From: Oscillospiraceae bacterium
GTDB taxonomy: Bacteria; Bacillota; Clostridia; Oscillospirales; Ruminococcaceae
NCBI GenBank assembly: GCA_009778065.1
Contig: WRKM01000012.1
Span: 1-64,000, forward strand
Length of the DNA stretch: 64,000 bases
Direction: 5' to 3'
The notes below the pieces were generated by a model that did not search any database, was not told where the DNA came from, and was given only the letters and a program-made list of their open reading frames with translations. The translations under genes and the position numbers were made by a program. Position 1 is the first letter of the stretch; the number at the start of each line of letters is the position of its first letter. Shown piece by piece: positions 1 through 64,000 of the stretch.

Positions 1-879
1 GGAACTCCTGAAGATTTTGAAACATTAGTAACTATTGAAGAAGTGGAAAATTTTCAAGAAGAAAATCCGACAGATTTACAGGGCAAAACGCAAAGAATTG
101 AAATTGATGCAGAACATGATTTTTCCGCGCTGGAGCTTATCGGGTATCGGATAGATGATGAGGGTTTTATACTAATAGATTATCTTCGCGAAAACAATTG
201 TGACCTTAATCTTTTTAGAGAGTATTTTTTCGGTACATGGAAATCAGATAAAGATGAAGATTTAATTATTGATGATTCCGAAAAAAGCTCTATCAGTATA
301 AACCCTTCTCGGTCGTGGTTATTTTATACTTTGAACTTAAATAACGACACTCTTTCAATTTCTGTTGTTGATTCCGTAGAGATTTGTATTTATTGGCTTG
401 ACATAAAATCTTCGGATATTTTATATATGGAGGGCGGCTATTCATTTCCTAATGAAAATGAAATTAAATCTTTTAACACCAATAATGATGAAGGAAAAAC
501 ATATTCAACACGAACATTTACTAAAACAGATGCCCCGATAAATGAACCCGAAAACAATTTTTTGAGTGACCTTATGCTCATTGAATTAAGAGAAGAATAT
601 AATATTGAACAACTGTTTAATGAGGTTGATTATACTTTAGATAATATTTATTATTTCAATCTTTTTTACCAACCGGTTTATCTTATTTCAAAGTCACCCG
701 ACAAATTTGTATTAAAAACAAGATTGGTTTTTGGTTATGGAAATGCTTTCATTGATGTAACATACACAACAGAAAAGATTAACGGAGATTGGGTTCAAAC
801 GAGAGAGATTACTCCGGAAGCACTTGAGAGGGCGCGTGAAGAAATTAAAAATGACGGATATGTGATAAGTATTTATTAA
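1..879 (+). CDS. Partial secreted/hypothetical protein, 5' end outside window
   Basis: The reading frame is open from base 1, so the gene starts upstream of the window; a GTG at position 43 is only an internal in-frame codon with no convincing ribosome binding site. About 292 codons are visible. The protein is acidic and rich in Asn, Asp, Glu, Ile and Tyr, with no recognisable domain and no membrane segment in the visible part. Its position at the head of an array of lipoprotein genes, its similar AT-rich composition, and the copy of the array's intergenic repeat just behind its stop suggest it is another member whose signal peptide lies outside. I do not recognise a family; function unknown. 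Confidence 0.7.
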   Translation, partial: GTPEDFETLVTIEEVENFQEENPTDLQGKTQRIEIDAEHDFSALELIGYRIDDEGFILIDYLRENNCDLNLFREYFFGTWKSDKDEDLIIDDSEKSSISINPSRSWLFYTLNLNNDTLSISVVDSVEICIYWLDIKSSDILYMEGGYSFPNENEIKSFNTNNDEGKTYSTRTFTKTDAPINEPENNFLSDLMLIELREEYNIEQLFNEVDYTLDNIYYFNLFYQPVYLISKSPDKFVLKTRLVFGYGNAFIDVTYTTEKINGDWVQTREITPEALERAREEIKNDGYVISIY

Positions 880-892
880 AATAATAAAACAG

Positions 893-959
893 TTCATTTT
901 GAATTTCAGACAGATTGTACTGTCTGATATTTTTAGATTAAAATTTTATTTTTTACTCC
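893..959 (+). repeat. Lipoprotein-array intergenic repeat, copy a (5' part missing)
   Basis: This AT-rich stretch matches those in front of the genes at 2475, 3442 and 5460. It contains the palindrome CAGACAG (907-913), spacer ATTGTA, CTGTCTG (920-926), followed by a T/A-rich run that leads straight into the promoter -35 box. The second, upstream palindrome found in other copies is absent here. Confidence 0.75.
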
Positions 960-988
960 TTGACAAAGTTAAAAATTGACGATATAAT
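960..988 (+). promoter_or_regulatory. Consensus sigma-A promoter of lipoprotein gene 1
   Basis: TTGACA at 960-965 and TATAAT at 983-988 with a 17-bp spacer, a perfect consensus match. The palindrome CAGACAG-N6-CTGTCTG ends 33 bp upstream. RBS AAAGAAAGG lies at 1004-1012, 13 bases before the ATG. Confidence 0.85.
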
Positions 989-1025
989 AAAATCATAACA
1001 TTTAAAGAAAGGCTTGATTTTAATT

Positions 1026-2198
1026 ATGAAATATGTGCTGAGTGCGGGTTTATGCGTGATTATTGCGGGGGTTATGCTTGCGGGGTGCGGGGGGGATATT
1101 CCGATGCAGAGTGCGATTGAAAATGAAGCATCAGAAGTTGTCGGAAATAAGGAAATTGTTTCGGAGTTCACTCATGAAAAAAGCCCTCACAATATTGTTG
1201 AAACTAAAACTGAAGTATATGAAGAGTTTTATAACGGGTCATTAAAAGTAATAACACAAGGAATTGGTCCTGATGTATTGTTTGGAATTGTTGATGTCAA
1301 CGATAATACAATTTTAGACTGTATTTATACCGGTTATAGCATAATCTCCCCAAACAGAATAGTCGTTTCTCAAAACAACAGCGTGGATTTTGGTTTTGAA
1401 AATAGTATATCATGGATTTATGATGCAACAGGAAATGTTATATCCGATGGAGAATGGAGAATCATTGAATTTAATAATAAAGGCGAGGGTACATACTCTA
1501 CTTACGGCTTCGGTGGTATATATTTACCCGATGGAGAAAGCGGAGAGGGCGCTTTTCTTATAGACCATGACGGTAACAAGGTTTTACCTACTCGATTTGA
1601 TTATTTTTCCATGCTGAGTAAATGGGATGAATATCTTGTTGTCGGTAAAGATGGTAAGGAGTATGTAATAGACCTTAACGGGAATACCTTAGATGAATCA
1701 GTAGATAATTTTTTAGCGAGTAGAGATGACGGAAACAGGGGAGAGAATCCTAAAAGTGAGGTTGAAACTGCGACCCCTCTTTTTACGGACTTAAATACAA
1801 AAGAAATTATTCCTTTAAGTATTGAAATCATAGACAATGATACTTTAGATAATTACCATTCGTATTATGAGTTATCAGAACCTTATTCAGAAGAATATAA
1901 TATTGACCAAAAACTTATTTTTAAACCTAACAAAGCTATAACTGACTTTAAATTCATTGAAATAAGGATTAATGAAAGTTGGGTTTCTGATGCAGATGAC
2001 TCTATTTATTTCGCAGGTGATATTTTATATTCTATTGATGTGTTTAATCCCGAAAAACCTTTTGTAGTTAATTGGATAGAATTTGGCGCAATACCTCACA
2101 GGGGGATTTCATATACAGATGAAAATGGTAAATTTAAAAGTTTTTATTTAACTCACAGTGGTGATGATGGTAAACTTATCCTTATTAGTATTTGTTAA
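1026..2198 (+). CDS. Lipoprotein with WG-repeat-like C-terminal region (array member 1)
   Basis: A type II signal peptide (Met-Lys, hydrophobic core, lipobox LAGC at residues 18-21) predicts an outer-face membrane lipoprotein. I chose the ATG at 1026; an in-frame TTG at 1014 touches the RBS and is unlikely. Residues about 130-230 contain Gly/Asp-rich segments such as DATGNVISDGEW and DHDGNKVLP, resembling WG/KWG-type beta repeats; the C-terminal 160 residues are unassigned. The mature N-terminus (DIPMQSAIENEASEVV) is shared with the genes at 3442 and 5460, and the central part is paralogous to the gene at 5460. The gene has its own consensus promoter. Substrate or partner unknown; an adhesin, sensor or immunity-type role is possible but unsupported. 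Confidence 0.8.
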   Translation: MKYVLSAGLCVIIAGVMLAGCGGDIPMQSAIENEASEVVGNKEIVSEFTHEKSPHNIVETKTEVYEEFYNGSLKVITQGIGPDVLFGIVDVNDNTILDCIYTGYSIISPNRIVVSQNNSVDFGFENSISWIYDATGNVISDGEWRIIEFNNKGEGTYSTYGFGGIYLPDGESGEGAFLIDHDGNKVLPTRFDYFSMLSKWDEYLVVGKDGKEYVIDLNGNTLDESVDNFLASRDDGNRGENPKSEVETATPLFTDLNTKEIIPLSIEIIDNDTLDNYHSYYELSEPYSEEYNIDQKLIFKPNKAITDFKFIEIRINESWVSDADDSIYFAGDILYSIDVFNPEKPFVVNWIEFGAIPHRGISYTDENGKFKSFYLTHSGDDGKLILISIC

Positions 2199-2307
2199 TA
2201 TTATCATTTCGCGGGGTGCTATTCGGAGAAATTTTAATGTAATCAACAAGAGGACTGATACTAAATGTTCCCGTATTATTTGGTTGTACAACATACACAT
2301 TACAACT

Positions 2308-2408
2308 TATAATACAAATTATAGTATACATTATATTTCCTTTAATTTTGATTTTCAGACAGATTGTACTGTTTGATAATTTCAGATTAAAAATTTATAT
2401 TTTACTCC
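2308..2408 (+). repeat. Lipoprotein-array intergenic repeat, copy b
   Basis: This copy contains a degenerate form of the first palindrome (TATAATACA ... TACATTATA, about 2308-2336), a pyrimidine-rich linker, then CAGACAG (2356-2362), ATTGTA, CTGTTTG (2369-2375, one change), and an A/T run into the promoter. Confidence 0.75.
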
Positions 2409-2437
2409 TTGACAAAGTTAAATATTGGCGATATAAT
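2409..2437 (+). promoter_or_regulatory. Consensus sigma-A promoter of lipoprotein gene 2
   Basis: TTGACA 2409-2414, TATAAT 2432-2437, 17-bp spacer; sequence nearly identical to the promoters at 960, 3376 and 5394. Confidence 0.85.
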
Positions 2438-2474
2438 TAAATCATAACATTTAAAGAAAGGCTTGATTTTAATT

Positions 2475-3173
2475 ATGAAATATGTACTGAGTGCGGGTTT
2501 ATGCGTGATTATTGCGGGGGTTATGCTTGCGGGGTGTGGGGGAAAGGCTGAGAAAGACATAGAACCGAATATTCAGGAGCAGGGCTTGAATGAAAGTCAA
2601 ATCGAAGACAAAGACATTCATGAGGAAAAACCGATTGAAGGAGACTTAATATTCCAAAATGAAAATCTAAATATTTCGGAGTTTCGCTACATAGATTATG
2701 AAACCCCGCTTGGTCGCCCATCTCCCGAAGACCCTTTTAAAAAAACGATTAATGTGATTTTTCCTCTTAGTATTTTCGATGACTTAGATGAAGATATTGC
2801 GCTTAACGAAGCGATATATCTTGCTGATAAATCAATTGAATTTCTTGTCGGACTTGAACATAGTTACGATGAAACAATAAAACAAATAAAAGATAATTTC
2901 CATCTTCACTCTGAAAACTCTTTAAAATATATCGAGGATTTTCATAAGAACAGCACATTGGATTTAATTTTACAACTTAATATTTTTAAGGGTGGTTATT
3001 TTTCAGATGCTTCTATAATTTATGATTTTATTAAAAGTAATGATATTAAAGCAGATTATATTTCGGTTGTAGTCTATGCACTTTATAATGATATGGATAC
3101 TAAGAGCGAGACCAGCTTGGGGTTTTTAAGGTTTGAAGATGGCAGTTACGAATTGTTTGGTATGATGTTCTAA
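2475..3173 (+). CDS. Lipoprotein of unknown function (array member 2)
   Basis: Start ATG at 2475 follows the same RBS and spacing as the other array genes. The signal peptide MKYVLSAGLCVIIAGVMLAG plus lipobox Cys is almost identical to that of the gene at 1026. After the cysteine the sequence is unrelated to its neighbours: an acidic Glu/Asp/Gln linker (residues about 25-65), then a folded alpha/beta-looking region of about 165 residues. The stretch around residues 80-105 (KTINVIFPLSIFDD) and the terminal LGFLRFEDGSYELFGMMF recall small extracytoplasmic domains, but I recognise no family. It has its own promoter and a terminator at 3209-3243, so it is probably a single-gene transcript. Exported lipoprotein is well supported; function is unknown. 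Confidence 0.8.
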   Translation: MKYVLSAGLCVIIAGVMLAGCGGKAEKDIEPNIQEQGLNESQIEDKDIHEEKPIEGDLIFQNENLNISEFRYIDYETPLGRPSPEDPFKKTINVIFPLSIFDDLDEDIALNEAIYLADKSIEFLVGLEHSYDETIKQIKDNFHLHSENSLKYIEDFHKNSTLDLILQLNIFKGGYFSDASIIYDFIKSNDIKADYISVVVYALYNDMDTKSETSLGFLRFEDGSYELFGMMF

Positions 3174-3208
3174 ATTTATAAATACTTAATGAAAAAATGC
3201 CTAAATTG

Positions 3209-3243
3209 AACTGAAAACCGCTATACAAAAGCGGTTTTCAGTT
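3209..3243 (+). terminator. Rho-independent terminator after lipoprotein gene 2
   Basis: Perfect 14-bp stem: AACTGAAAACCGCT at 3209-3222, 7-base loop, AGCGGTTTTCAGTT at 3230-3243, followed by a short T-rich tail. Confidence 0.75.
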
Positions 3244-3285
3244 TTCAGACTTTTGCATATATGAAGTCGTCACAAAATTTTTAAA

Positions 3286-3375
3286 TTCTAATATACATTA
3301 TATTCCCTTTAATTTTGATTTTCAGACAGATTGTACTGTCTGATATTTTTAGAATAAAAATTTATATTTTACTCC
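3286..3375 (+). repeat. Lipoprotein-array intergenic repeat, copy c
   Basis: Only the right half of the first palindrome (TACATTATA region, about 3293-3302) is left. The linker and the second palindrome CAGACAG (3323-3329), ATTGTA, CTGTCTG (3336-3342) are intact, followed by the promoter at 3376. Confidence 0.7.
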
Positions 3376-3404
3376 TTGACAAAGTTAAAAATTGACGATA
3401 TAAT
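3376..3404 (+). promoter_or_regulatory. Consensus sigma-A promoter of lipoprotein gene 3
   Basis: TTGACA 3376-3381, TATAAT 3399-3404, 17-bp spacer. Confidence 0.85.
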
Positions 3405-3441
3405 TAAATCATAACATTTAAAGAAAGGCTTGATTTTAATT

Positions 3442-4104
3442 ATGAAAAATGTGCTGAGTGCGGGTTTATGCTTAATTATTGCGGGGGTTCTGCTTGCGGG
3501 GTGTGCGGGGAATATTCCGATGCAGAACGCAGTAGAAAATGAAGCGTTGGAAGTTGTCGAAACTTCTGCTGTTATCGAAGCCAAAGATGATTTTGATAAT
3601 ATCATAAGCGAAGGGTTGATTGTTAGTAATGTAGAAGAACAGTCAAACGAAGTAGAAAAATATCCGGAAAAGCTTGAAAATATCGAGTGGAGAGAAGGCT
3701 TTTATGAGTATAAAGGTATTACTTTTCCGGGGAAGTATTATAAAAGCCCATATAGGAATTTTGAGTCCTTTATAATAGATAAAGAATTTTTATATTCCGA
3801 TGTGGGATATAGCTTTTATTGTACCACTTCTCGCGTAGTTTTAGCATATATAACAGGAGACTATGAAAGGTTATCTTTAGACTTGTGCGAAACTGTAAAA
3901 GACCATGAACAAAATATCCGAGGTGATAATTTAATTTTGAAGTCAATGTTGGTAGATATAATTTCTACAACCGTGGGGAATGAAACAATTTCAATTGATT
4001 ACAGTGTTGTTGTTGAAAACTATGAATTGATGCCCGATATAATTGTAGAAACATATTTGAATGACAACTCTGAATGGAAAATTACATATGTAGGTATCGG
4101 TTAA
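3442..4104 (+). CDS. Lipoprotein of unknown function (array member 3)
   Basis: The start at ATG 3442 is preceded by the conserved AAAGAAAGG RBS. It encodes a lipoprotein signal peptide with lipobox LAGC (residues 18-21), then the shared mature N-terminus NIPMQNAVENEALEVVETS, then a sequence unlike the other members. Residues about 75-220 form a compact domain ending EWKITYVGIG. The phrase 'NDNSEWKITYVG' resembles the last strand of NTF2-like or DUF4878-type lipoprotein domains, in which a small alpha-beta barrel ends with a tryptophan-containing strand, but this is a weak structural impression. The 3' end lies only 41 bp before the next gene's -10 box, and there is no terminator, so read-through into the LRR gene is plausible. 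Confidence 0.8.
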   Translation: MKNVLSAGLCLIIAGVLLAGCAGNIPMQNAVENEALEVVETSAVIEAKDDFDNIISEGLIVSNVEEQSNEVEKYPEKLENIEWREGFYEYKGITFPGKYYKSPYRNFESFIIDKEFLYSDVGYSFYCTTSRVVLAYITGDYERLSLDLCETVKDHEQNIRGDNLILKSMLVDIISTTVGNETISIDYSVVVENYELMPDIIVETYLNDNSEWKITYVGIG

Positions 4105-4145
4105 TAATAAAAATGAACAGAAATATTTTCAAATTGTTTCGGCGA

Positions 4146-4151
4146 TATAAT
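4146..4151 (+). promoter_or_regulatory. Truncated promoter cassette (-10 only) before lipoprotein gene 4
   Basis: TATAAT at 4146-4151 and everything 3' of it match the other array promoters, but the sequence 17 bp upstream (4123-4128, ATATTT) is not a -35 box. The conserved cassette is cut a few bases before the -10 box. The gene may depend on read-through from the gene at 3442. Confidence 0.5.
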
Positions 4152-4188
4152 AAAATCATAACATTTAAAGAAAGGCTTGATTTTAATT

Positions 4189-5127
4189 ATGAAAAATGTA
4201 TTTCGTGCGGGTTTATGCGTTATTATTACGGGGGTTATGCTTGCGGGGTGCGGGAAAAATTCAAATACGGATATACGGGAAACGGGAGTTTTTGAGAGTG
4301 ATGTTTCTCTTGAAGCAGATAATAACGAAATATCAGATTTTTATGGAATTCCGCGAGTTACAGAGACAAAAGAGATAAAAAGGGCAGAAAAACAAGATTT
4401 AATAGATGAAGTGAAACGAATAAATTTAAACAAGGATTTAACAGAAGAAGACATTGAAGAATTATGGTTATACACTTGGGTTGTATTTCATATTCAAGAC
4501 AGTGTCGATATATCTTTGATTTCAAGGCTTGAGAATCTTGAAAAATTAGCAATACATCAAGGTGATACTCCAAACTTGTTTGAAACTTCCTCAAGAGCAT
4601 ATATATCTGATTTTTCGTTTTTAAACAATATGCAAATTAAAAAATTGGAAATAAATTTCAGCGACAAAGATATTATTTTAAACGGAATAAATCTTCCTCA
4701 ACTTGAAGAACTTGAAATAAATTGTGCAAAAATCATTGATGATGAAATAATTACATCATTCCCTAATCTAAAAAATCTTTATATTGGACATTCCGATGTA
4801 GAATCAATCGCTCCTTTTTGCGGAATGGATTTGGAAAGAATGTCTTTTTATAACACCAATTTTAAAGAAGAAAATTCGGATAGTATAAATGATATAATAA
4901 CTTTAGTGGATTTAGCTTTTGCTTTCACCAATATATCTTTTTCCACACTCAGCGGTTTAACGAAATTAGAATATTTATACCTACAGAGAATACCGGATGA
5001 TTTTGATTTTGAAATGCTTTTTGAATTAACTTGGTTGAGAGCATTAAATTTAGAAATATCACCGCCGGAGGGGTTTATTGAAAGATATAAAGAAGCAAAC
5101 CCTACTGTCTATACTTACTGGTTCTAA
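4189..5127 (+). CDS. Leucine-rich-repeat lipoprotein (array member 4)
   Basis: ATG 4189 with the array RBS; signal peptide and lipobox LAGC at residues 18-21, mature protein starting CGKNSNTDIRE. From about residue 100 to 300 there are irregular leucine-rich repeats of roughly 22-24 residues, e.g. LPQLEELEINCAKI, FPNLKNLYIGHSDV, LTKLEYLYLQRI and LTWLRALNLEI, giving a predicted curved solenoid on the outer membrane face suited to protein binding. The shared cassette ends soon after the lipobox; the DIPMQ-type segment present in three other members is missing. Intact -35 box absent (see 4146). Recognition of LRR is by pattern; the ligand is unknown. Confidence 0.8.
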   Translation: MKNVFRAGLCVIITGVMLAGCGKNSNTDIRETGVFESDVSLEADNNEISDFYGIPRVTETKEIKRAEKQDLIDEVKRINLNKDLTEEDIEELWLYTWVVFHIQDSVDISLISRLENLEKLAIHQGDTPNLFETSSRAYISDFSFLNNMQIKKLEINFSDKDIILNGINLPQLEELEINCAKIIDDEIITSFPNLKNLYIGHSDVESIAPFCGMDLERMSFYNTNFKEENSDSINDIITLVDLAFAFTNISFSTLSGLTKLEYLYLQRIPDDFDFEMLFELTWLRALNLEISPPEGFIERYKEANPTVYTYWF

Positions 5128-5149
5128 AAGTCTAAACGCAAATCAATAC

Positions 5150-5174
5150 CCGGTCGAGAAACATCTCAGACCGG
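5150..5174 (+). terminator. Possible weak terminator after lipoprotein gene 4
   Basis: CCGGTC 5150-5155 pairs with GACCGG 5169-5174, extended inside by GAG/CTC, followed only by a mixed A/T tail. The rest of the 5128-5459 gap holds no gene: it carries this hairpin, the intergenic repeat and the next promoter. Confidence 0.35.
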
Positions 5175-5292
5175 ATATTAATTTTACTTGTGTTAATCGA
5201 ATTGTAGCTGTAATCCGCGTTTTTTTATCCAAGAACCTTTACCGTCTTTCATTATTCTTTCGGCAAAAATATTAGACATAAACTTTACCTTT

Positions 5293-5393
5293 CATAATGT
5301 AAATTATAGTATACATTATATTTCCTTTCATTTTGAATTTTAGACATATTGTACTGTTTGATATTTTTAGATTAAAATTTTATTTTTTACTCC
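5293..5393 (+). repeat. Lipoprotein-array intergenic repeat, copy d
   Basis: The first palindrome is complete: ATAATGTA (5294-5301) and TACATTAT (5312-5319). The linker follows, then a degraded second palindrome (TAGACAT 5341-5347, ATTGTA, CTGTTTG 5354-5360) and the A/T run into the promoter. Confidence 0.75.
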
Positions 5394-5422
5394 TTGACAA
5401 AGTTAAAAATTGGCGATATAAT
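5394..5422 (+). promoter_or_regulatory. Consensus sigma-A promoter of lipoprotein gene 5
   Basis: TTGACA 5394-5399, TATAAT 5417-5422, 17-bp spacer. Confidence 0.85.
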
Positions 5423-5459
5423 TAAATCATAACATTTAAAGAAAGGCTTGATTTTAACT

Positions 5460-6125
5460 ATGAAAAATATATTTTGTAAGGGTTTATGCTTGATTATTGC
5501 GGGGGTTATGCTTGCGGGGTGTGAGGGGGATATTCCGATACAGAGTGCAGTTGAAAATGGAGCGTCGGAAATTATCGAAACTTCGGCGAATATCGAATTT
5601 GAGTATATAAACGAAGAATCAATGGAAAAAGTAGAGGGGAAAAAGGAAGCAGATACTACACAAACGACCACTGAAGATTTGTATGAAAATAAAACACAAA
5701 TTAAAGATATAGCGAATAACTTATTATTAAACGGTTTTGAAAAAGCCCACGTTATAACTGAAAATCGTATAATTGCTCGTATGACTCATGATTATGAAGG
5801 AGATGATAATGAAAGATGGATGCATACAGAAACTTGGATTTTTGATGGCGAGGGGAATGTTGTTTCAGATGGAAAATGGGTTGACATTAGATTTGGGCGT
5901 CATGACGAAGGACGCGAAACTATAGGTATAGGTATAATTTATCGCCCTGATGGTGAAGAAGGTATCGGAGAATTTTTGATAAATCAGGACGGCGAGAAAA
6001 TCTCTCCTATACGTTATGATAATATAACTATGCATTGGCTTTATAATACATTTGTAGTCACAATTGATGGCGAAAGTTATGCAGTCGATGGCAATGGTAA
6101 TCGAGTTGATATAGAATTTGATTAA
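5460..6125 (+). CDS. Lipoprotein with WG-repeat-like region (array member 5)
   Basis: ATG 5460 with conserved RBS; signal peptide MKNIFCKGLCLIIAGVMLAG followed by the lipobox Cys. The mature N-terminus DIPIQSAVENGASEIIETS matches array members 1 and 3. Residues about 110-220 align by eye with member 1: WIFDGEGNVVSDGKW, GIIYRPDGEEG, FLINQDGEKISPIRYD, VDGNGNRVD, again WG-repeat-like hairpins. It is shorter than member 1, ending where that protein continues for another 160 residues, so it is either an ancestral short form or a truncated duplicate. Last gene of the array, closed by a strong bidirectional terminator. Function unknown; surface lipoprotein well supported. Confidence 0.8.
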   Translation: MKNIFCKGLCLIIAGVMLAGCEGDIPIQSAVENGASEIIETSANIEFEYINEESMEKVEGKKEADTTQTTTEDLYENKTQIKDIANNLLLNGFEKAHVITENRIIARMTHDYEGDDNERWMHTETWIFDGEGNVVSDGKWVDIRFGRHDEGRETIGIGIIYRPDGEEGIGEFLINQDGEKISPIRYDNITMHWLYNTFVVTIDGESYAVDGNGNRVDIEFD

Positions 6126-6134
6126 GCTAATTGG

Positions 6135-6172
6135 AAAAGATACCGAAAATAATAAAACTTTCGGTATCTTTT
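6135..6172. terminator. Bidirectional terminator between lipoprotein array and tail module
   Basis: Perfect 14-bp stem AAAAGATACCGAAA (6135-6148) / TTTCGGTATCTTTT (6159-6172), 10-base loop. T-runs at either end serve both the plus-strand lipoprotein gene and the converging minus-strand hydrolase gene. Confidence 0.85.
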
Positions 6173-6188
6173 TCACCGATGTTACACA

Positions 6189-7031
6189 TTAATCATTTTC
6201 GTGTAGTTCGCAAGGACACCACGGTTCGGTATCTCCTGTGAATTCAATATATGGAAAGAACCTTTGCGGGTTTATAGTGTTTGCGGGTGTTTCATGTGTT
6301 CCCCCATCATTAATCATTGCTAAATGGAGATGGTGTCCGCTATCACCTATAGAAAGACCTGTGTTACTGACATGACCAATCTGTGTACCCGGAACAACTT
6401 TTGAAATTCCTTCAGTAAAGTAATTATTGGGGTTATCTCGCATATGTGCAAATAAAACACGGATGTTTTTTCCGGTTATTGGGTCAATATTATTAGTTTC
6501 AATCACAACAGAGTTCCCCAAACCGTTTCCCTTGTCTGTTTCTGCCCTTATTTTAACCACTTTCCCGGAAGCCGGGCTTATAATTTTTAAATCTTTCATG
6601 GGTATGGGGTTATTTGCTATGTCAATTGCTCGGTGGTATGGTAATTCTCCACGGTCACGATCATATCCTGATGAAATATTTCTTGTATTTAACACATCAT
6701 CGAAAACCCAATTCCAATGAAAGTCATATGGTCCATGCGGTTCATGAAATACGCCGGGGTTACTGTCATCGTTAAGATATGCAGGTGGGATTCTTATAAC
6801 ACAGCCCGCCCATGCTTTTTTATTTGCTTCCGGTATTGCAAATATAACTGTTGTCCCCGATTTACGTGCTTTAACTGTTCCGTTTTTATCTACTGTTGCA
6901 ATTAGAGGATTACGGCTACTCCAAATTAATTTTTTATTTGGTGCATTTGCGGGTGTTACTTCCGCATCAATTTGAATCGTACCACCTATATTCAATATTG
7001 TGAATACAGGTAATTGTATGTTTACGCTCAT
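6189..7031 (-). CDS. M23-family cell-wall peptidase with N-terminal bacterial Ig-like domain
   Basis: Residues about 8-85 look like a BIG2 Ig-like domain (IQIDAEVTPANAPNKKLIW, IATVDKNGTVKARKSGTTVI). Residues about 130-260 form a LytM/M23 zinc metallopeptidase: the metal ligands are in YHRAIDIAN (His-x3-Asp) and HHLHLAM (HxH), with GNSVVIETN and VPGTQIGHVSNTG as the flanking conserved strands. M23 enzymes cut peptide cross-links in peptidoglycan. There is no signal peptide, which fits a virion- or tail-associated lysin rather than a secreted autolysin. It is the last gene of the minus-strand tail module, so a tail-tip hydrolase or endolysin is the best reading. RBS AAAGGA precedes the ATG. Confidence 0.8.
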   Translation of the reverse strand: MSVNIQLPVFTILNIGGTIQIDAEVTPANAPNKKLIWSSRNPLIATVDKNGTVKARKSGTTVIFAIPEANKKAWAGCVIRIPPAYLNDDSNPGVFHEPHGPYDFHWNWVFDDVLNTRNISSGYDRDRGELPYHRAIDIANNPIPMKDLKIISPASGKVVKIRAETDKGNGLGNSVVIETNNIDPITGKNIRVLFAHMRDNPNNYFTEGISKVVPGTQIGHVSNTGLSIGDSGHHLHLAMINDGGTHETPANTINPQRFFPYIEFTGDTEPWCPCELHEND

Positions 7032-7041
7032 TTTATTCCTT

Positions 7042-7112
7042 TATAATGTAAATTATAGTATACATTATATTTCCTTTCATTTTGATTTTCAGACAGATTT
7101 TACTGTCTGATG
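7042..7112 (+). repeat. Intergenic repeat, copy e, outside the lipoprotein array
   Basis: Both palindromes are present and perfect here: TATAATGTA (7042-7050) / TACATTATA (7061-7069) and CAGACAG (7090-7096) / CTGTCTG (7103-7109), with the same pyrimidine-rich linker as in the lipoprotein array. No array-type promoter or signal peptide follows; the copy sits between two minus-strand phage-like genes. Confidence 0.75.
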
Positions 7113-7190
7113 TTTTTTACTTTTTTTATTGCTTGTCTTGGAAAGTTTGAAAACAATCATAGGCAACACCCCTTTCAATTTTTTTGTTTT

Positions 7191-7877
7191 TTACGCTTTT
7201 TCTACAGCGATTAATTCAAGAATTTCTCTTAGATTTCCTAAATTGATTAATTCCTGATTATATTCTTCCTCTGTACCCTGCCAGCCGCCCTGTATAGCGA
7301 TGTGTGCGGCAGAAAGACCATTGGCACCGTCTTTGCCGTCCTTGCCATCGCGTCCGGGTACACCTGTTGCCCCTGTTGCTCCTGTTTCACCCGTCGCGCC
7401 TGTTGCACCCGTACTTCCTTTTGCGCCGAATACGCGGTCTGTGTTATTGGGGTCATATTCAAAAATTACGGTATTGTTTTTTAGTGCGGCGATTTCTTCA
7501 GGCGTAGGTAGTTTATCGACGACCATAAAGTCGGAGTCGCCTTTCCAGAAAGAAGTTGTGTCAAATTCATCAGTTTTAATGGGGGTGGGTTTACCGTGTC
7601 TGCCTTTAATATATCCTTTTGCAGGATTACTCGTATATTCGACCCATGCAAAATCACCGGGGTTTAAAACTTCGCCTGATTTATTGTATAGTTTATAGGT
7701 TATACTTTTATTTTCGCCGATAAAATATATTTCGGCTGTAAAGTTGGTTTGATTATATGAGATTATACGGCAGTTTTTCTTTTTAATTGAATCGGATATT
7801 TCATCCTTTATTATTTCGGTAGCAGCGTTTCCGGTTATGCCTATAAGCTCTTTTATAATTTCATCGTAATGAGTCAT
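7191..7877 (-). CDS. Tail-fibre-like protein with collagen Gly-X-Y repeats
   Basis: Residues about 1-150 are a soluble N-terminal part without a recognised family. Residues about 155-190 are collagen-like Gly-X-Y triplets (GATGETGATGATGVPGRDGKDGKDGANG in overlapping triplets), followed by a short C-terminal region with AHIAIQGGWQGTEEEYNQEL, a motif often found at the ends of phage collagen-like fibres. Collagen triplets trimerise, matching a tail fibre or receptor-binding spike. The gene lies between a tail protein and the M23 hydrolase and is transcribed with them. RBS AAAGGA lies before the ATG. A surface-exposed spore collagen-like protein is an alternative, less likely given the neighbours. 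Confidence 0.7.
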   Translation of the reverse strand: MTHYDEIIKELIGITGNAATEIIKDEISDSIKKKNCRIISYNQTNFTAEIYFIGENKSITYKLYNKSGEVLNPGDFAWVEYTSNPAKGYIKGRHGKPTPIKTDEFDTTSFWKGDSDFMVVDKLPTPEEIAALKNNTVIFEYDPNNTDRVFGAKGSTGATGATGETGATGATGVPGRDGKDGKDGANGLSAAHIAIQGGWQGTEEEYNQELINLGNLREILELIAVEKA

Positions 7878-7895
7878 TTTATTTTTCCTTTCTAA

Positions 7896-9083
7896 TTAAA
7901 TTAATTGTACATGACAGGGAAGGTGGTCGAGATTTACTAAAGATACTGTCATATCCGAGCCTTTTATAACTATCTCGTTTATTAACAATCTCGCATCATC
8001 GAAATTATAATCGTTATCAGTCAACATAACTACATCGTTAATGCAAAGATGCGGTATTAGAACAGTTTTTAAGGGTATTCTAACTCCGAGTACGGATTTT
8101 ATTCCTAAATAGAAATCTGCGAGAGCGTCAACTCCGCTTTGGTCATATCCGTATATATTCTCTATGGGTTTTCCTGTCTTAAAACCTATTCTTCCGACGC
8201 TCATCGGAGAACGCGGCTCATTGTTAATAGCAGTTGAAGTGTAAACTTTACCGCTTATGCTGTTTTCGACTGTTACGGTTATACGATTTATAACTTTAGT
8301 AAAGTCAAAACTCAAGCTTGAATTTATATATTCGGCGGTTGTAGATTTGTCAAAGCTCCAAACCTGTGCGGCAGTCGAATATAAGTAACCGAGGGAACCA
8401 TCAGTCACTCTTAAATAACCGTTTCGGTCATAGAAAATACGACACTTACACATGTTGGCAATTCCGATAAGCGCGTCGCCTGTATAGCATCCCGAACTAA
8501 ATTCTAAGTTCTGCGGGTTGGTTATATTTATCACCCGCCTGTCTATTAAAGGCGGTTTTGGGTCTGTGATTCTACCGCCGCCCATGTCCCTTCCGGCGAG
8601 AGAGGTTATAATATCTCCGACTGTGCGACCCGCTTCTGCTTTTATATTTGAGTCAAGTAGGGAAAATCCTGTATCAGCAGTGAATAAACCGAATTTGTCA
8701 ACACCCTCTACAGACAGTATTCCGTGCCTTCGGGTAACTTTTGTTATAATAAAAACTCCTAATGACCACCAATAAATATCACCATTTTCTTCATCAATAA
8801 GACCCTTGTAGATTTTAACTTTCCGTCCGAACCAAAGCAGAGGGGTTCCCGAATCTGTGCTGAAATATTTTTTATTATAATCCAATACGCTGAATGAAAA
8901 CCTCCCTTGCACACCTTGATTATAAATATACGAGATGTTATCACTTTCGGTAATAACATCTCTTGAAATATCGCCGAGAGTAAATTCGAGATGGTCTAAA
9001 ATCTCTATTTTGGTACGGGGATATTTTTTTTGTCTTTTTGCCACACGAATATAATTATGATTATATATGTTATAGTATTCCAT
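7896..9083 (-). CDS. Phage tail / baseplate-hub-like protein
   Basis: A 395-residue protein starting at ATG with RBS GAAGGAGG. The N-terminal half (EFTLGDISRDVITESDNISY, FSVLDYNKKYFST, VKIYKGLIDEENGDIYWWSLGVFIITKVTR) resembles the hub or tail-associated proteins of Gram-positive siphophages that set out a beta-rich ring, with a middle segment (GDIITSLAG, ALIGIANMCKCRIFYDRNGYLRVTD) and a C-terminal NDVVMLTDNDYNFDDARLLINEI typical of the same class. I see no protease motif. It sits 15 bp downstream of the larger tail gene and upstream of the collagen fibre gene, an order expected for tail tip components. Exact family not recognised with certainty. Confidence 0.65.
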   Translation of the reverse strand: MEYYNIYNHNYIRVAKRQKKYPRTKIEILDHLEFTLGDISRDVITESDNISYIYNQGVQGRFSFSVLDYNKKYFSTDSGTPLLWFGRKVKIYKGLIDEENGDIYWWSLGVFIITKVTRRHGILSVEGVDKFGLFTADTGFSLLDSNIKAEAGRTVGDIITSLAGRDMGGGRITDPKPPLIDRRVINITNPQNLEFSSGCYTGDALIGIANMCKCRIFYDRNGYLRVTDGSLGYLYSTAAQVWSFDKSTTAEYINSSLSFDFTKVINRITVTVENSISGKVYTSTAINNEPRSPMSVGRIGFKTGKPIENIYGYDQSGVDALADFYLGIKSVLGVRIPLKTVLIPHLCINDVVMLTDNDYNFDDARLLINEIVIKGSDMTVSLVNLDHLPCHVQLI

Positions 9084-9098
9084 ATAGTCTGCCTCCTT

Positions 9099-11276
9099 CT
9101 AATATATTAACGGATTTGAATCTGATTTAATACGGATATTCTTTAGCTCATGTGTTTGTACAAAAGTACAGTCTGCTGAAAATGACGCTGTTTCTTCATC
9201 TGTTATATACGAATGAGCTGTCAATTCTCCGAGCCATAAATCTCCAAAACGAGTTTTTATAATTACGGTCTGCTTAGACGATATTAACGACAACCAGTTT
9301 TTCAGCTCGTCATGATTATACCCTCTCGCTTCACCGAAAGAATCTTCACAACTAATACTTAAAAGGGGAGCGGAAAATGAGAAAGTAATATAATCGTTAT
9401 CAGATGCAAAAACAGTAGGTTTTCCGCTGTATCCGATTTTAACACTTGTGTCAATATTTTGTTTTACAGCACTGCTTTTTACGTCTAAAACAGTAAGCCA
9501 TACCGACATGACCTCATACGTTAATTCTCCCCACATATAGTCTTCATATATACGCATTGCGTTTTCGGGAATGATAAAAGGCGGACGCTGATATGAAGCG
9601 GGGTTAACAAAATAAATACTAAAGTGTGTAAAGTTCGTGGTAACGTCAACGCTTTCTGTCTTGTATATTGTATTCATCGCAGTGTTTTTAGGGGTGACAT
9701 AATAGGTATAATTCTTGTTATTACTCGCTTTATAATCAAAAAACTCGTTTGTGTTTTCGGTCAATACAGCTGACAATTCATAACCGTAATCGTCCTTTCT
9801 TATTATCAGGAACTGGTCGTTGTTCCTTTGGTTGTTCCAGGTTAGTTTTATACAGTTTTTTGAAAAGTCATAACCTGCCGAGAGAGAGTTTATCCCGATG
9901 GTTCCGAGAGGAATTGATATTGATACAGGCTCGCTCGTTACAGTGACGTTATCCTGTGTCGTAATTGTCAGACATGCGCTGTATGTTTTACCGCTTTGGA
10001 CCTCTCTGAAATAATAGTCGACCCAATTAGAGGCAATATTTTCACTTTTTGTATTTAAGTCGTCATCGAAACTCCAATAATAATTTTTAACAGAGAAAAA
10101 ACGGTTTAAACTATCGACCGGTTGTCTGCATCTTAAAACTCCGTTTACGAGTTCTAAAGTCGGAGACAAGATAGGAGCGGGTTTTGTTGAAAAATAATAC
10201 CAGGGAGATTTTACAAAATTGCTGAATATATAGAAAGTGTTTTTGCCGAAAACCCTGTTCGATTCGAGCGGGTCTATGCCCTCGAATTGGGTGTAATAAA
10301 AAGCATCCCACAACCGCTGAGTTATGTCATTCTTTTCTAAATAGACAAGTCCTCGGATGCGGTCAAAAGATAATATCTTAAAGTACTCTCCATTATTATT
10401 AAACCGTATATAATTGTGAGGGTATTCGTCAGACATAGTGATAAGTCCCGATGCTAAATCATCCTCATCACGAATAACGCTCATGTCTATCGAAGAATTA
10501 AATCCGATAGAAAAAGGAAGCATTTCTGTAATAGACTGCTCAAAATTCCACCACCAACGTCTGGAGTCGCCTCTAAACTGCTCAATGTAAATGTCTTGTC
10601 CGGGGTGGAGCGTACCGCCTCCAACGGGGATAGAAATTGAGACTTCTTCATTTAGATTCGGGCGTTCTGCGTCTTCGCCATAAAGACTTATATGGGTTTG
10701 CCTCAGTCTTAATTCTATCGCCATTCCGTCTTTACTTATGACATCGGTAATTCTCCATCTGTCATGGGCGTTACCGCTGATGAGCATATAATTGTATATA
10801 TTTTCTCGTGCCGTGTAGAATGTAGGCTCGATAAAAACGCTGAGTTCTTTGTTCTGCTTGTAAGCGTCGAGGTCTAAGTTATTATCGGGCGAACGATGAA
10901 CCAAATTAGAGGTTTTTGATATTTTTGTTTTCATATACGGTAACATTTTGATATAACCACTTGCGATTTTAGTTGACGGGTATCTGTGGTTTTTAAAGTC
11001 AATATCCTGTACAATGAGAGATTGCCAAATATATTCGCGGTCATTTTTTAATTGCGTGTTGCTTATAGGAAATTTCACCTCCTCACCGTTATAAAATCCG
11101 CCGTTGGTTTCATTTTTAACACACGAGAAAACTAAGGGGAAGGAAGGGTTATCGCCGAGCCAAAACCAAACATTGTGTGCGGTATCTCCGTTAAACGTAA
11201 ATCTGAGTTCGTTATCGGTAGAATCCGCAGAGATACAATGTCCGTGAGGGTATGCGTTTACAGGTGTACAAAGCAT
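9099..11276 (-). CDS. Large phage tail / minor structural protein
   Basis: A 725-residue protein with RBS AAAGGAGT before its ATG, beta-rich and without signal peptide or membrane segment. Residues about 480-570 look like a fibronectin type III domain (SLSAGYDFSKNCIKLTWNNQ, FLIIRKDDYGYEL, NKNYTYYVTPKN). The C-terminal 150 residues (TYEVMSVWLTVLDVKSSAVKQNIDTSV, TVIIKTRFGDLWLGELTAHS) resemble the distal-tail or baseplate proteins of siphophages. As the first gene of the module it probably forms the tail tip platform. The assignment rests on architecture and neighbours rather than on a named family. The region upstream carries the IS element, so the rest of the phage operon may have been lost there. 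Confidence 0.6.
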   Translation of the reverse strand: MLCTPVNAYPHGHCISADSTDNELRFTFNGDTAHNVWFWLGDNPSFPLVFSCVKNETNGGFYNGEEVKFPISNTQLKNDREYIWQSLIVQDIDFKNHRYPSTKIASGYIKMLPYMKTKISKTSNLVHRSPDNNLDLDAYKQNKELSVFIEPTFYTARENIYNYMLISGNAHDRWRITDVISKDGMAIELRLRQTHISLYGEDAERPNLNEEVSISIPVGGGTLHPGQDIYIEQFRGDSRRWWWNFEQSITEMLPFSIGFNSSIDMSVIRDEDDLASGLITMSDEYPHNYIRFNNNGEYFKILSFDRIRGLVYLEKNDITQRLWDAFYYTQFEGIDPLESNRVFGKNTFYIFSNFVKSPWYYFSTKPAPILSPTLELVNGVLRCRQPVDSLNRFFSVKNYYWSFDDDLNTKSENIASNWVDYYFREVQSGKTYSACLTITTQDNVTVTSEPVSISIPLGTIGINSLSAGYDFSKNCIKLTWNNQRNNDQFLIIRKDDYGYELSAVLTENTNEFFDYKASNNKNYTYYVTPKNTAMNTIYKTESVDVTTNFTHFSIYFVNPASYQRPPFIIPENAMRIYEDYMWGELTYEVMSVWLTVLDVKSSAVKQNIDTSVKIGYSGKPTVFASDNDYITFSFSAPLLSISCEDSFGEARGYNHDELKNWLSLISSKQTVIIKTRFGDLWLGELTAHSYITDEETASFSADCTFVQTHELKNIRIKSDSNPLIY

Positions 11277-11423
11277 AAATATTTACTCCTTTATAATATT
11301 TTTATTTTTTAGTTTATTTTATAAATGGGTTTTGCGGAAATAAAAAAGCCGCCCCCTTTCGGAGTGAACCGCCCCAAATTGTACGGACTGCACAAAAACA
11401 CCCCCCCCGTCAAGGGAAAAGAC

Positions 11424-12278
11424 TTAACAATACCGGCGTCGCTGTTCAAGCGGCGTCAGTTTCGTTTTGATTTGAATACGTTCGTTGTTGTAAAAGTAGA
11501 TGTACTCATCAATCAAAGATTTTGCCATGGCAAAATCTTTGATTTTCTGTCGGTTAATACACTCAGATTTAAGTATTCCGAAGAAATTTTCAGCCGGGGC
11601 ATTATCATAACAGTTACCGCGCCTTGACATTGACGGCGTGATATGATATTCTTTAGTTAGGTTAAAATAACCGTGAGAGGTGTATTGAAACCCTTGGTCA
11701 CTGTGGAGCTGTAACTCTGCGGTGACCGCTTCTTTTTGTTTAGCGGCTCTAACTGTGTTCAAAACAAGATTGACGGTCTGCTCCGAAGCTGTTTTATAAG
11801 CTACAATACTGTTGTCGTACAGGTCGCGAATGGCAGAAAGATACAAAACGCCTTGCCCCGTGTGAATGTACGAAATGTCCGTCACCCACTTCCGATTCGG
11901 CTTGTCGGCATAAAAATCACGGTTCAAGAGGTTCTCGTATCGGTGAAGCTGCTGACTCATATACTTGTATTTTCTGCGCCGCCGAATCTCAGAAAGCAAG
12001 CCGTATTTATTCATAACACGAAGCACGGTTTTGGGATTGTGGTGTACGCCTTGTCGTTCAAGCCAGATGTGAACCCGCCTGTAACCGTAAGTTTTATTTG
12101 TCAGCCGCTGACATTCTGCGATTTTTTCTGCAAGTGGTTCATCGAACGCCGGTTTATCCATTCGCTTGATAAAATCGTAATAACCGCTTCGCGAAACCTC
12201 GAAAAAATTGCACATGACAGTCACCGAATACTTTTCTTTGTGCCGAAAAATCACCAAATATTTCACGCTTGTTTTCAC
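11424..12278 (-). CDS. IS3-family transposase, OrfB (DDE integrase domain)
   Basis: 284 residues with the rve/DDE catalytic core. The N-terminal HTH_21-like region contains CNFFEVSRSGYYDF and TYGYRRVHIWL. Catalytic acids are visible in WVTDISYI (first Asp), LHSDQGFQYTS (second Asp) and NAPAENFFGILKSE (Glu). The start codon is a GTG overlapping the OrfA stop (GTGA), with the RBS AAAGGAG formed by the end of OrfA. In most IS3 elements a -1 frameshift fuses the two products; here the overlap suggests coupled re-initiation, and I see no A-rich slippery run, so the fusion mode is uncertain. The gene looks intact, so the element may still be mobile. Confidence 0.9.
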   Translation of the reverse strand: MKTSVKYLVIFRHKEKYSVTVMCNFFEVSRSGYYDFIKRMDKPAFDEPLAEKIAECQRLTNKTYGYRRVHIWLERQGVHHNPKTVLRVMNKYGLLSEIRRRRKYKYMSQQLHRYENLLNRDFYADKPNRKWVTDISYIHTGQGVLYLSAIRDLYDNSIVAYKTASEQTVNLVLNTVRAAKQKEAVTAELQLHSDQGFQYTSHGYFNLTKEYHITPSMSRRGNCYDNAPAENFFGILKSECINRQKIKDFAMAKSLIDEYIYFYNNERIQIKTKLTPLEQRRRYC

Positions 12279-12580
12279 CTCCTTTCGGCGAGCCGCAGAA
12301 AATCCCGCAATAGCTCGTTTTCCATTTTTAACCTTTTAAGCTCGTTTTCAACACTTTGTTGGGAAAGCAAACCGTCTTTTCTCGGTCGTCCTTTGGGCTT
12401 AGGGACTGTTCCTGTAATTATTTTCTTTTGATTTCTTCGTTCTCTTCTCAGAAATCCTCGCACAACCTCTTTGTCCTTGAAACCAAAATGCTCGGCGATT
12501 TCTCGCTGTGTTGAGCCGTTTTTCACCATTTCAAGGATTTCTTTTTCAAATGTTTTTATACGTGTGTATTTTCTTGGCAT
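12275..12580 (-). CDS. IS3-family transposase, OrfA (HTH)
   Basis: 101 residues. A helix-turn-helix occupies residues about 8-45 (EKEILEMVKNGSTQREIAEHFGFKDKEVVRGFL), followed by a basic linker KPKGRPRKDG and a C-terminal leucine-zipper-like helix (NELKRLKMENELLRDFLRLAE), the standard OrfA layout for end recognition and dimerisation. It overlaps OrfB by four bases. Upstream lies the right inverted repeat of the IS. Confidence 0.9.
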   Translation of the reverse strand: MPRKYTRIKTFEKEILEMVKNGSTQREIAEHFGFKDKEVVRGFLRRERRNQKKIITGTVPKPKGRPRKDGLLSQQSVENELKRLKMENELLRDFLRLAERR

Positions 12581-12673
12581 AAATATACCCCCTGTTTTAT
12601 TATACCTTAACAGGGGGCTTTTGTCTATTGTCCGTTTTTACTGGTTCTGTTCATCAAAGCAGACGGCTTTTTT

Positions 12674-12698
12674 TACGGGCGGATATTATCCGCCCGTA
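12674..12698. repeat. Perfect 12-bp-arm palindrome between IS and pilT
   Basis: TACGGGCGGATA (12674-12685), one base, TATCCGCCCGTA (12687-12698), followed on the plus strand by TAG-less T-rich sequence (GTTTTTC). It could terminate plus-strand transcription, but no plus-strand gene precedes it. Its GGGCGG-AT-CCGCCC core recalls the palindromes at 50214 and 50318. Confidence 0.6.
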
Positions 12699-12725
12699 GT
12701 TTTTCTATGCTCTTGCCCGTAATTT

Positions 12726-13898
12726 TTAGTCTAATTCGGGGCGAAGCCCCCCATCCTTCATCGTCTTTCGCTCGCTCATCGGTCTCGACATAGAGACCGA
12801 ACCCACATTCCCTGTCTTCAGGTTCATATATGCGGCGTCCAAATACCTCACGAACTCGGCGGGTTCTTGACAGCGGGTCATAGCCTCTTCTCTGGCGATT
12901 CGCCCTTGCGCCGTGAGTCTGGCGAGGTCTTGGTCAAGCGTAAACATTCCCTTAGCGCGTCCCGTGGCGATTGCACTCGGTATCTGATAAGTCTTACCCT
13001 CACGGATTAAAGATGAAATCGCATCGGTACTGTTAAGAAGCTCCATAGATGCAACCCTGCCTTTTCCATCCGCAGTAGGCACTAACGTCTGTGAAATAAT
13101 ACCCACCACGTTATTGGCGAGCTGTGAGCGGCACTGCCCCTGCGAGTGGGGCGGGTATGTATCAATAATACGGTCAAGCGTTTCCGCCGCACCGGTAGTA
13201 TGCAGTGTAGACATGACAAGGTGTCCCGTCTCCGCCGCTGTTACCGCCGCACTGATTGTTTCAAAGTCACGCATCTCTCCCACGAGTATAACATCGGGGT
13301 CTTCACGAAGCGCGGCGCGTAGCGCGAGTGCGAATCCGTTTACGTCTACGTTTACCTCGCGTTGATTTATCATCGACTGCTTATGCGTGTGCAGATACTC
13401 GATAGGGTCTTCAATCGTGATAATATGACAGTTCTTATGCCTGTTTATATGGTCTATCATCGCGGCGAGGGTCGTCGATTTGCCCGAACCTGTAGGTCCC
13501 GTAACGAGTACAAGCCCCCTCGGACGAAGCGAAAAGTCCGCTAAAAGCGGGGGGAGCATTAAATCTGTGAGCGTCGGTATATCATTACGTAAAAGCCTGA
13601 ACGCTATAGCGTGATAGCCGCGCTGACGGTAGACATTTACCCTGTGTCTGTGTCCCGCCGCGCTAACATAGGAGAAGTCCGCGTCCTCCCCGCGCTGAAT
13701 GATTTGTTTGTGCTTCAACGTGGTAATCTGGTTAATTACGTTAACAATAATAGGCTCTGTACAGTCGGGATAACCGGGCAGTTTTTGAATCCGTCCGTGC
13801 AACCGCACCATAGGCGGCAATCCTGCTGTAAAATGCAGGTCGGAACAGCCCAGCTCTCTGGACTCGTCGAGAATATCGTTAATCATTACTTCTTTCAC
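12726..13898 (-). CDS. pilT: PilT-type retraction ATPase
   Basis: A PilT/PilB-family hexameric ATPase that powers type IV pilus retraction. Start GTG at 13898 with RBS AAAGGAG nine bases upstream. Residues about 5-100 are the PAS-like N-terminal domain (LGCSDLHFTAGLPPMVRLHG). Walker A is GPTGSGKSTT (about residues 130-139), the Asp box is IITIEDPIEYLH, Walker B is DPDVILVGEMRD, and the His box is GHLVMSTLHT. Length 390 is slightly above the usual 345-370 because of a C-terminal tail. No other pilus gene is in the window, so it either works with a pilus locus elsewhere or is a solitary homologue, as often seen in Clostridia. Confidence 0.93.
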   Translation of the reverse strand: MKEVMINDILDESRELGCSDLHFTAGLPPMVRLHGRIQKLPGYPDCTEPIIVNVINQITTLKHKQIIQRGEDADFSYVSAAGHRHRVNVYRQRGYHAIAFRLLRNDIPTLTDLMLPPLLADFSLRPRGLVLVTGPTGSGKSTTLAAMIDHINRHKNCHIITIEDPIEYLHTHKQSMINQREVNVDVNGFALALRAALREDPDVILVGEMRDFETISAAVTAAETGHLVMSTLHTTGAAETLDRIIDTYPPHSQGQCRSQLANNVVGIISQTLVPTADGKGRVASMELLNSTDAISSLIREGKTYQIPSAIATGRAKGMFTLDQDLARLTAQGRIAREEAMTRCQEPAEFVRYLDAAYMNLKTGNVGSVSMSRPMSERKTMKDGGLRPELD

Positions 13899-13952
13899 AG
13901 AATCAGTCTCCTTTGCATATCATGAGTATTGCGGTTTTTATACCTTTTGTTT

Positions 13953-14438
13953 TCATGGTTCAATTTCGACGATTTTCATGTTTACGTTTAAACCCTCGTC
14001 GATTTCGATTATTCCGTATGTAGGTGGGTTTTTACCCCTCGGCTCGCTGATACTGCCGGGGTTCATAACATAGACGCCGTTAATGAGTTCGGTTTTATAA
14101 AGGTGGGTGTGTCCGTAGAGTGCGATTTTACACTCATGGTATATAGCGTTATCTAAAAGTTTTTCCGTACCGTTATGTACATCGAGCGTATGACCGTGGG
14201 CGCAGTAGATTCTCAGCCCGTTTTCCATAGATAAGACGCGCTCCTCTTTCATGCCCCCGTGGTCAGTGTTCCCTTTAACAAAAACGAATTTCATGGAAGT
14301 GTAGAGGTTCGCTATATCTATAAGCTCATATTGACCGTCGCCGAGATGGACAAATAAATCGGCGTCAGTATTAACGTCCGCTACTTTCTTGAGCTTGTGA
14401 AATTCTTTATGCGAGTCCGCTACCACCGTTATTTTCAT
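13953..14438 (-). CDS. YfcE/MJ0936-type metallophosphoesterase
   Basis: A 161-residue calcineurin-like phosphoesterase. Metal-binding motifs: DSHKE near the N-terminus (D-x-H), HLGDGQYE (GDxx region), KGNTDHG (GNxD), CAHGHTLDV (GH) and ALYGHTHLYKTE (GHTH), the full dimetal set. The family hydrolyses phosphodiesters; the cellular substrate is unknown. Start ATG at 14438 with RBS GGAGGAG. A good minus-strand promoter at 14486-14514 serves it. In many Firmicutes this gene follows rph-rdgB; here it precedes pilT, 55 bp away, and may be transcribed with it. Confidence 0.9.
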   Translation of the reverse strand: MKITVVADSHKEFHKLKKVADVNTDADLFVHLGDGQYELIDIANLYTSMKFVFVKGNTDHGGMKEERVLSMENGLRIYCAHGHTLDVHNGTEKLLDNAIYHECKIALYGHTHLYKTELINGVYVMNPGSISEPRGKNPPTYGIIEIDEGLNVNMKIVEIEP

Positions 14439-14485
14439 CGACTATCATCTCCTCCCGCGAATTAAAGAAATACGCTATAATTATT

Positions 14486-14514
14486 ATTATAACTAAAATG
14501 TTTTGAAAAGTCAA
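14486..14514 (-). promoter_or_regulatory. Sigma-A promoter for phosphoesterase (and perhaps pilT)
   Basis: On the minus strand TTGACT (14514-14509) and TATAAT (14491-14486), 17-bp spacer. Confidence 0.75.
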
Positions 14515-14642
14515 TCTATTTACTGTAAAAACTTTGTACAATTATAAAAACTTTATGCGTTAAACCTTTTACCTCTAAAAAACTATATAAATTCATAATT
14601 TCGATTTTTATATAATAGACTGTAAAGGAGGACTGACTAAAA

Positions 14643-14879
14643 ATGAATGGTATGGAAAAGCTTCTGAAAACCGCGAGTTCAAAACTCGGCATGAGTCCCG
14701 AAAAACTCATGAACGCCCTCGAAAAAGGGGATATGAACAGCGTCCTGTCAAACATGAACCCGTCTGACAAGCAGAAAATAAAATCCGTTCTCGAAAACGG
14801 TACGGCTGTGGAAACGCTGATGAAAAACCCCGCCGCCGCCATGATGATGCAAAATATGAAGGCGGGGAAAGGCTCCTGA
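14643..14879 (+). CDS. Small hypothetical protein (helical)
   Basis: 78 residues, strong RBS AAAGGAGG 12 bases before the ATG and a TATAAT at 14611-14616 in front. The protein is predicted all-helical, with Lys/Met/Asn-rich amphipathic segments (MEKLLKTASSKLGMSPEKLM, NMNPSDKQKIKSVLENG, NPAAAMMMQNMKAG). There is no signal peptide or membrane segment. It is the first of five plus-strand small genes lying head to tail up to 16420. I do not recognise a family of known function; similar small Met/Asn-rich proteins occur in clostridial genomes as conserved hypotheticals. A helper of sporulation is conceivable only from the proximity of spoIIIA. Confidence 0.75.
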   Translation: MNGMEKLLKTASSKLGMSPEKLMNALEKGDMNSVLSNMNPSDKQKIKSVLENGTAVETLMKNPAAAMMMQNMKAGKGS

Positions 14880-14947
14880 AATCCCGAAAAAGCGGATAAC
14901 GAGGATTTTTAAAAAACAGTCAGGCAAAATAAATGGGGTGAGGCGGC

Positions 14948-15313
14948 GTGTCGCAAACGGGAAATATGGCTGATATGCTCCGCTCGCTTCTCTCGGCGGC
15001 GAGCGGTGAACCAACGTCCGCTCAGTCGGAGAAAAATGCGGGGGGAGACGAAGAGGTGAAAAGCGGCGAGGACGACTCCGCTTTTGATTTTAACTCCTTC
15101 TTTGAAAACATAGACTTCGATATGCTGATGAGAGCGGGAGAGCTTTTCGCCCGCTTTAACAGCCCCGACAGAAATACCGAGCTTCTCCGCGCCTTAAAGC
15201 CGCATATGCGCGACGAGAACAAAGAAAAAATTGATACCGCCATAAAGCTGATAAAAATTACGGCGTTGTTGCCGTTTTTACGGGAGAGCGGATTGTTTGA
15301 TAAAATATTTTGA
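14948..15313 (+). CDS. Hypothetical helical protein
   Basis: 121 residues, GTG start at 14948 preceded by GGGGTGAGG. A short N-terminal helix (MADMLRSLLSAASG) leads to an acidic low-complexity linker (residues about 22-45), then a helical domain, residues about 46-121 (NSFFENIDFDMLMRAGELFARFN, LLRALKPHMRDENKEKIDTAIKLIKITALLPFLRESGLFDKIF). The 'LLxALKPHMxDENKEKID' segment is typical of conserved hypotheticals in the Oscillospiraceae, by my recollection. No catalytic motif, signal peptide or membrane segment. It lies between two other small genes on the same strand and is likely co-transcribed with them. Confidence 0.75.
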   Translation: MSQTGNMADMLRSLLSAASGEPTSAQSEKNAGGDEEVKSGEDDSAFDFNSFFENIDFDMLMRAGELFARFNSPDRNTELLRALKPHMRDENKEKIDTAIKLIKITALLPFLRESGLFDKIF

Positions 15314-15340
15314 TACTGTAAACGAATCGGAGGTATTCGC

Positions 15341-16069
15341 ATGGAATGGAAGCAGGAAAATATACCGAAGCCCGAACTCGAAAAAAAACAGGCAGACTAT
15401 ACTAAAAAAGCTATGGAAATGGCGAGACGGGCAAGACAAATCACCCCCGCGCCGATAATAACCCCCGCACCTATAATAACCCCCGCGCCGCCGCCCGAGG
15501 TCGAAAAGCCCGCGGAAAAGCCTGTCGTGATTGAAAACAGACCCGAAATTAATCTCAACCGAAGTAAAAAAATCGAAATAAACGCCGACGTGGATATAAA
15601 CATAAACGCCGCGCCGCCCACCGTCAAGAACGAAAAAGAAGAAAAAAAAGAAAAGCCGGAAAAGAGAAAAAACCCGCCGCCTGTAATTATAATCGAACCC
15701 GCAGAAACAGAAGAACCCGAAGAGGAAGAAGAGGTCGAAATAGTTGCAGAAGAAGAATCCCGGGGCTTTATTTTCCCCGAAGCGGCGATTTCGGAAGCCC
15801 ATCATGAAGAGGAGGCGGAGACCGAGCATCCCTTCGCAAACTTTAAGGGCTGTGAATGTGCGGAAAAATCCCGCCCGAGATGTTGTGAAGGCTCGCCGCC
15901 CCCGAATTTCAACAGGTTTATAAACGAGCATAACAGCCGCGCCTCACGGGGAGCTTCCGCCGATAGTAAAACGGCGGAGACTGACAGGGTAGAATCGGGC
16001 AGAGGCTTTTCGACAGGCGGAGGGGGACCGCCCGGGGGATTCTCATGGAAGGATTTCAAAAAAAACTGA
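15341..16069 (+). CDS. Low-complexity acidic/proline-rich hypothetical protein
   Basis: 242 residues with RBS GGAGG before ATG 15341. The sequence is mostly disordered: a threefold repeat of I-T-P-A-P (residues about 35-52), an EIN/DININA segment, a Lys/Glu-rich stretch, a long Glu run (EETEEPEEEEEVEIVAEEE), and a C-terminal part with a Cys cluster (GCECAEKSRPRCC). The gene's G+C is higher than its surroundings. No signal peptide. A scaffold or linker function is only a guess. Its 3' end overlaps the next small gene by 25 bases, so the two are translationally linked. Confidence 0.7.
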   Translation: MEWKQENIPKPELEKKQADYTKKAMEMARRARQITPAPIITPAPIITPAPPPEVEKPAEKPVVIENRPEINLNRSKKIEINADVDININAAPPTVKNEKEEKKEKPEKRKNPPPVIIIEPAETEEPEEEEEVEIVAEEESRGFIFPEAAISEAHHEEEAETEHPFANFKGCECAEKSRPRCCEGSPPPNFNRFINEHNSRASRGASADSKTAETDRVESGRGFSTGGGGPPGGFSWKDFKKN

Positions 16070-16200
16070 AAAACATGAATATAGACGCGATTTTAAGCGA
16101 TAAGGATTTAATAATATTAGCGGTTTTACTCATTATTCTGCTGAGCGAGGGTGCAGACCTGCCCCTTGTATTGGCTATAGCGTATATCCTTTTATTTTAA
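16045..16200 (+). CDS. Small single-pass membrane protein (51 aa)
   Basis: ATG 16045 is preceded by a GGGGG purine run at 16033-16037 (inside the upstream gene). The product is 51 residues: basic N-terminus MEGFQKKLKNMN, then IDAILSDKDLIILAVLLIILL, then a short loop (SEGADLP) and a second hydrophobic run LVLAIAYILLF to the end. One or two membrane helices are predicted. The overlap with the preceding gene argues for coupled expression. Below usual ORF size limits but well supported by RBS, composition and the terminator immediately downstream. Similar tiny membrane proteins occur near sporulation genes of Clostridia, but I cannot name it. Confidence 0.65.
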   Translation: MEGFQKKLKNMNIDAILSDKDLIILAVLLIILLSEGADLPLVLAIAYILLF

Positions 16201-16238
16201 ATTATCTTATACGGGGCGTATAATTACATAATTACGGT

Positions 16239-16276
16239 AAAAAATAATTTCAGGCAAACGCCTGAAATTATTTTTT
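16239..16276 (+). terminator. Strong intrinsic terminator / possible attenuator
   Basis: Perfect 17-bp stem (16239-16255 with 16260-16276), 4-base loop AAAC, last six stem bases on the 3' side are U. The RBS of the next small gene (AGGAG, 16277-16281) starts at the very next base. Confidence 0.85.
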
Positions 16277-16288
16277 AGGAGAAACGTC

Positions 16289-16420
16289 ATGGGTAAGAAA
16301 AACAAAGGCGGAAGCAATAAGAGCGACGCCTCGAACCGTGAACCCGCACCCCGTCAGACCAACTCTAACGAAAGGCAAAATACACAGACGCAGAATCAAC
16401 CGAGGGCGAAAGGGAATTAA
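16289..16420 (+). CDS. Small polar protein (43 aa), Asn/Gln/Lys-rich
   Basis: ATG 16289 with RBS AGGAG at 16277-16281, seven bases away. The 43-residue product is highly polar (MGKKNKGGSNKSDASNREPA at the start, ending NQPRAKGN), without Cys, Trp or hydrophobic segments, so disordered in solution. Composition resembles minor small acid-soluble spore proteins such as the SspN/SspO type, but there is no sequence proof. The gene is boxed between two strong hairpins: one ends just before its RBS, and the stop codon lies in the loop of the other. Expression would need read-through of the first hairpin or a promoter inside 16201-16238. Confidence 0.55.
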   Translation: MGKKNKGGSNKSDASNREPAPRQTNSNERQNTQTQNQPRAKGN

Positions 16421-16446
16421 ACCCTTTCGCCCTCGGAATGTTTTTT
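16400..16446 (+). terminator. Intrinsic terminator spanning the stop codon of the 43-aa gene
   Basis: Perfect 15-bp stem CCGAGGGCGAAAGGG (16400-16414) / CCCTTTCGCCCTCGG (16422-16436), loop AATTAAA holding the TAA stop, T6 at 16441-16446. Confidence 0.85.
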
Positions 16447-17044
16447 AATTAATCTCTACTACGGTTATATTCTCCGGTATCACATTTACTTCTGACAGCA
16501 GGGTGTTCTTTATTTTTGCCGCACCCGCCGCATCGAGACCGTCTGTCTTAACGATAACATTTACGCCTCTGTCCGAAATATAAACCAGCGCATCCGCAAA
16601 GCCCTGCGCCTTCAGCAGATTTTCGACCTTTGTTTCGATTTCTATGAAGTTTCTGAGCCGCTCCGCGCTACGCGCCATGACCTCAAGTTCCTCGCCCCGC
16701 ATATCGCCGCCGCTGTACATAGCCTGTAAAAAATCTTTCGCTTCATCGCGGCTTTCCTGTAAATCCATACGCGCCTGTGCGAAATACGCCTTTGTTTCGT
16801 CCGACATAACCGCCGCACTCGAAACAAACGCCGCATCGCCGTAATTCATGACGCCCGAATCATCGCTTGATACTATCTCATACAGCTCGGCTTGTTCCCC
16901 GCCCCCCGCAGAGGAATAAATATAATTTACGTAAATAGCCGTACCGAGCAGGAGGGTGAGCCCTGTGACGATGATTTGCTTTTTCCCGATGACCATGTTG
17001 ATTCGGGGCATTTTTATTTTGCGGAAGAATCTTGTTTTTTTCAT
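16445..17044 (-). CDS. spoIIIAH: Stage III sporulation protein AH
   Basis: 199 residues. One membrane helix (residues about 22-44, IIVTGLTLLLGTAIYVNYIY) is followed by a linker and a C-terminal ring-building-motif domain related to YscJ/FliF (about 90-199, ending NTLLSEVNVIPENITVVEIN). SpoIIIAH in the mother cell membrane binds SpoIIQ of the forespore and forms the channel that supports forespore development. It is the last gene of the operon as usual. RBS is weak to moderate (AAAGGAG about 5 bases before the ATG). Short relative to some homologues, but all expected parts are present. Confidence 0.92.
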   Translation of the reverse strand: MKKTRFFRKIKMPRINMVIGKKQIIVTGLTLLLGTAIYVNYIYSSAGGGEQAELYEIVSSDDSGVMNYGDAAFVSSAAVMSDETKAYFAQARMDLQESRDEAKDFLQAMYSGGDMRGEELEVMARSAERLRNFIEIETKVENLLKAQGFADALVYISDRGVNVIVKTDGLDAAGAAKIKNTLLSEVNVIPENITVVEIN

Positions 17045-17074
17045 ATATGTACTCCTTTAAAAATTAAGTAATTT

Positions 17075-17473
17075 CTAATAAACCACGCTGACCTTTGCCG
17101 TACTTATGCCGAGAACCTTTGATACCGTTTCTACAACCTTCTGTTTAACAAAAATATCTTCGCCGCCCTCGCAAACCACCGCCACTCCGCGTACCTTATC
17201 TGTAGCCGAATCCTCTAATGTTACCATAACACTGACCCCGCCTACCCCTTGTATCTGCGAGATTATGCGGACGAGCTGTTCTTCGAGCTGTTCGGCGCGG
17301 TCTGCGGCTTGCGTCCCGCTGTCTGTTAGGGTTCCTTTTTTCTCCCCGTCCCCCAAAACATCGGAAAACATTATAAGAAAAATGAGGGCAAACCCGACTG
17401 CGACTATGATTTTTACCGCCTTGTCGTTTTTCAGGAGCGTAGAGACGCTTTTTATTTCTGTGAGTTTTTTCAT
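17075..17473 (-). CDS. spoIIIAG: Stage III sporulation protein AG
   Basis: 132 residues, shorter than the 200-230 of Bacillus. Transmembrane helix at about 18-38 (AVKIIVAVGFALIFLIMFSDV), a linker, then the conserved secretin-like ring domain including LEEQLVRIISQIQGVGGVSVMVTLEDS and VRGVAVVCEGGEDIFVKQKV. SpoIIIAG forms a large ring in the intermembrane space of the SpoIIIA-SpoIIQ complex. The reduced size reflects a shorter loop between the core strands, common in Clostridia. It lies 30 bp before spoIIIAH in the same transcript. Confidence 0.92.
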   Translation of the reverse strand: MKKLTEIKSVSTLLKNDKAVKIIVAVGFALIFLIMFSDVLGDGEKKGTLTDSGTQAADRAEQLEEQLVRIISQIQGVGGVSVMVTLEDSATDKVRGVAVVCEGGEDIFVKQKVVETVSKVLGISTAKVSVVY

Positions 17474-17480
17474 ATCGTCC

Positions 17481-17951
17481 TCATATAGCTGTAATAATCA
17501 CCTTTATGTCTGTTCCTACCTCCTTTTCGATAAGCGCCGACGCTTTTCCGAAATCTGCGTCAGGCGGCAGAACAAGCTTTATTTCATTAATAGATATGCT
17601 GTACAAACCCGAAATATTAACAATTACCGAAATTTCTGACGGATAAATCCCGTTCTGCTGAAGAATCTCGTTAATCCGTGCCGATACCTCTTCGGCTATC
17701 GCCTGTTTTCTTGCGAGTGTCGCCTGCTCTGAAAAGTCCGTTATACTCCCCCCTGTATCAAAATCAACCCCATAAACTCCCTCAATTTCAAGGTTTCCGC
17801 CCATAAAAAAGGAAGCCGTGACCGAAATAAAAAAACAGGAGATTAAAAATCCGATTTGCTTTTTAAAGCCCGTCTCAGGTACGAGCATACGAAAAAGCGC
17901 GGTAGCCGCCGCGACAAGACTGACGTTAAGCAAAAACTCTCTCATAATCAT
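17481..17951 (-). CDS. spoIIIAF: Stage III sporulation protein AF
   Basis: I place the start at 17951 (MIMREFLLNVSLVAAATALF), eight bases after the spoIIIAE stop; a longer frame reaching 18020 would overlap spoIIIAE by 62 bases and adds a non-conserved stretch. The next Met at 17945 is equally possible. 156 residues: two N-terminal membrane helices (about 6-22 and 32-50), then a soluble ring-building-type domain (EEVSARINEILQQNGIYPSEISVIVNISG ... VGTDIKVIITAI). Part of the SpoIIIA export complex in the mother cell membrane; SpoIIIAF is thought to form an additional ring. Confidence 0.9.
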   Translation of the reverse strand: MIMREFLLNVSLVAAATALFRMLVPETGFKKQIGFLISCFFISVTASFFMGGNLEIEGVYGVDFDTGGSITDFSEQATLARKQAIAEEVSARINEILQQNGIYPSEISVIVNISGLYSISINEIKLVLPPDADFGKASALIEKEVGTDIKVIITAI

Positions 17952-17958
17952 AATAAAA

Positions 17959-19080
17959 TTAAACCCCGCCGTTCCACATAAAAAGCATAAGCCCCACCGA
18001 GACCACAGCGACCAACGCAAAACAAATAAGCAGCGCGAAGATTATACCTAACACACCCTCGCCGCTTCTCAATAACGAGGATAGCCGTTCAAGCCCGAAA
18101 ACATCGCTTATAGCCGCCGCTATGCCGAGTGCGATTTTATGACAAAAAACCGATACTAAAGTCGGCAGGATAATAATAAGCCCCGCGATAATCCCGAAAG
18201 TTCCCGTACTGCTTCTGAGCAGGTTAATACTTCCGCGGACGGCGGCGAGTGCGTCTCCTACCGCCCCGCCTATAAACGGGACAGAACTCGACACCGTGAA
18301 TTTCATAGCCCTCAGTGCAAGCGTATCAGCAGATGAGCTGATAAAAGACTGGAGTGATAACAGCCCCGTAAAGAGCGTAACGAGCAGTCCGAGCGACCAT
18401 ACGACTACCTTTTTAATCGCACCCGCGAGTGCGTCTACCTTTAAGTCCGGACTAATCGCACCGGCTGTAGAAACGCCGAGAATACAGCCGGCGAGCGGCG
18501 TTAAGATAATCGAATTAACATAAGTGAAAACCTGCGCCGCCGTTATGAGCGAAATGCTGAAAACCGAAGCGGTGGTTATTTGTCCCGCTACCGCCATAAT
18601 CCCTGCGAATACGGGTATAAACGTCAGTAAAAAGACCCCCCCTGTATTGAGTGTTTCCACCGCCCTCGCAACCGTATCGGATATGTACATAATCATCATA
18701 CCCGACCCTGCAAGCACCCCCGCAAGTCCGAATGCGTCCGATGCACGCCCCGCGCCGCCCGCGCTTTCCGAAGCCGCGCGAAGTGTCTCAGCTGCGGCAC
18801 AGAGCAGTATTACCCCCGTTAATGCCGCAAGCATTTTCAGCGGCTTCATTATTTCATCACTTATAACCGTCCACAGCCCTTTTAAAACCGTGAGCGGCGA
18901 CAAACCGAGGGCGCCCGCATTATCGGGGGTAATATCATTTTCATTCAGAATCTGCCGCGCTTCTTCGGGCAGGGCGGCAGAAAGCTCGTCCTGCCCGAAG
19001 TCCTCGGCGTGAGCGTGCGGAGAAATCATGAAAAGGAGCAGTACTATTATATATATAATTGTTTTTAACAGACACTTCAT
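17959..19080 (-). CDS. spoIIIAE: Stage III sporulation protein AE
   Basis: 373 residues. Signal sequence at 1-25 (MKCLLKTIIYIIVLLLFMIS ... HAHA), an extracytoplasmic segment (about 26-75), then roughly seven to eight hydrophobic helices, e.g. PLKMLAALTGVILLCAAAETL, GGVFLLTFIPVFAGIMAVAG, and IIFALLICFALVAVVSVGLML. This is the largest integral membrane subunit of the SpoIIIA channel and its layout matches homologues in length and topology. Start overlaps the spoIIIAD stop by four bases (ATGA-type), indicating translational coupling. Confidence 0.93.
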   Translation of the reverse strand: MKCLLKTIIYIIVLLLFMISPHAHAEDFGQDELSAALPEEARQILNENDITPDNAGALGLSPLTVLKGLWTVISDEIMKPLKMLAALTGVILLCAAAETLRAASESAGGAGRASDAFGLAGVLAGSGMMIMYISDTVARAVETLNTGGVFLLTFIPVFAGIMAVAGQITTASVFSISLITAAQVFTYVNSIILTPLAGCILGVSTAGAISPDLKVDALAGAIKKVVVWSLGLLVTLFTGLLSLQSFISSSADTLALRAMKFTVSSSVPFIGGAVGDALAAVRGSINLLRSSTGTFGIIAGLIIILPTLVSVFCHKIALGIAAAISDVFGLERLSSLLRSGEGVLGIIFALLICFALVAVVSVGLMLFMWNGGV

Positions 19081-19463
19081 ATGATTAGTCCGGTTATCAG
19101 CGTTATCAGATTATTAAACAGCGGCAGAGACAGGACAACTATTGCGATTTTCCCCGCAAGTTCAAGCTTATTTGCGATTGCAAGCTCGCCCGCATCCTTA
19201 CAGGCGTCTACGGCAAGCTGTGTCAAATAACACACGGCGAGTCCCTTCAGCAGGGTTTGTCCGTAGATGTTGTTCATATTTATCGCCGTCATAAGATTGT
19301 TGACAGTATCGAGTATGGGACGTACAGCGGCGATTACCGCGCCGAGTATAATTATCCCTGCGGCAAGCGGTATATAAAACCCGAACTCGCGGTTATACTG
19401 CCTCAGAATGACCGACAGCACCGCCGCAACCAATCCGAGTCCTACTAAGGCTGTAATATTCAT
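19077..19463 (-). CDS. spoIIIAD: Stage III sporulation protein AD
   Basis: 128 residues, four predicted membrane helices (ALVGLGLVAAVLSVILRQY, FYIPLAAGIIILGAVIAAV, the LLKGLAVCYLTQLAVDAC region, and KIAIVVLSLPLFNNLITLIT). SpoIIIAD and SpoIIIAC share a fold related to stage III membrane/holin-like proteins and probably form the membrane base of the channel. The conserved LAVCYLTQLAVDACKDAGE is clearly present. Four bases separate it from the spoIIIAC stop. Confidence 0.93.
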   Translation of the reverse strand: MNITALVGLGLVAAVLSVILRQYNREFGFYIPLAAGIIILGAVIAAVRPILDTVNNLMTAINMNNIYGQTLLKGLAVCYLTQLAVDACKDAGELAIANKLELAGKIAIVVLSLPLFNNLITLITGLII

Positions 19464-19467
19464 GCGG

Positions 19468-19665
19468 TTACCATAATCCGAACACTTCCTTTATTGTATT
19501 AAAAAGCTCGGCAATTTCGCTTATAATCATCATCAGTACAACAATAAGCCCTGCAATATTCGTCATCATCGCCTGGTCGTCCCTGCCCGAATGTTTAAGA
19601 AGCTGTCCCAACACCGCGACGATTATACCGATTGCGGCGATTTTAAAAATAAAATCTATTTCCAT
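19468..19665 (-). CDS. spoIIIAC: Stage III sporulation protein AC
   Basis: 65 residues, two membrane helices (IDFIFKIAAIGIIVAVLGQLL and AMMTNIAGLIVVLMMIISEIA) joined by the conserved KHSGRDDQAMM loop, which is diagnostic for SpoIIIAC. Normal length for the family. It follows spoIIIAB by ten bases with an RBS-like AGGAGTAG in between. Confidence 0.95.
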   Translation of the reverse strand: MEIDFIFKIAAIGIIVAVLGQLLKHSGRDDQAMMTNIAGLIVVLMMIISEIAELFNTIKEVFGLW

Positions 19666-19675
19666 ACGACTACTC

Positions 19676-20149
19676 CTAAATCACTATTATTGCGAGTCCC
19701 AGTCCCATGAGCAGTCCGACCGAGCGGTACATCGCACCCTTTTTGAGCGATGTTTCCGACGCTTCCTTATGCCTCGCACGGAGCAGTTTCTTATTAAGCT
19801 CAAGCATTGAGATTTGCCCCTCTATGTCGCTTTTTCCGAGTGAGTTACCTACCATTAAAAGGATTTCTCTTTCGTCAGTCAGTTCTGAAAATTCGTTTAT
19901 CGCATTGTTCCATGCCTCGCGTCTGTTAGGGTTCTTGTCCTCTAAGACCTTATTAATAAATTCGCCGCCCTTCAGCGTTTCAAACAAGTCGCCCAGCGGA
20001 AGTGCGCGGTATTTAATCTGCACCGCCATGTTTTCGAGAAGCCCCGTTATTTCGAGCAGTAGCCGCTCTCTTTTTTTAAGCGCGGATGCGCGGTACATTC
20101 CGAACAACGTCCCCGCGAGCAGACAGAAGATTGCTAAAACCATTCTCAT
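19676..20149 (-). CDS. spoIIIAB: Stage III sporulation protein AB
   Basis: Start placed at 20149 (MRMVLAIFCLLAGTLFGMYR), nine bases after a GGAGGG RBS; an upstream in-frame start at 20215 lacks an RBS. This gives 157 residues and a 74-base overlap with the end of spoIIIAA, unusual but consistent with coupling. N-terminal membrane helix (about 3-20), central cytoplasmic helical domain (ERLLLEITGLLENMAVQIKYRALPLGDLFE ...), and a C-terminal hydrophobic helix (GLLMGLGLAIIVI). Works with the SpoIIIAA ATPase; the fold resembles GspF-like membrane proteins of type II secretion. Confidence 0.9.
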   Translation of the reverse strand: MRMVLAIFCLLAGTLFGMYRASALKKRERLLLEITGLLENMAVQIKYRALPLGDLFETLKGGEFINKVLEDKNPNRREAWNNAINEFSELTDEREILLMVGNSLGKSDIEGQISMLELNKKLLRARHKEASETSLKKGAMYRSVGLLMGLGLAIIVI

Positions 20150-21071
20150 TTTTCGCGTCCCTCCGCCATAAGCCTTTAAGTCTGCCGATTTCTCTGCCTG
20201 TACCGAGTAGCGCAATATAATTTGTACACTCGATTATACCCGAAAGTAAGCGGGAACACAAAGCCTCTTCAAGGCTTCCGCAATGTGCGGTCATGACCAC
20301 GCCCACCCCGCTGTTAAGGCACTCCGACACATCTGCGCCATCGTCCGCTATTTCATCGCAAATAATAAAATCAGGCGACAACGCTCGCAGAGCCGTAATA
20401 AATCCCGCTCTTTTAGGGAAACAATCAAGTACATCGGTATTCGCCCCTAAATCGGCGTTAATTAACCCCGCATGTTTAGCGGAAAGTTCGCCCCGCTCGT
20501 CTATCACGGCGACCTTGAAACCCGCTCTCGATAGATTTCCGGCAAAATCCCGCAGTATCGTAGTCTTTGCACTCACAGGTCTGCCGATAATTAAAAGGCT
20601 CTTTATATCCCTTGTCGGCAAAGCTCCGAATAACTCGTCCGAACAGCCTTTAAACTGCCGTGCTATACGCAGGTTAATCGAGGTAATATCACGGATAGCC
20701 TTTACTGTACCGTCTTCTGTCACCGCCGTACCGCAAAATCCCGCTCTGTGTCCGCCTCTTAGCGTGATAAAGCCCTGCGAAAGCTGTCGTGTGTAGCTGT
20801 GAACAGAATAGTCGCAAAAAAGCTCGATAAGATTTTTTAAGTCGTCAAATGTAACAACGGCATTAATAAAAATTCTGTCGTTTATAAGCTCGACCGATAA
20901 CGGCTGTCCTGCGCGAAGCCGTATTTCCCTCGCTCCTTCGCGAATCCGCGGTTCAAGTTCTAAAAGCTTGTCTTTAAACATAGGAAGAAAAAGGACGGCT
21001 TGCCCGAAGCCGAATGTCGGCTCTGCACTCGGTATCAGCGCAGGCGGAGTTCTTTTCATGGCTGTAATCAT
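20076..21071 (-). CDS. spoIIIAA: Stage III sporulation protein AA (secretion-type ATPase), altered Walker A
   Basis: The motor ATPase of the SpoIIIA complex, related to type II/IV secretion ATPases. The frame extends to 21122, but that ATG lies in the terminator hairpin of the upstream gene; ATG 21071 or 21059 is more likely (RBS weak for both). Conserved parts: FLPMFKDKLLELEP, AREIRLRAGQPLSVEL, QGFITLRGGHRAGFCGTAV, INLRIARQ, VIDERGEL, PDFIICDEI (Walker B) and VVMTAHCGS. The P-loop reads GRPVSAKTTILRD, where homologues have GPPGSGKTT-like: the glycine before the catalytic Lys is Ala. 331 residues, normal length. Confidence 0.9.
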   Translation of the reverse strand: MITAMKRTPPALIPSAEPTFGFGQAVLFLPMFKDKLLELEPRIREGAREIRLRAGQPLSVELINDRIFINAVVTFDDLKNLIELFCDYSVHSYTRQLSQGFITLRGGHRAGFCGTAVTEDGTVKAIRDITSINLRIARQFKGCSDELFGALPTRDIKSLLIIGRPVSAKTTILRDFAGNLSRAGFKVAVIDERGELSAKHAGLINADLGANTDVLDCFPKRAGFITALRALSPDFIICDEIADDGADVSECLNSGVGVVMTAHCGSLEEALCSRLLSGIIECTNYIALLGTGREIGRLKGLWRRDAKNENGFSNLLSARGDVVRNVPRIRA

Positions 21072-21092
21072 ATTGAATTTTATGCCGAGGGG

Positions 21093-21139
21093 CAAAAAAA
21101 AAGAACAGCGAAGCCGCCGCAAATTATGCGGCGGCTTCG
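21093..21139 (-). terminator. Intrinsic terminator after ABC permease gene
   Basis: 13-bp GC-rich stem (21109-21121 with 21127-21139, 5-base loop), followed on the minus strand by CTGTTC and a run of nine T (21102-21094). It ends the ABC transporter transcript only about 22 bases before spoIIIAA. Confidence 0.85.
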
Positions 21140-21145
21140 TAAAGA

Positions 21146-23437
21146 TTAAGCACTGTATTCTAAAGATTCATCAATAATGTCGTATAATACATTATACTCA
21201 GTACTCAGAGCCTCCCTTTCCGATGTTTCTTCTATTCGCTGTAAAATCTCATAAAGCTCTTCGGCTATATCGTTGTATTCCGGCGGGATGATATAACTTG
21301 TGTACAGATTATGCTGGGTGCCGAGGATAGAAATCATATAGCCGGGTCCATCTACTATATGCGAGGGTTTTGCAACATCAAGCAGTATTTTTATAAGCTC
21401 GGAAACCTGCTCGCTCGAATTTTCTCCGGTAAAATGTAAAGTATCATTAATACTGCCACCGGTTGATGATGTCATATCGTTTCCCCCAATATAATCGCAT
21501 CTCGTTATTGCTATATCTGTAATATGCGGCTCGTAATAATCGGAGGGAGCATTAATATCATAACCCTGCCGCTCAAGCTCCGCCAAAACATTTACATAAT
21601 GCGGCAACACATGAAAACTCACCGTACTGCGATTTCGGGGAGTATAGTCTCTGCTGCCGGGTTCAAGAACAGCCTCAGAGAAAGCAAGCGTGATAACGGC
21701 ATTTACCGAACCTGCGGAATTAAACCTCTGCTCAAAAGTCTCCGCTTTATAATCGGCTTTAAAAGCTTCATAAAGCCTGTGAGCATCATTGTTTGAAGCC
21801 GAGTTTTTGCGGTATAGAAAGACTCCTGTGAGGGATGTTACCTTTGGCGGTTCCTCTCGTATAATCTCCCATGAATTAATTGTATTGTCGATTCTTGCAA
21901 GTTGTGCGTTTTTGTAGTCATCGTCTACAACAAGCGGTAAAAGCCTTTGAAACTGCCCCATGTTATTTAAGTTTACGTTTCTTCTGACCGTGTTACCGTT
22001 TTTCATTGTATAGGTCACTTCGCTCATCATACCTACGCCGTTCGATGAGAACCATCGTTTGCCCCCCAAGCTGTTGTTACTTTCGATATTCAGTTCACGT
22101 ACAAGCCCTATTACTTCGGGAGACCTAAATTTTACATCTAAATGATAGAAGGCACGGTGATAACCTGTGTTTAGGAAATTTATACCGCTATCTAAAAAAT
22201 CTACGTTTATATTCACGCTCTCAACCTTTTCAAGAGGCGGTACATAACGCCCTATGCCGAATCCGTCCGCCATAAGCATTACGTTTGAAACAATAACCGA
22301 GCAGACGAGCATGACCGCATATTTCAAAAAGGATTTACCCATTTTCTTAAATCCGCGTTTCGCCGAAACATCGAGGAGTAAAAACGCCACCAAGGTACAA
22401 ACAACTAACGCGAAAACGATACCGAACGTGAGTTCGCTTTGCGAAATGCCCATGCAGAACACCGCCGTTATACAGAAAACCACAAATGACAGTATAACCT
22501 CAAGCGCGTATTTAACCACAAACGCCTGCCCCGTTTTTTCCGCGCCGCGCCTTTTGCCGATATAAAACGCCGCCGTAAGAAACCCTGCATTAACCAGAAT
22601 AAAAGGTATAATAATCGAAGGATTTAAAAACGTAAGATAATCCGACAAAGGAGGAGTACCGGGACCGACGCGGTATTGGGTAAGCTCATAAAGGAAACAC
22701 GCCAAGAACCCACCCGGAGACGTACCCGCGAGAACCGTGTTCATTTGGTCGTAAATATAAACCTGCCAAACATCGACAAACAACATAGTCCCGAACAGCG
22801 CGATAAGCGCAGGAATTATACCCATGATAAGCACGGGGTAAACCACACTTTCATACACGCGCCCGCACATAGCCGCACAGAAAACCACTATAATATAAAC
22901 CGAGATTAAAGTCAGCAGACCTGCGAACATCGCCGCTATGACTATAGAGAACAGTTCGGGGGTTTCCTCAAACGTCCTTTTGGGGAAGCCTAAAGCCATG
23001 ATGACAAGCCCTGCCGCCGCACTTACAATATAAACGAAAGCGACAGGTCCGATTCCGCTTAAAAAATCGCCCCAGAATCTACTTCTGTTTTTTAAGGGGA
23101 GAGACCAGCTCTTATCTGTGTTTTCACGTCGATTGTAATAATCGAAGCAGTTAACGCCGCTCGTATAAACGAGTAGTCCTATTACGACCACCGCCAGCCC
23201 CGCTAAGGAATAGCAAACGACAATAAACATTTCAAGCCCTTCGTTACGTGCGGTTTGAAAATTGCTCGCCGCCCTTTGAGCCTGTTCATGAAAACGAAGC
23301 GCGGTTGCGAACATTGCTGTGGGGAATCCTAATACTCCGCAGATACAAAGGATAATAAGACGCGATTTCATATCATAGATTCTGTATACGGTGTACTTTA
23401 AAAAGTCGCTTTTAATCCTTGCTATTCGAGAAATCAT
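21146..23437 (-). CDS. ABC transporter permease with large C-terminal extracytoplasmic domain
   Basis: 763 residues. About ten N-terminal hydrophobic helices (first at about 26-46, others include FIVVCYSLAGLAVVVIGLLV, GLLTLISVYIIVVFCAAMC and ILSFVVFCITAVFCMGI) up to residue about 395, then a soluble region of about 370 residues predicted outside the cell. The membrane part resembles the ABC-2/YtrC-D type permeases that accompany a GntR regulator. RBS GGAGG at nine bases; start overlaps the ATPase gene end by 26 bases. The soluble domain is unassigned. Substrate unknown; related Ytr systems respond to cell-wall-active compounds. Confidence 0.8.
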   Translation of the reverse strand: MISRIARIKSDFLKYTVYRIYDMKSRLIILCICGVLGFPTAMFATALRFHEQAQRAASNFQTARNEGLEMFIVVCYSLAGLAVVVIGLLVYTSGVNCFDYYNRRENTDKSWSLPLKNRSRFWGDFLSGIGPVAFVYIVSAAAGLVIMALGFPKRTFEETPELFSIVIAAMFAGLLTLISVYIIVVFCAAMCGRVYESVVYPVLIMGIIPALIALFGTMLFVDVWQVYIYDQMNTVLAGTSPGGFLACFLYELTQYRVGPGTPPLSDYLTFLNPSIIIPFILVNAGFLTAAFYIGKRRGAEKTGQAFVVKYALEVILSFVVFCITAVFCMGISQSELTFGIVFALVVCTLVAFLLLDVSAKRGFKKMGKSFLKYAVMLVCSVIVSNVMLMADGFGIGRYVPPLEKVESVNINVDFLDSGINFLNTGYHRAFYHLDVKFRSPEVIGLVRELNIESNNSLGGKRWFSSNGVGMMSEVTYTMKNGNTVRRNVNLNNMGQFQRLLPLVVDDDYKNAQLARIDNTINSWEIIREEPPKVTSLTGVFLYRKNSASNNDAHRLYEAFKADYKAETFEQRFNSAGSVNAVITLAFSEAVLEPGSRDYTPRNRSTVSFHVLPHYVNVLAELERQGYDINAPSDYYEPHITDIAITRCDYIGGNDMTSSTGGSINDTLHFTGENSSEQVSELIKILLDVAKPSHIVDGPGYMISILGTQHNLYTSYIIPPEYNDIAEELYEILQRIEETSEREALSTEYNVLYDIIDESLEYSA

Positions 23438-24311
23438 ATCCGAGTACCTCCAATTCGTAAATAAATATTTCCTCTAAGCTGAGGGGAATTATATCGAGTA
23501 TTTTCGGCTCTTTTACTGCGATTTTACGTTTTATGTCTTCGGGTTCGCCTTTGGCGATTATATAAACCACGCTTCTGTTACGCTCAAAGTGCAGAATCTC
23601 GATGTCCTCAAAGTCCTCTTTTTCATAATTGCGTTCAAACGCCGTTTGAATTTTCTGTATGTTGCCTTTTAAACTGTCAAGCTCGCGGTCGAAAATAATT
23701 TTACCCTTGTGAATCAGTCCCGCTCTGTCGCAAAATTCATCAATCTCGAAAAGGTTATGCGATGATATAATGACTGTCATTTCGTTATCGAGCATGGCGT
23801 CAACAAGCATCTTCTTGACGACGATTCTCATAGTGGGGTCAAGTCCGTCAAAAGCCTCGTCAAGATACAAAAATTCGGGACAGCATGAAATGCCGCAAAT
23901 CACGAACGCCTGCCTTTTCATGCCTTTAGAGAAAGTCGCGAGCTTCCTGTTTTCGGGCAGTCCCAAAGCGCCGCGCATATCATCAAACCTTTGTAACGAA
24001 AACTTAGGGTAAAATGTCCTGAAATAATCGCGCATTTCAGGGAGCGTGTAGTTGTTCCATTGAACCGTTTCATCGTTGACAAAAAAGATTCTTTCTTTGA
24101 TAGCAGGGTTGTCATAGACCGTCTGTCCGTCTACGAAAACTTCACCTGAATCAATAGTATAAATTCCTGAAAGTATACGCAGGATTGTAGATTTTCCCGC
24201 ACCGTTTGAGCCGATTAGTCCATACGCACTTCCTTTTGGTATTTCTAAGTTAATCCCGTCAAGAGCCTTATAGTTGTCAAAGGTCTTGACTACATTTGAA
24301 AGCCTGAGCAT
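23412..24311 (-). CDS. ABC transporter ATP-binding protein (YtrB-like)
   Basis: A single nucleotide-binding domain plus a C-terminal extension. Walker A GSNGAGKST (about residues 36-44), signature ATFSKGMKRQ in place of LSGGQ, Walker B FLYLDEAFDGLD, H-loop IISSHNLFEID. The FSKGM signature is usual for the exporter families of the Ytr/CcmA type. I place the start at the second ATG (24311), since the first (24323) directly abuts the AGG of the RBS. It overlaps the permease downstream and follows the GntR gene by about 20 bases: a three-gene operon regulator-ATPase-permease. Confidence 0.9.
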   Translation of the reverse strand: MLRLSNVVKTFDNYKALDGINLEIPKGSAYGLIGSNGAGKSTILRILSGIYTIDSGEVFVDGQTVYDNPAIKERIFFVNDETVQWNNYTLPEMRDYFRTFYPKFSLQRFDDMRGALGLPENRKLATFSKGMKRQAFVICGISCCPEFLYLDEAFDGLDPTMRIVVKKMLVDAMLDNEMTVIISSHNLFEIDEFCDRAGLIHKGKIIFDRELDSLKGNIQKIQTAFERNYEKEDFEDIEILHFERNRSVVYIIAKGEPEDIKRKIAVKEPKILDIIPLSLEEIFIYELEVLGYDFSNSKD

Positions 24312-24332
24312 AATAATAACCATCCTTTCCGA

Positions 24333-24689
24333 TTATAGTTTTTCAATTGCTTCTGTTAGTGCCTGCTTTTCGATTCCGCAACCGAGTGCGTAACGCACGC
24401 TGTCGTTAAAACTTTTCATAGCATTTTTTCTGAGAGATATTACCCCCTCTTCAGAGCCGCTGACATAACTGCCTTTTGCCGGTACGGAATAAATCAGACC
24501 GTTTTGCTCTAAAAGGGAATAGGCTTTTTGAACCGTGTTGGGGTTTACACCGAGTTGCTTTGCTACCTCTCTGACCGGAGGAAGCCTTTCCTCTTTCTGC
24601 ATGACCCCTGTTGAGATAAGCTCCGTAATGCGTCCGCAAAGCTGTTCATAAATAGGCGAGCCGCCCTTTATGCTTATAGAGAACATCAT
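24333..24689 (-). CDS. GntR-family repressor (YtrA subfamily)
   Basis: 119 residues; start ATG 24689 with RBS GAGGAGGTG (a TTG at 24704 would overlap the RBS). Winged helix at residues about 8-75: SPIYEQLCGRITELISTGVM, ERLPPVREVAKQLGVNPNTVQKAYSLLEQNGLIYSVPAKGSYVS, the standard GntR motif. The C-terminal part is short (about 45 residues), as in YtrA-type regulators that lack a large ligand domain. It is the first gene of the ABC operon, and an 8-bp inverted repeat just upstream of its RBS provides an autoregulatory operator. Confidence 0.93.
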   Translation of the reverse strand: MMFSISIKGGSPIYEQLCGRITELISTGVMQKEERLPPVREVAKQLGVNPNTVQKAYSLLEQNGLIYSVPAKGSYVSGSEEGVISLRKNAMKSFNDSVRYALGCGIEKQALTEAIEKL

Positions 24690-24709
24690 AACACCTCCTC
24701 GCAAATATT

Positions 24710-24732
24710 CTGTATTATCTGACCTAATACAG
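24710..24732. promoter_or_regulatory. GntR operator
   Basis: Perfect inverted repeat CTGTATTA (24710-24717), 7-base spacer, TAATACAG (24725-24732), immediately downstream of the -10 box of the regulator's own promoter, as expected for autorepression by a YtrA-type protein. Confidence 0.8.
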
Positions 24733-24734
24733 TT

Positions 24735-24763
24735 ATTATAGCTGAGTATTTTCCTTTTGTCAA
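24735..24763 (-). promoter_or_regulatory. Sigma-A promoter of the gntR-ABC operon
   Basis: Minus strand TTGACA (24763-24758), 17-bp spacer, TATAAT (24740-24735): perfect consensus, with the operator directly 3' of the -10 box. Confidence 0.85.
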
Positions 24764-24842
24764 TAGTTTTTTGAAAAATTTTTTATTTTCTTTTTAAAAT
24801 CATCTCTTTGAGCAGTTGAACCGTAATTCTAAACCCTGAGGG

Positions 24843-24889
24843 CTTGTCATATAATCTATCACACGGGACAAGTAGAATATGTTGTTTCG
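24843..24889 (+). promoter_or_regulatory. Candidate promoter region of the P-type ATPase, possibly sigma-E-like
   Basis: GTCATATA at about 24846-24853 and GAATATGTT at about 24875-24883 resemble the -35 and -10 boxes of mother-cell sigma-E promoters, though spacing is loose. A CTTGTC/GACAAG inverted repeat (24843-24848, 24867-24872) overlaps. TATAAT at 24850-24855 also allows a sigma-A reading, but no -35 is seen. Related Ca2+ ATPase YloB of Bacillus is expressed in sporulation. Confidence 0.35.
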
Positions 24890-24913
24890 AGCTTACGTTT
24901 TGGGGGGATTTTT

Positions 24914-27391
24914 TTGAACAGTGTCAACTATTTTAAAGGGCTGACGACAAAACAAGCCGAAGAAATCCTCGAAAAAGACGGTGCGAATGTTTTAGCCGAG
25001 AGTGAGAAGTCAAAACTCATAGCTGTCTTTTTCGGGCAGTTTAAGGACGTAATGGTGTTAATTTTACTTGCGGCTACAGGCTTCAGCCTTATTATGGGTG
25101 AAATTTGGGACGCAGTTACTATTATCATAATAGTAGTTTTTAACGCCTCGCTCGGCTTTTTTCAGGAATATCGCACGGAAAAAACTTTAGAGGCTTTAAA
25201 AAAAATCGCCGCTCCCGCCGCTAAAGTCTTCCGAGACGGAAAACTTGTTTCTCTGCCTGCCGACAGGCTTGTTAAAGGCGATATAATAAAACTTGAGGCG
25301 GGTGCGAAAATCCCCGCCGACTGCCGTATACTCACCCAAACCGCACTCGAATGTGACGAGTCTATGCTGACGGGTGAAAGTGTCGGGGTTTCAAAAAACA
25401 CGAGTTCCGCTTTATGTTACATGGGTACAGCGGTAACAAGAGGTCACGCTGTCGCCGAAATTACCTCCACAGGTGCCGCCACGGAGATGGGACGAATCTC
25501 CGGACTTTTAAGCGATATTGAGCCTGAAAAAACTCCGCTCCAAAAACGACTTTCGGAGCTTGGACGGCTTATGGGTATTTCGTGTCTTGCTGTTTGCTTT
25601 TTTGTCAGTTTAGTCGGGGTACTTCGCGGATTCGCACCCTTCGATATGGTTTTTACGGGCATTTCTCTCGCTGTAGCGGCGATTCCTGAGGGACTCCCCG
25701 CCACGGTGACAATCTCGCTCGCACTCGCCGCACGTAGGATTTATAAGCAAAAAGCTCTTATAAACAAGCTCCACGCTGTTGAAACCCTCGGTTGTACAAA
25801 CGTCATCTGTACAGATAAAACAGGGACGCTGACCCAAAACAAAATGACGGTTGTTGAGGTTTGGGGCGAGAATGAACGACTGTTATATCTTTGCGGCGTA
25901 CTTTGTAATAACGCAGTAAGACAGCCTGACGGTTCTTTCGTCGGCGACCCGACAGAAACCGCGCTTATGGAAAGCGCGGCGAAGGCGGGCGTCTTTTCGG
26001 ATAATCACGTTCGGAGTGCTGAAACGCCTTTTGATAATGCGGCGCGTTTTATGACGGTAACGGCGCGAGATAGCAGCGGCATTTCGCAGGAATATCTAAA
26101 AGGCGCGCCTGACGCTGTTTTAGGTATGTGCGGTTTTATAATGAAGGGCGGAAAAGCCCTGCCGCTAACCGAAAAGAATAAAAAAGAAATTTATACCGTT
26201 GTCGAAAATATGACGGCGAAGGCATTACGGCTTCTCGGATTCGCTTACAGGCGGGATGGCGAGCAGGGAAAGAGCTTTGTGTTTTTAGGTCTTCAGGGGC
26301 TTCTTGACCCCCTGCGTCCTGAAGTAAAAGGCGCGGTAAAAAAATGCAAAACCGCCGGAATCAAGGTGGTTATGCTGACAGGAGACCATAAAAACACGGC
26401 TGTTCAAATAGCAAGTCAAGCGGGAATAACCGCCGGCGGACAAACAGCGAAGGTTTATACAGGCTCAGAGATTTCGGTTATGTCGGATTTACGGCTTCGA
26501 GAAGTCGTGAAGACAGCCCGTGTCTTTGCGCGTGTCTCGCCTTCGGATAAGCTGAGAATCGTGAGAGCGTTTAAGTTCGATGGCTCTGTTGTGGCTATGA
26601 CAGGCGACGGCGTTAACGATGCACCCGCCGTTAAAGAAGCCTCAATTGGGGCGGCTATGGGCATCACGGGAACCGATGTGACAAAAGAAGCGGCGCAGAT
26701 TGTACTTTTAGACGATAATTTCGCAACTTTAGTAAGCGCGGTGGAGCAGGGACGTACTATTTATAATAATATCCGAAAATTTGTGCGGTATATGCTTTCT
26801 TGTAACCTCGGCGAAATTATCACCATGCTGTTCGCACTGTTACTCGGTATGCCCGTTGTTTTACTTCCGATTCAAATTCTTCTCATCAACCTTGTCACTG
26901 ACGGGCTTCCCGCTATCGCACTCGGTATGGAACCACCCGACCCCGATATAATGAAAAAACCGCCCCGAAAAAGCAATGAGAGCATTTTCGCAGGGCGTAT
27001 GATAACTAAGATTTTTCTGCGCGGACTCGGAATAGGCTTCTTTACGCTCCTTACCTTCTACATTATTTTAAAGGGCGGCGTACCCGATAACGGTTTTTCT
27101 CTCAGTGCGGCGCGGACTGCCGCACTCGCAACGCTCGGACTGTCTCAACTTGTATTTGTGTTCGAGTGTAAGGACAGTGAAAAAGGGCTGTTTAACGCAC
27201 GCTTCGGAAATAATCCGAAACTCATAGTCGCGGTTTTAATTTCGTTCTCGATTATTCTATGCGTCATGATTTCGGTGTTATTGTCGCCTATTTTTAAAAC
27301 AGTACCGCTTGATATTAATCAAATCGGGTTGGTATTTGCGCTGTCTATGGGGTATCCTATTTTAAAAGGGGTTTTGAAGAGTAGGTTTTGA
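24914..27391 (+). CDS. Cation-transporting P-type ATPase, Ca2+ type (P2A)
   Basis: 825 residues, TTG start at 24914 after a GGGGGG RBS. N-terminal cation-ATPase domain LTTKQAEEILEKDGANVL, actuator loop MLTGESVGV (TGES), membrane helix with PEGLPATVTISLALA, phosphorylation motif ICTDKTGTLTQNKMT (Asp about residue 300), nucleotide-domain KGAPDAVL, hinge MTGDGVNDAPAVKEA, and C-terminal helices with NLVTDGLPAIALGMEPPD. The PEGLPA and NLVTDGLPA motifs point to SERCA-like Ca2+ pumps (LMCA1/YloB group), exporting Ca2+ from the cytosol. Single gene with no clear terminator before the converging toxin gene. Confidence 0.93.
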   Translation: MNSVNYFKGLTTKQAEEILEKDGANVLAESEKSKLIAVFFGQFKDVMVLILLAATGFSLIMGEIWDAVTIIIIVVFNASLGFFQEYRTEKTLEALKKIAAPAAKVFRDGKLVSLPADRLVKGDIIKLEAGAKIPADCRILTQTALECDESMLTGESVGVSKNTSSALCYMGTAVTRGHAVAEITSTGAATEMGRISGLLSDIEPEKTPLQKRLSELGRLMGISCLAVCFFVSLVGVLRGFAPFDMVFTGISLAVAAIPEGLPATVTISLALAARRIYKQKALINKLHAVETLGCTNVICTDKTGTLTQNKMTVVEVWGENERLLYLCGVLCNNAVRQPDGSFVGDPTETALMESAAKAGVFSDNHVRSAETPFDNAARFMTVTARDSSGISQEYLKGAPDAVLGMCGFIMKGGKALPLTEKNKKEIYTVVENMTAKALRLLGFAYRRDGEQGKSFVFLGLQGLLDPLRPEVKGAVKKCKTAGIKVVMLTGDHKNTAVQIASQAGITAGGQTAKVYTGSEISVMSDLRLREVVKTARVFARVSPSDKLRIVRAFKFDGSVVAMTGDGVNDAPAVKEASIGAAMGITGTDVTKEAAQIVLLDDNFATLVSAVEQGRTIYNNIRKFVRYMLSCNLGEIITMLFALLLGMPVVLLPIQILLINLVTDGLPAIALGMEPPDPDIMKKPPRKSNESIFAGRMITKIFLRGLGIGFFTLLTFYIILKGGVPDNGFSLSAARTAALATLGLSQLVFVFECKDSEKGLFNARFGNNPKLIVAVLISFSIILCVMISVLLSPIFKTVPLDINQIGLVFALSMGYPILKGVLKSRF

Positions 27392-27400
27392 GGGGGATTT

Positions 27401-27736
27401 CTATTCCGAAGGCTCTACAAGGCTGACAACTACGTCTAAAATTTCTTTCAATTTCTCCGGCGGTAATTTTTCAATAAAATCATAGGGGCGTTTTGAAAGG
27501 TCTAACGACCGTGTATGAGCGCATAAAACCGCCCCTGCGGTTTTTGTTTTTTCATCAAGAGCCACGTTTAATGCGGAGTTTCCTTGCTTTGAAGTGACGG
27601 GAGCCACGAGAATTATACAGGTGTTTTGAATAACGAAATTATTGGAAATTATCACCGCAGGGCGTTTTCCTTGTTGTTCACTGCCTATTGTCGGGTTAAA
27701 ATTAACTCGGATTATATCCCCTTGATTTAGTCGCAT
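27401..27736 (-). CDS. mazF: MazF/PemK-family mRNA endonuclease toxin
   Basis: 111 residues. N-terminus RLNQGDIIRVNFNPTIGSEQQGKRPAVIISN carries the family's conserved GDI and RPAVIIS motifs with the catalytic Arg; ILVAPVTSK and the C-terminal helix PEKLKEILDVVVSLVE complete the fold. MazF enzymes cut mRNA at short motifs unless bound by MazE. It overlaps the antitoxin gene by ten bases, the usual antitoxin-first arrangement. It converges with the P-type ATPase gene, ending only nine bases from that gene's stop. Confidence 0.93.
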   Translation of the reverse strand: MRLNQGDIIRVNFNPTIGSEQQGKRPAVIISNNFVIQNTCIILVAPVTSKQGNSALNVALDEKTKTAGAVLCAHTRSLDLSKRPYDFIEKLPPEKLKEILDVVVSLVEPSE

Positions 27737-27984
27737 ATTATTTCCTCCCCGACATCTTCACCCCAGTCGAGTTCCTCTTCCCGGAAATAATTCCCCGGAT
27801 ACATCTCAAATCGTTCTTGTATCGTCATTCTCTTTACATATGGCATAACAACTAATTCATTGTTACGGTTAATCTTAATTTTTACAGTTGATTTATCGGT
27901 CATGTTTAATTGTTGCAAAAAATTTTTTGGTATTCTCAAAGCGGTTGACCCGCCCCAAGAAGCAAGCTGTAATGTTGTTTCCAT
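27727..27984 (-). CDS. mazE: MazE-family antitoxin (AbrB/SpoVT fold)
   Basis: 85 residues, RBS AGGAGG nine bases before ATG. The N-terminal swapped-hairpin DNA-binding domain is visible as LASWGGSTALRIPKNFLQQLNM and VKIKINRNNELVVMP; the C-terminal acidic tail (REEELDWGEDVGEEIICD) binds and blocks the toxin. It lies directly upstream of mazF and overlaps it. The promoter contains two GTGATATAT direct repeats that are good candidates for autoregulation by the MazE-MazF complex. Confidence 0.9.
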   Translation of the reverse strand: METTLQLASWGGSTALRIPKNFLQQLNMTDKSTVKIKINRNNELVVMPYVKRMTIQERFEMYPGNYFREEELDWGEDVGEEIICD

Positions 27985-28015
27985 AACAAAACCTCCTAAT
28001 GTTATATTTGTAATT

Positions 28016-28044
28016 ATTATATCACATATATCACATTAAGTCAA
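28016..28044 (-). promoter_or_regulatory. mazEF promoter with direct repeats
   Basis: Minus strand TTGACT (28044-28039), 17-bp spacer, TATAAT (28021-28016). The spacer holds two direct copies of GTGATATA, a probable MazE-binding site. Confidence 0.8.
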
Positions 28045-28124
28045 TAGTTTTTTGAATCAATATTTCAAAAAAGAACCCCTCCGCAACATTCGGGTTTTTT
28101 ATCAGATACCCGGTTTTGAAAGGG

Positions 28125-28676
28125 CTATAAATATTTTATCATTTGTAAGTATTCACCGCATTTTTGTAATGGTTCAAATCCACTGCGCTTATAAAAATCT
28201 ACCAACTTAGGATTTTCATCACATTCGAGGAAAACTATGCGACCTCCAACGAGCTTATGAATATCATAAACGGTGTCGAGGGCTTCATCTATAATAGATT
28301 GTCCTTCTATATCGTTTTTGTGTTTTTGATTTTTCCCTAATTGTCCGAGTAGGATAGCTTCTGTTGCTAATACGTCTTTTGAAAATCCGTCGATTCTCTT
28401 AATAGTAGATTTTGACAGCGTTTCGCCTAATTCGAGGGTTTTCATAGTTAAAGTGAAATACCCGTAAATAATCGGCTCACTTACATCCACTTGCTCTTCA
28501 TCAATAATGAGGTATGTACGGCTTTTATGCCGTACCTCAAAATCAAAGGCTTTGTGTTTTAAGAAATTTTCGACCTCGTTATCTCTGCAACAAAAGGATT
28601 GAATTGCCGATTTTAAGTTTATTTCCCTGTTTGTTCCGATAATCCCTCTGATGGGGACAGGTATTGCTTTAACCAT
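28125..28676 (-). CDS. GNAT-fold acetyltransferase, probable toxin
   Basis: 183 residues with RBS AGGAGGAG six bases before the ATG. Central GNAT motif A is visible as EAILLGQLGKNQKHKNDIEGQSIIDEAL (acetyl-CoA binding) and motif B as VFLECDENPKLVDFYKRSGFEPL, the usual Tyr-bearing helix. An N-terminal extension (REINLKSAIQSFCCRDNEVENFLKHKAFDFE) is typical of toxin GNATs of the TacT/AtaT type, which acetylate charged tRNA; the 'FxLxxxA' pattern is not proof. It is preceded by, and overlaps, a small gene resembling an antitoxin. A housekeeping acetyltransferase is the alternative. Confidence 0.75.
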   Translation of the reverse strand: MVKAIPVPIRGIIGTNREINLKSAIQSFCCRDNEVENFLKHKAFDFEVRHKSRTYLIIDEEQVDVSEPIIYGYFTLTMKTLELGETLSKSTIKRIDGFSKDVLATEAILLGQLGKNQKHKNDIEGQSIIDEALDTVYDIHKLVGGRIVFLECDENPKLVDFYKRSGFEPLQKCGEYLQMIKYL

Positions 28677-28813
28677 CTATCGCTCCTCCTGCGCATATCT
28701 TCTCTATCGCTTTTGGGGGCGAAAGGCACGCGCGGTTTATCAAGCCCGTCGGCTAATCGCTCGGCGGCTTCATCGGATAACACTATTCTTTTATAAAAAG
28801 TTTCGGTTGCCAT
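28619..28813 (-). CDS. Small protein, putative antitoxin of the GNAT module
   Basis: Start ATG 28813 with RBS GGAGG eight bases upstream (an in-frame start at 28828 lies inside the RBS). 64 residues: MATETFYKRIVLSDEAAERL suggests a ribbon-helix-helix-like first half, and the rest is basic and polar (REDMRRRSDRWLKQYLSPSE). It overlaps the GNAT gene by 58 bases in another frame. DUF1778-type or related RHH antitoxins are the usual partners of GNAT toxins; similar small proteins precede GNAT genes in many clostridia. I cannot assign a family with certainty. Confidence 0.6.
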   Translation of the reverse strand: MATETFYKRIVLSDEAAERLADGLDKPRVPFAPKSDREDMRRRSDRWLKQYLSPSEGLSEQTGK

Positions 28814-28841
28814 ACATAATACCTCCAATCTTCATATAATT

Positions 28842-28870
28842 ATTTTAACACGGAAAACTAAATTTGTCAA
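28842..28870 (-). promoter_or_regulatory. Sigma-A promoter of the GNAT module
   Basis: Minus strand TTGACA (28870-28865), 17-bp spacer, TAAAAT (28847-28842), a good match just upstream of the small antitoxin-like gene. Confidence 0.75.
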
Positions 28871-28886
28871 TCAATTTATAATGGTC

Positions 28887-30002
28887 TTATTTCAACGGTA
28901 AAAATGCTTGATTGCTTATCTTTTTTTTGTGTATAACGGCAATCACCCCCACCGCAACAAGCGGAATCCCGAACCCCAAAATTAAACTTACCCAAAGCCC
29001 GTATTTCTCTGACAGTGAGGTTATATTATAAGTGTTTTTTCCGAAAAACAAAGATATAACATACACGCCGAGGAGTAACGGGCTTCTCAGAATTTCGGGT
29101 CTTTTTATTTCTGTCAAAAGCCCTGTAATCTTTAAAAAAATGTGCGTAAGCATCACTATCACGGCAAGGTCTGTCACAACCCACAATAATAAAAATACCG
29201 ACTCAAGCCGCTCAAGCATACCCTGTGCACCCACGATTTTAACCGACATAATAAACGGCTGTTCCATTACGGCGGTCAAATCTTTGCCGAAAATGCCTGT
29301 CGTGACGGTGAAGATTATGAGATTAGCCGCAAGAAGCACCCCCGCACTGTAAAGCCCGTGTTTTTTAAAAGCCCGCCCTCCGTCCGCCGCGCCTAAAAAC
29401 AAGAGAGGCGTAATATACGCAAAAACGCCCAATGCGGGGAGTGTGCCGCGTACAATATGATGAAAGTCATATTGCGTAACGGGCAAAAGATTTTCGGGTC
29501 GGATTTTAGGAATCTGGAGTACAAGAATAACCGCAAGCGCAAACAACACCACATAAAAGAACAACTCACTCAAAATCGCGAAGTTCCGAAGTCTGCCGCT
29601 GAGGATTATAAAAACCAACGCCAACAGGGTAATTGTAAAAAAACTATCATGAACGCCGGGCATAATGAGTTCTTTAAATTTATCGGCAAATCCCCGTAAA
29701 TAAAACCCCGCAAGCATAAAAACCCACACCGCATATATTACAACGATAACTTTAGCCAATATTCTGCCGAACGCTGATTTGTAAAGCGCGTATAAATCGA
29801 CACTGCCCTGCCTTTTAAAACAAGAACCGAGCAGAATAATGAACCCGTAAAAAGCCGCACAGGCTACGAAAATCGAAACCCAACCCGCTCTGCCGCCGAG
29901 CCTCGCCCCGTATACGGAACTCATTCGGATTAAAGGAGAAAAGGCGGCAAGCATAAATAGTATATAGGCTTGCTTTGTTGTGATTTTTTCTGTATTAACC
30001 AT
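28887..30002 (-). CDS. gerKB: GerKB-type spore germinant receptor B subunit
   Basis: 371 residues, ten predicted membrane helices of the APC/LeuT-like GerB family (Spore_permease). The family N-terminus is visible as EKITTKQAYILFMLAAFSPLIRM, with SVDLYALYKSAFGRILAKVIVVIYAVWV and the later NLIIFTVTTGIFGKDL. The B subunit binds the germinant in the spore inner membrane and triggers germination. It is the last gene of the operon KA-KC-small-KB. The gene start overlaps the small 2-TM gene by eight bases. Confidence 0.9.
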   Translation of the reverse strand: MVNTEKITTKQAYILFMLAAFSPLIRMSSVYGARLGGRAGWVSIFVACAAFYGFIILLGSCFKRQGSVDLYALYKSAFGRILAKVIVVIYAVWVFMLAGFYLRGFADKFKELIMPGVHDSFFTITLLALVFIILSGRLRNFAILSELFFYVVLFALAVILVLQIPKIRPENLLPVTQYDFHHIVRGTLPALGVFAYITPLLFLGAADGGRAFKKHGLYSAGVLLAANLIIFTVTTGIFGKDLTAVMEQPFIMSVKIVGAQGMLERLESVFLLLWVVTDLAVIVMLTHIFLKITGLLTEIKRPEILRSPLLLGVYVISLFFGKNTYNITSLSEKYGLWVSLILGFGIPLVAVGVIAVIHKKKISNQAFLPLK

Positions 30003-30138
30003 AAAAATAAAACCCCGCTCCCGTTATAACGAGCGTCAACATCGCAAAATATATGAAATTTCCGTGCCTTTTTTCTTGTCTTAACTGCGGTATATCGCTT
30101 ATAATCAAAATAGCGGCGACTACGACAAATACGGACAT
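29995..30138 (-). CDS. Small two-helix membrane protein in ger operon (D-subunit-like)
   Basis: I start it at ATG 30138, preceded by GAGGTG; a longer frame to 30192 lacks an RBS and would overlap gerKC. 47 residues: helix one MSVFVVVAAILIISDI, a charged turn PQLRQEKRHGNF, helix two IYFAMLTLVITGAGFYFYG. Two-helix small 'D' proteins are known in some Bacillus gerA-type operons, where they modulate receptor activity; the size, topology and operon place fit. No sequence proof. It overlaps gerKB and lies two bases after gerKC. Confidence 0.7.
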   Translation of the reverse strand: MSVFVVVAAILIISDIPQLRQEKRHGNFIYFAMLTLVITGAGFYFYG

Positions 30139-30140
30139 TT

Positions 30141-31214
30141 TCACCTCGTTATATTTATTGTTACAGGTGTCTGTAAATAAATCTCTTCCCAATGAGCTTT
30201 AATCTGCTCCCATTTAAGGGGATGCCGCATACGGAGCATTTCTCCCAACCCCAAAAAATCACACCCGAAGTTTCTTGAGGCATCTATTGTTTTTTGAAGC
30301 TCGTTTAAAATTACCCTGTTTTGTTCTCTTTCTAACGCCGTAAAATCCTCTCCGACAGTTTTTGAAGCCGACTTTGCGGATATTTTAACGTCTATAACTA
30401 TTTCTTTCAGGTTATTTCCGTCTAAGTTGAAGTTAATTTTACTTTCAGTATTTTCTAACCTTACAGCGGCGTTTAGCTCGTTAAGCTCTACAATCGAATA
30501 TACCGACTTATTTTTTATTATGTTATAACCACGCGCCGCGCCGTTCTCAATAAAACCCGCAAGCACGCCGTCTTTGATAATCGCATAACCGCCGGGTACA
30601 ACGATTTTCTCATCAGCGTGTTCTTTTATGACCAATGTAGGGATAACGAAAGCACCGTTTCCCGCCCACTCGCTTAGAAGCTCATAAAATTTAAGCTCGG
30701 ATGAAAACGCTCCGATTCCCGAATACTCGCCGTAATTACGCAGTATATCAAGCGTTTTAGTTTCGGTAAGGATTAAAGCGGCTTCAGAAGCCTCACCCTT
30801 TACGATAAACACAGAAGCGGTCAGCCGCAGGTTGTTATTCTCTTTTAAAAAATCTATATACTCCGCAAGACTTTCTGCCGCCGCCGCACCTATTAGAAAA
30901 TAATCGGCGGTACTCGTCGCCATTTCACGAGGGAATCGCTTTTTTAAGGCTTCGAGTGCGGCGGCGGGTGACGACGCTTCCGCGCTGTCGGTATGTTTTT
31001 GGTTAACGCTGTCTCCGCCTTCGTCTGCGGCTTCTATTTTCTCGTAGATTATAGATACTTTTGATGCTTGTGCAGATTTATTTGCTCTGTCAAGCCCGAT
31101 TAAAAAAATCGGTTCTGCGAGCGTTATTTCGGTCATGTGCGGAAGCGAGTGTCCGCCGCCCATTATACCGACGACCAAAAATATTATCAGGACAGTGATT
31201 ACGGAGCGTTTCAT
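30141..31214 (-). CDS. gerKC: GerKC-type germinant receptor C subunit, lipobox Cys missing
   Basis: 357 residues of the GerAC family. The hydrophobic N-terminus (SVITVLIIFLVVGIMGGGHS) ends without a cysteine, whereas the C subunits are normally lipoproteins; here the lipobox reads IMGGGHS. The rest follows the family: EPIFLIGLDRA after the signal, SEWAGNGAFVIPTL in the middle, and the diagnostic end NFGCDFLGLGEMLRMRHPLKWEQIKAHWEEIYLQTPVTINITR. It anchors in the spore inner membrane next to A and B. Start codon ATG overlaps the gerKA stop by four bases. Confidence 0.9.
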   Translation of the reverse strand: MKRSVITVLIIFLVVGIMGGGHSLPHMTEITLAEPIFLIGLDRANKSAQASKVSIIYEKIEAADEGGDSVNQKHTDSAEASSPAAALEALKKRFPREMATSTADYFLIGAAAAESLAEYIDFLKENNNLRLTASVFIVKGEASEAALILTETKTLDILRNYGEYSGIGAFSSELKFYELLSEWAGNGAFVIPTLVIKEHADEKIVVPGGYAIIKDGVLAGFIENGAARGYNIIKNKSVYSIVELNELNAAVRLENTESKINFNLDGNNLKEIVIDVKISAKSASKTVGEDFTALEREQNRVILNELQKTIDASRNFGCDFLGLGEMLRMRHPLKWEQIKAHWEEIYLQTPVTINITR

Positions 31215-32581
31215 TTTATGAGTACTCCTTTACCGCGCCTTTTGAACGAAGGCAGACGTAAAAGCCCATCCTTTACGGCGTGGTCGCCATCTTTGTATGC
31301 AATCATATACGGCTCACCGAGCGAGGTTGTTTGACACAGATAATAAAGCAAAAATATGAGTCCGAGCGACAAGCCGTATAACCCCGCAAAGCTCGCCGAT
31401 ATTAAAAGAAGAATCCGCATTATTCGCAGTGTGTTAACGAGGTCACTATTTGAAACCACAAAGCCGCAAATACCCGTAACCGCCACAACCACCACAATAG
31501 CAGGGGAAATCAATTTCGCCGAAACTGCCGCCTCCCCGACAACAAGCCCTCCGATAATCGAGACAGCCTGACCTATAGACCTCGGCAGACGTATACCCGC
31601 CTCAATCAAAATTTCAAAAGCCACAAGCAATGAAAAAACCTCAAGAAACGTGGTAAAAGAAACCGCCTGTTTACTTTTTATAATCGCGAGCATTAAGTTA
31701 GTTGGGAGCATCTCATGATGAAAGGTGGTTATGCCGACATAAAACGCAGGAATTACAAGCGATAAAAACGCACCCGCATAACGGAGCAGGCGTACATAAG
31801 AGCCATGAGCGTAGTTTTGGGAATAATCCTCACCCGCCTGAAACAGCATATTAAACACGGCAGGTACAATAAAAGCAATCGGGTATCCATCTACAAGTAT
31901 CCCGATTTTACCTTCGGCGATGTTAGCGCAGAGCTTATCGGGGCGTTCGGTGTACATAACCTGCGGAAAAAGCGACCAACGACTGTCTTTGAGACATTCC
32001 TCAATACTGCATGTCGATTTTATAGCCCTTTCATTTATTTTTTCAAGCCGCGATAAAACCTCTTTTACTTTTTCGTCCTCTGTAACACCATCGAGATAAA
32101 TTACAGCGGCGTTTGTCTGTACAGCTTTACCGAGTTTTACGCTGTCTATCCTCAAAGCGTGGGTGTTTAAACGGCGTCTGATTAATGCGGTGTTAGTTCG
32201 TATGGCTTCTATAAAAGAATCCTTCGGTCCTTTTATGACGTTTTCGCTACCCGGCTCTGTTATGCCGCGCTTGTCAAAGCCGCGTGCATCATAAATAATT
32301 GCTTTATTCTCGCTGTCGATAATCAGTGCGGCGTTTCCCGAAAGAATATCGGTTGCTATTTCGAGCGGCTCTGTCTTTTGGCTCTGCGCCGCATGATACG
32401 CCTCGCCGCCGAGCGACAGGGGCTTTAAAATATCTTCGTTTACCGAACGCAAATTAACAAGCCCGTCAACAGCGACAAGAAGCGCGGGCTTGCTCTTACT
32501 GCCGCCTAAGAATAAATCAAAATATATAATATCATCGGGCTGTTTTAATATTTCTTTTATTTGAGCAGATAAAGATTGCAT
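31211..32581 (-). CDS. gerKA: GerKA-type germinant receptor A subunit
   Basis: 456 residues of the GerA family. Start ATG 32581 (MQSLSAQIKEILKQPDDIIYFDL) has the RBS AAAGGAGA; a frame extension to 32635 runs into the terminator hairpin of the preceding DNA. N-terminal soluble domains (about 1-230, including LINSARD-type segments), then the conserved membrane part: DGYPIAFIVPAVF, PAFYVGITTFHHEMLPTNLM, SIGQAVSIIGGLVVGEAAVSAKLISP. It forms the germinant receptor with KB and KC. First gene of the operon; the stop is overlapped by gerKC. Confidence 0.92.
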   Translation of the reverse strand: MQSLSAQIKEILKQPDDIIYFDLFLGGSKSKPALLVAVDGLVNLRSVNEDILKPLSLGGEAYHAAQSQKTEPLEIATDILSGNAALIIDSENKAIIYDARGFDKRGITEPGSENVIKGPKDSFIEAIRTNTALIRRRLNTHALRIDSVKLGKAVQTNAAVIYLDGVTEDEKVKEVLSRLEKINERAIKSTCSIEECLKDSRWSLFPQVMYTERPDKLCANIAEGKIGILVDGYPIAFIVPAVFNMLFQAGEDYSQNYAHGSYVRLLRYAGAFLSLVIPAFYVGITTFHHEMLPTNLMLAIIKSKQAVSFTTFLEVFSLLVAFEILIEAGIRLPRSIGQAVSIIGGLVVGEAAVSAKLISPAIVVVVAVTGICGFVVSNSDLVNTLRIMRILLLISASFAGLYGLSLGLIFLLYYLCQTTSLGEPYMIAYKDGDHAVKDGLLRLPSFKRRGKGVLIK

Positions 32582-32607
32582 ATGGTTTATTGTCTCCTTT
32601 ACGCAAA

Positions 32608-32671
32608 CAAAAAACAGGGTATGATTTAATTTCATGCCCTGTTATTATTTGCAGAACTGCTCTTTTTATTC
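32608..32671. repeat. 64-bp direct repeat A, with terminator hairpin
   Basis: 63 of 64 bases are identical to 38919-38982 (the only difference is G/T at position 44). The repeat holds a 12-bp stem with one wobble: AACAGGGTATGA (32613-32624), 7-base loop, TCATGCCCTGTT (32632-32643), followed on the minus strand by T6. It lies between gerKA and the giant surface gene. Confidence 0.9.
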
Positions 32672-32756
32672 TGCCTTAACCCTTTAAATCTAACGGCAAA
32701 GAGCATGAAATAATAGCGAAGATTAATTATATATTATTTAAAAACATATACCCAAG

Positions 32757-32773
32757 AGGGACTATTAGTCCCT
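32757..32773. promoter_or_regulatory. Short hairpin overlapping the surface-protein promoter
   Basis: AGGGACT (32757-32763), ATT, AGTCCCT (32767-32773), followed by T-rich sequence. It could be a terminator against upstream read-through or an operator overlapping the -35 region. Confidence 0.5.
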
Positions 32774-32785
32774 TTATTTTTGTGC

Positions 32786-32791
32786 TATAAT
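32786..32791 (+). promoter_or_regulatory. Extended -10 promoter of the giant surface protein
   Basis: TATAAT (32786-32791) with TGC directly in front (extended -10); no good -35 box 17 bp upstream. RBS GGGGG about 6 bases before the ATG at 32836. Confidence 0.55.
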
Positions 32792-32835
32792 GGTTTATAT
32801 CTAAATTTATTTTGAAATTTTAGGGGGATTTTATT

Positions 32836-35800
32836 ATGACAATTCATAAACCAAAACTGAAATTTACAGCACTTGTCCTCGCTCTTTCTATACTTTTCTG
32901 CGCTACGCTCGGGTATGGGGCGTGGTTTAGTACTTATGCGAATGATTATGACGACCCTAATGCGGTCGAGGTTACGTCGGACGCCGCGTTACGTACCGAA
33001 CTGACCGACCAACTTAAGTACTGGAGAAAAACAACAGTAATACCTTCCGGTGCAGATGTATGGATTTCAGGCACATCGATTGCGTTTCAAAACGCACACG
33101 CTACTTCCGGGGCGGAAGTGCTGCGCGTATACGGCAAGCTTAACCTTGAGCAAAGTTTAATCCTTTATCCGTCCGTAAAACTTGTAGTTGAAGACGGCGG
33201 GGAAGTGATTGTTTTTAATGATAGTGAAATTCGGGTTCTACCGCGAGCATCCGCGACTGTTGACCATAATATTATTATTAAAAGCGGCGGGACTTTAACC
33301 CTCGGCGGAAGCGTAGGCACCGCACGAAACGGAAACCTTACCAACGGCTCTATAGGCATTACCGGGGCTAATTCACCCTCATCTATTTTGATTGAAGCAG
33401 GCGGTACGCTAAACATAGGCAGAACAGACTTCGATGCGACCGGAACTTTGAATAACGGCGGCGGCGACGGTCAAAACAGATATGGCGGCGTTATTCATAA
33501 CTACGGTACAATCAATGTAGAACGAGGTGGAATTAATAACGATAACTCAGAAGACACTTCTAAACCGGCTGAAATAACAAACTACGCAACGGGCAAAATA
33601 AACGTATCAGCCGGTACCTCAATAAGCGGAAACCCGATTGCCGGAGATTTTAAACCGCCGACAATCAGCCTATCTGTGCCGGGTATAGTTGCGAACACAG
33701 CCTATTCCCACCAATTAGAAACCGCCGCGACAGGGAGCGTTACGTGGAGCGGGTTTGAGCGTTATTATAACAGCCAAACGCTTAACTTTTCCCCAAGCGA
33801 CGGAGTATTATCGGGAATCGGAAGTTCAACTACGGGGTCATCGACTTTTGCTGTAACGGCGACAGGCGACTACGGTTCTCACACGCAGTTTTTTGCTATC
33901 CCTGTTGCTTCTATAGAGTTTCATGAGCAGGAGGGATATTTGTACGAAGGTACGGCGGGGACTGTGAATGTTCCTGTTACACATAGTTTTACCTCTACTG
34001 CTGTTGAATTAAAAGGCTTTGATACAACCACGCAAAAGGAAATCGACCCGCCCGCGGGAATATCGCTGTCCGGGGGATTACCCGCATCGGGCGGTCAAAC
34101 GGTAAATATGCCAATTGCGGCTTCAACAGCGGCAAAACAAGGGACATATCCGTTACGTTTAAAAATTACGCAAACACAGGGAGGTATACCTTATATTTAT
34201 TACGCGCCGCTTGAAGTCACCGTAGGTAAACCGCGATATATTACAGTGAGTAGGGTAGGCAACGATTACTCCACGCAAGCCGGCACAGCTAAAAATTTTG
34301 TTTATAGCGTAGATATGCTCGGGATTCCGGGAAAGACTTATACCGCCGCTGATTTGAATTTAAGCTTTACTCCCGCCTTACCGGCGGACGTTACGGCGAG
34401 TTTAGCAGTACCCGCCGATGACGGCTCTTCCAAAACTTCTACGCTTACATTAAACATCACAAGCGCGATAACGACAGGCGATTATCACGGAACGATTACA
34501 ATAGATGGCGTAAAATCAAACAGCTTCGGCTTTACCGTGGGTAAAGCTTCTACCACGAATACAGGCGGCAAGAACTTTACAGTGACTTACGGCACTGGCG
34601 GCGTAAATTCTATGGATATTAATCTTGCTGAACAGATTATTAGTGGCGGTCTTTCTCAATATCTTTTTGAATTTGACTCCGGTGCGGGTGCGCGGTCTTA
34701 TACCATAGAAGATAACAGTACGGGAGCGGGTACGATTAATAATGCTACCAATATTCTCACCGTAACTAAGTGCGGGACTTTTGTAATCAGTGTCGAAACG
34801 GCGGCAACCGCCTCTAACGGCGCGGCAGATAAGGTTACATCAACACTTACGGTAAATCCTAAGAGAATAACAAACGTGCCGGGCATTTCGGAAGAGTCGA
34901 CCAGAGTATATGACGGCGAAACAAAAGTAACCTTGACAATTAATAGTGCTATAGTTGGTTGGTCTGACAAGGTGAACACCGCTGATGATGTTGCGTATCA
35001 TATCGGTACGCTTGCAGGGGAAATGCAAACCCCAAACGTAGGACTTAACCCGATTACAATTACCGGAGCATTGGGATTAGTGGGCGATGATGCGTGGCGT
35101 TATGTTTTAACACCGTCGGCAGGTTTCCCTCCCCTCTCCCTTAATATCACCCGTAAACCTATAACTTTTAACGGAACGGTTACGGTTGAAAAGGAATATG
35201 ACGGGACTAACGCATTTACTAACGATAAAATTACAATAAACCAACCGCGTAATTTTACGGGCGTTATTGCCGGCGATATTGTAGAATTAAGCGCGGCGGG
35301 CGTAACATTTACGTCTTCAAGCCTGACCGCGGGAGGTCCTTATACAACCTCGCGAAGCGGCACTTACTCGCTTACGGGTCCTCAAGCGGGGAATTACTCC
35401 ATAGATAGTACTACTATCTCTGCTCCGGCTACAATATTCCAGACAGCCGCAAATAATACACCCAAAAGACCAATTGACGGTGTCAATCCCAACCCGTATG
35501 AAGTAACTTACGGTTCCGGTGGCGTAGCGTCTATGGATTTTGACCTTGAAGAATATAAAGAGGAGCTTTTCACTTTTGGAGCCGGTGCGGGTGCGGGTAC
35601 GCGTACTTATACCATAGAAGGCGGTACGGGCGCGGGTACAATTTCGGGAAGTACTCTGAAAGTAACCCGAACGGGAACTTTTCATATAGGCGTTGTGACG
35701 GCGGCAAGTACTAACCACTGGCCATCGCAAAAGGTTGTTTCAGAATTTAAAGTAAACCCTAAGTTGGTCACAGACTTGCCGACTATATCGGCAGAATCTA

Positions 35801-38800
35801 AGCCCTATGACGGAAATACGAATATAGAATTAACACTATCAAAAGACATAGACAAGGTAAATAGCGCGGATGATATTCAGTTCGTAAACAACTTTACAGG
35901 AACGGCAGATAGTAAAGATGTGGGAAATGATATAGACGTTGATGTAACAGGAAACTTGTTGATATTTGGGGCTGATACATGGAAGTATACACTATCGACT
36001 CAACCAACAACCACAGTTTTAAAAGCTGATATAACCCCAAAAGAAATAACTTTTGTCGGAACGATTACGGCTGAAAAGGTGTTTAATAATACAGTTGCGT
36101 TTACAAACGTACAAATAGAAATCGAAGACCCCGGTGACTTTGCTGTAGGCGAGGTTATCAGCGGCGATGATGTGGTTTTAAGCAAAACGGGCGTGACGTT
36201 AACCGCTACGGGTTCAGCAGTGGGAACGTATTCCAATATTGCTACTCCACCTACTCTCACGGTAAACGGTAGTTTCTCGCTTACAGGCACTCATGCAGGG
36301 AATTACAGCTTATTAAATGCGAGCAGTATTGCCGTTTCGGCTGAAATAATTCGCGATTCTGCCGTAAATACGGGTGATAAAGAATATACAGTAACTTACG
36401 GTACGGACATAAGTTCTATGACGATTAATCTTGAAGATATAAGAAATGAACTTTTCGTCTTCGGCGAGGGTGCAGATGCGGGTGCGAGGAGTTATAGCAT
36501 AGAAGACGGCGGGACGGGTACGGGTACAATTTCGGGCAATAATCTCAATGTAACCGCGTGCGGGACTTTTGAAATAGGCGTCATAACGGGACCAACCACG
36601 AACTTCGGAACAGCTGATAAGGTTATATCTACTCTTACGGTAAGCCCTATGATAATCACCGCCGCAGATTTACCCGTATTATCAGCAACCAACAAAACTT
36701 ATGACGGTAATGGTGCTATAACCATAACAATATCACCGACAACCGTACCTAATAGCGCAAAGGCAAAAGCCGCAGACACTGTTTCTTTCGTCCACGATTA
36801 TGAGGGGACAGCAGATAGAAATGCGGGAGATGATAAAGCTGTCGCCATAACAGGAAGTTTATCATTAGGTGGTACTGATGCGTGGATGTATGAGTTAGAT
36901 GAGCAACCTGACACTTCAGATGTAACTGTGAACATAGAACCCAAAGAGATAAGCTTTGCCGGGTTAGTTACAGCCGAAAAGGAATATGACGGAACTGACA
37001 CGTTTACCTCCGCGCAGATTACGGTTGTTACTAATTCGTTCGGCTTGGGCGATATTATAGGAAGCGATGTTGTAAGGTTAAGCGCGGCGAACGTGACATT
37101 AATCTCTACAGGTACAGATGTGGGAAGTTATTCAACCTCGCAAAGCGGAGATTACACCCTTTCGGGAACTCACGCACTCAATTACAGCTTGCTGTATGCA
37201 GACAACATTTCCGCTTCGGCTGAAATAACAAAAAGAGGTATCGGCGGCACGGTGGGCATTTCAGTTACCCACGCGGTTCCGGGTTCCGGTATAATAATCG
37301 CAGACGACACTTTGAAAGTAGATACTACAGCACTAACCCCCGCAAATCTTGTCCCGACACTTGACTATCAATGGTTCAGGAACGGCGTAGAGATTCCGGG
37401 AGAGACAACTGACAGTTATATCGTTGATGCAACGGATGACCCGAAGGGTACAAAGATTCACGTAGAAGTTACAGCCACGGGGAACTTCAAAGGCGAGCTT
37501 ACAAGCGGAGATGTTGAAATAGGAAAAATACCCCTTGTAAACGATATTTCAATAACTTTTCCCGATAATGAAGACCTCGGAGTAGGTACAGAGCTTACAG
37601 TGGGCGGTGATGTGATTAACGGTCTGACCGATGGCAACCACTACGAGATTAAATGGTATCGTGACGATGTAGAACTAAGCGGTGAAACGGGTACAACGTA
37701 TATTATTACCGAAGATGACCTCGGAACAACCATTTCGGTAGAAGTCACAGGCATAGGAGACTATTCAGGTACAGTCGGGGAAAATATAGATATAATTGTA
37801 CCCTTTGAAATTCATTATCACAACAATTTCGGCGATAATGAAACTCACACAGACGATGTTTTAGGCGGAGATGAGTATTACATAATGGACAGGGGCGAGT
37901 CGTTTTCCACTCGAAACGGATATAGACTTACCCGCTGGACAACCGAAAAAGACGGCACGGGAACATCCTATGCCCCCGACGAAAATATTAGCCGAATAAT
38001 AGAAAATATAACGCTGTACGCACAGTGGGCGCAGGTTATATCGGAGGATACTAAAAATAAAATTATTATTGGTGACGGTCTGACGGATGCGGTTCATGTA
38101 TTTGAAAATAAATACATTCTCGACTTAGAGCAAGTCCTGATTGACGGTCATGAGTTAGACTTAATGCCGGCAGTGGATGCAATGCTTCTCAGTGGTTATC
38201 CGGGATATGGCAATGATGTCGGTGATGCTGTAGAGGGTAGCGTAATTATTACGCTTTATAAAGAGTTTCTCACTTTCCTGCCGAACGGCTCCTACACACT
38301 TTCGGTTAAATTCTTATACGAAGAGCCGATTGACATTGAATTTTTGATTGAACATTATGGCTCTGTACCCGATAATAACGAGCCGGACAACGGCGGCGGT
38401 GGCGGCGGTAGCGGCAGCGGTGGCGGCGGCAGTGGCAGTGGCGGCGGCGGCAGTGGTGGCGGCGGCGGGAATAGTCCGAGAGTACCCGAAAGAGTCCCCT
38501 TAAATAGGAACTCGGACGATAATTCTCCGAACGATGATAATAATAATGATACAGACGATGATTCAGATGAAAATGATTTAACAGATGATGATAATGACGA
38601 AAATAATGAAAATGAAAACAATCAGTCCGATGACGACTCAGATGGCAACAATTCCGGTGCCGATGATAATGACAACAGTGGAAACACTCATTTCGGTGAT
38701 GATTCCGGCGGTAATTACACTGCATCTGATGACTCGGATAATAACGCAGTCGCCACAGATTCCGACAGCAAGTCAAATCCGGCGACCGGCGTAAGAGAAG

Positions 38801-38895
38801 TTGTTTGGTTTACGTCAATAGCCGCGCTGTTTGCTGTTTGGAGCAAACCAAAAATAAGAGAGTACATGACAAAAGGCTTGAAACATAAGAGTTAG
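32836..38895 (+). CDS. Giant sortase-anchored surface protein with YDG-type repeats
   Basis: 2019 residues. Signal peptide 1-36; residues about 45-275 a Gly/Asn-rich beta-solenoid-like region; about 280-370 a putative Ig/cadherin-like domain; three diverged units of about 300 residues (574-872, 872-1175, 1176-1465), each with a TYG segment and paired YDG motifs (KEYDGTNAF, KPYDGNTNI, KTYDGNGAI, KEYDGTDTF); two Ig-like domains with YQWFRNG and IKWYRDD; an InlB-type repeat (about 1657-1734) ending ITLYAQW; a Gly/Ser linker (about 1852-1880), a long Asp/Asn-rich stretch, then NPATG (1981-1985), a hydrophobic segment and a Lys-rich tail. That end fits a sortase signal of NPxTG type. Probable adhesin or stalk protein; no sortase gene is in the window. 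Confidence 0.85.
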   Translation: MTIHKPKLKFTALVLALSILFCATLGYGAWFSTYANDYDDPNAVEVTSDAALRTELTDQLKYWRKTTVIPSGADVWISGTSIAFQNAHATSGAEVLRVYGKLNLEQSLILYPSVKLVVEDGGEVIVFNDSEIRVLPRASATVDHNIIIKSGGTLTLGGSVGTARNGNLTNGSIGITGANSPSSILIEAGGTLNIGRTDFDATGTLNNGGGDGQNRYGGVIHNYGTINVERGGINNDNSEDTSKPAEITNYATGKINVSAGTSISGNPIAGDFKPPTISLSVPGIVANTAYSHQLETAATGSVTWSGFERYYNSQTLNFSPSDGVLSGIGSSTTGSSTFAVTATGDYGSHTQFFAIPVASIEFHEQEGYLYEGTAGTVNVPVTHSFTSTAVELKGFDTTTQKEIDPPAGISLSGGLPASGGQTVNMPIAASTAAKQGTYPLRLKITQTQGGIPYIYYAPLEVTVGKPRYITVSRVGNDYSTQAGTAKNFVYSVDMLGIPGKTYTAADLNLSFTPALPADVTASLAVPADDGSSKTSTLTLNITSAITTGDYHGTITIDGVKSNSFGFTVGKASTTNTGGKNFTVTYGTGGVNSMDINLAEQIISGGLSQYLFEFDSGAGARSYTIEDNSTGAGTINNATNILTVTKCGTFVISVETAATASNGAADKVTSTLTVNPKRITNVPGISEESTRVYDGETKVTLTINSAIVGWSDKVNTADDVAYHIGTLAGEMQTPNVGLNPITITGALGLVGDDAWRYVLTPSAGFPPLSLNITRKPITFNGTVTVEKEYDGTNAFTNDKITINQPRNFTGVIAGDIVELSAAGVTFTSSSLTAGGPYTTSRSGTYSLTGPQAGNYSIDSTTISAPATIFQTAANNTPKRPIDGVNPNPYEVTYGSGGVASMDFDLEEYKEELFTFGAGAGAGTRTYTIEGGTGAGTISGSTLKVTRTGTFHIGVVTAASTNHWPSQKVVSEFKVNPKLVTDLPTISAESKPYDGNTNIELTLSKDIDKVNSADDIQFVNNFTGTADSKDVGNDIDVDVTGNLLIFGADTWKYTLSTQPTTTVLKADITPKEITFVGTITAEKVFNNTVAFTNVQIEIEDPGDFAVGEVISGDDVVLSKTGVTLTATGSAVGTYSNIATPPTLTVNGSFSLTGTHAGNYSLLNASSIAVSAEIIRDSAVNTGDKEYTVTYGTDISSMTINLEDIRNELFVFGEGADAGARSYSIEDGGTGTGTISGNNLNVTACGTFEIGVITGPTTNFGTADKVISTLTVSPMIITAADLPVLSATNKTYDGNGAITITISPTTVPNSAKAKAADTVSFVHDYEGTADRNAGDDKAVAITGSLSLGGTDAWMYELDEQPDTSDVTVNIEPKEISFAGLVTAEKEYDGTDTFTSAQITVVTNSFGLGDIIGSDVVRLSAANVTLISTGTDVGSYSTSQSGDYTLSGTHALNYSLLYADNISASAEITKRGIGGTVGISVTHAVPGSGIIIADDTLKVDTTALTPANLVPTLDYQWFRNGVEIPGETTDSYIVDATDDPKGTKIHVEVTATGNFKGELTSGDVEIGKIPLVNDISITFPDNEDLGVGTELTVGGDVINGLTDGNHYEIKWYRDDVELSGETGTTYIITEDDLGTTISVEVTGIGDYSGTVGENIDIIVPFEIHYHNNFGDNETHTDDVLGGDEYYIMDRGESFSTRNGYRLTRWTTEKDGTGTSYAPDENISRIIENITLYAQWAQVISEDTKNKIIIGDGLTDAVHVFENKYILDLEQVLIDGHELDLMPAVDAMLLSGYPGYGNDVGDAVEGSVIITLYKEFLTFLPNGSYTLSVKFLYEEPIDIEFLIEHYGSVPDNNEPDNGGGGGGSGSGGGGSGSGGGGSGGGGGNSPRVPERVPLNRNSDDNSPNDDNNNDTDDDSDENDLTDDDNDENNENENNQSDDDSDGNNSGADDNDNSGNTHFGDDSGGNYTASDDSDNNAVATDSDSKSNPATGVREVVWFTSIAALFAVWSKPKIREYMTKGLKHKS
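34555..37230 (+). repeat. Three tandem 0.9-kb coding repeats (YDG modules)
   Basis: Units at about 34555-35450, 35451-36360 and 36361-37230. Each starts with a VTYG segment, has a SYTIE/TYTIEG turn, an LTVNP-like joint and two YDG-type domains ending with AGNYS/LNYS. Protein identity between units is moderate, so the duplications are old and not prone to slippage. Confidence 0.8.
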
Positions 38896-38918
38896 AGTGC
38901 TTAGAAAAAAATAAAAAT

Positions 38919-38982
38919 CAAAAAACAGGGTATGATTTAATTTCATGCCCTGTTATTATTTTCAGAACTGCTCTTTTTATTC
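38919..38982. repeat. 64-bp direct repeat B, with birA terminator
   Basis: Same 64 bases as repeat A with one mismatch. The birA stop codon lies inside this copy, and the hairpin (38924-38954) followed by T6 on the minus strand is the birA terminator. The two copies are 6311 bp apart and bracket the surface-protein gene. Confidence 0.9.
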
Positions 38983-39705
38983 CTCCCTCACCAACATAAC
39001 CTCCCCCGAAGAAAGTGCGTTTATTCTCCCCTCGCCGTCTTTTACGAGAAGCCTTCCGCTGTCGTCTATGCCCGTCACCGTGCCGAAAAACTTCTCATTA
39101 TTTTGCATATAAGAAATATTAAGCCCCATAAGGCAGGACAAAGCCCTGTATTCGTCCATGAAAGAGGGGCTTAAATCGCGGCATAACCCGTAAAACTCAT
39201 TAATCACCCCTGCCGCGAGTTCTTCCCGCATACAGGTCGGTTTTTCATTACGCTCAAATACAGCCGCCGCGTTTAAATCGGGAAAATCTGAAAAATCTGT
39301 CGTGAAATTTATACCGATTCCGACGATTACATAGTCTTGTGCGGATTCGGCTAAAATTCCGCAGATTTTTCTCCCGCCGAGAAGTATGTCGTTTACCCAC
39401 TTTATTTGCGCTTTTTTTCCTGTAAGCCTCTCTACGGCTCGGCAGACAGCAACGGCGGCAGCGGGGGTTATCAGTGTTGTGTTTTGAACATCGCGCAGAA
39501 TAACGCTCATGTATATACCCGTTTCGGGCGGCGAATAAAATCTACGCTCAAACCTGCCGCGTCCTGCGGTTTGCTTTTCGGCAAAAAAAATGTCATAAGC
39601 GGCGGCGTTTTCTTTCGCCGCGATGTTCGTTGAGCCTGTTTCGTCAAGAGCTAAAATCCGCAGATTTTCATTTTTTAACAGGGTTTTTATTATTTTTGTG
39701 TTCAT
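38977..39705 (-). CDS. birA: Biotin--[acetyl-CoA-carboxylase] ligase, without HTH domain
   Basis: Start ATG 39705 (MNTKIIKTLLKNENLRILAL) has the RBS AGAGGAAT; a longer frame to 39837 is not supported. 242 residues: catalytic domain with DETGSTNIAAKE, the biotin-binding loop KQTAGRGRFERRFYSPPETGIYMSVIL (GRGR), LTGKKAQIKWVNDILLGGRKICGILAES and VIVGIGINFT, then the C-terminal SH3-like domain (NEKFFGTVTGIDDSGRLLVKDGEG). It attaches biotin to carboxylase carrier proteins. No N-terminal DNA-binding domain, so it is a monofunctional ligase and not a repressor. Its promoter region is shared with the divergent methyltransferase. Confidence 0.93.
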   Translation of the reverse strand: MNTKIIKTLLKNENLRILALDETGSTNIAAKENAAAYDIFFAEKQTAGRGRFERRFYSPPETGIYMSVILRDVQNTTLITPAAAVAVCRAVERLTGKKAQIKWVNDILLGGRKICGILAESAQDYVIVGIGINFTTDFSDFPDLNAAAVFERNEKPTCMREELAAGVINEFYGLCRDLSPSFMDEYRALSCLMGLNISYMQNNEKFFGTVTGIDDSGRLLVKDGEGRINALSSGEVMLVREE

Positions 39706-39730
39706 AATTCCTCTTTTTTGAAAATAAGAC

Positions 39731-39759
39731 TTGCCTTTTAATGTAAATTGTGGTAAAAT
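39731..39759 (+). promoter_or_regulatory. Promoter of the restriction-modification operon
   Basis: TTGCCT (39731-39736), 17-bp spacer, TAAAAT (39754-39759). An inverted repeat TACAAAC (39762-39768) / GTTTGTA (39787-39793) lies between the -10 box and the RBS and could be an operator. Confidence 0.65.
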
Positions 39760-39796
39760 AATACAAACAAAACTATATATTGAAAGGTTTGTAAAA

Positions 39797-41416
39797 ATGG
39801 AGCAATTGACGCTTGCAAAATCAATATACGCAAACAAGAAAGAGTTATTTACTATTCCTGAAGCATCTGCTTGGGCAACGGAGTATGTCAGACGTGAAAT
39901 AACCGTATCAAATATTTCTTATCTTATTCAATATGGACGGATTCGCAAATTAAATTCTAACAGGGGTGTATGCGTTTCAAGGCTGGATTTAGAGAATTAT
40001 TATAACTCATATGATACCACCCGCGAATCGACCTATAAAACCCAGCTTGGTAACGATATTAACTGGGAACTTTCGTTTTCACGGGTTAAAGAAGCCGAAT
40101 CTACTAAACATGTTCATCGCTTACACCCATACAAAGGAAAATTTATCCCGCAATTAGTCGAATACTTTATTGACTCCCATACAGACGATTTCAAGCGAGA
40201 AGTCTACTTCAAGCAAGGAGATATTATTCTTGACCCGTTTTCGGGTAGCGGTACAACAATGGTACAAGCAAACGAGTGCGGAATGGACAGCATCGGAATA
40301 GACGTGTCCTCATTTAACGCGCTTATTGCTAATTGCAAGGTGGCGCGATATGACCTCGCGGACTTACACGCCGAGTCTAACCGTATATCATACGCACTCC
40401 GCGAATTTACCGCACGTTCTAATATTGCAGAGTTTGAAAACACGTTGCTCGCGGAATTAAATAAATTCAATAATGAATTTTTTCCCGTACCGGGGTATAA
40501 ATACCGCCTAAATCAAGGCGAAGTTAACGAAGATGTTTATGGCGCAGAAAAAGAGCGGTTGTTTTTTATTACATATAATAAACTCATACAAGAATATGGC
40601 ATTAGGCTCTATCAGGAAAAAAACTCTAACTTCCTCGAAAAATGGTTTTTGCAACAGGTTCGCAATGAAATTGAATTTACATTTGAACAAATTGAAAAGG
40701 TGCAAAATCAACAAACAAGAAGTATTTTAAATTTAATCCTTAGCCGTACAATGAGAAGTTGCCGGGCGACAACGCACTCCGACCTTGCAACGCTTATAGA
40801 ACCCGTAACAAGTACTTATTATTGCTCTAAACACGGAAAAATTTGCAAGCCCTTATTTTCAATAGTTAAGTGGTGGGAGAGTTATTGTAAGGACACCATC
40901 CGGCGTCTTGGAGCTTTTAATATTTTAAGAACACCAACAGAACAGTACTGTTTAACAGGCGATAGCCGGAGCATTAATATAATAGAAGAGCTTAAAATGG
41001 TTTCTCCTTGGTTTGCAAAAAAAGTTTCCGGTCAGCGTATTGCGGGTATTTTCTCATCCCCGCCGTATGTGGGTATGATTGACTACCACGAACAACACGC
41101 TTATGCCTATGACTTGTTCAGATTCGAGCGTAGAGACGACTGTGAAATCGGTCCTTTGTTTAGAGGTAAAGGTAAAGAGGCACGGCAAAGTTATATCGAC
41201 GGAATATCTTCGGTTTTGAATAATTGTAAGAAATATCTTGCCGCTGATTATAATATTTTTCTTGTCGCGAACGATAAGCATAATCTTTATCCGATAATAT
41301 CCGAAAAAGCCGGAATGTCTATCGTAAATATGTTTCGTCGTCCTGTACTTAACCGTTCAGAAAAGGACAAAACTGCCTATTCCGAGACTATATTTCATAT
41401 GCGTGAAAGGAATTAA
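39797..41416 (+). CDS. Type II DNA methyltransferase with N-terminal HTH-like segment
   Basis: Start ATG 39797 with RBS GAAAGG. 539 residues. Motif I DPFSGSGTT (about residue 145) binds S-adenosylmethionine; motif IV is SSPPYVGMIDY (about 420), the SPPY form usual for N4-cytosine methylation. The 270 residues between are the likely target-recognition region; motif order I-TRD-IV is the alpha-type. The N-terminal 70 residues (TIPEASAWATEYVRREITVSNISYLIQYGRIRKL) look like a helix-turn-helix of the excisionase/MerR-like kind, possibly for autoregulation. Two bases separate it from the nuclease gene. Substrate sequence not readable from the protein; GGNCC is a guess from the nuclease family. Confidence 0.88.
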   Translation: MEQLTLAKSIYANKKELFTIPEASAWATEYVRREITVSNISYLIQYGRIRKLNSNRGVCVSRLDLENYYNSYDTTRESTYKTQLGNDINWELSFSRVKEAESTKHVHRLHPYKGKFIPQLVEYFIDSHTDDFKREVYFKQGDIILDPFSGSGTTMVQANECGMDSIGIDVSSFNALIANCKVARYDLADLHAESNRISYALREFTARSNIAEFENTLLAELNKFNNEFFPVPGYKYRLNQGEVNEDVYGAEKERLFFITYNKLIQEYGIRLYQEKNSNFLEKWFLQQVRNEIEFTFEQIEKVQNQQTRSILNLILSRTMRSCRATTHSDLATLIEPVTSTYYCSKHGKICKPLFSIVKWWESYCKDTIRRLGAFNILRTPTEQYCLTGDSRSINIIEELKMVSPWFAKKVSGQRIAGIFSSPPYVGMIDYHEQHAYAYDLFRFERRDDCEIGPLFRGKGKEARQSYIDGISSVLNNCKKYLAADYNIFLVANDKHNLYPIISEKAGMSIVNMFRRPVLNRSEKDKTAYSETIFHMRERN

Positions 41417-41418
41417 CT

Positions 41419-42186
41419 ATGACCGACGCATTAAAAAGCCATGTTGAAGACACCATTGCGAAATGTCTGCGCTTTAAATTTCATGACTATACCCCCAAGA
41501 ACAACTATATGCCCTTCCACGTTCGGTTACTTGGACGTGATAGATTAGCATTATATTCATTTATTCACTCCCTAAACACAACATTTGGTTCATCTGTTTT
41601 CGAGCCGGTCGCCGTGTCGCTTGCAAAAGAAAAGTTTACGTTTGCCGACAGCCAACACATTGTTGGTGATGAATTGTTTTCTGATTGCAGCAATGCGATT
41701 GACAATATAATGAACGAGCTTGAAATATCTCGCAGAAGTCCAAACAGGACAGAGGAATTATCATTACTTCGCAACTCATTAACCGGTGAAAAAATCAAGC
41801 GTAAGCCCACGCTTGCCGACCTCTTTTTAATTGACAAGAACGGCGAACATTGGATATTCGATATGAAATCTCCTAAACCGAATATCGGCGAATTTAAAGG
41901 CTTTAAGCGTACTTTATTAACATGGTCAGGTATAGCAATGACAGAAAACCCAAAAGTTAGCGTACATTCTTTAATCGCCATAACCTATAACCCAAACTAC
42001 CCCGAGCCGTATAAGAGTTGGCAAATGCGGGGTATGCTTGAACAAGACGAAGTTCTTGTGGAAAAGGAGTTTTGGGACTTTCTCGGTGGCGATGGTGCGT
42101 ATGAGGAATTGCTTGATTGTTTCGAGCGTGTGGGTGTTTCTATGCGTGGCGAGATTGATGAATACTTTAAGCGATTTAGGGTTTAA
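41419..42186 (+). CDS. Type II restriction endonuclease, TdeIII family
   Basis: 255 residues, strongly reminiscent of the TdeIII/MjaII-type nucleases: NNYMPFHVRLLGRDRLALYSFIHSLNTTFGSSVFEPVA near the start, ADLFLIDKNGEHWIFDMKSPKPN as the PD-(D/E)xK core (Asp in DLFLID, D-x-K in FDMKS), FKRTLLTWSGIA, LIAITYNPNYPEPYKSW, and the end EFWDFLGGDGAYEELLDCFERVG. Family members recognise GGNCC as I recall; the specificity here is inferred. Its RBS (AAAGGA) is in the methyltransferase 3' end, so the two are translationally coupled, methylase first. Confidence 0.88.
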   Translation: MTDALKSHVEDTIAKCLRFKFHDYTPKNNYMPFHVRLLGRDRLALYSFIHSLNTTFGSSVFEPVAVSLAKEKFTFADSQHIVGDELFSDCSNAIDNIMNELEISRRSPNRTEELSLLRNSLTGEKIKRKPTLADLFLIDKNGEHWIFDMKSPKPNIGEFKGFKRTLLTWSGIAMTENPKVSVHSLIAITYNPNYPEPYKSWQMRGMLEQDEVLVEKEFWDFLGGDGAYEELLDCFERVGVSMRGEIDEYFKRFRV

Positions 42187-42229
42187 TATGTGTATTTTTT
42201 CTTTTTTTCCTCTTTTTTGAAAAAAACTA

Positions 42230-42258
42230 TTGCAAAACTAAAAAATATATGTTATAAT
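42230..42258 (+). promoter_or_regulatory. Promoter of rpsT
   Basis: TTGCAA (42230-42235), 17-bp spacer, TATAAT (42253-42258). RBS GGGAGGG about 9 bases before the GTG start. Confidence 0.8.
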
Positions 42259-42298
42259 GTACTTCGTTATTGAAATTTTTGGCAAGGGAGGGTAAAGA

Positions 42299-42538
42299 GT
42301 GCCTAATATTAAATCCGCTAAAAAGAGGGTTTTAGTATCTAAAGCCGCAAATGTGCGTAACAGAGCTAAACGGTCTGAGTTAAAAACGCTCCTCAAAAAA
42401 GCGAACGCAGAAACTGCCGATGGCGCAACGATTATGAGTGCAATCGAAAAAGTAGACCGCGCAGCAACTAAAGGGCTTATTCATAAGAATAAAGCGGCAC
42501 GTATTAAAAGCCGTTTAGCAAAAAAAACCACGGCATAA
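42299..42538 (+). CDS. rpsT: 30S ribosomal protein S20
   Basis: 79 residues, GTG start at 42299 after a GGGAGGG RBS. Sequence MPNIKSAKKRVLVSKAANVRNRAKRSELKTLLKKA and the C-terminal HKNKAARIKSRLAKK are the standard S20 helical-bundle signatures (INAARHKSRLAKK-like). S20 binds the 5' domain of 16S rRNA early in 30S assembly. It faces the hemW-lepA operon, a neighbourhood conserved in Firmicutes, and ends in its own terminator. Confidence 0.97.
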   Translation: MPNIKSAKKRVLVSKAANVRNRAKRSELKTLLKKANAETADGATIMSAIEKVDRAATKGLIHKNKAARIKSRLAKKTTA

Positions 42539-42560
42539 AATGCAGGTAATAATTAAAATA

Positions 42561-42603
42561 GTGAATGGTGAATAAGTTTGGTTATTCACTATTCACTTTT
42601 TAT
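42561..42603. terminator. Terminator between rpsT and hemW
   Basis: 15-bp stem with one wobble: GTGAATGGTGAATAA (42561-42575), 6-base loop, TTATTCACTATTCAC (42582-42596), then T-rich. The hemW stop codon lies in the T-tract on the other strand. Confidence 0.8.
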
Positions 42604-43712
42604 TCGCTGCCGTTTGTCACTTGAACCATCGGCTCGGTCGTCAGTTTTCTGATAATCTGATTTGATACGAGGAATCCTTCTCTCGTTATCGCCACGCTCT
42701 TATTGCTAATCTTCAGATAATCGGGCGGTACTAATTTGCATCTCCTCATCATAGCTTCTTTTTTTACTCCGAACCTCTCACACTCAGCGAAAGTCAGCCC
42801 TTCGGTAAGCCGTAATTTCAACATAGCATAGTCGTCAAAGCTCGCCTTGTCTGAATCCTTTTTCTCCGTCACTATAATCTTTTGAACATTATCTTTAATA
42901 AACTCTCCTATATCGCTTATAACGAAAAACCGCTCGCCATCATAGAAAGAATGGGCAGATGTCCCGATTCCGAGATATTCTTCACTTCTCCAGTACTTTA
43001 AATTATGCTTACATTCAAAACCCTCTTTCGCAAAATTGCTGATTTCATATTGCATAAACCCGCTTTCTTCGAGTGCCGCCGCCGCCGATAGATAAATCTG
43101 TGCCGTCAGATTCTCATCGGGCAACTTCAACGACATTTTTGCAAAAGGTGTGTTAGGTTCGATTTTGAGCATATATGCTGAAACATGTTGTATATTAAGA
43201 GCTGCGAGTACTTTTATGCTCCTTCTTACACTATCGGGTGTTTGGTTTGGTATGCCGAGCATAAGGTCTGCCGAAATGTTACGAAAGCCGCTCTCAACGG
43301 CGAGTTTTATCGAATGTGAGGCTTCCTCTGATGTGTGTACCCTGCCGAGTACGCGAAGCTCTGCGTTTGAAAACGATTGAACCCCTACAGAAAGCCTGTT
43401 TACGCCGCTGTTTTTGAGCGACATCAACGAATCTTTAGTAAGGGAGACGGGATTTGCTTCAACTGTAATTTCCGCACCTTCGGTAAACATCAGCTTCCCC
43501 AAAATTCGGCAGACATCCCGCCATGCCGCTCCCGGTGTACCGCCGCCGAAATATACCGTGTCGTAGTGTTCTTTATAATGACGGGCATTTCTAATTACGG
43601 CATCGGCATAAGCATAGACAGTGCGTTCATCAAAAGGCACGGAAAAAAAGTCACAGTAGGGGCATTTTTTCGTACAAAAAGGAATATGTACATATAATCC
43701 CGGTCCGGACAT
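42600..43712 (-). CDS. hemW: HemW-like radical SAM protein
   Basis: 370 residues with the radical SAM cluster CTKKCPYCDF (CxxxCxxC with aromatic) near residue 12, YFGGGTPG, the SAM strand motifs SVGVQSFSNAELRVLGR and the C-terminal HemW/HemN domain (FECKHNLKYWRSEEYLGIGTSAHSF). HemW acts as a heme chaperone or related enzyme and lies next to lepA in most Firmicutes. RBS GGAGAGAG before ATG. The protein lacks features specific to coproporphyrinogen dehydrogenase HemN, so HemW is preferred. Confidence 0.93.
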   Translation of the reverse strand: MSGPGLYVHIPFCTKKCPYCDFFSVPFDERTVYAYADAVIRNARHYKEHYDTVYFGGGTPGAAWRDVCRILGKLMFTEGAEITVEANPVSLTKDSLMSLKNSGVNRLSVGVQSFSNAELRVLGRVHTSEEASHSIKLAVESGFRNISADLMLGIPNQTPDSVRRSIKVLAALNIQHVSAYMLKIEPNTPFAKMSLKLPDENLTAQIYLSAAAALEESGFMQYEISNFAKEGFECKHNLKYWRSEEYLGIGTSAHSFYDGERFFVISDIGEFIKDNVQKIIVTEKKDSDKASFDDYAMLKLRLTEGLTFAECERFGVKKEAMMRRCKLVPPDYLKISNKSVAITREGFLVSNQIIRKLTTEPMVQVTNGSE

Positions 43713-43735
43713 GAGCCTCTCTCCTTTGCCAATAT

Positions 43736-45541
43736 TTAAGTATCCAACTTCAAAACAGCCATAAACGCCTCCGGCGGTACTTCTACCGAGCCGAGTTGGC
43801 GCATTTTCTTTTTACCCTCTTTTTGCTTTTCAAGTAGCTTTTTCTTACGTGTTATATCCCCGCCGTAGCATTTAGCCAAAACATCTTTACGCATGGCTCT
43901 GACCGTTTCGCGAGCTATAATTTTCCCGCCTATTGCCGCTTGAACAGGCACCTCGAACAACTGGCGCGGGATATTGTCTTTCAGTTTTTCGACGATTCTG
44001 CGTCCTCTGGCATACGCTTTGTCCGTGTGTACAATAAACGAGAGAGCATCTACAATATCACCGTTAAGCAAAACGTCAAGTTTAATAAGCTTTGACGGTA
44101 CAAAACCGCTGATTTCATAGTCGAAACTGGCATAACCGCGTGTTTTAGATTTTAAGAGGTCGAAAAAATCATAAACAATTTCATTAAGCGGCAGGTCATA
44201 GTGTAAGTCCACGCGCTTTTCGTCAAGATATTTCATATCCTTAAATGTACCGCGCCGCTCCTGGCTTATTTCCATTATCGCACCTATATAGTCCGCAGGG
44301 GTAATTATATGTGCGTCGGTCATGGGTTCAAACGCCTGTGCTATTTCGGTAGGCGAAGGATAATTCGCAGGGTTGTCTATTGTCACCGTCTCGCCGTTTG
44401 TCAGCTCGATTTTATATATAACGGACGGGGCGGTCGTGATTAGGTCGAGGTTGTATTCACGCTCAAGCCTTTCCTCGATAATCTCCATATGAAGAAGCCC
44501 CAAAAAACCGCATCTAAACCCAAAACCTAAGGCGTTTGACGTTTCCGCTTCAAAGACTAACGCGGCATCGTTAAGCCTAAGTTTTTCAAGTGCGTCTTTA
44601 AGGTCGTTATACTTCGCGCCGTCAGCCGGATAGATTCCGCTGAACACCATAGGGTGAACCGGACGATAACCCGGCAGCGGCTCTTTCGCCGGATTTAACG
44701 CATTAGTCACGGTGTCTCCGACGCGGGTATCTCCGATTGATTTAATCGAAGCCGAAATAAATCCGACCTCACCCGCCTTCAGCTCGTCGGCGGGGACTAA
44801 GCCTGTCGCACCCATGAAACCGATTTCCACTATTTGAAACTCTGCTCCCGTCGCCATGAGCTTAATTTTATCACCCGCTTTAATTCTGCCCTCTTTTGCA
44901 CGGACGTATATAATCACGCCTTTATAAGCATCGTAATAACTGTCGAAAATCAAGGCTCTGAAAGGCGAATCGTCGTCTCCTTTCGGGGGTGGAACAAGCT
45001 CTATGACTTTTTCAAGCACCTCACGAATATTAACGCCGCTTTTTGCCGAGATACACGGTGCATCAAGCGCGGGTATTCCTATGACGTTTTCTATCTCGTC
45101 TTTACACATTTGCGGGTCAGCGGCAGGGAGGTCGATTTTGTTTATAACGGGTACTATTTCTAAATCTGCATCCGCCGCAAGATAGGCATTCGCGAGGGTT
45201 TGCGCCTCTATTCCCTGCGAAGCGTCCACGATGAGAATAGCCCCCTCGCAGGCGTTAAGCGAACGGCTGACCTCATAGCTGAAATCTACGTGACCGGGAG
45301 TGTCGATTAAATTAAGAATATATTCAGCACCGTTTTCCGCCTTATAGTTCATGCGGACAGCACGGGCTTTTATGGTTATACCCCGTTCGCGTTCCAAATC
45401 CATGTTGTCAAGCAACTGTGCTTCCATGTCGCGGAGTGCAACGGTTTGTGTGAGTTCAAGCAACCTGTCGGCAAGGGTTGACTTACCGTGGTCTATATGC
45501 GCTATTATGCAGAAATTGCGAATATTTTGAGGGTATTCCAA
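43736..45541 (-). CDS. lepA: Elongation factor 4 (LepA GTPase)
   Basis: 601 residues, typical LepA length. G1 [10 protein letters not shown], switch with [11 protein letters not shown]3 [13 protein letters not shown]4 NKIDLP, then domain II, III, the LepA-specific domain and the C-terminal basic tail ([33 protein letters not shown]), which is diagnostic. EF4 back-translocates or rescues stalled ribosomes. TTG start with a GGAG RBS eight bases upstream. Transcribed toward hemW, 23 bases away. Confidence 0.97.
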
Positions 45542-45569
45542 AGGTCAGTCTCCATTTTCGTTAAATTTC

Positions 45570-47705
45570 TTATCTGAAATTAAAGCCGTTGTCGCTTAAC
45601 ATATCGCGATAAAGTTTCTCCCACTGTTCGGCAGACCAGACATACGCATCATTATAAACATCTTCGTCAATATACTCATAAATATCTACGCTCCACGATA
45701 TGTCCTGAAAAGCATCATATTCTTCATAGAAATCAAAACCATAATCATTCCACGAATTGAGAATTTCATACTCGCTCAAAAACGGGAAGCAGTCGCCCCA
45801 ATATTCTACTATGCCATTCCAAATCTGTGCATCAAAATCCGAACCCGCCAATACTTTCCAAAGAGCCGTCTGACTATTCAACTCATAATTGTAGTATTCG
45901 CCATCTTCATCATTCCAGTGATACCAACCGCATTTCTCACACTCATCGTAGCTCCAGCAGTCGCCATCATGGTTATATCCGCAGTCTTCACACCAGTATA
46001 GGCAGTCTTCCATATCATAATGAGCAAAATCACACAAATAGCAAGGGACGCAATCTTCAAAGTTAAAATGATAATATCCGCAGTCGAAGCATAAAGAACC
46101 CCAATCGTCGTCCCAGTCATCATCCCAGTCGTCTTCCCAATCAACGTCCCAACCGCTTCCGCCATAATACCCGTAACCGAATATGCTGTCATAAATCATT
46201 TCAAACAAATCTTCGAGTGAGTCCATTAAATCGGGGTCGATAGATTGCTCAAGCGAATAAGCCCACTCCATAATCTCATCTTCAAAAATTTCCATATCTT
46301 GCCAACTACTTGCATCAAGGGTATTATTATTATTCATGTCGGGCTTTGCTATTCTTTTGTTACCTACGCTGTAGCTTGCTTCTATATCAACGACCTTCAT
46401 GCCGAACACTACAACCGAGCCTTTTACTCTCTGGCTGTCGCCTGAAACTGTACCGCTGAATTTGACTTCAACCGTGAGTTCGTTTTCTAAAGTCACAACA
46501 AAGGCTATATCGCCGCTGAACATTCCGTTTTGCTCAAGCTTCAGGTCGTCGTATCTTACGGTTATTTCAAAAGAATCCCACCCGTCATCGAAGCTAAGGT
46601 CTGCTTTACCTGTTTTACGTCCGTCTTTGTCGATGTTACCGCTGTCCTTACAGGTTATGGTAAAATCATCATCAACAGAGAACTTTACGTTAACTGCGTA
46701 TTCACCGCTTTTATCGGTAATAGCCGTATAACTGAAGACCACGTCTTCTGCCGTTATGTCACGTCTGATTATTTCATTTCCGCTGATGAAGACGTTCATT
46801 TTAATATTTCCGGTGATGTCACGGGGTCTCAAGTCGTAAAGCTCTTCGCGCATCTCGTCAACAGCCTCGTCAAATGACTGATACCATGAGCTGTCTTTAT
46901 ACGGGTCATTTTCAAGGTCATAGAAATATTTGCATACCCTCATTATTTCATCGCTGTCAAAAACCGCCTCAACCGCCACAGTCATAATATCAAGTATAAA
47001 CTCGCCGTCGGCTGTGATTTCATATACATCACAGACCCTGCTTAAATTCCCGGCACTTACCTCTTGACTTGTATAAGCTTCGGCATCCTTAGTGAGTTCA
47101 AAGTATCTGTCTGTCACCTTTTCGCCGATAACCGCAAGCTCTTTCATAAATAAGTCTTCATTAAAATCAACTCCGTTTATAAGCTCAAACGCCTCGCGGA
47201 TTTCTTCTATATCAATGGAGTCGAGAAGTATGTAGTACTGTGAAATTTCGGGAATCTGCATTGCAACTTGGTCTCCGAGCAACCATAACGATGCAGACAA
47301 ATCTATACCGAGTGCGTTCGCCATGTAACGGGCGAAAAAATCACTGCCGTCAAAGATTGTCTCCATACCGAGCGTAACACCGCCCATGTCCGGTATATTG
47401 GCTAAAGCCAAGACTTCTTTTGACGGGGTGATTGTTATGCTTCCCTCAAAGGCGTTGAAATTGCCTTGATTCAATGCGAGAATCCCTGAGGTCATCGCGT
47501 TTAATGAATTACGCTCCGCTTTTTCATATGATGTTCCCCTGTTAGCAAAGAAGTGCAGCAATCCTGCCGCCATAGCTCCGGCGAGGAACATACAGACCAT
47601 AGTCACTATTAGTCCTGCGCGGCTTTTCTTTACCGCAACCGCCGCCTGCGGAGTTTCATAAACCGAGCCTGTGAACCCTTCTGTAAAGTTATTATTATTT
47701 TCCAT
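45570..47705 (-). CDS. Membrane-anchored extracytoplasmic protein with tandem CCHC knuckles
   Basis: 711 residues, RBS CGGAGG. Short cytoplasmic N-terminus, one membrane helix (about 30-52, AGLIVTMVCMFLAGAMAAGLL), then a large outer domain. Residues about 60-440 are beta-rich without known family. Residues about 520-605 form an acidic, Trp-rich segment (WDVDWEDDWDDDWDDDWG) and four Cys/His units: CFDCGYYH...C, CYLCDFAH...C, CEDCGYNH...C and CEKCGWYHW, each C-x2-C-x3-H-x3-5-C/D, possible metal knuckles. The C-terminal 100 residues are aromatic. Genes upstream and downstream are housekeeping, so this is a lineage-specific insertion. Function unknown; a metal or redox sensor or surface sensor are options. 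Confidence 0.75.
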   Translation of the reverse strand: MENNNNFTEGFTGSVYETPQAAVAVKKSRAGLIVTMVCMFLAGAMAAGLLHFFANRGTSYEKAERNSLNAMTSGILALNQGNFNAFEGSITITPSKEVLALANIPDMGGVTLGMETIFDGSDFFARYMANALGIDLSASLWLLGDQVAMQIPEISQYYILLDSIDIEEIREAFELINGVDFNEDLFMKELAVIGEKVTDRYFELTKDAEAYTSQEVSAGNLSRVCDVYEITADGEFILDIMTVAVEAVFDSDEIMRVCKYFYDLENDPYKDSSWYQSFDEAVDEMREELYDLRPRDITGNIKMNVFISGNEIIRRDITAEDVVFSYTAITDKSGEYAVNVKFSVDDDFTITCKDSGNIDKDGRKTGKADLSFDDGWDSFEITVRYDDLKLEQNGMFSGDIAFVVTLENELTVEVKFSGTVSGDSQRVKGSVVVFGMKVVDIEASYSVGNKRIAKPDMNNNNTLDASSWQDMEIFEDEIMEWAYSLEQSIDPDLMDSLEDLFEMIYDSIFGYGYYGGSGWDVDWEDDWDDDWDDDWGSLCFDCGYYHFNFEDCVPCYLCDFAHYDMEDCLYWCEDCGYNHDGDCWSYDECEKCGWYHWNDEDGEYYNYELNSQTALWKVLAGSDFDAQIWNGIVEYWGDCFPFLSEYEILNSWNDYGFDFYEEYDAFQDISWSVDIYEYIDEDVYNDAYVWSAEQWEKLYRDMLSDNGFNFR

Positions 47706-47772
47706 GAGAACCTCCGTATTAAAATATTGTATTCTTAAATTTTATGCTCCCTGTTATTATATCACATTTCTT

Positions 47773-50187
47773 TCATTTTAGCAAGTGTTTTTCCGCAAAA
47801 ACCTCTGCCGCTATATCGACCGCGCTTTTCACGTCTTTTCCGTAAAAATCCGCACCTGCTTTTTTCGCCCACTGCTCCGTGACTACCGCGCCGCCCACCA
47901 TGATTTTACAATCGGTTTCGGCTTTTAAAAGGGAAATGCTCTCCTCCATAGCGGGGAGTGTCGTCGTCATGAGCGAACTAAGCCCCACGAGCATTGTCCC
48001 TTGCCGCTTTACCTCTTCGAGAATGAGTGCGGACTCTACATCGCTACCGAGGTCTTTCACGCCGAAGCCGTAACTTTCGAGCAATGTCTTGACTATATTT
48101 TTACCTATATCGTGAATGTCACCCTTCACAGTCGCGAGGATTATTTTTTTCGATTGCGCCGCTTTATTGCCCTTTGCATCGTGCGGGATAACGGCTTTAA
48201 TTATATCAAAACATGCGGCGGCAGACTCGGCGGACAACATTAACTGCGGCAGAAAGAGCCGCCCGCTTTCAAACATCCCGCCTACTTTATTAAGCGCGGG
48301 AATAAGCTCTTCGTTAATAATCGCCATTGGAGAAGAAGCTGAACCCTCTTTCAGCAGTTTTTTCGCTATGTTTAATGCTTCCGATTTAAGACCGTTTAAT
48401 ATAGCGTACTCAAGCGTTATTTCGGCGGAGTCTTGCGGCACGGATTTATTGTCTTCTGTTGCATATTTAATGTATTCGGCGGCGTTTTTGTCCGTTCCCG
48501 ACAGCAGATTAAAAGCGCGGACTGTGGCTGTCATATCGGCATCGTTGGGATTAATTATAGGCAGGTCAAGCCCGTTTTGAAGTGCGAGAGCGAGAAACGT
48601 CCTGTTCACTACGCCCCTGTTAGGCAGACCGAACGAGATATTAGACACGCCCAAAACGGTTTTCAGCCCGAGTTTTTGTTTCACCATGCTTACGGCTTTC
48701 AGGGTTTCGCGCGCGCTTTCCTGCTCCGCACCTGCCGTCAGCGTAAGACAGTCTATGAAGACGTCTTCTTTTTTAATCCCCAAGGTCACGGCGCGAGCTA
48801 AGATTTTTTCGGCAAGTGCGAAACGCGCCTCGGCTTTCGGGGGAATACCCGACTTATCCAAGGTCAGCCCTACTACCGCCGCACCGTATTTTTTCACAAG
48901 CGGTAACACAGCATCAAGACTTTCGTCATCTGCATTTACAGAATTAACAATCGGTTTCCCGTTATAAATCCGCAAAGCCGCCGCCAAAGCGGCAGGATTC
49001 GCGCTGTCTAACTGGAGCGGAACGCCCGTGATGCTCTGAACGGCTTTTACGACCTTCGGGAGCATTTTTACCTCGTCTATTCCCGCCGCGCCGACATTTA
49101 CATCGAGAATGTCGGCGGCTCCCCCCGAAGCTGTGTTTATCTGCTCTGCCGCTTGTTTTAAGATATAGCCCATGTCGTTATCCGTAAGAGCTTCTTTCAT
49201 GGCTTTTTTGCCCGTGGGGTTAATCCGCTCTCCGATAATGCGCGGTCTGTCAATACGAACAGCGGTTGAATAACCGCAAATTACCGAACCGCCCGTAAAA
49301 GGTTTTGGCGTGACGGGAGACGAGCTAAAATCGGCATTTTCAACCCTCTCGCAAAGCTCTTTTATAAATGCGGGTGTTGTACCGCAACAGCCGCCTAAAA
49401 TTTTAACACCCGCGGCGGCGAACTCTGCCATAACCTTTGCAAAGTCTTCCGCCGAAAGAGGAAATTCTCCCGTTTCGGGGTTTGGCAGTCCTGCATTGGG
49501 CTTAATCATTACGGGCAGATTGGTTAAAGAAAGAAGCTCATACACCAAAAGTTTCAGCTCAACAGGTCCGAGCGAGCAATTTATGCCGAGAACGTCCGCA
49601 CCAAGCCCCTCTAAGGTTGCCGCCATAGCCGAAACGGGCGTTCCCGTGAAAGTTCTGCCGTTTTGTTCAAACGTCATGGAGCATATAACGGGTAGATTCG
49701 TATTTTCTTTGAGTGCGAGGAGTGCGGCTTTTGTTTCGTATAAATCTGTCATGGTCTCAATAATCGCCAAGTCCGCACCATAACGCTCACCCGCTGTAAG
49801 TATTTCCTTGTAAATATCATATGCCCGCTCAAATGTCAGCGTCCCCGCCGGTTCGAGAAGCTGTCCCGTTGTTGTAACATCAAGCGCAGTTAGCGTGTGT
49901 GTCCCCGACAACGCTTCTTTTGTAATCGAGAGGGCTTGCTGTATTTCTTTGTCAACATTCTGCACATTAACCGAGTTAATGCTGAAACTATTAGCGCAGA
50001 CAATGTCAGAACCCGCCCTTGCATACGAAAGCGCGACGTCTTTTACGACATCGGGTTCTTCAAAATTAAGCAGGTGCGGCGATTCTACGGGGCGGTTTAT
50101 TCTTTTCCGAAGCTCAGTACCTTGCGCCCCATCGGCAAATATAAACTTTTTTGTTTTTAAAAGTTCTGTGAATTTCAGATTTTTCAT
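47773..50187 (-). CDS. metH: Cobalamin-dependent methionine synthase (without C-terminal activation domain)
   Basis: 804 residues from ATG 50187. Upstream frame continuation is through repeats and not coding. Domains: homocysteine methyltransferase (about 1-290: IFADGAQGTELRKRINRP, the Zn ligands GINCS and GGCCGT), pterin-binding (about 310-560: RIIGERINPTGKKAMKEA, LDVNVGAAGIDEVKMLP), then the B12-binding module with cap and Rossmann part (GDIHDIGKNIVKTLLESYGF, with D-x-H-x-x-G). The AGGAG RBS abuts the ATG, an unusual spacing. The activation domain is a separate gene upstream (50448-50996), so the enzyme is split as in other Firmicutes. Methylates homocysteine to methionine. Confidence 0.93.
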   Translation of the reverse strand: MKNLKFTELLKTKKFIFADGAQGTELRKRINRPVESPHLLNFEEPDVVKDVALSYARAGSDIVCANSFSINSVNVQNVDKEIQQALSITKEALSGTHTLTALDVTTTGQLLEPAGTLTFERAYDIYKEILTAGERYGADLAIIETMTDLYETKAALLALKENTNLPVICSMTFEQNGRTFTGTPVSAMAATLEGLGADVLGINCSLGPVELKLLVYELLSLTNLPVMIKPNAGLPNPETGEFPLSAEDFAKVMAEFAAAGVKILGGCCGTTPAFIKELCERVENADFSSSPVTPKPFTGGSVICGYSTAVRIDRPRIIGERINPTGKKAMKEALTDNDMGYILKQAAEQINTASGGAADILDVNVGAAGIDEVKMLPKVVKAVQSITGVPLQLDSANPAALAAALRIYNGKPIVNSVNADDESLDAVLPLVKKYGAAVVGLTLDKSGIPPKAEARFALAEKILARAVTLGIKKEDVFIDCLTLTAGAEQESARETLKAVSMVKQKLGLKTVLGVSNISFGLPNRGVVNRTFLALALQNGLDLPIINPNDADMTATVRAFNLLSGTDKNAAEYIKYATEDNKSVPQDSAEITLEYAILNGLKSEALNIAKKLLKEGSASSPMAIINEELIPALNKVGGMFESGRLFLPQLMLSAESAAACFDIIKAVIPHDAKGNKAAQSKKIILATVKGDIHDIGKNIVKTLLESYGFGVKDLGSDVESALILEEVKRQGTMLVGLSSLMTTTLPAMEESISLLKAETDCKIMVGGAVVTEQWAKKAGADFYGKDVKSAVDIAAEVFAEKHLLK

Positions 50188-50210
50188 CTCCTTTGTAGTT
50201 TTATTTATCG

Positions 50211-50440
50211 TAGGGGCGGCATATATGCCGCCCGTACAGGCGCAATCGTTGTTGTACAGGCGCAATCGTTGTTGTACAGGCGCAATCGTTGTTGTACAGG
50301 CGCAATCGTTGTCGTAGGGGCGGCATATATGCCGCCCGTACAGGCGCAATCGTTGTTGTAGGGCGCGATGTCCACATCGCGCCGGAAAAACACGAAACAT
50401 CTGCTAATTGCGGCGTGATGTGGACATCACGCCCTACAAC
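50211..50440. repeat. Tandem and palindromic repeat cluster upstream of metH
   Basis: Five 20-bp units GTACAGGCGCAATCGTTGTT (50234-50313, four in tandem, and 50338-50357); two identical palindromes GGGCGGCATATATGCCGCCC (50214-50233, 50318-50337); two longer palindromes with 10-bp arms (50362-50383 and 50412-50433), inverted copies of one another (50355-50383 against 50412-50440). The whole lies between the metH start and the end of the activation-domain gene and forms no plausible coding sequence. No spacers, so not a CRISPR. Confidence 0.9.
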
Positions 50441-50447
50441 AGGAACA

Positions 50448-50996
50448 TCAACCACCCAAAATCCCAATCACCGCCGTCACGGATTTCCGCGGTAACAGCA
50501 TATCAGATTCAATTGAATATAATCCTATTGTCTTTTTGGCTTCCAAAACCGCAAGCAGATTTTTTTGCACATCAAGCGGAAAATCGCCGTAACCGGGGCT
50601 GAATCTGGTGGTAATTTCCCCATATTTCCTTTTTATTTCATACTCGGCGCGGTCGCAAATCTGCTCAATCGCCGCGCTTGCAAGCGCGTCAAGTACAACC
50701 GCCCCTGCCATATCGTGTGTTTCGGTATACCGTATAAGCTCGTCACAGGCAAGCCCGGCAGTCGCGGCAAGCAGAATGATATTATCGCAGTTTTTCAGAT
50801 GCTCTTTTATGTCCTCGCCCTTTAATAAAGCGGAGATTTGCTCCCGCTTTTTTACAATATAAACATAACGCGGGGTGATTTTTTCAAGGAGTAGGGGTTC
50901 ATATTTTTCAATAAGTGCTGTTATGTCGTCGGGGACATCTCCCTTCACACCGAGAAATTCAAGAGCGGTTTTACGGTTGATTCCGTTTATTTTCAC
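50448..50996 (-). CDS. Methionine synthase reactivation domain protein
   Basis: 182 residues matching the MetH C-terminal activation domain as a stand-alone protein: ALEFLGVKG, IILLAATAGLACDELIRY, GAVVLDALASAAIEQICDRAE, and the SAM-binding motif RFSPGYGDFPLDVQKNLL near residue 130. It binds S-adenosylmethionine for reductive methylation of oxidised cobalamin in MetH. It overlaps metF by four bases and precedes metH, which supports the functional link. No other annotation is likely. Confidence 0.92.
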   Translation of the reverse strand: MKINGINRKTALEFLGVKGDVPDDITALIEKYEPLLLEKITPRYVYIVKKREQISALLKGEDIKEHLKNCDNIILLAATAGLACDELIRYTETHDMAGAVVLDALASAAIEQICDRAEYEIKRKYGEITTRFSPGYGDFPLDVQKNLLAVLEAKKTIGLYSIESDMLLPRKSVTAVIGILGG

Positions 50997-51859
50997 AACA
51001 GCGACCTCACGCTTTCGGTGATTTTCCGCGCTATGGCGGGTTTGTTCATGGTGTATAGATGTATTCCGTCAACACCGTTTGAAATGAGGTCAACGATTTG
51101 GTCTGTTGCGTATGCTATTCCCGCATCTGCCAAGGCTTCGGGGCGGTTTTCATAGCGTGAGAATGTCCGTGTAAACTTTGAGGGTAAGCTTGCACCCGAA
51201 AGCATAATCATACGCTCGAACTGCCTTTTGTTCGTCACGGGCATAATCCCTGCCGAAACCGGTACTTTTATATCAGCCAATGCGAGCCTTTCCTTAAATT
51301 CATAAAATTTCGCATTATCGAAAAACATCTGCGAAACTAAAAATTCAATACCCGCATCGACTTTCTTTTTAAGGTTCCTGACATCGGCGACAAGGCTTTC
51401 GCTTTCGGGATGCCCCTCAGGGCAACACGCCCCCGACAGCCCGAAGTCGGGGTCCTTTTTCTTTATAAAGCTGACTAAATCAGAGGCGTAGCTGAAATCG
51501 GCAGACGGCGGGGTGTCGGGATGCCTGTCTCCGCGAAGTGCGAGAATGTTTTCTATATTATTTTGTTTTAAAACTTCAAGCATTTTTTCAATCTCGCCGA
51601 AATCGGAGTTAAGGCAGGTCAAATGCGCCGCGGCTTCTATGCCGAGTTTGTTTTTAACATAGGAAGCGAGCGAGGCGGTTGATTCTTTCGCGCCGCCCGT
51701 GCCGCCCGCGCTGTAGGTCACGCTGATAAAAGCGGGATTCTGCAAAGCCATTTCCGCAAGCGCGTTATAGACCACTTCCACAGGGCTGTCTTTTTTTGGG
51801 GGAAAAACCTCGAAAGAAAGTACGGTTTCACCTTTTTTAAATAATTGTGAAATCTTCAT
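50993..51859 (-). CDS. metF: 5,10-methylenetetrahydrofolate reductase
   Basis: 288 residues, TIM-barrel flavoprotein. Signatures: VLSFEVFPPKKDSPVEVV near the start, PAFISVTYSAGGTGG, NILALRGDRHPDTP, and FLVSQMFFDNAKFYEF, VPVSAGIMPVTNKRQFERMIMLSG, then the C-terminal GVDGIHLYTMNKP. Produces methyl-THF for MetH. Transcribed first in the metF / activation domain / metH operon. Start ATG at 51859; the intergenic gap to the divergent DUF3892 gene is about 80 bases. Confidence 0.95.
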   Translation of the reverse strand: MKISQLFKKGETVLSFEVFPPKKDSPVEVVYNALAEMALQNPAFISVTYSAGGTGGAKESTASLASYVKNKLGIEAAAHLTCLNSDFGEIEKMLEVLKQNNIENILALRGDRHPDTPPSADFSYASDLVSFIKKKDPDFGLSGACCPEGHPESESLVADVRNLKKKVDAGIEFLVSQMFFDNAKFYEFKERLALADIKVPVSAGIMPVTNKRQFERMIMLSGASLPSKFTRTFSRYENRPEALADAGIAYATDQIVDLISNGVDGIHLYTMNKPAIARKITESVRSLL

Positions 51860-51942
51860 TTTTTGCCTCTTTCTTTAATTTTGGATATTTTATTATATTT
51901 TTGCAAATAATTAATAAAAAACCGAAAGGAAAATTAAATATT

Positions 51943-52287
51943 ATGTTCAATAGCGATAATACAATTAATAATATGGATAACACCTCAGGCAATATGGCTG
52001 TAGCCGCGTCGGCTCTCCCCCTTCGCGCAATGCGCGAAATACCGATACCGAAAGCAGACGCCAAGCATATAACAGGTCTCGTGAAAGAACGAGGTCGTGT
52101 ATCGGGCTATCAACTGTCCGACGGTAATATTATTGACAAACAGCAGGCTATAACTTTAGCGAGAGACGGCGGAATCAGAGGCGTGGGCATTTCTTCAAGA
52201 AAAGGTAACGAATACCTTAAATCACTGCCCGATGACAGCGGCATGAATAATTTAAACGCACTGCCCACAGTGACGAATAGTTTATAG
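51943..52287 (+). CDS. DUF3892 protein
   Basis: 114 residues from ATG 51943 (AAAGGA RBS at 51925-51930). The core, residues about 35-105 (KHITGLVKERGRVSGYQLSDGNIIDKQQAITLARDGGIRGVGISSRKGNEYLKSLPD), matches the DUF3892 family, small Firmicute proteins of unknown function. The N-terminal 30 residues are polar. A plus-strand gene among minus-strand housekeeping operons; stop codon 8 bases from the recN stop, convergent. Function unknown; the family is widespread in spore formers. Confidence 0.8.
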   Translation: MFNSDNTINNMDNTSGNMAVAASALPLRAMREIPIPKADAKHITGLVKERGRVSGYQLSDGNIIDKQQAITLARDGGIRGVGISSRKGNEYLKSLPDDSGMNNLNALPTVTNSL

Positions 52288-52295
52288 TTTTTGTG

Positions 52296-53963
52296 TTAAA
52301 TGCCAATTGTCAACTGTAAACTGTCAGATGTCATATCGTCTCCTAAAACTATTTTTTTCAACTCTTTCTTTCTGCCCTCTAAGTCAAGTTCTGTGACTTT
52401 TGTATAGGTTCTGTTCCCGTCGTCTGTTTTTTCAATCAGCAGATGCTTGTCCGCTTTCGCGGCAATTGAGGCTAAGTGCGTCACGCAAAGCACCTGTCTT
52501 CTCTTAGCGATTTCTGCAAGCTTTAGCGCGACCTTTTGCGCCGCTGTTCCACTGATTCCCGTATCTATTTCGTCAAAAATCATGGTGGGCGTACCGTCAC
52601 TCTCTGCTAAAACCGCCTTCAGCGCAAGCATAATTCTTGAGAGTTCTCCTCCGGATGCGATTTTCGCGAGCGGTTTAGGCTCTTCCCCTCTGTTTGGGGA
52701 AATCATTATTTCCACATTGTCCATGCCCGTCACGGTTATCTTATCTTGCCAAAGCTCAAAAAAAATCTCCACGCCCGGCATATTTAAAAAAAATAACTCT
52801 TCTTTAATTCTCGCCGCAAGCTCTGCGGCGGCTTTTTTTCTTTTTTCTGTTATTTTTTCTGCCAACCTTTTTAGGTTGTCTCCTTGTTTTTTTCGCTCTG
52901 CAACAAGCTTTTCTGTCAAGCCCTCTGAATGTTCAAGCTCTTCAAGTTCGTCCTGCCATTTTTTAGCTTGTTCTATTAACTCATCTGTATCAAGCTTGTA
53001 TTTTCGCTTTAGATGAAGTATCTCACTCATTCTTTCTTCAAGCCGCGCAATCTGTGCGGGGTCAAAATCGTCTGTACTGAGGGCGGATATTTCACTCTTT
53101 AGGTCTTTAAGCTCGATTTCTGCAATTTCAAGACGTTTCGACAACTCGCCGCCGTTCGGCAAAAACTCTGCGATTTCCGTAATACGGATACGGCATCGGT
53201 TTATTAAATCCACCGCACCGGGTAATGCCCCGCCGTCACCTGAAAGGCAGGTTTGCGCTTCAATCGTATTTTGTACTATCTCTGCCCCGTTACGTAGCTT
53301 TAAGAGTCTGTCCGCTGTTTCAGCCTCCTCGCCATGTTTCAACCTATATGAGTTTACATCATCTGCTTTTTCCTTTAACAGCGCGATTCTTTCAGCTTTC
53401 ATATTCTCGTCTGTCTGTAGCTTCTTTATTCTTTTTGAAAGTTCGGAAAACCCCCTAAAACAATTTGCGTACTCTTCTAAATCGTCTGTCAACTTTCCGA
53501 AGTTGTCAAGCAATTCTCGTTGCCGAACGGTATCTGTCAGCGTGTATGAATCATGCTGTCCGTGAATGTCAATAAGCTCCGCCGCCACATCGCGAAGTGC
53601 CGTTACTGTCGCGGGTTTATTATTAATCCGCGCTGTGCTTTTACCGTCTGAGAAGATTTCGCGGCTTAAAATCAGCATGTTCGGCAGCGTTTCATCGTTA
53701 AAATCCGAACCAAAGCCGTATTCGGACAACACGCACACGGTTTTCTCGTTAATGTCGGTGAAAACAGCGGAAATCTGAGCTTTAGCCGCGCCGCTTCTGA
53801 CTAAATCCTTCGACGCTCTGCCGCCCAAAATTGCTTTCACTGCACCTATGAGGATGCTTTTTCCCGCACCCGTTTCACCTGTAAAGACGTTGAAGCCCTG
53901 TCCAAACTTTACGGACGTCTCTTCTATTACGGCTAAATTTTCAATGTAGAGTTCTTTAAGCAT
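52296..53963 (-). CDS. recN: DNA repair protein RecN
   Basis: 555 residues, SMC-like ATPase. Walker A GETGAGKSILIGAVKAILGGRAS near the N-terminus with FTGETG, ISAVFT, the central coiled coil of about 200 residues, and the C-terminal signature ASGGELSRIMLALKAVLAE and Walker B PTMIFDEIDTGISG, then VLCVTHLASIAAKADKHLLIEK. Acts in double-strand break repair. Last gene of the long operon; start overlaps nothing, 2-base gap to argR. Confidence 0.96.
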   Translation of the reverse strand: MLKELYIENLAVIEETSVKFGQGFNVFTGETGAGKSILIGAVKAILGGRASKDLVRSGAAKAQISAVFTDINEKTVCVLSEYGFGSDFNDETLPNMLILSREIFSDGKSTARINNKPATVTALRDVAAELIDIHGQHDSYTLTDTVRQRELLDNFGKLTDDLEEYANCFRGFSELSKRIKKLQTDENMKAERIALLKEKADDVNSYRLKHGEEAETADRLLKLRNGAEIVQNTIEAQTCLSGDGGALPGAVDLINRCRIRITEIAEFLPNGGELSKRLEIAEIELKDLKSEISALSTDDFDPAQIARLEERMSEILHLKRKYKLDTDELIEQAKKWQDELEELEHSEGLTEKLVAERKKQGDNLKRLAEKITEKRKKAAAELAARIKEELFFLNMPGVEIFFELWQDKITVTGMDNVEIMISPNRGEEPKPLAKIASGGELSRIMLALKAVLAESDGTPTMIFDEIDTGISGTAAQKVALKLAEIAKRRQVLCVTHLASIAAKADKHLLIEKTDDGNRTYTKVTELDLEGRKKELKKIVLGDDMTSDSLQLTIGI

Positions 53964-53965
53964 TT

Positions 53966-54400
53966 TTATAACAACCCTAATATTTTCTCATATATTTCTT
54001 TAGCGTCTTTTTCTGCCCGCGCCAAAACGAATACCGTGTCATCACCCGCGATTGTCCCGACCACACGCGGAAAGTTCATACGGTCAAACGCCGCACATGC
54101 CGCTCCCGCCCAGCCCGGATAACATTTAAGCACAGCAGTATTAAGGGCGTAATCCACACTTATTACCGCCTGTTTAAAAAAATCTGCGGACACAGGAGCC
54201 AAAGCCGCACCCCCTTTTACGTAGCGGCTTATTCCGTTCTCGGCTTTTTTTTCGAGCTTCAGTTCTTTTATATCGCGTGAAATTGTCGCTTGCGTAACCT
54301 CAAAGCCGAGCTTTTTAAGCTCCGCGAGCAACATTTCCTGATTCTCTATCTCGCTTTCTCGTATAACAGAGAGGATTGCGTTAAGCCGCTTTTTACGCAT
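53966..54400 (-). CDS. argR: Arginine repressor ArgR/AhrC
   Basis: 144 residues. N-terminal winged helix (LNAILSVIRESEIENQEMLLAELKKLGFEVTQATISRDIKELKLEK), C-terminal arginine-binding hexamerisation domain with VISVDYALNTAVLKCYPGWAGAACAAFDRMNFPRVVGTIAGDDTVFVLAR. It represses arginine biosynthesis. The place between nadK/tlyA and recN is conserved in Clostridia. Start overlaps the preceding zinc-ribbon gene by eight bases. Confidence 0.95.
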   Translation of the reverse strand: MRKKRLNAILSVIRESEIENQEMLLAELKKLGFEVTQATISRDIKELKLEKKAENGISRYVKGGAALAPVSADFFKQAVISVDYALNTAVLKCYPGWAGAACAAFDRMNFPRVVGTIAGDDTVFVLARAEKDAKEIYEKILGLL

Positions 54401-54779
54401 GACTGAAAAGCTCCTGCTTTTTCTTTTCTGCGATGGCTATTTCGTTCATTGCGGCTTCGATTTTTGCGTCAACTAACGCCATCTCGTCTTGAATCGCGAG
54501 CTTAGAGGCTTTACCGAGTATACTCCTGCGGTTAAGACGCGTTTGCAATTCGTCTTTAGCGGCGTTGTGTCCGCTTATTTCCCCTTTTAGTATGTCGATT
54601 TTTTCGTCATACTTTTTAATAAGTTCGCTTTTAAGCTTGGCTTCATCTGCCATTTCATCGTTGAACGTCGTCCTTTCAAACAGAAAGGGCGTCCCGCAAC
54701 TGACACATACCGCTTCTTTTTGGGTCGGGTCGATTTGCAGATTCTCACCGCATTTTGTACATTTTGCAATAAATGTCAT
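54393..54779 (-). CDS. Zinc-ribbon protein with coiled coil
   Basis: 128 residues. N-terminal zinc ribbon CTKCGENLQIDPTQKEAVCVSCGTPFLFERTTF (two CxxC pairs), then a predicted helical, coiled-coil region (EAKLKSELIKKYDEKIDILKGEISGHNAAKDEL ... MALVDAKIEAAMNEIAIAEKKKQ). No known enzyme motif. It overlaps argR and is transcribed with it, an insertion into the usual nadK-argR pair. Family unknown to me; likely a small structural or regulatory protein. Confidence 0.75.
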   Translation of the reverse strand: MTFIAKCTKCGENLQIDPTQKEAVCVSCGTPFLFERTTFNDEMADEAKLKSELIKKYDEKIDILKGEISGHNAAKDELQTRLNRRSILGKASKLAIQDEMALVDAKIEAAMNEIAIAEKKKQELFSHA

Positions 54780-54797
54780 AAATTCCTCCTGAAAGTG

Positions 54798-55613
54798 TTA
54801 TTTTAACGGTTTCATAAGCTTATTTCTGACCGCGCAGTAAAAACCGCCGCCGTCAAGCTCAATGAGTGCAAGCCGTAATGCCGACTTGCTTATAACCGCA
54901 CTTTCGCCTTTTTTTAACCTGATTTCCGCATCTCCGTCTACCGAGACATAGACAGCATGACCGTCGTCTGCTTCATTTATCGCCGCCGCTGTGAGTTTCA
55001 CGATTACCGGAGACTCCGCCGATAAAATCATCGGTCTGCCAAACAATGAATGAGCGCACAGCGGTGTAAGCTCCATACAATCCATCCATGGCTCTATAAT
55101 AGGACCGCCCGCCGACAGCGCGTATGCCGTAGAGCCTGTGGGTGTACTTAAAATTAATCCGTCTGCGCGGAATTGTGAAATAGTTATACCGTTACTGCTG
55201 ACCTCAAAATCTGGTAGCTTCGCGCCGGGTTCTCTGCTGAATACAGCATCATTTAGTGCAGAAAACTTCTGCCCGTTTATTTCAACATCGAGCATCATTC
55301 TTGAACAGGTACGCCACTTTTTTTCTTTAAGCAGTTTTAGTTTATCCAACTCGTCAAACTCGACAGATGTTATAAATCCGAGTCTGCCTGTATTTATACC
55401 GAGCAGGGGTTTTCCGAGCCTTGCGGCAGTTTTCCCGTGGCTTAATATAGTCCCGTCTCCGCCCACAGTGACAATAAAATCGCAATCGCCGTGAGCTTCT
55501 TCGGAGTATTCAGCTTCATAGCCTAATTCGCGTAATTTATCCCTCACCGCATTAACCTTTTCACAGTTGGGGTCGTCTTTCTTTTTCGCGTTCTTACAAA
55601 TAATTACTTTCAT
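54798..55613 (-). CDS. nadK: NAD kinase
   Basis: 271 residues. Conserved GGDGTILSHGKTAARLGKPLLGINTGRLGFITSV (the GGDG motif), LNDAVFSREPGAKLPDFEV, FRADGLILSTPTGSTAYALSAGGPIIEP (the TPTGSTAYALSAGGP motif), and LCAHSLFGRPMILSAES. Phosphorylates NAD+ to NADP+. Position between argR and tlyA is standard in Clostridia. Length normal. Confidence 0.96.
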   Translation of the reverse strand: MKVIICKNAKKKDDPNCEKVNAVRDKLRELGYEAEYSEEAHGDCDFIVTVGGDGTILSHGKTAARLGKPLLGINTGRLGFITSVEFDELDKLKLLKEKKWRTCSRMMLDVEINGQKFSALNDAVFSREPGAKLPDFEVSSNGITISQFRADGLILSTPTGSTAYALSAGGPIIEPWMDCMELTPLCAHSLFGRPMILSAESPVIVKLTAAAINEADDGHAVYVSVDGDAEIRLKKGESAVISKSALRLALIELDGGGFYCAVRNKLMKPLK

Positions 55614-55619
55614 TTTTTG

Positions 55620-56348
55620 TCATTTCCTTTTTATACAATTAAAGTAATATAAAAACTCCCTGTTCTTTCCTTCTTCATTTAATTTCGACGGCGTTATGCC
55701 TATTGTCTTAAAGCCCTGTTCTTCGGTAAATTGTTTTAAATCTTCAATAACCGCATTTATTATTTTCTCGTCTTTAATCACGCCGTTTTTAAAATGTCTG
55801 TTACCTGCTTCAAACTGCGGTTTGATTAAAACTACGCACTCGCCTTGTTCTTTCAAAAATTTTTTAAAACACGGAATCACGCATTTAAGCGATATAAAAG
55901 ATAAGTCTGCCGTTATGAAATCGACTTTTTCCGATATTTCAAGCGTTCTTATATCCTGTTTTTCCATGCTTATGACCTTCGGGTTATTCCGCAGGCTTTC
56001 ATGGAGCTGTTCACTGCCGACATCAACGGCATAAACCCTTTTCGCGCCGTTTTTAAGCATATAATCCGTGAAACCTCCTGTCGATGCCCCTGCATCAAGG
56101 CAGACAAGCCCCGAAAAATTAATCCCGAAAACCTCTGCGGCTGTTTCAAGCTTATATCCTGCCCGTCCGACATACCTCGGCGGCGCGGCTATCTCCACAC
56201 GCTCATCAGCGGTTATTAAATATGAGGGTTTTGTAACAGCTATGCAGTTTACCGTGACCATTCCGTTTAAAATAAACTCGCGAGCCTTGTTGCGGCTCTC
56301 TGCCAGACCCGTTTCATAAATAAATATATCAAGTCTCTTACTGTTCAT
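55620..56348 (-). CDS. tlyA: TlyA-family rRNA 2'-O-methyltransferase
   Basis: 242 residues. N-terminal S4 RNA-binding domain (RLDIFIYETGLAESRNKAREFILNGMVTVN), then a FtsJ/RrmJ-like methyltransferase with VCLDAGASTGGFTDYMLKNGAKRVYAVDVG (SAM motif I) and DFITADLSFISLKCVIP and VVLIKPQFEAGN. Methylates rRNA, in several bacteria C1409/C1920 positions; here the substrate is inferred. Six bases separate it from dxs, seven from nadK. Confidence 0.93.
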   Translation of the reverse strand: MNSKRLDIFIYETGLAESRNKAREFILNGMVTVNCIAVTKPSYLITADERVEIAAPPRYVGRAGYKLETAAEVFGINFSGLVCLDAGASTGGFTDYMLKNGAKRVYAVDVGSEQLHESLRNNPKVISMEKQDIRTLEISEKVDFITADLSFISLKCVIPCFKKFLKEQGECVVLIKPQFEAGNRHFKNGVIKDEKIINAVIEDLKQFTEEQGFKTIGITPSKLNEEGKNREFLYYFNCIKRK

Positions 56349-56354
56349 AAAACC

Positions 56355-58160
56355 CTACAGTCCGGCAAAATCCTTCATACTCTGTGCGTCAAAGCCGCAT
56401 AACTGCATCTGTCTTTCCACATCTGCAACAGGCACAAAGCCTTCAATTCCTCGCATTTTATAATTAACAGCCGAATTTATTTTAAGCGAAAGTTGTTCTG
56501 CTACACCGCCCTTTGCCGAACCCTCCTCGAAAAAAACGACGTTTTCATAACATCCGACAACTTCTAAAACCTCCTTGGGTATAGGGTTCAATTGAATCAG
56601 TCTAAGCACGTCCGCGCCGTGCTTTAAAAGCTTTTGCGCAGTTTTCGCGGGTCTGCCGTAAGTAATTATTAATGTTTTTGCGCGTCCCTCGCTCTTGTAT
56701 AAAACATAATTAGTGCATGCCTTTTCGCCGGGTAATCCGCGAATGACTGCTCGCGGATAACGCACAGCGGCTATTCCATCGTCCTCGTATAGTGCCTTTT
56801 CCAAACAAAGGCGAAGTTCGGCAAGGCTGTACGGCGCATAAACTGTCGTACCGGGAATCAGCGAAAGCAATCCCACATCAAAGGTTCCCTGATGAGTAGG
56901 TCCGTCTTCGCCGCTTAGTCCCGCACGGTCAATAGCCAAAACAATCCGCAGATTCTCAATAGCCGCATCATGCAGGAGTTGGTCAAAGCACCTCTGCATA
57001 AAAGTACTGTAAACAGCAAAAACGGGGAGCATGTTTTGTGCAGCTAATCCCGCCGCAAAGGTCGCGGCGTGTGCCTCGGCTATGCCCACATCGAAAAAGC
57101 GTTCGGGGAATTGTTTAGCGAAATAATTGCACCCCGTCGCATACTTCATCGCGGCGGTGATTAAACAGATTCGGTTATCTAACCCGCCGAGCCGCGCTAT
57201 TTCTTTGCCGAACGCATCGGAATAAGCTTCGGGAGTTTTTTCGGGAGATTTTGCCGCAGACGCACGCTTCGCGCCGATTCCGTGATAGTGTCCCGCGTTT
57301 TCTTCTGCGGGGACATACCCTTTACCTTTTTTTGTTTTAATGTGAATAAGGCAGGGTTTATTCAATCCTTTAACAAGTTCAAAAATATAGATAAGCTCTT
57401 CGAGATTATGACCGTCCACGGGTCCAAAGTATTTAAAACCTAAGTTTTCAAAAAGGTTATTAGGGATAAGCGCGCTTTTAACAACCCTTTTAGTCCCCCC
57501 TACTACATCTGAAACGCCTTTTCCGATAAAACTGTTTCCGAGTATATTCTTTACTCGATTTTTGGCTTCATAATAGCCTTTTGTTCGGATTTGCGACAGA
57601 TAAGAAGCTAATGCGCCTGAGCTTTTTGAGATACACATACCGTTGTCATTTAAAATGACCGTTAACCCGCCCTGCAATTTCCCTGCATTGTTCAACCCTT
57701 CATATATTCCGCCCCCCGTGAAAGAGCCGTCGCCTGCTATTACAACAACATTACCCTCCTCGCCCTTTAGGTTGTTCGCAACAGCAATTCCAAGCCCCGC
57801 CGAAACCGAAACACTCGAATGTCCGCCGATAAAGGCGTCATGTTCCGACTCTGAGGGCTTCGGGAATCCCGAAATCCCGTTTTCACGGCGCAGTTTATCA
57901 AAATCAGAAAATCTGCCCGTGAGGATTTTATGGGTATACGCCTGATGTCCCACATCAAAAACAAATTTATCCCGCGGCGTATCATATACCGAGTGTAAAG
58001 CGACTATTAACTCCACCGTACCGAGATTAGACGCCAAATGACCGCCGTTTCTCGAAACAACGGATATTAAAAAGCTTCGGATTTCAGCGCAGAGAGCGTT
58101 TTTTTCTTCTAAAGGCAGGCTTTTTACTCTTTCAGGGGTAATCTCGCTGTTAAGATACAA
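56355..58160 (-). CDS. dxs: 1-deoxy-D-xylulose-5-phosphate synthase
   Basis: 601 residues. Thiamine pyrophosphate-binding GDGSFTGGGIYEGLNNAG, FDVGHQAYTHKILTGR near the N-terminus, DGHNLEELIYIFELVKGLNKPCLIHIKTKKGKGYVPAE, RFFDVGIAEAHAATFAAGLA, and AIDRAGLSGEDGPTHQGTFDVGLLSLIP. First step of the MEP isoprenoid pathway, linked here to ispA. The length is a little short of the usual 620-630 and the C-terminal part is compact, but all motifs are present. Start ATG preceded by a plain gap of 20 bases to the PAP2 gene. Confidence 0.95.
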   Translation of the reverse strand: MYLNSEITPERVKSLPLEEKNALCAEIRSFLISVVSRNGGHLASNLGTVELIVALHSVYDTPRDKFVFDVGHQAYTHKILTGRFSDFDKLRRENGISGFPKPSESEHDAFIGGHSSVSVSAGLGIAVANNLKGEEGNVVVIAGDGSFTGGGIYEGLNNAGKLQGGLTVILNDNGMCISKSSGALASYLSQIRTKGYYEAKNRVKNILGNSFIGKGVSDVVGGTKRVVKSALIPNNLFENLGFKYFGPVDGHNLEELIYIFELVKGLNKPCLIHIKTKKGKGYVPAEENAGHYHGIGAKRASAAKSPEKTPEAYSDAFGKEIARLGGLDNRICLITAAMKYATGCNYFAKQFPERFFDVGIAEAHAATFAAGLAAQNMLPVFAVYSTFMQRCFDQLLHDAAIENLRIVLAIDRAGLSGEDGPTHQGTFDVGLLSLIPGTTVYAPYSLAELRLCLEKALYEDDGIAAVRYPRAVIRGLPGEKACTNYVLYKSEGRAKTLIITYGRPAKTAQKLLKHGADVLRLIQLNPIPKEVLEVVGCYENVVFFEEGSAKGGVAEQLSLKINSAVNYKMRGIEGFVPVADVERQMQLCGFDAQSMKDFAGL

Positions 58161-58180
58161 ATTTTTTATCCTCCGATTTG

Positions 58181-58669
58181 TTATGAAGACACAAGCGTTC
58201 CGACTATTATACCGAGGAACGCACCGAAAAACACCTCAAGCGGAGAGTGTCCCAAAAATTCTTTTAAATGCTCTTTCTTTTCGTCTATGTTTTCTTTGTT
58301 TATTTCTCCGATTCCGGCGATACCGGAGCGTTCCTCTCCTTCAAGCTCTTCTATTACGTCCTTTATTTTATTTATTTCTCGCGCGTGCATACCGGCGGCA
58401 CGCCGCACCCCCGAAGCATCGTACATAACTATCAGAGCCAGAATTGCCGACAGGGCGAAAAAAGGGGACTCGAACCCGTAAATTACAGCCAAAGACGATG
58501 ACAAAGCGCAGACCGCCGCCGAATGTGACGAGGGCATCCCCCCCGCGCCGAACAGCCTTTCGGTGTTTATTCTTTTCTTACGTATAATGTAGTCGATGTT
58601 TTTAATCAGCTGTGCGATAAACCAGCTTGCCACCGCCGCAATAAGCGGTACATTGTATAAGTTAAACAT
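58181..58669 (-). CDS. Divergent PAP2 family protein (DUF212, YuiD-like)
   Basis: 162 residues, four predicted membrane helices. Family motif: IAAVASWFIAQLIKNIDYIIRKKRINTERLFGAGGMPSSHSAAVCALSS, with the phosphatase-like GMPSSHSA (catalytic His), and VMYDASGVRRAAGMHAREIN, then the C-terminal GHSPLEVFFGAFLGIIVG. A probable undecaprenyl- or lipid-phosphate phosphatase; substrate unproven. It lies between dxs and ispA, a link to polyprenyl carriers. Confidence 0.88.
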   Translation of the reverse strand: MFNLYNVPLIAAVASWFIAQLIKNIDYIIRKKRINTERLFGAGGMPSSHSAAVCALSSSLAVIYGFESPFFALSAILALIVMYDASGVRRAAGMHAREINKIKDVIEELEGEERSGIAGIGEINKENIDEKKEHLKEFLGHSPLEVFFGAFLGIIVGTLVSS

Positions 58670-58670
58670 A

Positions 58671-59543
58671 TTAATTTTCCCTGCTCAATAAATTTTTTGT
58701 AAGCTCTGTTAAAAACTTTTTACTTTGGGAAACCGACAGATTTTCAAGTAAGCTCAAAGCCTCTTTCGTATATTTCTCGGCGTCCCGCCCTGCCTTTTCG
58801 AGTCCGACTAATGAAACATAGGTCGTTTTTTTATTTCTCGCGTCACTGTTCACAGGCTTGCCTAAAACCGCCTCACTGCTTATCTCGTCGAGAATATCAT
58901 CGGTTATTTGAAACGCCAAGCCGAGGTTGTACGCATATTCGGCGGCATTTTTGAGTGCTTTTTCATCAGCCCCTGCAATTATACAACCCGAAACACAACA
59001 AGCCTGTAAAAGCGTGCAAGTTTTCATTCTATACATTTGCAAAACTTTTTCGGAATCAACGTCCTCAGCCTCCCTCTCATAACGCATATCCAATTTCTGA
59101 CCGCCATAAACGCCCTCTACGCCCATATAAGCGCAGATTTCTTTTATTAAGCGCGATGCACTTTGCGGCAGGGCTTCGGCGATTTTTCTAAATGCAGAAT
59201 ACGCCATCGCACTTGCCGCCAAAACTGCTTCAGCTTCTGAAAAAGCGATATGACAGGCAGGTTTTCCGCGCCTTAAGTCATCATCGTCCATACAAGGCAG
59301 GTCGTCTTGAATAAGCGTTGAGGTATGAAGCATTTCCAACGCGGCGGCTACAGGCAGAGCTTTTTTTAATTCTCCGCCATACGCCTCACAGAAAGACAGG
59401 CACAAAATCGGTCTTACGCGCTTTCCTCCTGCATTCAGGCTGTGAAAAATCGGCTCGCTTAAAAGCGCGTTTTCAAGCTCAGGCAATTTTAAACAGTCTT
59501 CAACGGCTTTTTTATACTCTGCATATTTTTCCGTAAAATCCAT
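58671..59543 (-). CDS. ispA: Polyprenyl (farnesyl) diphosphate synthase
   Basis: Start placed at ATG 59543 (MDFTEKYAEYKKAVEDC), the usual N-terminus; a GTG at 59591 would extend into xseB. 290 residues. Catalytic Asp-rich motifs: LIQDDLPCMDDDDLRRGKPACH (first DDx4D, plus R) and LAFQITDDILDEIS (second). GGKRVRPILCLSFCEA and TSTLIQDD are also present. Makes farnesyl diphosphate from IPP and DMAPP. Overlap with xseB would be eight bases for the long start; the chosen start leaves a 40-base gap. Confidence 0.95.
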   Translation of the reverse strand: MDFTEKYAEYKKAVEDCLKLPELENALLSEPIFHSLNAGGKRVRPILCLSFCEAYGGELKKALPVAAALEMLHTSTLIQDDLPCMDDDDLRRGKPACHIAFSEAEAVLAASAMAYSAFRKIAEALPQSASRLIKEICAYMGVEGVYGGQKLDMRYEREAEDVDSEKVLQMYRMKTCTLLQACCVSGCIIAGADEKALKNAAEYAYNLGLAFQITDDILDEISSEAVLGKPVNSDARNKKTTYVSLVGLEKAGRDAEKYTKEALSLLENLSVSQSKKFLTELTKNLLSREN

Positions 59544-59583
59544 TAGACCGACTTTTCCTTTCGCATACGACTGACCGCCTGTA

Positions 59584-59769
59584 TTATTCACCCGTAAAAA
59601 TTTCCTTCAGCGCGAGCTGTGCTTCTTCCATCTCCGCTTTACAGCTACCGGCGAGTTCTGTCGCTTCCGAATAAAGTTTTAAAGCATCTTCAAGGGAAAG
59701 TGAGTCGTCGCCCATAAGAGTGCATATTTCACTAAGCCGCTTCATAGAAGGTTCAAAGTCTTTTTTCAT
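59584..59769 (-). CDS. xseB: Exodeoxyribonuclease VII small subunit
   Basis: 61 residues: KDFEPSMKRLSEICTLMGDDSLSLEDALKLYSEATELAGSCKAEMEEAQLALKEI, the standard XseB two-helix sequence with the LSLEDAL motif. Partner of XseA, immediately upstream in the same operon; two-base gap. Confidence 0.92.
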   Translation of the reverse strand: MKKDFEPSMKRLSEICTLMGDDSLSLEDALKLYSEATELAGSCKAEMEEAQLALKEIFTGE

Positions 59770-59771
59770 TT

Positions 59772-60914
59772 TTAAGTCCTCTCCTTTACAACGACCGTCA
59801 AGCTTCCGTTTGCTAATCTGACGAAAAGCTCATCGTTTATCCGTATTTTTTCAGAGCTTTTTACAGCCCTGCCTTTTATATCGAACACAGCCGCATATCC
59901 CCTTGCGAAAACCTTTTCAGGGCTGAGAGCGTTTATAATGTTAACGGCAGATTCAAGCTCCCTCTTTTTATGTAAAACTAAATTTTTTATTCCTTTGCTT
60001 ATCTCGTGTTCTAAGAACTTGAGCCTGTCTTGCTTCTTTTCAAGTATCGCGAACACCCTCCGCTTTAAGTCGGCGAGCATATTATCTAAATAAAGCGGCA
60101 GTTCTGACAAATCCGGCGTAACAAGCTCTGCCGCCGCCGTGGGCGTAGGTGCGCGTAAATCCGCCGCAAAGTCGGCAATTGTAAAATCGGTTTCATGTCC
60201 GACCGCCGAAACGACCGGGATTCTGCACGCATAAATTTCCCGCGCTAACGTCTCGTCATTAAACGCCCATAAATCCTCTGCCGCGCCGCCGCCCCTTGCT
60301 ATTATCACTAAGTCTGCGTCCGTACCGCCTGCGGCACGAAGCGCGTTTGTGAGCGAAGCGGACGCATCCTTCCCCCCCACGAGTACAGGAAAGAGTAATA
60401 ATTCCGGTAACGGATAACGCCTCGAAAAAACCGAAATCATATCCTGTAATACCGCACCGCCCTTTGAGGTAATCAGACAGATTTTTTTAGGGTATTCGGG
60501 CAAAGTCCTGTTGTTTGAAAAAATATTTTCTTTTTCGAGCTTTTCCTTGAGCTTTAAAAACGTCTCATAAATATTCTCTTCGCCCCGCCCTGTTTCGGCT
60601 TTTTCGAGAGAAGCCGCATAAAGCTGATATACGCCGTCCCGCTCATAAACGCCGACCCTGCCGCGAGCTATTACATTTTGCCCGTTTTCGGGCATAAAGC
60701 TCAGTCTCTCCGCCTCATGAGAAAACATCGCACATTTTAGCGTGCTTTGGCTGTCTTTGAGTGTAAAATACATATGCCCTGATTTATAGTGGCAGACAAA
60801 ATTTGAAAGCTCACCTTCCACATACAGGTCTGAAAATTCAGGGTCTTTCTTAAAATTAAGGGCTATGCGGCGATTTACCTGTGAAACTGTCGCAACAAAA
60901 CGATTGTTTTCCAT
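59772..60914 (-). CDS. xseA: Exodeoxyribonuclease VII large subunit
   Basis: 380 residues. N-terminal OB-fold domain (VSQVNRRIALNFKKDPEFSDLYVEGELSNFVCHYKSGHMYFTLKD), the catalytic region with VCLITSKGGAVLQDMISVFSRRYP, LVIIARGGGAAEDLWAFNDETLAREIYACRIPVVSAVGHETDFTIADFAADLRAPTPTAAAE, then a shortened C-terminal coiled coil and a tail domain. Homologues are mostly 400-450 residues; the coiled coil here is reduced. Processive single-strand exonuclease. Start ATG 60914. Confidence 0.95.
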   Translation of the reverse strand: MENNRFVATVSQVNRRIALNFKKDPEFSDLYVEGELSNFVCHYKSGHMYFTLKDSQSTLKCAMFSHEAERLSFMPENGQNVIARGRVGVYERDGVYQLYAASLEKAETGRGEENIYETFLKLKEKLEKENIFSNNRTLPEYPKKICLITSKGGAVLQDMISVFSRRYPLPELLLFPVLVGGKDASASLTNALRAAGGTDADLVIIARGGGAAEDLWAFNDETLAREIYACRIPVVSAVGHETDFTIADFAADLRAPTPTAAAELVTPDLSELPLYLDNMLADLKRRVFAILEKKQDRLKFLEHEISKGIKNLVLHKKRELESAVNIINALSPEKVFARGYAAVFDIKGRAVKSSEKIRINDELFVRLANGSLTVVVKERT

Positions 60915-60929
60915 TCTTCCTTTTTCCGC

Positions 60930-61628
60930 CTATTTCCCTGTTAACAGAACAAAATCATCAATATAAATATCGTTTACATCGACATCTGTGTTCTCCTCGC
61001 TGTTTGTTTCCTTATACGTTTCGAGGTAAACCATTACCGCAGAGTATCGGCTCGCGTTTATCTCTTTTTTACCGCGAAGCAATACCCAACCGTCCGAGGT
61101 CGCATAATTCGGAGGATAGCGTGTATCCCAGTCGTCCTCTCCGCTACCTACCGGCAGTCTGAACTTTGACAGAACCCCTCTATAATCGCAATAGTCATCG
61201 AAAACCTCAAAATTCGGAAAATCTATACTGCACCCGACTTCGTACATTTCCGACATTATACGAATCCGTGCAGGGTTCGCGTCGGGGCGTAATTTTACCC
61301 ATACCATGACCTCATAATTGAAAACGCCGGGCTTCAGATACTTCGTTATATCGAGTGCCGCGCCGTTCCAACTCTCCCTGCGTCCGTAAACCTTCATGCA
61401 GTGAGAACCGCTGTGGGCTTCTTCGTCAGTTTTTTCGACGACTACCTTATAATTATTATAATCATAATGCTCCGGTAAAGGCGTTCGCGCATACCAACCG
61501 TCTAAGTCTTGTTCAAAATCATTTGAATACAGCACTCTGTCAGGTTCGTATTCAAAAGAGAACACCTCATCCTCTTCCGTCCAGTATTTTTCGTTTTTAG
61601 GGTCTTTTGGTTTTCTTTTTAAAAGCAT
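60930..61628 (-). CDS. Cytosolic CBM4/9/22-type carbohydrate-binding protein
   Basis: 232 residues without signal peptide or membrane segment. Residues about 30-230 look like a jelly-roll carbohydrate-binding module: YSNDFEQDLDGWYAR, EEAHSGSHCMKVYGRRESWNGAALDITKYLKPGVFNYEVMVWVKLRPD, and the final YIDDFVLLTGK, typical of the xylan-type CBM4/9/22 fold. It sits between nusB and xseA, a place where homologues are usually absent. The lack of an export signal is odd for a polysaccharide-binding module, so the role is unclear. The alternative is an intracellular or non-classically secreted binding protein. Confidence 0.75.
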   Translation of the reverse strand: MLLKRKPKDPKNEKYWTEEDEVFSFEYEPDRVLYSNDFEQDLDGWYARTPLPEHYDYNNYKVVVEKTDEEAHSGSHCMKVYGRRESWNGAALDITKYLKPGVFNYEVMVWVKLRPDANPARIRIMSEMYEVGCSIDFPNFEVFDDYCDYRGVLSKFRLPVGSGEDDWDTRYPPNYATSDGWVLLRGKKEINASRYSAVMVYLETYKETNSEENTDVDVNDIYIDDFVLLTGK

Positions 61629-61647
61629 TTTCGGTTCAACCCTTTCG

Positions 61648-62106
61648 TTATTTATTTTTATCTTTAAAATATCCGCCGAGTAATCCGCTGATTAGCTTTG
61701 TATCACTTTCATACGCATAGTCCTTGGAGAGTTCTATTGCCTCGTTCATGGCTACCTTGTCAGGTATTTCGGGCATAAAATCCATCTCGTACAGACCCAT
61801 TCGCATGATAGTGAGATTAATTTTCGGGATTCGTTCTACCTTACGAGTCAGGCTATATTTGGCAATAATTGAGTCGAGTGCGTCTTTATTATCCAAAACA
61901 CCCTCCACAAGCCTTATCGCCGCAGAGTTCAATAAGAGTCCGAATGTTTCGATGCAGTTCATGGTTATTTCCGCGAGAGATTCTTTAGCACCGCTCACAT
62001 CCCCTGCGGCGGCGTTCACTTCTACCTGATAAAGCAGGAAAAAGGCGGCTTCTCTCATTTCGCGGCGGGTTAATTTTCTTTCGGTTTTATTCTTCTTATC
62101 AGACAT
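61648..62106 (-). CDS. nusB: Transcription antitermination factor NusB
   Basis: 152 residues: KLTRREMREAAFFLLYQVEVN near the N-terminus, DSIIAKYSLTRKVERIPKINLTIMRMGLYEMDFMPEIPDKVAMNEAIELSKDYAYESDTKLISGLLGGYFK, the NusB/Sun family core. Acts with NusE in rRNA antitermination. Start overlaps the asp23 gene by eight bases, showing coupling. Confidence 0.95.
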   Translation of the reverse strand: MSDKKNKTERKLTRREMREAAFFLLYQVEVNAAAGDVSGAKESLAEITMNCIETFGLLLNSAAIRLVEGVLDNKDALDSIIAKYSLTRKVERIPKINLTIMRMGLYEMDFMPEIPDKVAMNEAIELSKDYAYESDTKLISGLLGGYFKDKNK

Positions 62107-62482
62107 TTTCCGATAGCCTCAATCCCGAAATTGTCACACTCACCTTAGAAACGGCAATCCCCGTCATATTCTGCACGGCAGACTTAACCGCCTTTTGAAT
62201 ATTCTCACCCACTGCCGCCGCCTTATATCCCTGCAAAAGGACAACACCTATACTTATTTCAGCGGCTTCTTTAAAAAGGTTGACCTTTACGGGCAGAGGA
62301 CTTAAAAATTTTTCGGCTTTGCCGGAAAGTTTTACTGTCTTTTCCTGTGCAAGCCTCTTTCCGCCATCATCAAGCGCAACACCCGCAACCTCGCTCGCGG
62401 CGAGTGCCGCTATCTTTGAGATAACGCCTTCCGAAACCCTCAAACTGCCCGCCCGACTGTTTGTTTCTCGTTTTGTTTCCAT
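62099..62482 (-). CDS. Asp23/Gls24 family envelope stress protein
   Basis: 127 residues: LRVSEGVISKIAALAASEVAGVALDDGG near the N-terminus, VKVNLFKEAAEISIGVVLLQGYKAAAVGENIQKAVKSAVQNMTGIAVSKVSVTISGL, the Asp23 fold. It precedes nusB in most Clostridia (as YqhY). RBS GGAGG seven bases before ATG. Links to envelope and fatty-acid metabolism are suspected in Bacillus. Promoter at 62526-62555. Confidence 0.92.
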   Translation of the reverse strand: METKRETNSRAGSLRVSEGVISKIAALAASEVAGVALDDGGKRLAQEKTVKLSGKAEKFLSPLPVKVNLFKEAAEISIGVVLLQGYKAAAVGENIQKAVKSAVQNMTGIAVSKVSVTISGLRLSENV

Positions 62483-62525
62483 ACCCGAACCTCCGAAATT
62501 CTTGTATTATTCATATACATAATCA

Positions 62526-62555
62526 AGTATAACACAAAACATTACAAATTGTCAA
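62526..62555 (-). promoter_or_regulatory. Promoter of the asp23-nusB operon
   Basis: Minus strand TTGACA (62555-62550), 18-bp spacer, TATACT (62531-62526). Its -35 box directly abuts that of the galU promoter. Confidence 0.75.
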
Positions 62556-62585
62556 TTGACAACCGAGCCTTTTTTATGATATACT
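62556..62585 (+). promoter_or_regulatory. Promoter of galU
   Basis: TTGACA (62556-62561), 18-bp spacer, TATACT (62580-62585). Back to back with the asp23 promoter; the two -35 boxes form a perfect 14-bp palindrome (62549-62562). Confidence 0.75.
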
Positions 62586-62620
62586 GTATTTAATGTTTAA
62601 ATTTCACAGGAGAAAACAAA

Positions 62621-63481
62621 ATGAAGGTTAAAAAAGCTGTAATATTAGCCGCGGGGTTCGGTACGCGAATGTTACCCGCCACAAAAGCCGTCCCGAAGGA
62701 AATGCTGAATATTGTTGATAAACCCGCTATTCAATATATAGTTGAGGAACTCGCCGCTTCAGAAATAACGGACATTCTTATTGTTCTCGGTAGGGGTAAA
62801 CATGCGGTCGAAGAGCATTTTGACCGCATTCCCGAGCTTGAAAACGCATTGATTCAAAAAAATAAGAGCCTTTATGACGAAATAGTCGCTATAAGCGAAA
62901 TAGCCGATATTACCTACGTTCGTCAGCGTGAAATAAAAGGTACGGGAAACGCCGTCCTCTACGCTAAAACTTTTGCCGGCTCTGAGCCGTTTGTAGTGAT
63001 TTATCCCGATGATATTATGGTTTCAAAGACCCCCGTAACCGCGCAGATTTGCCGCGCTTATGAAAAGTACGGGGCGGGTGCAGTGGCTATGAAGGAGTTC
63101 TCCGCCGAGGATATTGTAAAATATTCGTCTCTCGATGCAAAACCGCTCGACGGTAACATATATAAGGTCTCCGACATGGTTGAAAAACCGCAGAAACATG
63201 AAGTTTTCACAAACTTCTCAATTCTCGGCAGATGCGTCTTACCTGCAAAAATTTTCAGTCTCTTAGAGCAGACCGAACCCGGACTGGGCGGTGAAATCTG
63301 GCTCACAGACGCAATGAAACGCCTTGCGCGGGAAGAGGGTATGCTCGGAGTAGACTTTGAGGGTATACGATACGACACAGGTAATAAGCTCGGCTTCTTA
63401 AAAGCTACGACCGAATTAGGTTTACAGAATCGAGAAATCGGTACAGCGTTTAAAGAATACCTAAAAGAAATAATCAAATGA
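62621..63481 (+). CDS. galU: UTP-glucose-1-phosphate uridylyltransferase
   Basis: 286 residues. Nucleotide-binding KAVILAAGFGTRMLPATKAVPKEMLNIVDKPAIQYIVEEL, FVVIYPDDIMVSK (metal Asp), the QREIKGTGNAVLYAKTF segment, and GGEIWLTDAMKRL, all standard for GalU. Makes UDP-glucose for glycolipids and wall polymers. RBS AGGAGA at eight bases. Stop overlaps the rsmI start (ATGA). Confidence 0.95.
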   Translation: MKVKKAVILAAGFGTRMLPATKAVPKEMLNIVDKPAIQYIVEELAASEITDILIVLGRGKHAVEEHFDRIPELENALIQKNKSLYDEIVAISEIADITYVRQREIKGTGNAVLYAKTFAGSEPFVVIYPDDIMVSKTPVTAQICRAYEKYGAGAVAMKEFSAEDIVKYSSLDAKPLDGNIYKVSDMVEKPQKHEVFTNFSILGRCVLPAKIFSLLEQTEPGLGGEIWLTDAMKRLAREEGMLGVDFEGIRYDTGNKLGFLKATTELGLQNREIGTAFKEYLKEIIK

Positions 63482-64000
63482 AAATAAAAAAATCTACTCT
63501 CTATGTCACAGGCACACCTATCGGAAATCTGGGAGATATATCCCCCCGCGCACTCGAAACGCTTAACTCCGTTGATTTTATAGCCGCGGAAGACACGAGG
63601 GTATCGCTCAAATTGCTGACAAAATTCGGCATAAAAAAGCCTCTTCTCGCCTGTCGTCAGCATAACATAACCGAAATATCACACGATATAGTCTCACGCT
63701 TAAAAAACGGTGAATCCTGTGCTATGGTCACAGACGCAGGTATGCCTTGTATCAGCGACCCCGGCGCGGAATTAGTAGACCTTTGCAGGGAAAGCGGCGT
63801 CGATACTGAAGTAGTACCCGGTCCCTGTGCGCTTACGTCCGCGCTTGCTTTAAGCGGTTTTTCCTGCCGAAGGTTTTCATTTGAGGGATTTCTGAGCGTT
63901 AACCCGCGTCAGCGTAAGCAACGGCTTGACGAGATTAAAGAATACGGCGGACTGATAATTCTTTATGAGGCTCCGCACAAATTAACAAGAACCCTCGCAG
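63478..64000 (+). CDS. rsmI: 16S rRNA (cytidine-1402-2'-O)-methyltransferase, 3' end outside window
   Basis: ATG 63478 overlaps the galU stop by four bases. 174 codons are in the window: KSTLYVTGTPIGNLGDISPRALETLNSVDFIAAEDTRVSLKLL (the YVVATPIGNLxDIS family start), QHNITE, CAMVTDAGMPCISDPGAELVDLC and VVPGPCALTSALALSGF, diagnostic of RsmI (YraL). The gene is cut by the window edge. Also called ribosomal small subunit methyltransferase I. Confidence 0.93.
   Translation, partial: MKIKKSTLYVTGTPIGNLGDISPRALETLNSVDFIAAEDTRVSLKLLTKFGIKKPLLACRQHNITEISHDIVSRLKNGESCAMVTDAGMPCISDPGAELVDLCRESGVDTEVVPGPCALTSALALSGFSCRRFSFEGFLSVNPRQRKQRLDEIKEYGGLIILYEAPHKLTRTLA

Follow-up and report, generated by a model that had tools for sequence, protein, structure and literature searches.

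A giant surface-protein gene apparently inserted between birA and gerKA with a copy of the intergenic spacer on either side in an Oscillospiraceae bacterium

A giant gene for a predicted surface protein lies between two housekeeping genes, birA and a gerKA-like gene, in the genome of an uncultured gut bacterium of the Oscillospiraceae (GenBank assembly GCA_009778065.1), and the spacer that would once have joined these genes is found on both sides of it. We consider it probable that the giant gene arrived by insertion with a long target duplication, here of the birA-gerKA spacer, and the locus appears to add a clear new example of a form of bacterial gene gain that is seldom noticed. The window analysed comprises the first 64,000 nucleotides of contig WRKM01000012.1 and contains the following features:

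31211..32581, minus strand: gerKA-like spore germination gene, GerA family (PF03323)
32608..32671, no strand: repeat copy A on the gerKA side, with a hairpin (32613-32643) inside
32672..38918, no strand: putative inserted segment between the copies, 6247 bp, with the giant gene as its sole long ORF
32757..32773, no strand: palindrome of 17 bp, AGGGACTATTAGTCCCT, a short way upstream of a TATAAT at 32786-32791
32836..38895, plus strand: giant surface-protein gene, 2019 aa, intact (from the ORF list and domain search)
38919..38982, no strand: repeat copy B on the birA side, with a hairpin (38924-38954) and the last birA codon and stop (38977-38982) inside
38977..39705, minus strand: birA, biotin--protein ligase
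39708..39724, no strand: 17-bp exact repeat TTCCTCTTTTTTGAAAA, left copy, at the edge of the restriction-modification pair
39797..42186, plus strand: putative second insertion, between birA and rpsT, a methyltransferase and an endonuclease
39797-41416, plus strand: DNA methyltransferase
41419-42186, plus strand: TdeIII-family restriction endonuclease
42207..42223, no strand: 17-bp exact repeat TTCCTCTTTTTTGAAAA, right copy
42299..42538, plus strand: a gene that we take from its sequence to be rpsT (ribosomal protein S20), adjoining birA in the related loci L086 and L048

The earlier note on this DNA had described a repeat matching at 63 of 64 bases over a distance of 6311 bp, with the birA stop and hairpin in one copy and the other copy placed ahead of gerKA. 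Coordinates and mismatch count bear this out: the copies differ only at G 32651 versus T 38962, copy B, which also lies downstream of the giant gene, holds the last birA codon and stop, and on the copy A side 31 bases lie between the hairpin and the gerKA start codon (32581). The identity takes in the last birA codon and 20 bp outside the hairpin, and the flanks beyond the 64 bp are only weakly alike, with matches at 10 of the 20 bases to the right and at 4 of the 20 to the left. In a whole-genome BLAST (2.55 Mb) a 77-base query found 16 places, namely both copies and 14 matches of 14-34 bases with E values of at least 0.3; the repeat thus exists in exactly two copies. A single-repeat junction, as left by deletion, was not found in the assembly by the same search. 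A search for the 31-base core of the hairpin that tolerated up to 3 mismatches gave 2 matches in the 64-kb window versus 0 in 100 shuffles. The alternative that the repeat is a common genome-wide terminator or dispersed element, which the earlier note had named as counting against its reading if many copies existed, is ruled out by the presence of only two.

A hairpin precedes gerKA in 7 of the 8 genomes with a gerKA at least 69% identical. Of 30 gerKA loci, the seven at this level of identity were examined at the junction (the other 23 are at most 44% identical), and all 21 cells (7 genomes × 3 stem positions) hold standard or G-T pairs, with the pair type changing. Because of this conserved position and the paired base changes, the comparison identifies the hairpin as an old junction element that is duplicated in the present genome. 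Two results count against our reading of the locus: a terminator scan listed both hairpins on the plus strand only, and the stem of copy B read in the birA direction has one mismatch and folds no clearly better than shuffles, 24 of 200 of which are as good (z -1.2). An Rfam-type RNA element was rejected, as both matches found between 30000 and 42000 score under their gathering thresholds, and so was a phage-borne site, the hairpin core being absent from viral contigs in one exact-pattern scan.

The arrangement expected before insertion, birA followed directly by gerKA with one repeat between them, which the earlier note had suggested looking for, was found in L086, where the gene order is lepA-hemW-rpsT-birA-[one hairpin]-gerKA and 81 bp separate birA from gerKA. 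Such an empty site with a single hairpin occurs in one of seven relatives, its homology being judged from gene order and hairpin position. L086 belongs to another species (gerKA 78%, birA about 55% identical), and the duplication is therefore inferred across species, from one empty site. In L047 and L048 other genes separate birA from the hairpin, so the site may already have been occupied in the immediate ancestor; by eye, neither has a second hairpin at its birA end. The pool for gene-order matching also included the 343-kb remainder of the G449 contig, used for matching only, and the regions around the distant birA of G022, G014, G005, G029, G002 and G011. The empty site in L086 and a repeat that is not genome-wide lend good support to the proposal of the earlier note that an insertion duplicated the birA-gerKA junction.

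The ancestral locus would accordingly have resembled that of L086. The giant gene might have entered as a widely staggered break was filled in, through template switching, or by crossover with a circle that brought its own copy of the spacer. Having a copy on both sides leaves birA with its stop and hairpin and gerKA with its leader, and supplies the giant gene with a terminator-like hairpin. The giant gene could now be deleted cleanly if the copies recombined, and such excision is possible by analogy with wzy of Salmonella.

The giant protein is most likely a cell-wall-anchored adhesin of the beads-on-a-string type, as far as its sequence tells. Its N-terminus carries a hydrophobic stretch that we read as a signal peptide, followed by six YDG stretches (PF18657) in repeats of about 300 aa, a List_Bact_rpt match under cut-off and linkers rich in Gly/Ser and Asp/Asn. 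NPATG, a hydrophobic stretch and a basic tail form a sortase-anchor layout at the C-terminus; this is the only xPxTG end among 337 sampled ORFs of at least 150 aa, and the genome has three sortase matches over cut-off. It thus resembles YDG-domain wall-anchored surface proteins; a full-length relative was found neither in 59 relatives, eight of which gave local matches, nor in a further 395 genomes sampled from the family. There was no match in the L086 genome and one local match in L080 (E 6e-4); the best other match is 36% identical over residues 1199-1649. GC content and codon use are typical of the genome, and foreign cargo was rejected on composition, the codon distance of 0.073 falling inside the range of the 12 longest sampled ORFs (0.065-0.131, giant gene included). 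The palindrome AGGGACTATTAGTCCCT is possibly an operator, judging by its place ahead of the TATAAT. It has no other exact copy in the genome; membership in a regulon was rejected, as a single match with 3 mismatches was found, fewer than with the reversed-pattern control.

The insert has no terminal inverted repeats beyond A/T words of up to 9 bases, and a transposon was rejected on this ground; its one long ORF is without a recombinase domain, and no transposase or integrase gene was found in it. The repeats might still be attL and attR of an island moved by a tyrosine recombinase from elsewhere and seated at the birA 3' end. Islands commonly restore a gene's 3' end and leave behind direct repeats of such size, and one relative (G023, L059) has what are presumably integrase-like and FtsK-like ORFs upstream of rpsT and gerKA. 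We nevertheless regard such an island as improbable: the giant gene is the sole long ORF, the genome has no third copy of the repeat, and its other bracketing repeats are unlike the 64-bp one in length and, by eye, in sequence. Less probable again is a history without any insertion, in which gene conversion has kept a pair of similar terminators alike or a terminator was copied for use. Both copies do stand where a terminator could serve, but their identity runs past the hairpin into birA, further copies are lacking in the genome, and L086 has one copy and no giant gene. An assembly artefact has the smallest chance of all in this metagenome-assembled genome of 43 contigs, in which one other survey repeat sits at a contig end; the locus is interior to a contig of 89 kb, the gene order on either side is that seen in relatives, and the giant gene fits the genome in codon use and GC.

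The earlier note also suggested a mobile or phase-variable surface cassette; no direct sign of one was found, the insert showing no recombinase gene or terminal inverted repeats and the assembly no single-repeat junction. In a rival reading the segment is a cassette in current use, excised frequently by RecA-dependent recombination or hairpin-helped slippage, which would give on/off populations and circles re-entering by single crossover, as for wzy. A clean deletion would give an L086-like junction, the copies differ by a single mismatch, and 64 bp of near-identity is comparable to the minimal lengths of 23-27 and 44-90 bp for two RecA pathways given in the available part of PMC12074656. Frequent excision is nonetheless unlikely, given that the assembly holds no single-repeat junction and that 6.3 kb exceeds the 2.6 kb of wzy while 64 bp falls short of its 113-bp repeat (PMC12074656).

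We return to insertion with a duplicated spacer, for which the adjoining restriction-modification pair is of interest. It shows, on its sequence, the same pattern as the giant gene, with a 17-bp repeat, and is absent between rpsT and birA in L086 and L048. A repeat of length 17 was reached in 1 of 3000 Markov shuffles and, among up to 6000 pairs of A/T-rich windows taken at random from the contig, in 25; it could be chance, and the case is weak on its own. A repeat survey covered 471,804 of the genome's 2,545,972 bases (18.5%) and 400,000 bases each of the relatives G449 and G014, with copies counted within samples. In the sampled part of the genome, genes are bracketed by another four two-copy intergenic repeats (34-233 bp), and the samples of the two relatives gave one and two; a 77-bp pair (C9) was dropped because its 5 copies in the sample mark it as a dispersed repeat. 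Repeats of 17, 34, 51, 64, 107 and 233 bp surround different cargo, with empty sites seen for the 64-bp and 17-bp repeats only; for the flanking genes of the other cases, ordered counterparts were not found in the DNA compared.

Insertion with long target duplication (Nobusato et al. 2000; Furuta et al. 2010) was described for restriction-modification genes, first in Helicobacter pylori (PMC3031569, PMC3154945, PMC1643837, PMC4978471), and, in the available excerpts, is tied mainly to such genes, with Helicobacter as the worked case and duplications of variable length, of the order of 100 bp (PMC3874152). The birA-gerKA locus shares with it a gene block without transposase, a direct repeat at both ends that at 64 bp is longer than transposon duplications, and an adjoining restriction-modification pair with its own short repeat. 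It differs from the Helicobacter case in its cargo (a giant surface-protein gene), its target (the birA/gerKA spacer) and its host (an uncultured Oscillospiraceae relative), and in being compared across species rather than strains. At the wzy locus of Salmonella Typhimurium, also a surface-structure gene set between two others, long direct repeats of 113 bp, identical to each other, lie on both sides, and deletion removes 2558 bp and leaves one repeat. Excision, circle and reversion, hypothetical for the birA-gerKA locus, are demonstrated for wzy in the part of the report available (PMC12074656). The 13-kb microcin H47 island of E. coli likewise excises between flanking, imperfect direct repeats without its own recombinase, with mobility shown by PCR in the available text (PMC5426353).

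The locus would broaden the known kind of insertion, since its cargo is a probable giant adhesin, a relative has the empty site, and a putative restriction-modification insertion lies across birA. Whether gut Firmicutes regularly gain lone genes or small modules at intergenic sites without transposase, with long target duplications of variable length and later clean loss and regain by crossover, is a tentative and rather doubtful extension; the modules that it would embrace are an adhesin, restriction-modification, Schlafen-type, Rpn-type nuclease and RhuM. If true, the pan-genome would be a pool of excisable cassettes, surface genes included. The possible generality of long-duplication insertion is the interesting part, and the birA-gerKA case makes it testable whether such duplications give the cell a built-in way to shed costly surface genes, for instance when phages attack.

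The giant surface-protein gene of the window is bracketed by a direct repeat, and this observation is confirmed. The features concerned are:

31211..32581, minus strand: gerKA, spore germination gene
32608..32671: copy A of the 64-bp direct repeat, gerKA side
32836..38895, plus strand: giant surface-protein gene
38919..38982: copy B of the 64-bp direct repeat, birA side
38977..39705, minus strand: birA, biotin--protein ligase gene

The near-identity described in the earlier note holds, with one mismatch in 64 bp at a spacing of 6311 bp, and the suggested search for copies elsewhere returned only these two places in the genome holding the window (2,545,972 bases, 43 contigs); the 14 further matches listed are 14–34 bases long, each with E ≥ 0.3. 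On the plus strand each copy forms a hairpin of 12 pairs with a 7-base loop that beats 200 of 200 shuffles. The hairpin loses one pair on the minus strand, where copy A still outperforms every one of 200 shuffles and copy B gains nothing clear, 24 of 200 being as good. Copy B had been said to hold the birA stop and terminator: the last birA codon and the stop (38977–38982) do lie inside it. The terminator scan lists both hairpins on the plus strand only. From the end of the hairpin in copy A it is 31 bases downstream to the gerKA start codon (32581). With its T-run towards gerKA, the hairpin would suit a terminator separating birA from gerKA. Just inside the insert, part of the right half of the repeat recurs imperfectly in inverted orientation (GGCAAAGAGCATGAAATAATAGCG) and makes a long fold-back with copy A (32640–32718); it may have been left by the joining event or form a leader structure.

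A gerKA protein search of named genome contigs yielded 30 loci, seven of them at 69–84% identity and all seven from MAGs titled Oscillospiraceae, whose isolate codes we take to be those of termite samples. In L086, a relative of another species, birA ends at 9916 and gerKA starts at 9998 with one hairpin between them; rpsT, hemW and lepA lie upstream of birA in the same order as in the window, and the giant protein has no match in that genome. The single-repeat birA-gerKA arrangement that the earlier note proposed to look for in relatives thus exists. About 1.7 kb separates the two genes in the relatives L047 and L048, with an AraC/GyrI-type regulator, short possible genes (by eye) and two proteins without Pfam match. 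In three relatives gerKA follows a gene other than birA: L080, L059 (the contig of L081) and L061 (the contig of L084; by eye). In genomes G023 and G020 birA matches fall on contigs other than the gerKA ones. L060, the contig of L083, stops about 250 bases upstream of gerKA. Because its state differs among these seven relatives (one empty, two with other genes, three with other neighbours, one cut off by a contig end), the junction is a variable site. Among 297 family genomes, only the one holding the window has gerKA at E ≤ 1e-150, so no closer relative emerged from this set. At 1888–6439 of L059 (G023), upstream of rpsT and gerKA, lie ORFs that we take from their sequences to be integrase-like and FtsK-like, which suggests that in another species this region has served an integrative element.

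The hairpin occurs upstream of gerKA in seven of eight genomes (our own and six of the seven relatives). The exception is L061, whose gerKA match (G020:C8:10819-12228) also carries an in-frame TGA. Three stem positions show paired changes (G-C/A-T, C-G/T-A/T-G and A-T/G-C); the search pattern, picked by eye, also permitted A-C mismatches there, which occur in 0 of 21 cells. Pairs changing in step are informal support for an old hairpin. Since copies A and B agree at 63 of 64 bases while the relatives' hairpins differ strongly, the duplication is recent or the copies have been kept alike. Copy A retains gerKA-side and copy B birA-side surroundings, as would be expected from doubling one ancestral spacer. 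The earlier proposal of an insertion that duplicated the junction is well supported.

The copies enclose a single intact ORF of 2019 aa. Its product has six YDG stretches (PF18657; E 4e-36 over the whole protein), a List_Bact_rpt match under its cut-off, and a C-terminal part with Gly/Ser- and Asp/Asn-rich linkers, NPATG, a hydrophobic stretch and a basic tail; DNA repeats in the gene are spaced 879–921 nt (about 300 aa). It alone has an xPxTG end among 337 sampled ORFs of at least 150 aa, and the genome has three sortase matches above cut-off. We read it as a putative cell-wall-anchored adhesin, with binding and anchoring predicted from sequence. A full-length relative was found in none of 59 other genomes (60 including our own), eight of which gave local matches; 28 of 395 other genomes (396 including our own) gave matches at E ≤ 0.001, the best at 36% over residues 1199–1649. 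GC content (0.457) and codon distance (0.073) fall within the spread of other long ORFs in the genome, so by composition the gene does not resemble one lately acquired from a distant taxon. About 140 bp upstream of another YDG surface-protein gene (L110 11456–16219, contig C9, 1587 aa) lies a tract of some 32 GATT units (16357–16484), ending at most 3 bases from the contig end; it is a candidate simple-repeat phase-variation tract.

Between birA and rpsT, which adjoin in L086 and L048, sits a restriction-modification pair: an N6_N4_Mtase methyltransferase and an endonuclease of the TdeIII family (E 1e-78). That family has matches in 4 of 59 other genomes, above cut-off in 3. An exact 17-bp repeat (39708 and 42207) brackets the pair. 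This is suggestive only, because at least 17 shared bases also arose in 1 of 3000 Markov shuffles and, when up to 6000 pairs of A/T-rich windows were drawn at random from this contig, in 25 of them.

A repeat survey covered 471,804 bases of our genome. The script was also run on 400 kb from the start of the L086 contig and on 400 kb of G014, a one-contig genome of the same genus. Our genome gave seven two-copy intergenic pairs, two nested inside another bracket, leaving five including the 64-bp case. The others, with two from G014, are:

107 bp, own genome: around a Schlafen/AlbA_2-type gene; second copy at a contig end, possibly an assembly overlap
233 bp, own genome: around two genes without Pfam match
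34 bp, own genome: around a small-gene block with RhuM
51 bp, exact, own genome, contig C10 58237–59443: around an Rpn/YhgA-type nuclease gene
173 bp, direct, 6 mismatches, L183 11834–15488 (G014): around a gene for a 1084-aa fibronectin/ricin-type-lectin protein
33 bp, G014: around an ORF

In our genome a further seven two-copy pairs have one member inside an ORF: a single 173-aa gene accounts for two of them (73 and 41 bp), and the other five fall within one stretch of contig C4. Excluded as brackets were 15 intergenic and 2 mixed pairs with more than two copies, and 10 coding pairs. The L086 contig gave one intergenic two-copy pair, 31 bp long and enclosing a 378-bp ORF, and two mixed pairs, one of 296 bp around several ORFs; G014 gave three intergenic pairs, two around an ORF, and three mixed pairs (178, 92 and 40 bp). 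Gene-bracketing repeats are therefore not confined to our genome, and its excess (5 versus 1 and 2) appears small. At 893–7118 the window also holds a small-gene array, several members of which have near-identical upstream regions (42–223 bp repeats, 4–6 copies).

The duplication, the cargo and the empty site in a relative are observed; we infer that DNA was inserted here, by which route, and any present-day excision. The insert has no recombinase gene and no terminal inverted repeats, and a repair or template-switch route would be consistent with the variable repeat lengths. Rpn-type nucleases offer a mechanistic lead because one Rpn-family gene is itself bracketed in our genome; according to PMC5350276, their overexpression in E. 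coli raised RecA-independent recombination. PMC12074656 describes wzy, flanked by 113-bp repeats, with a deleted form in about 1/500 cells and a reported circle, and quotes 23–27 and 44–90 bp as the minimal lengths for two RecA pathways. For H47, PMC5426353 describes RecA-independent excision between repeats. By comparison, excision between 64-bp copies 6.3 kb apart would be weaker than at wzy yet possible. The bracketed gene could also be a mobile or phase-variable cassette, as the earlier note suggested. Set against the open-access literature searched, the birA-gerKA case is best read as a long-target-duplication insertion, a kind already known; its cargo and host are new, and we claim no priority.
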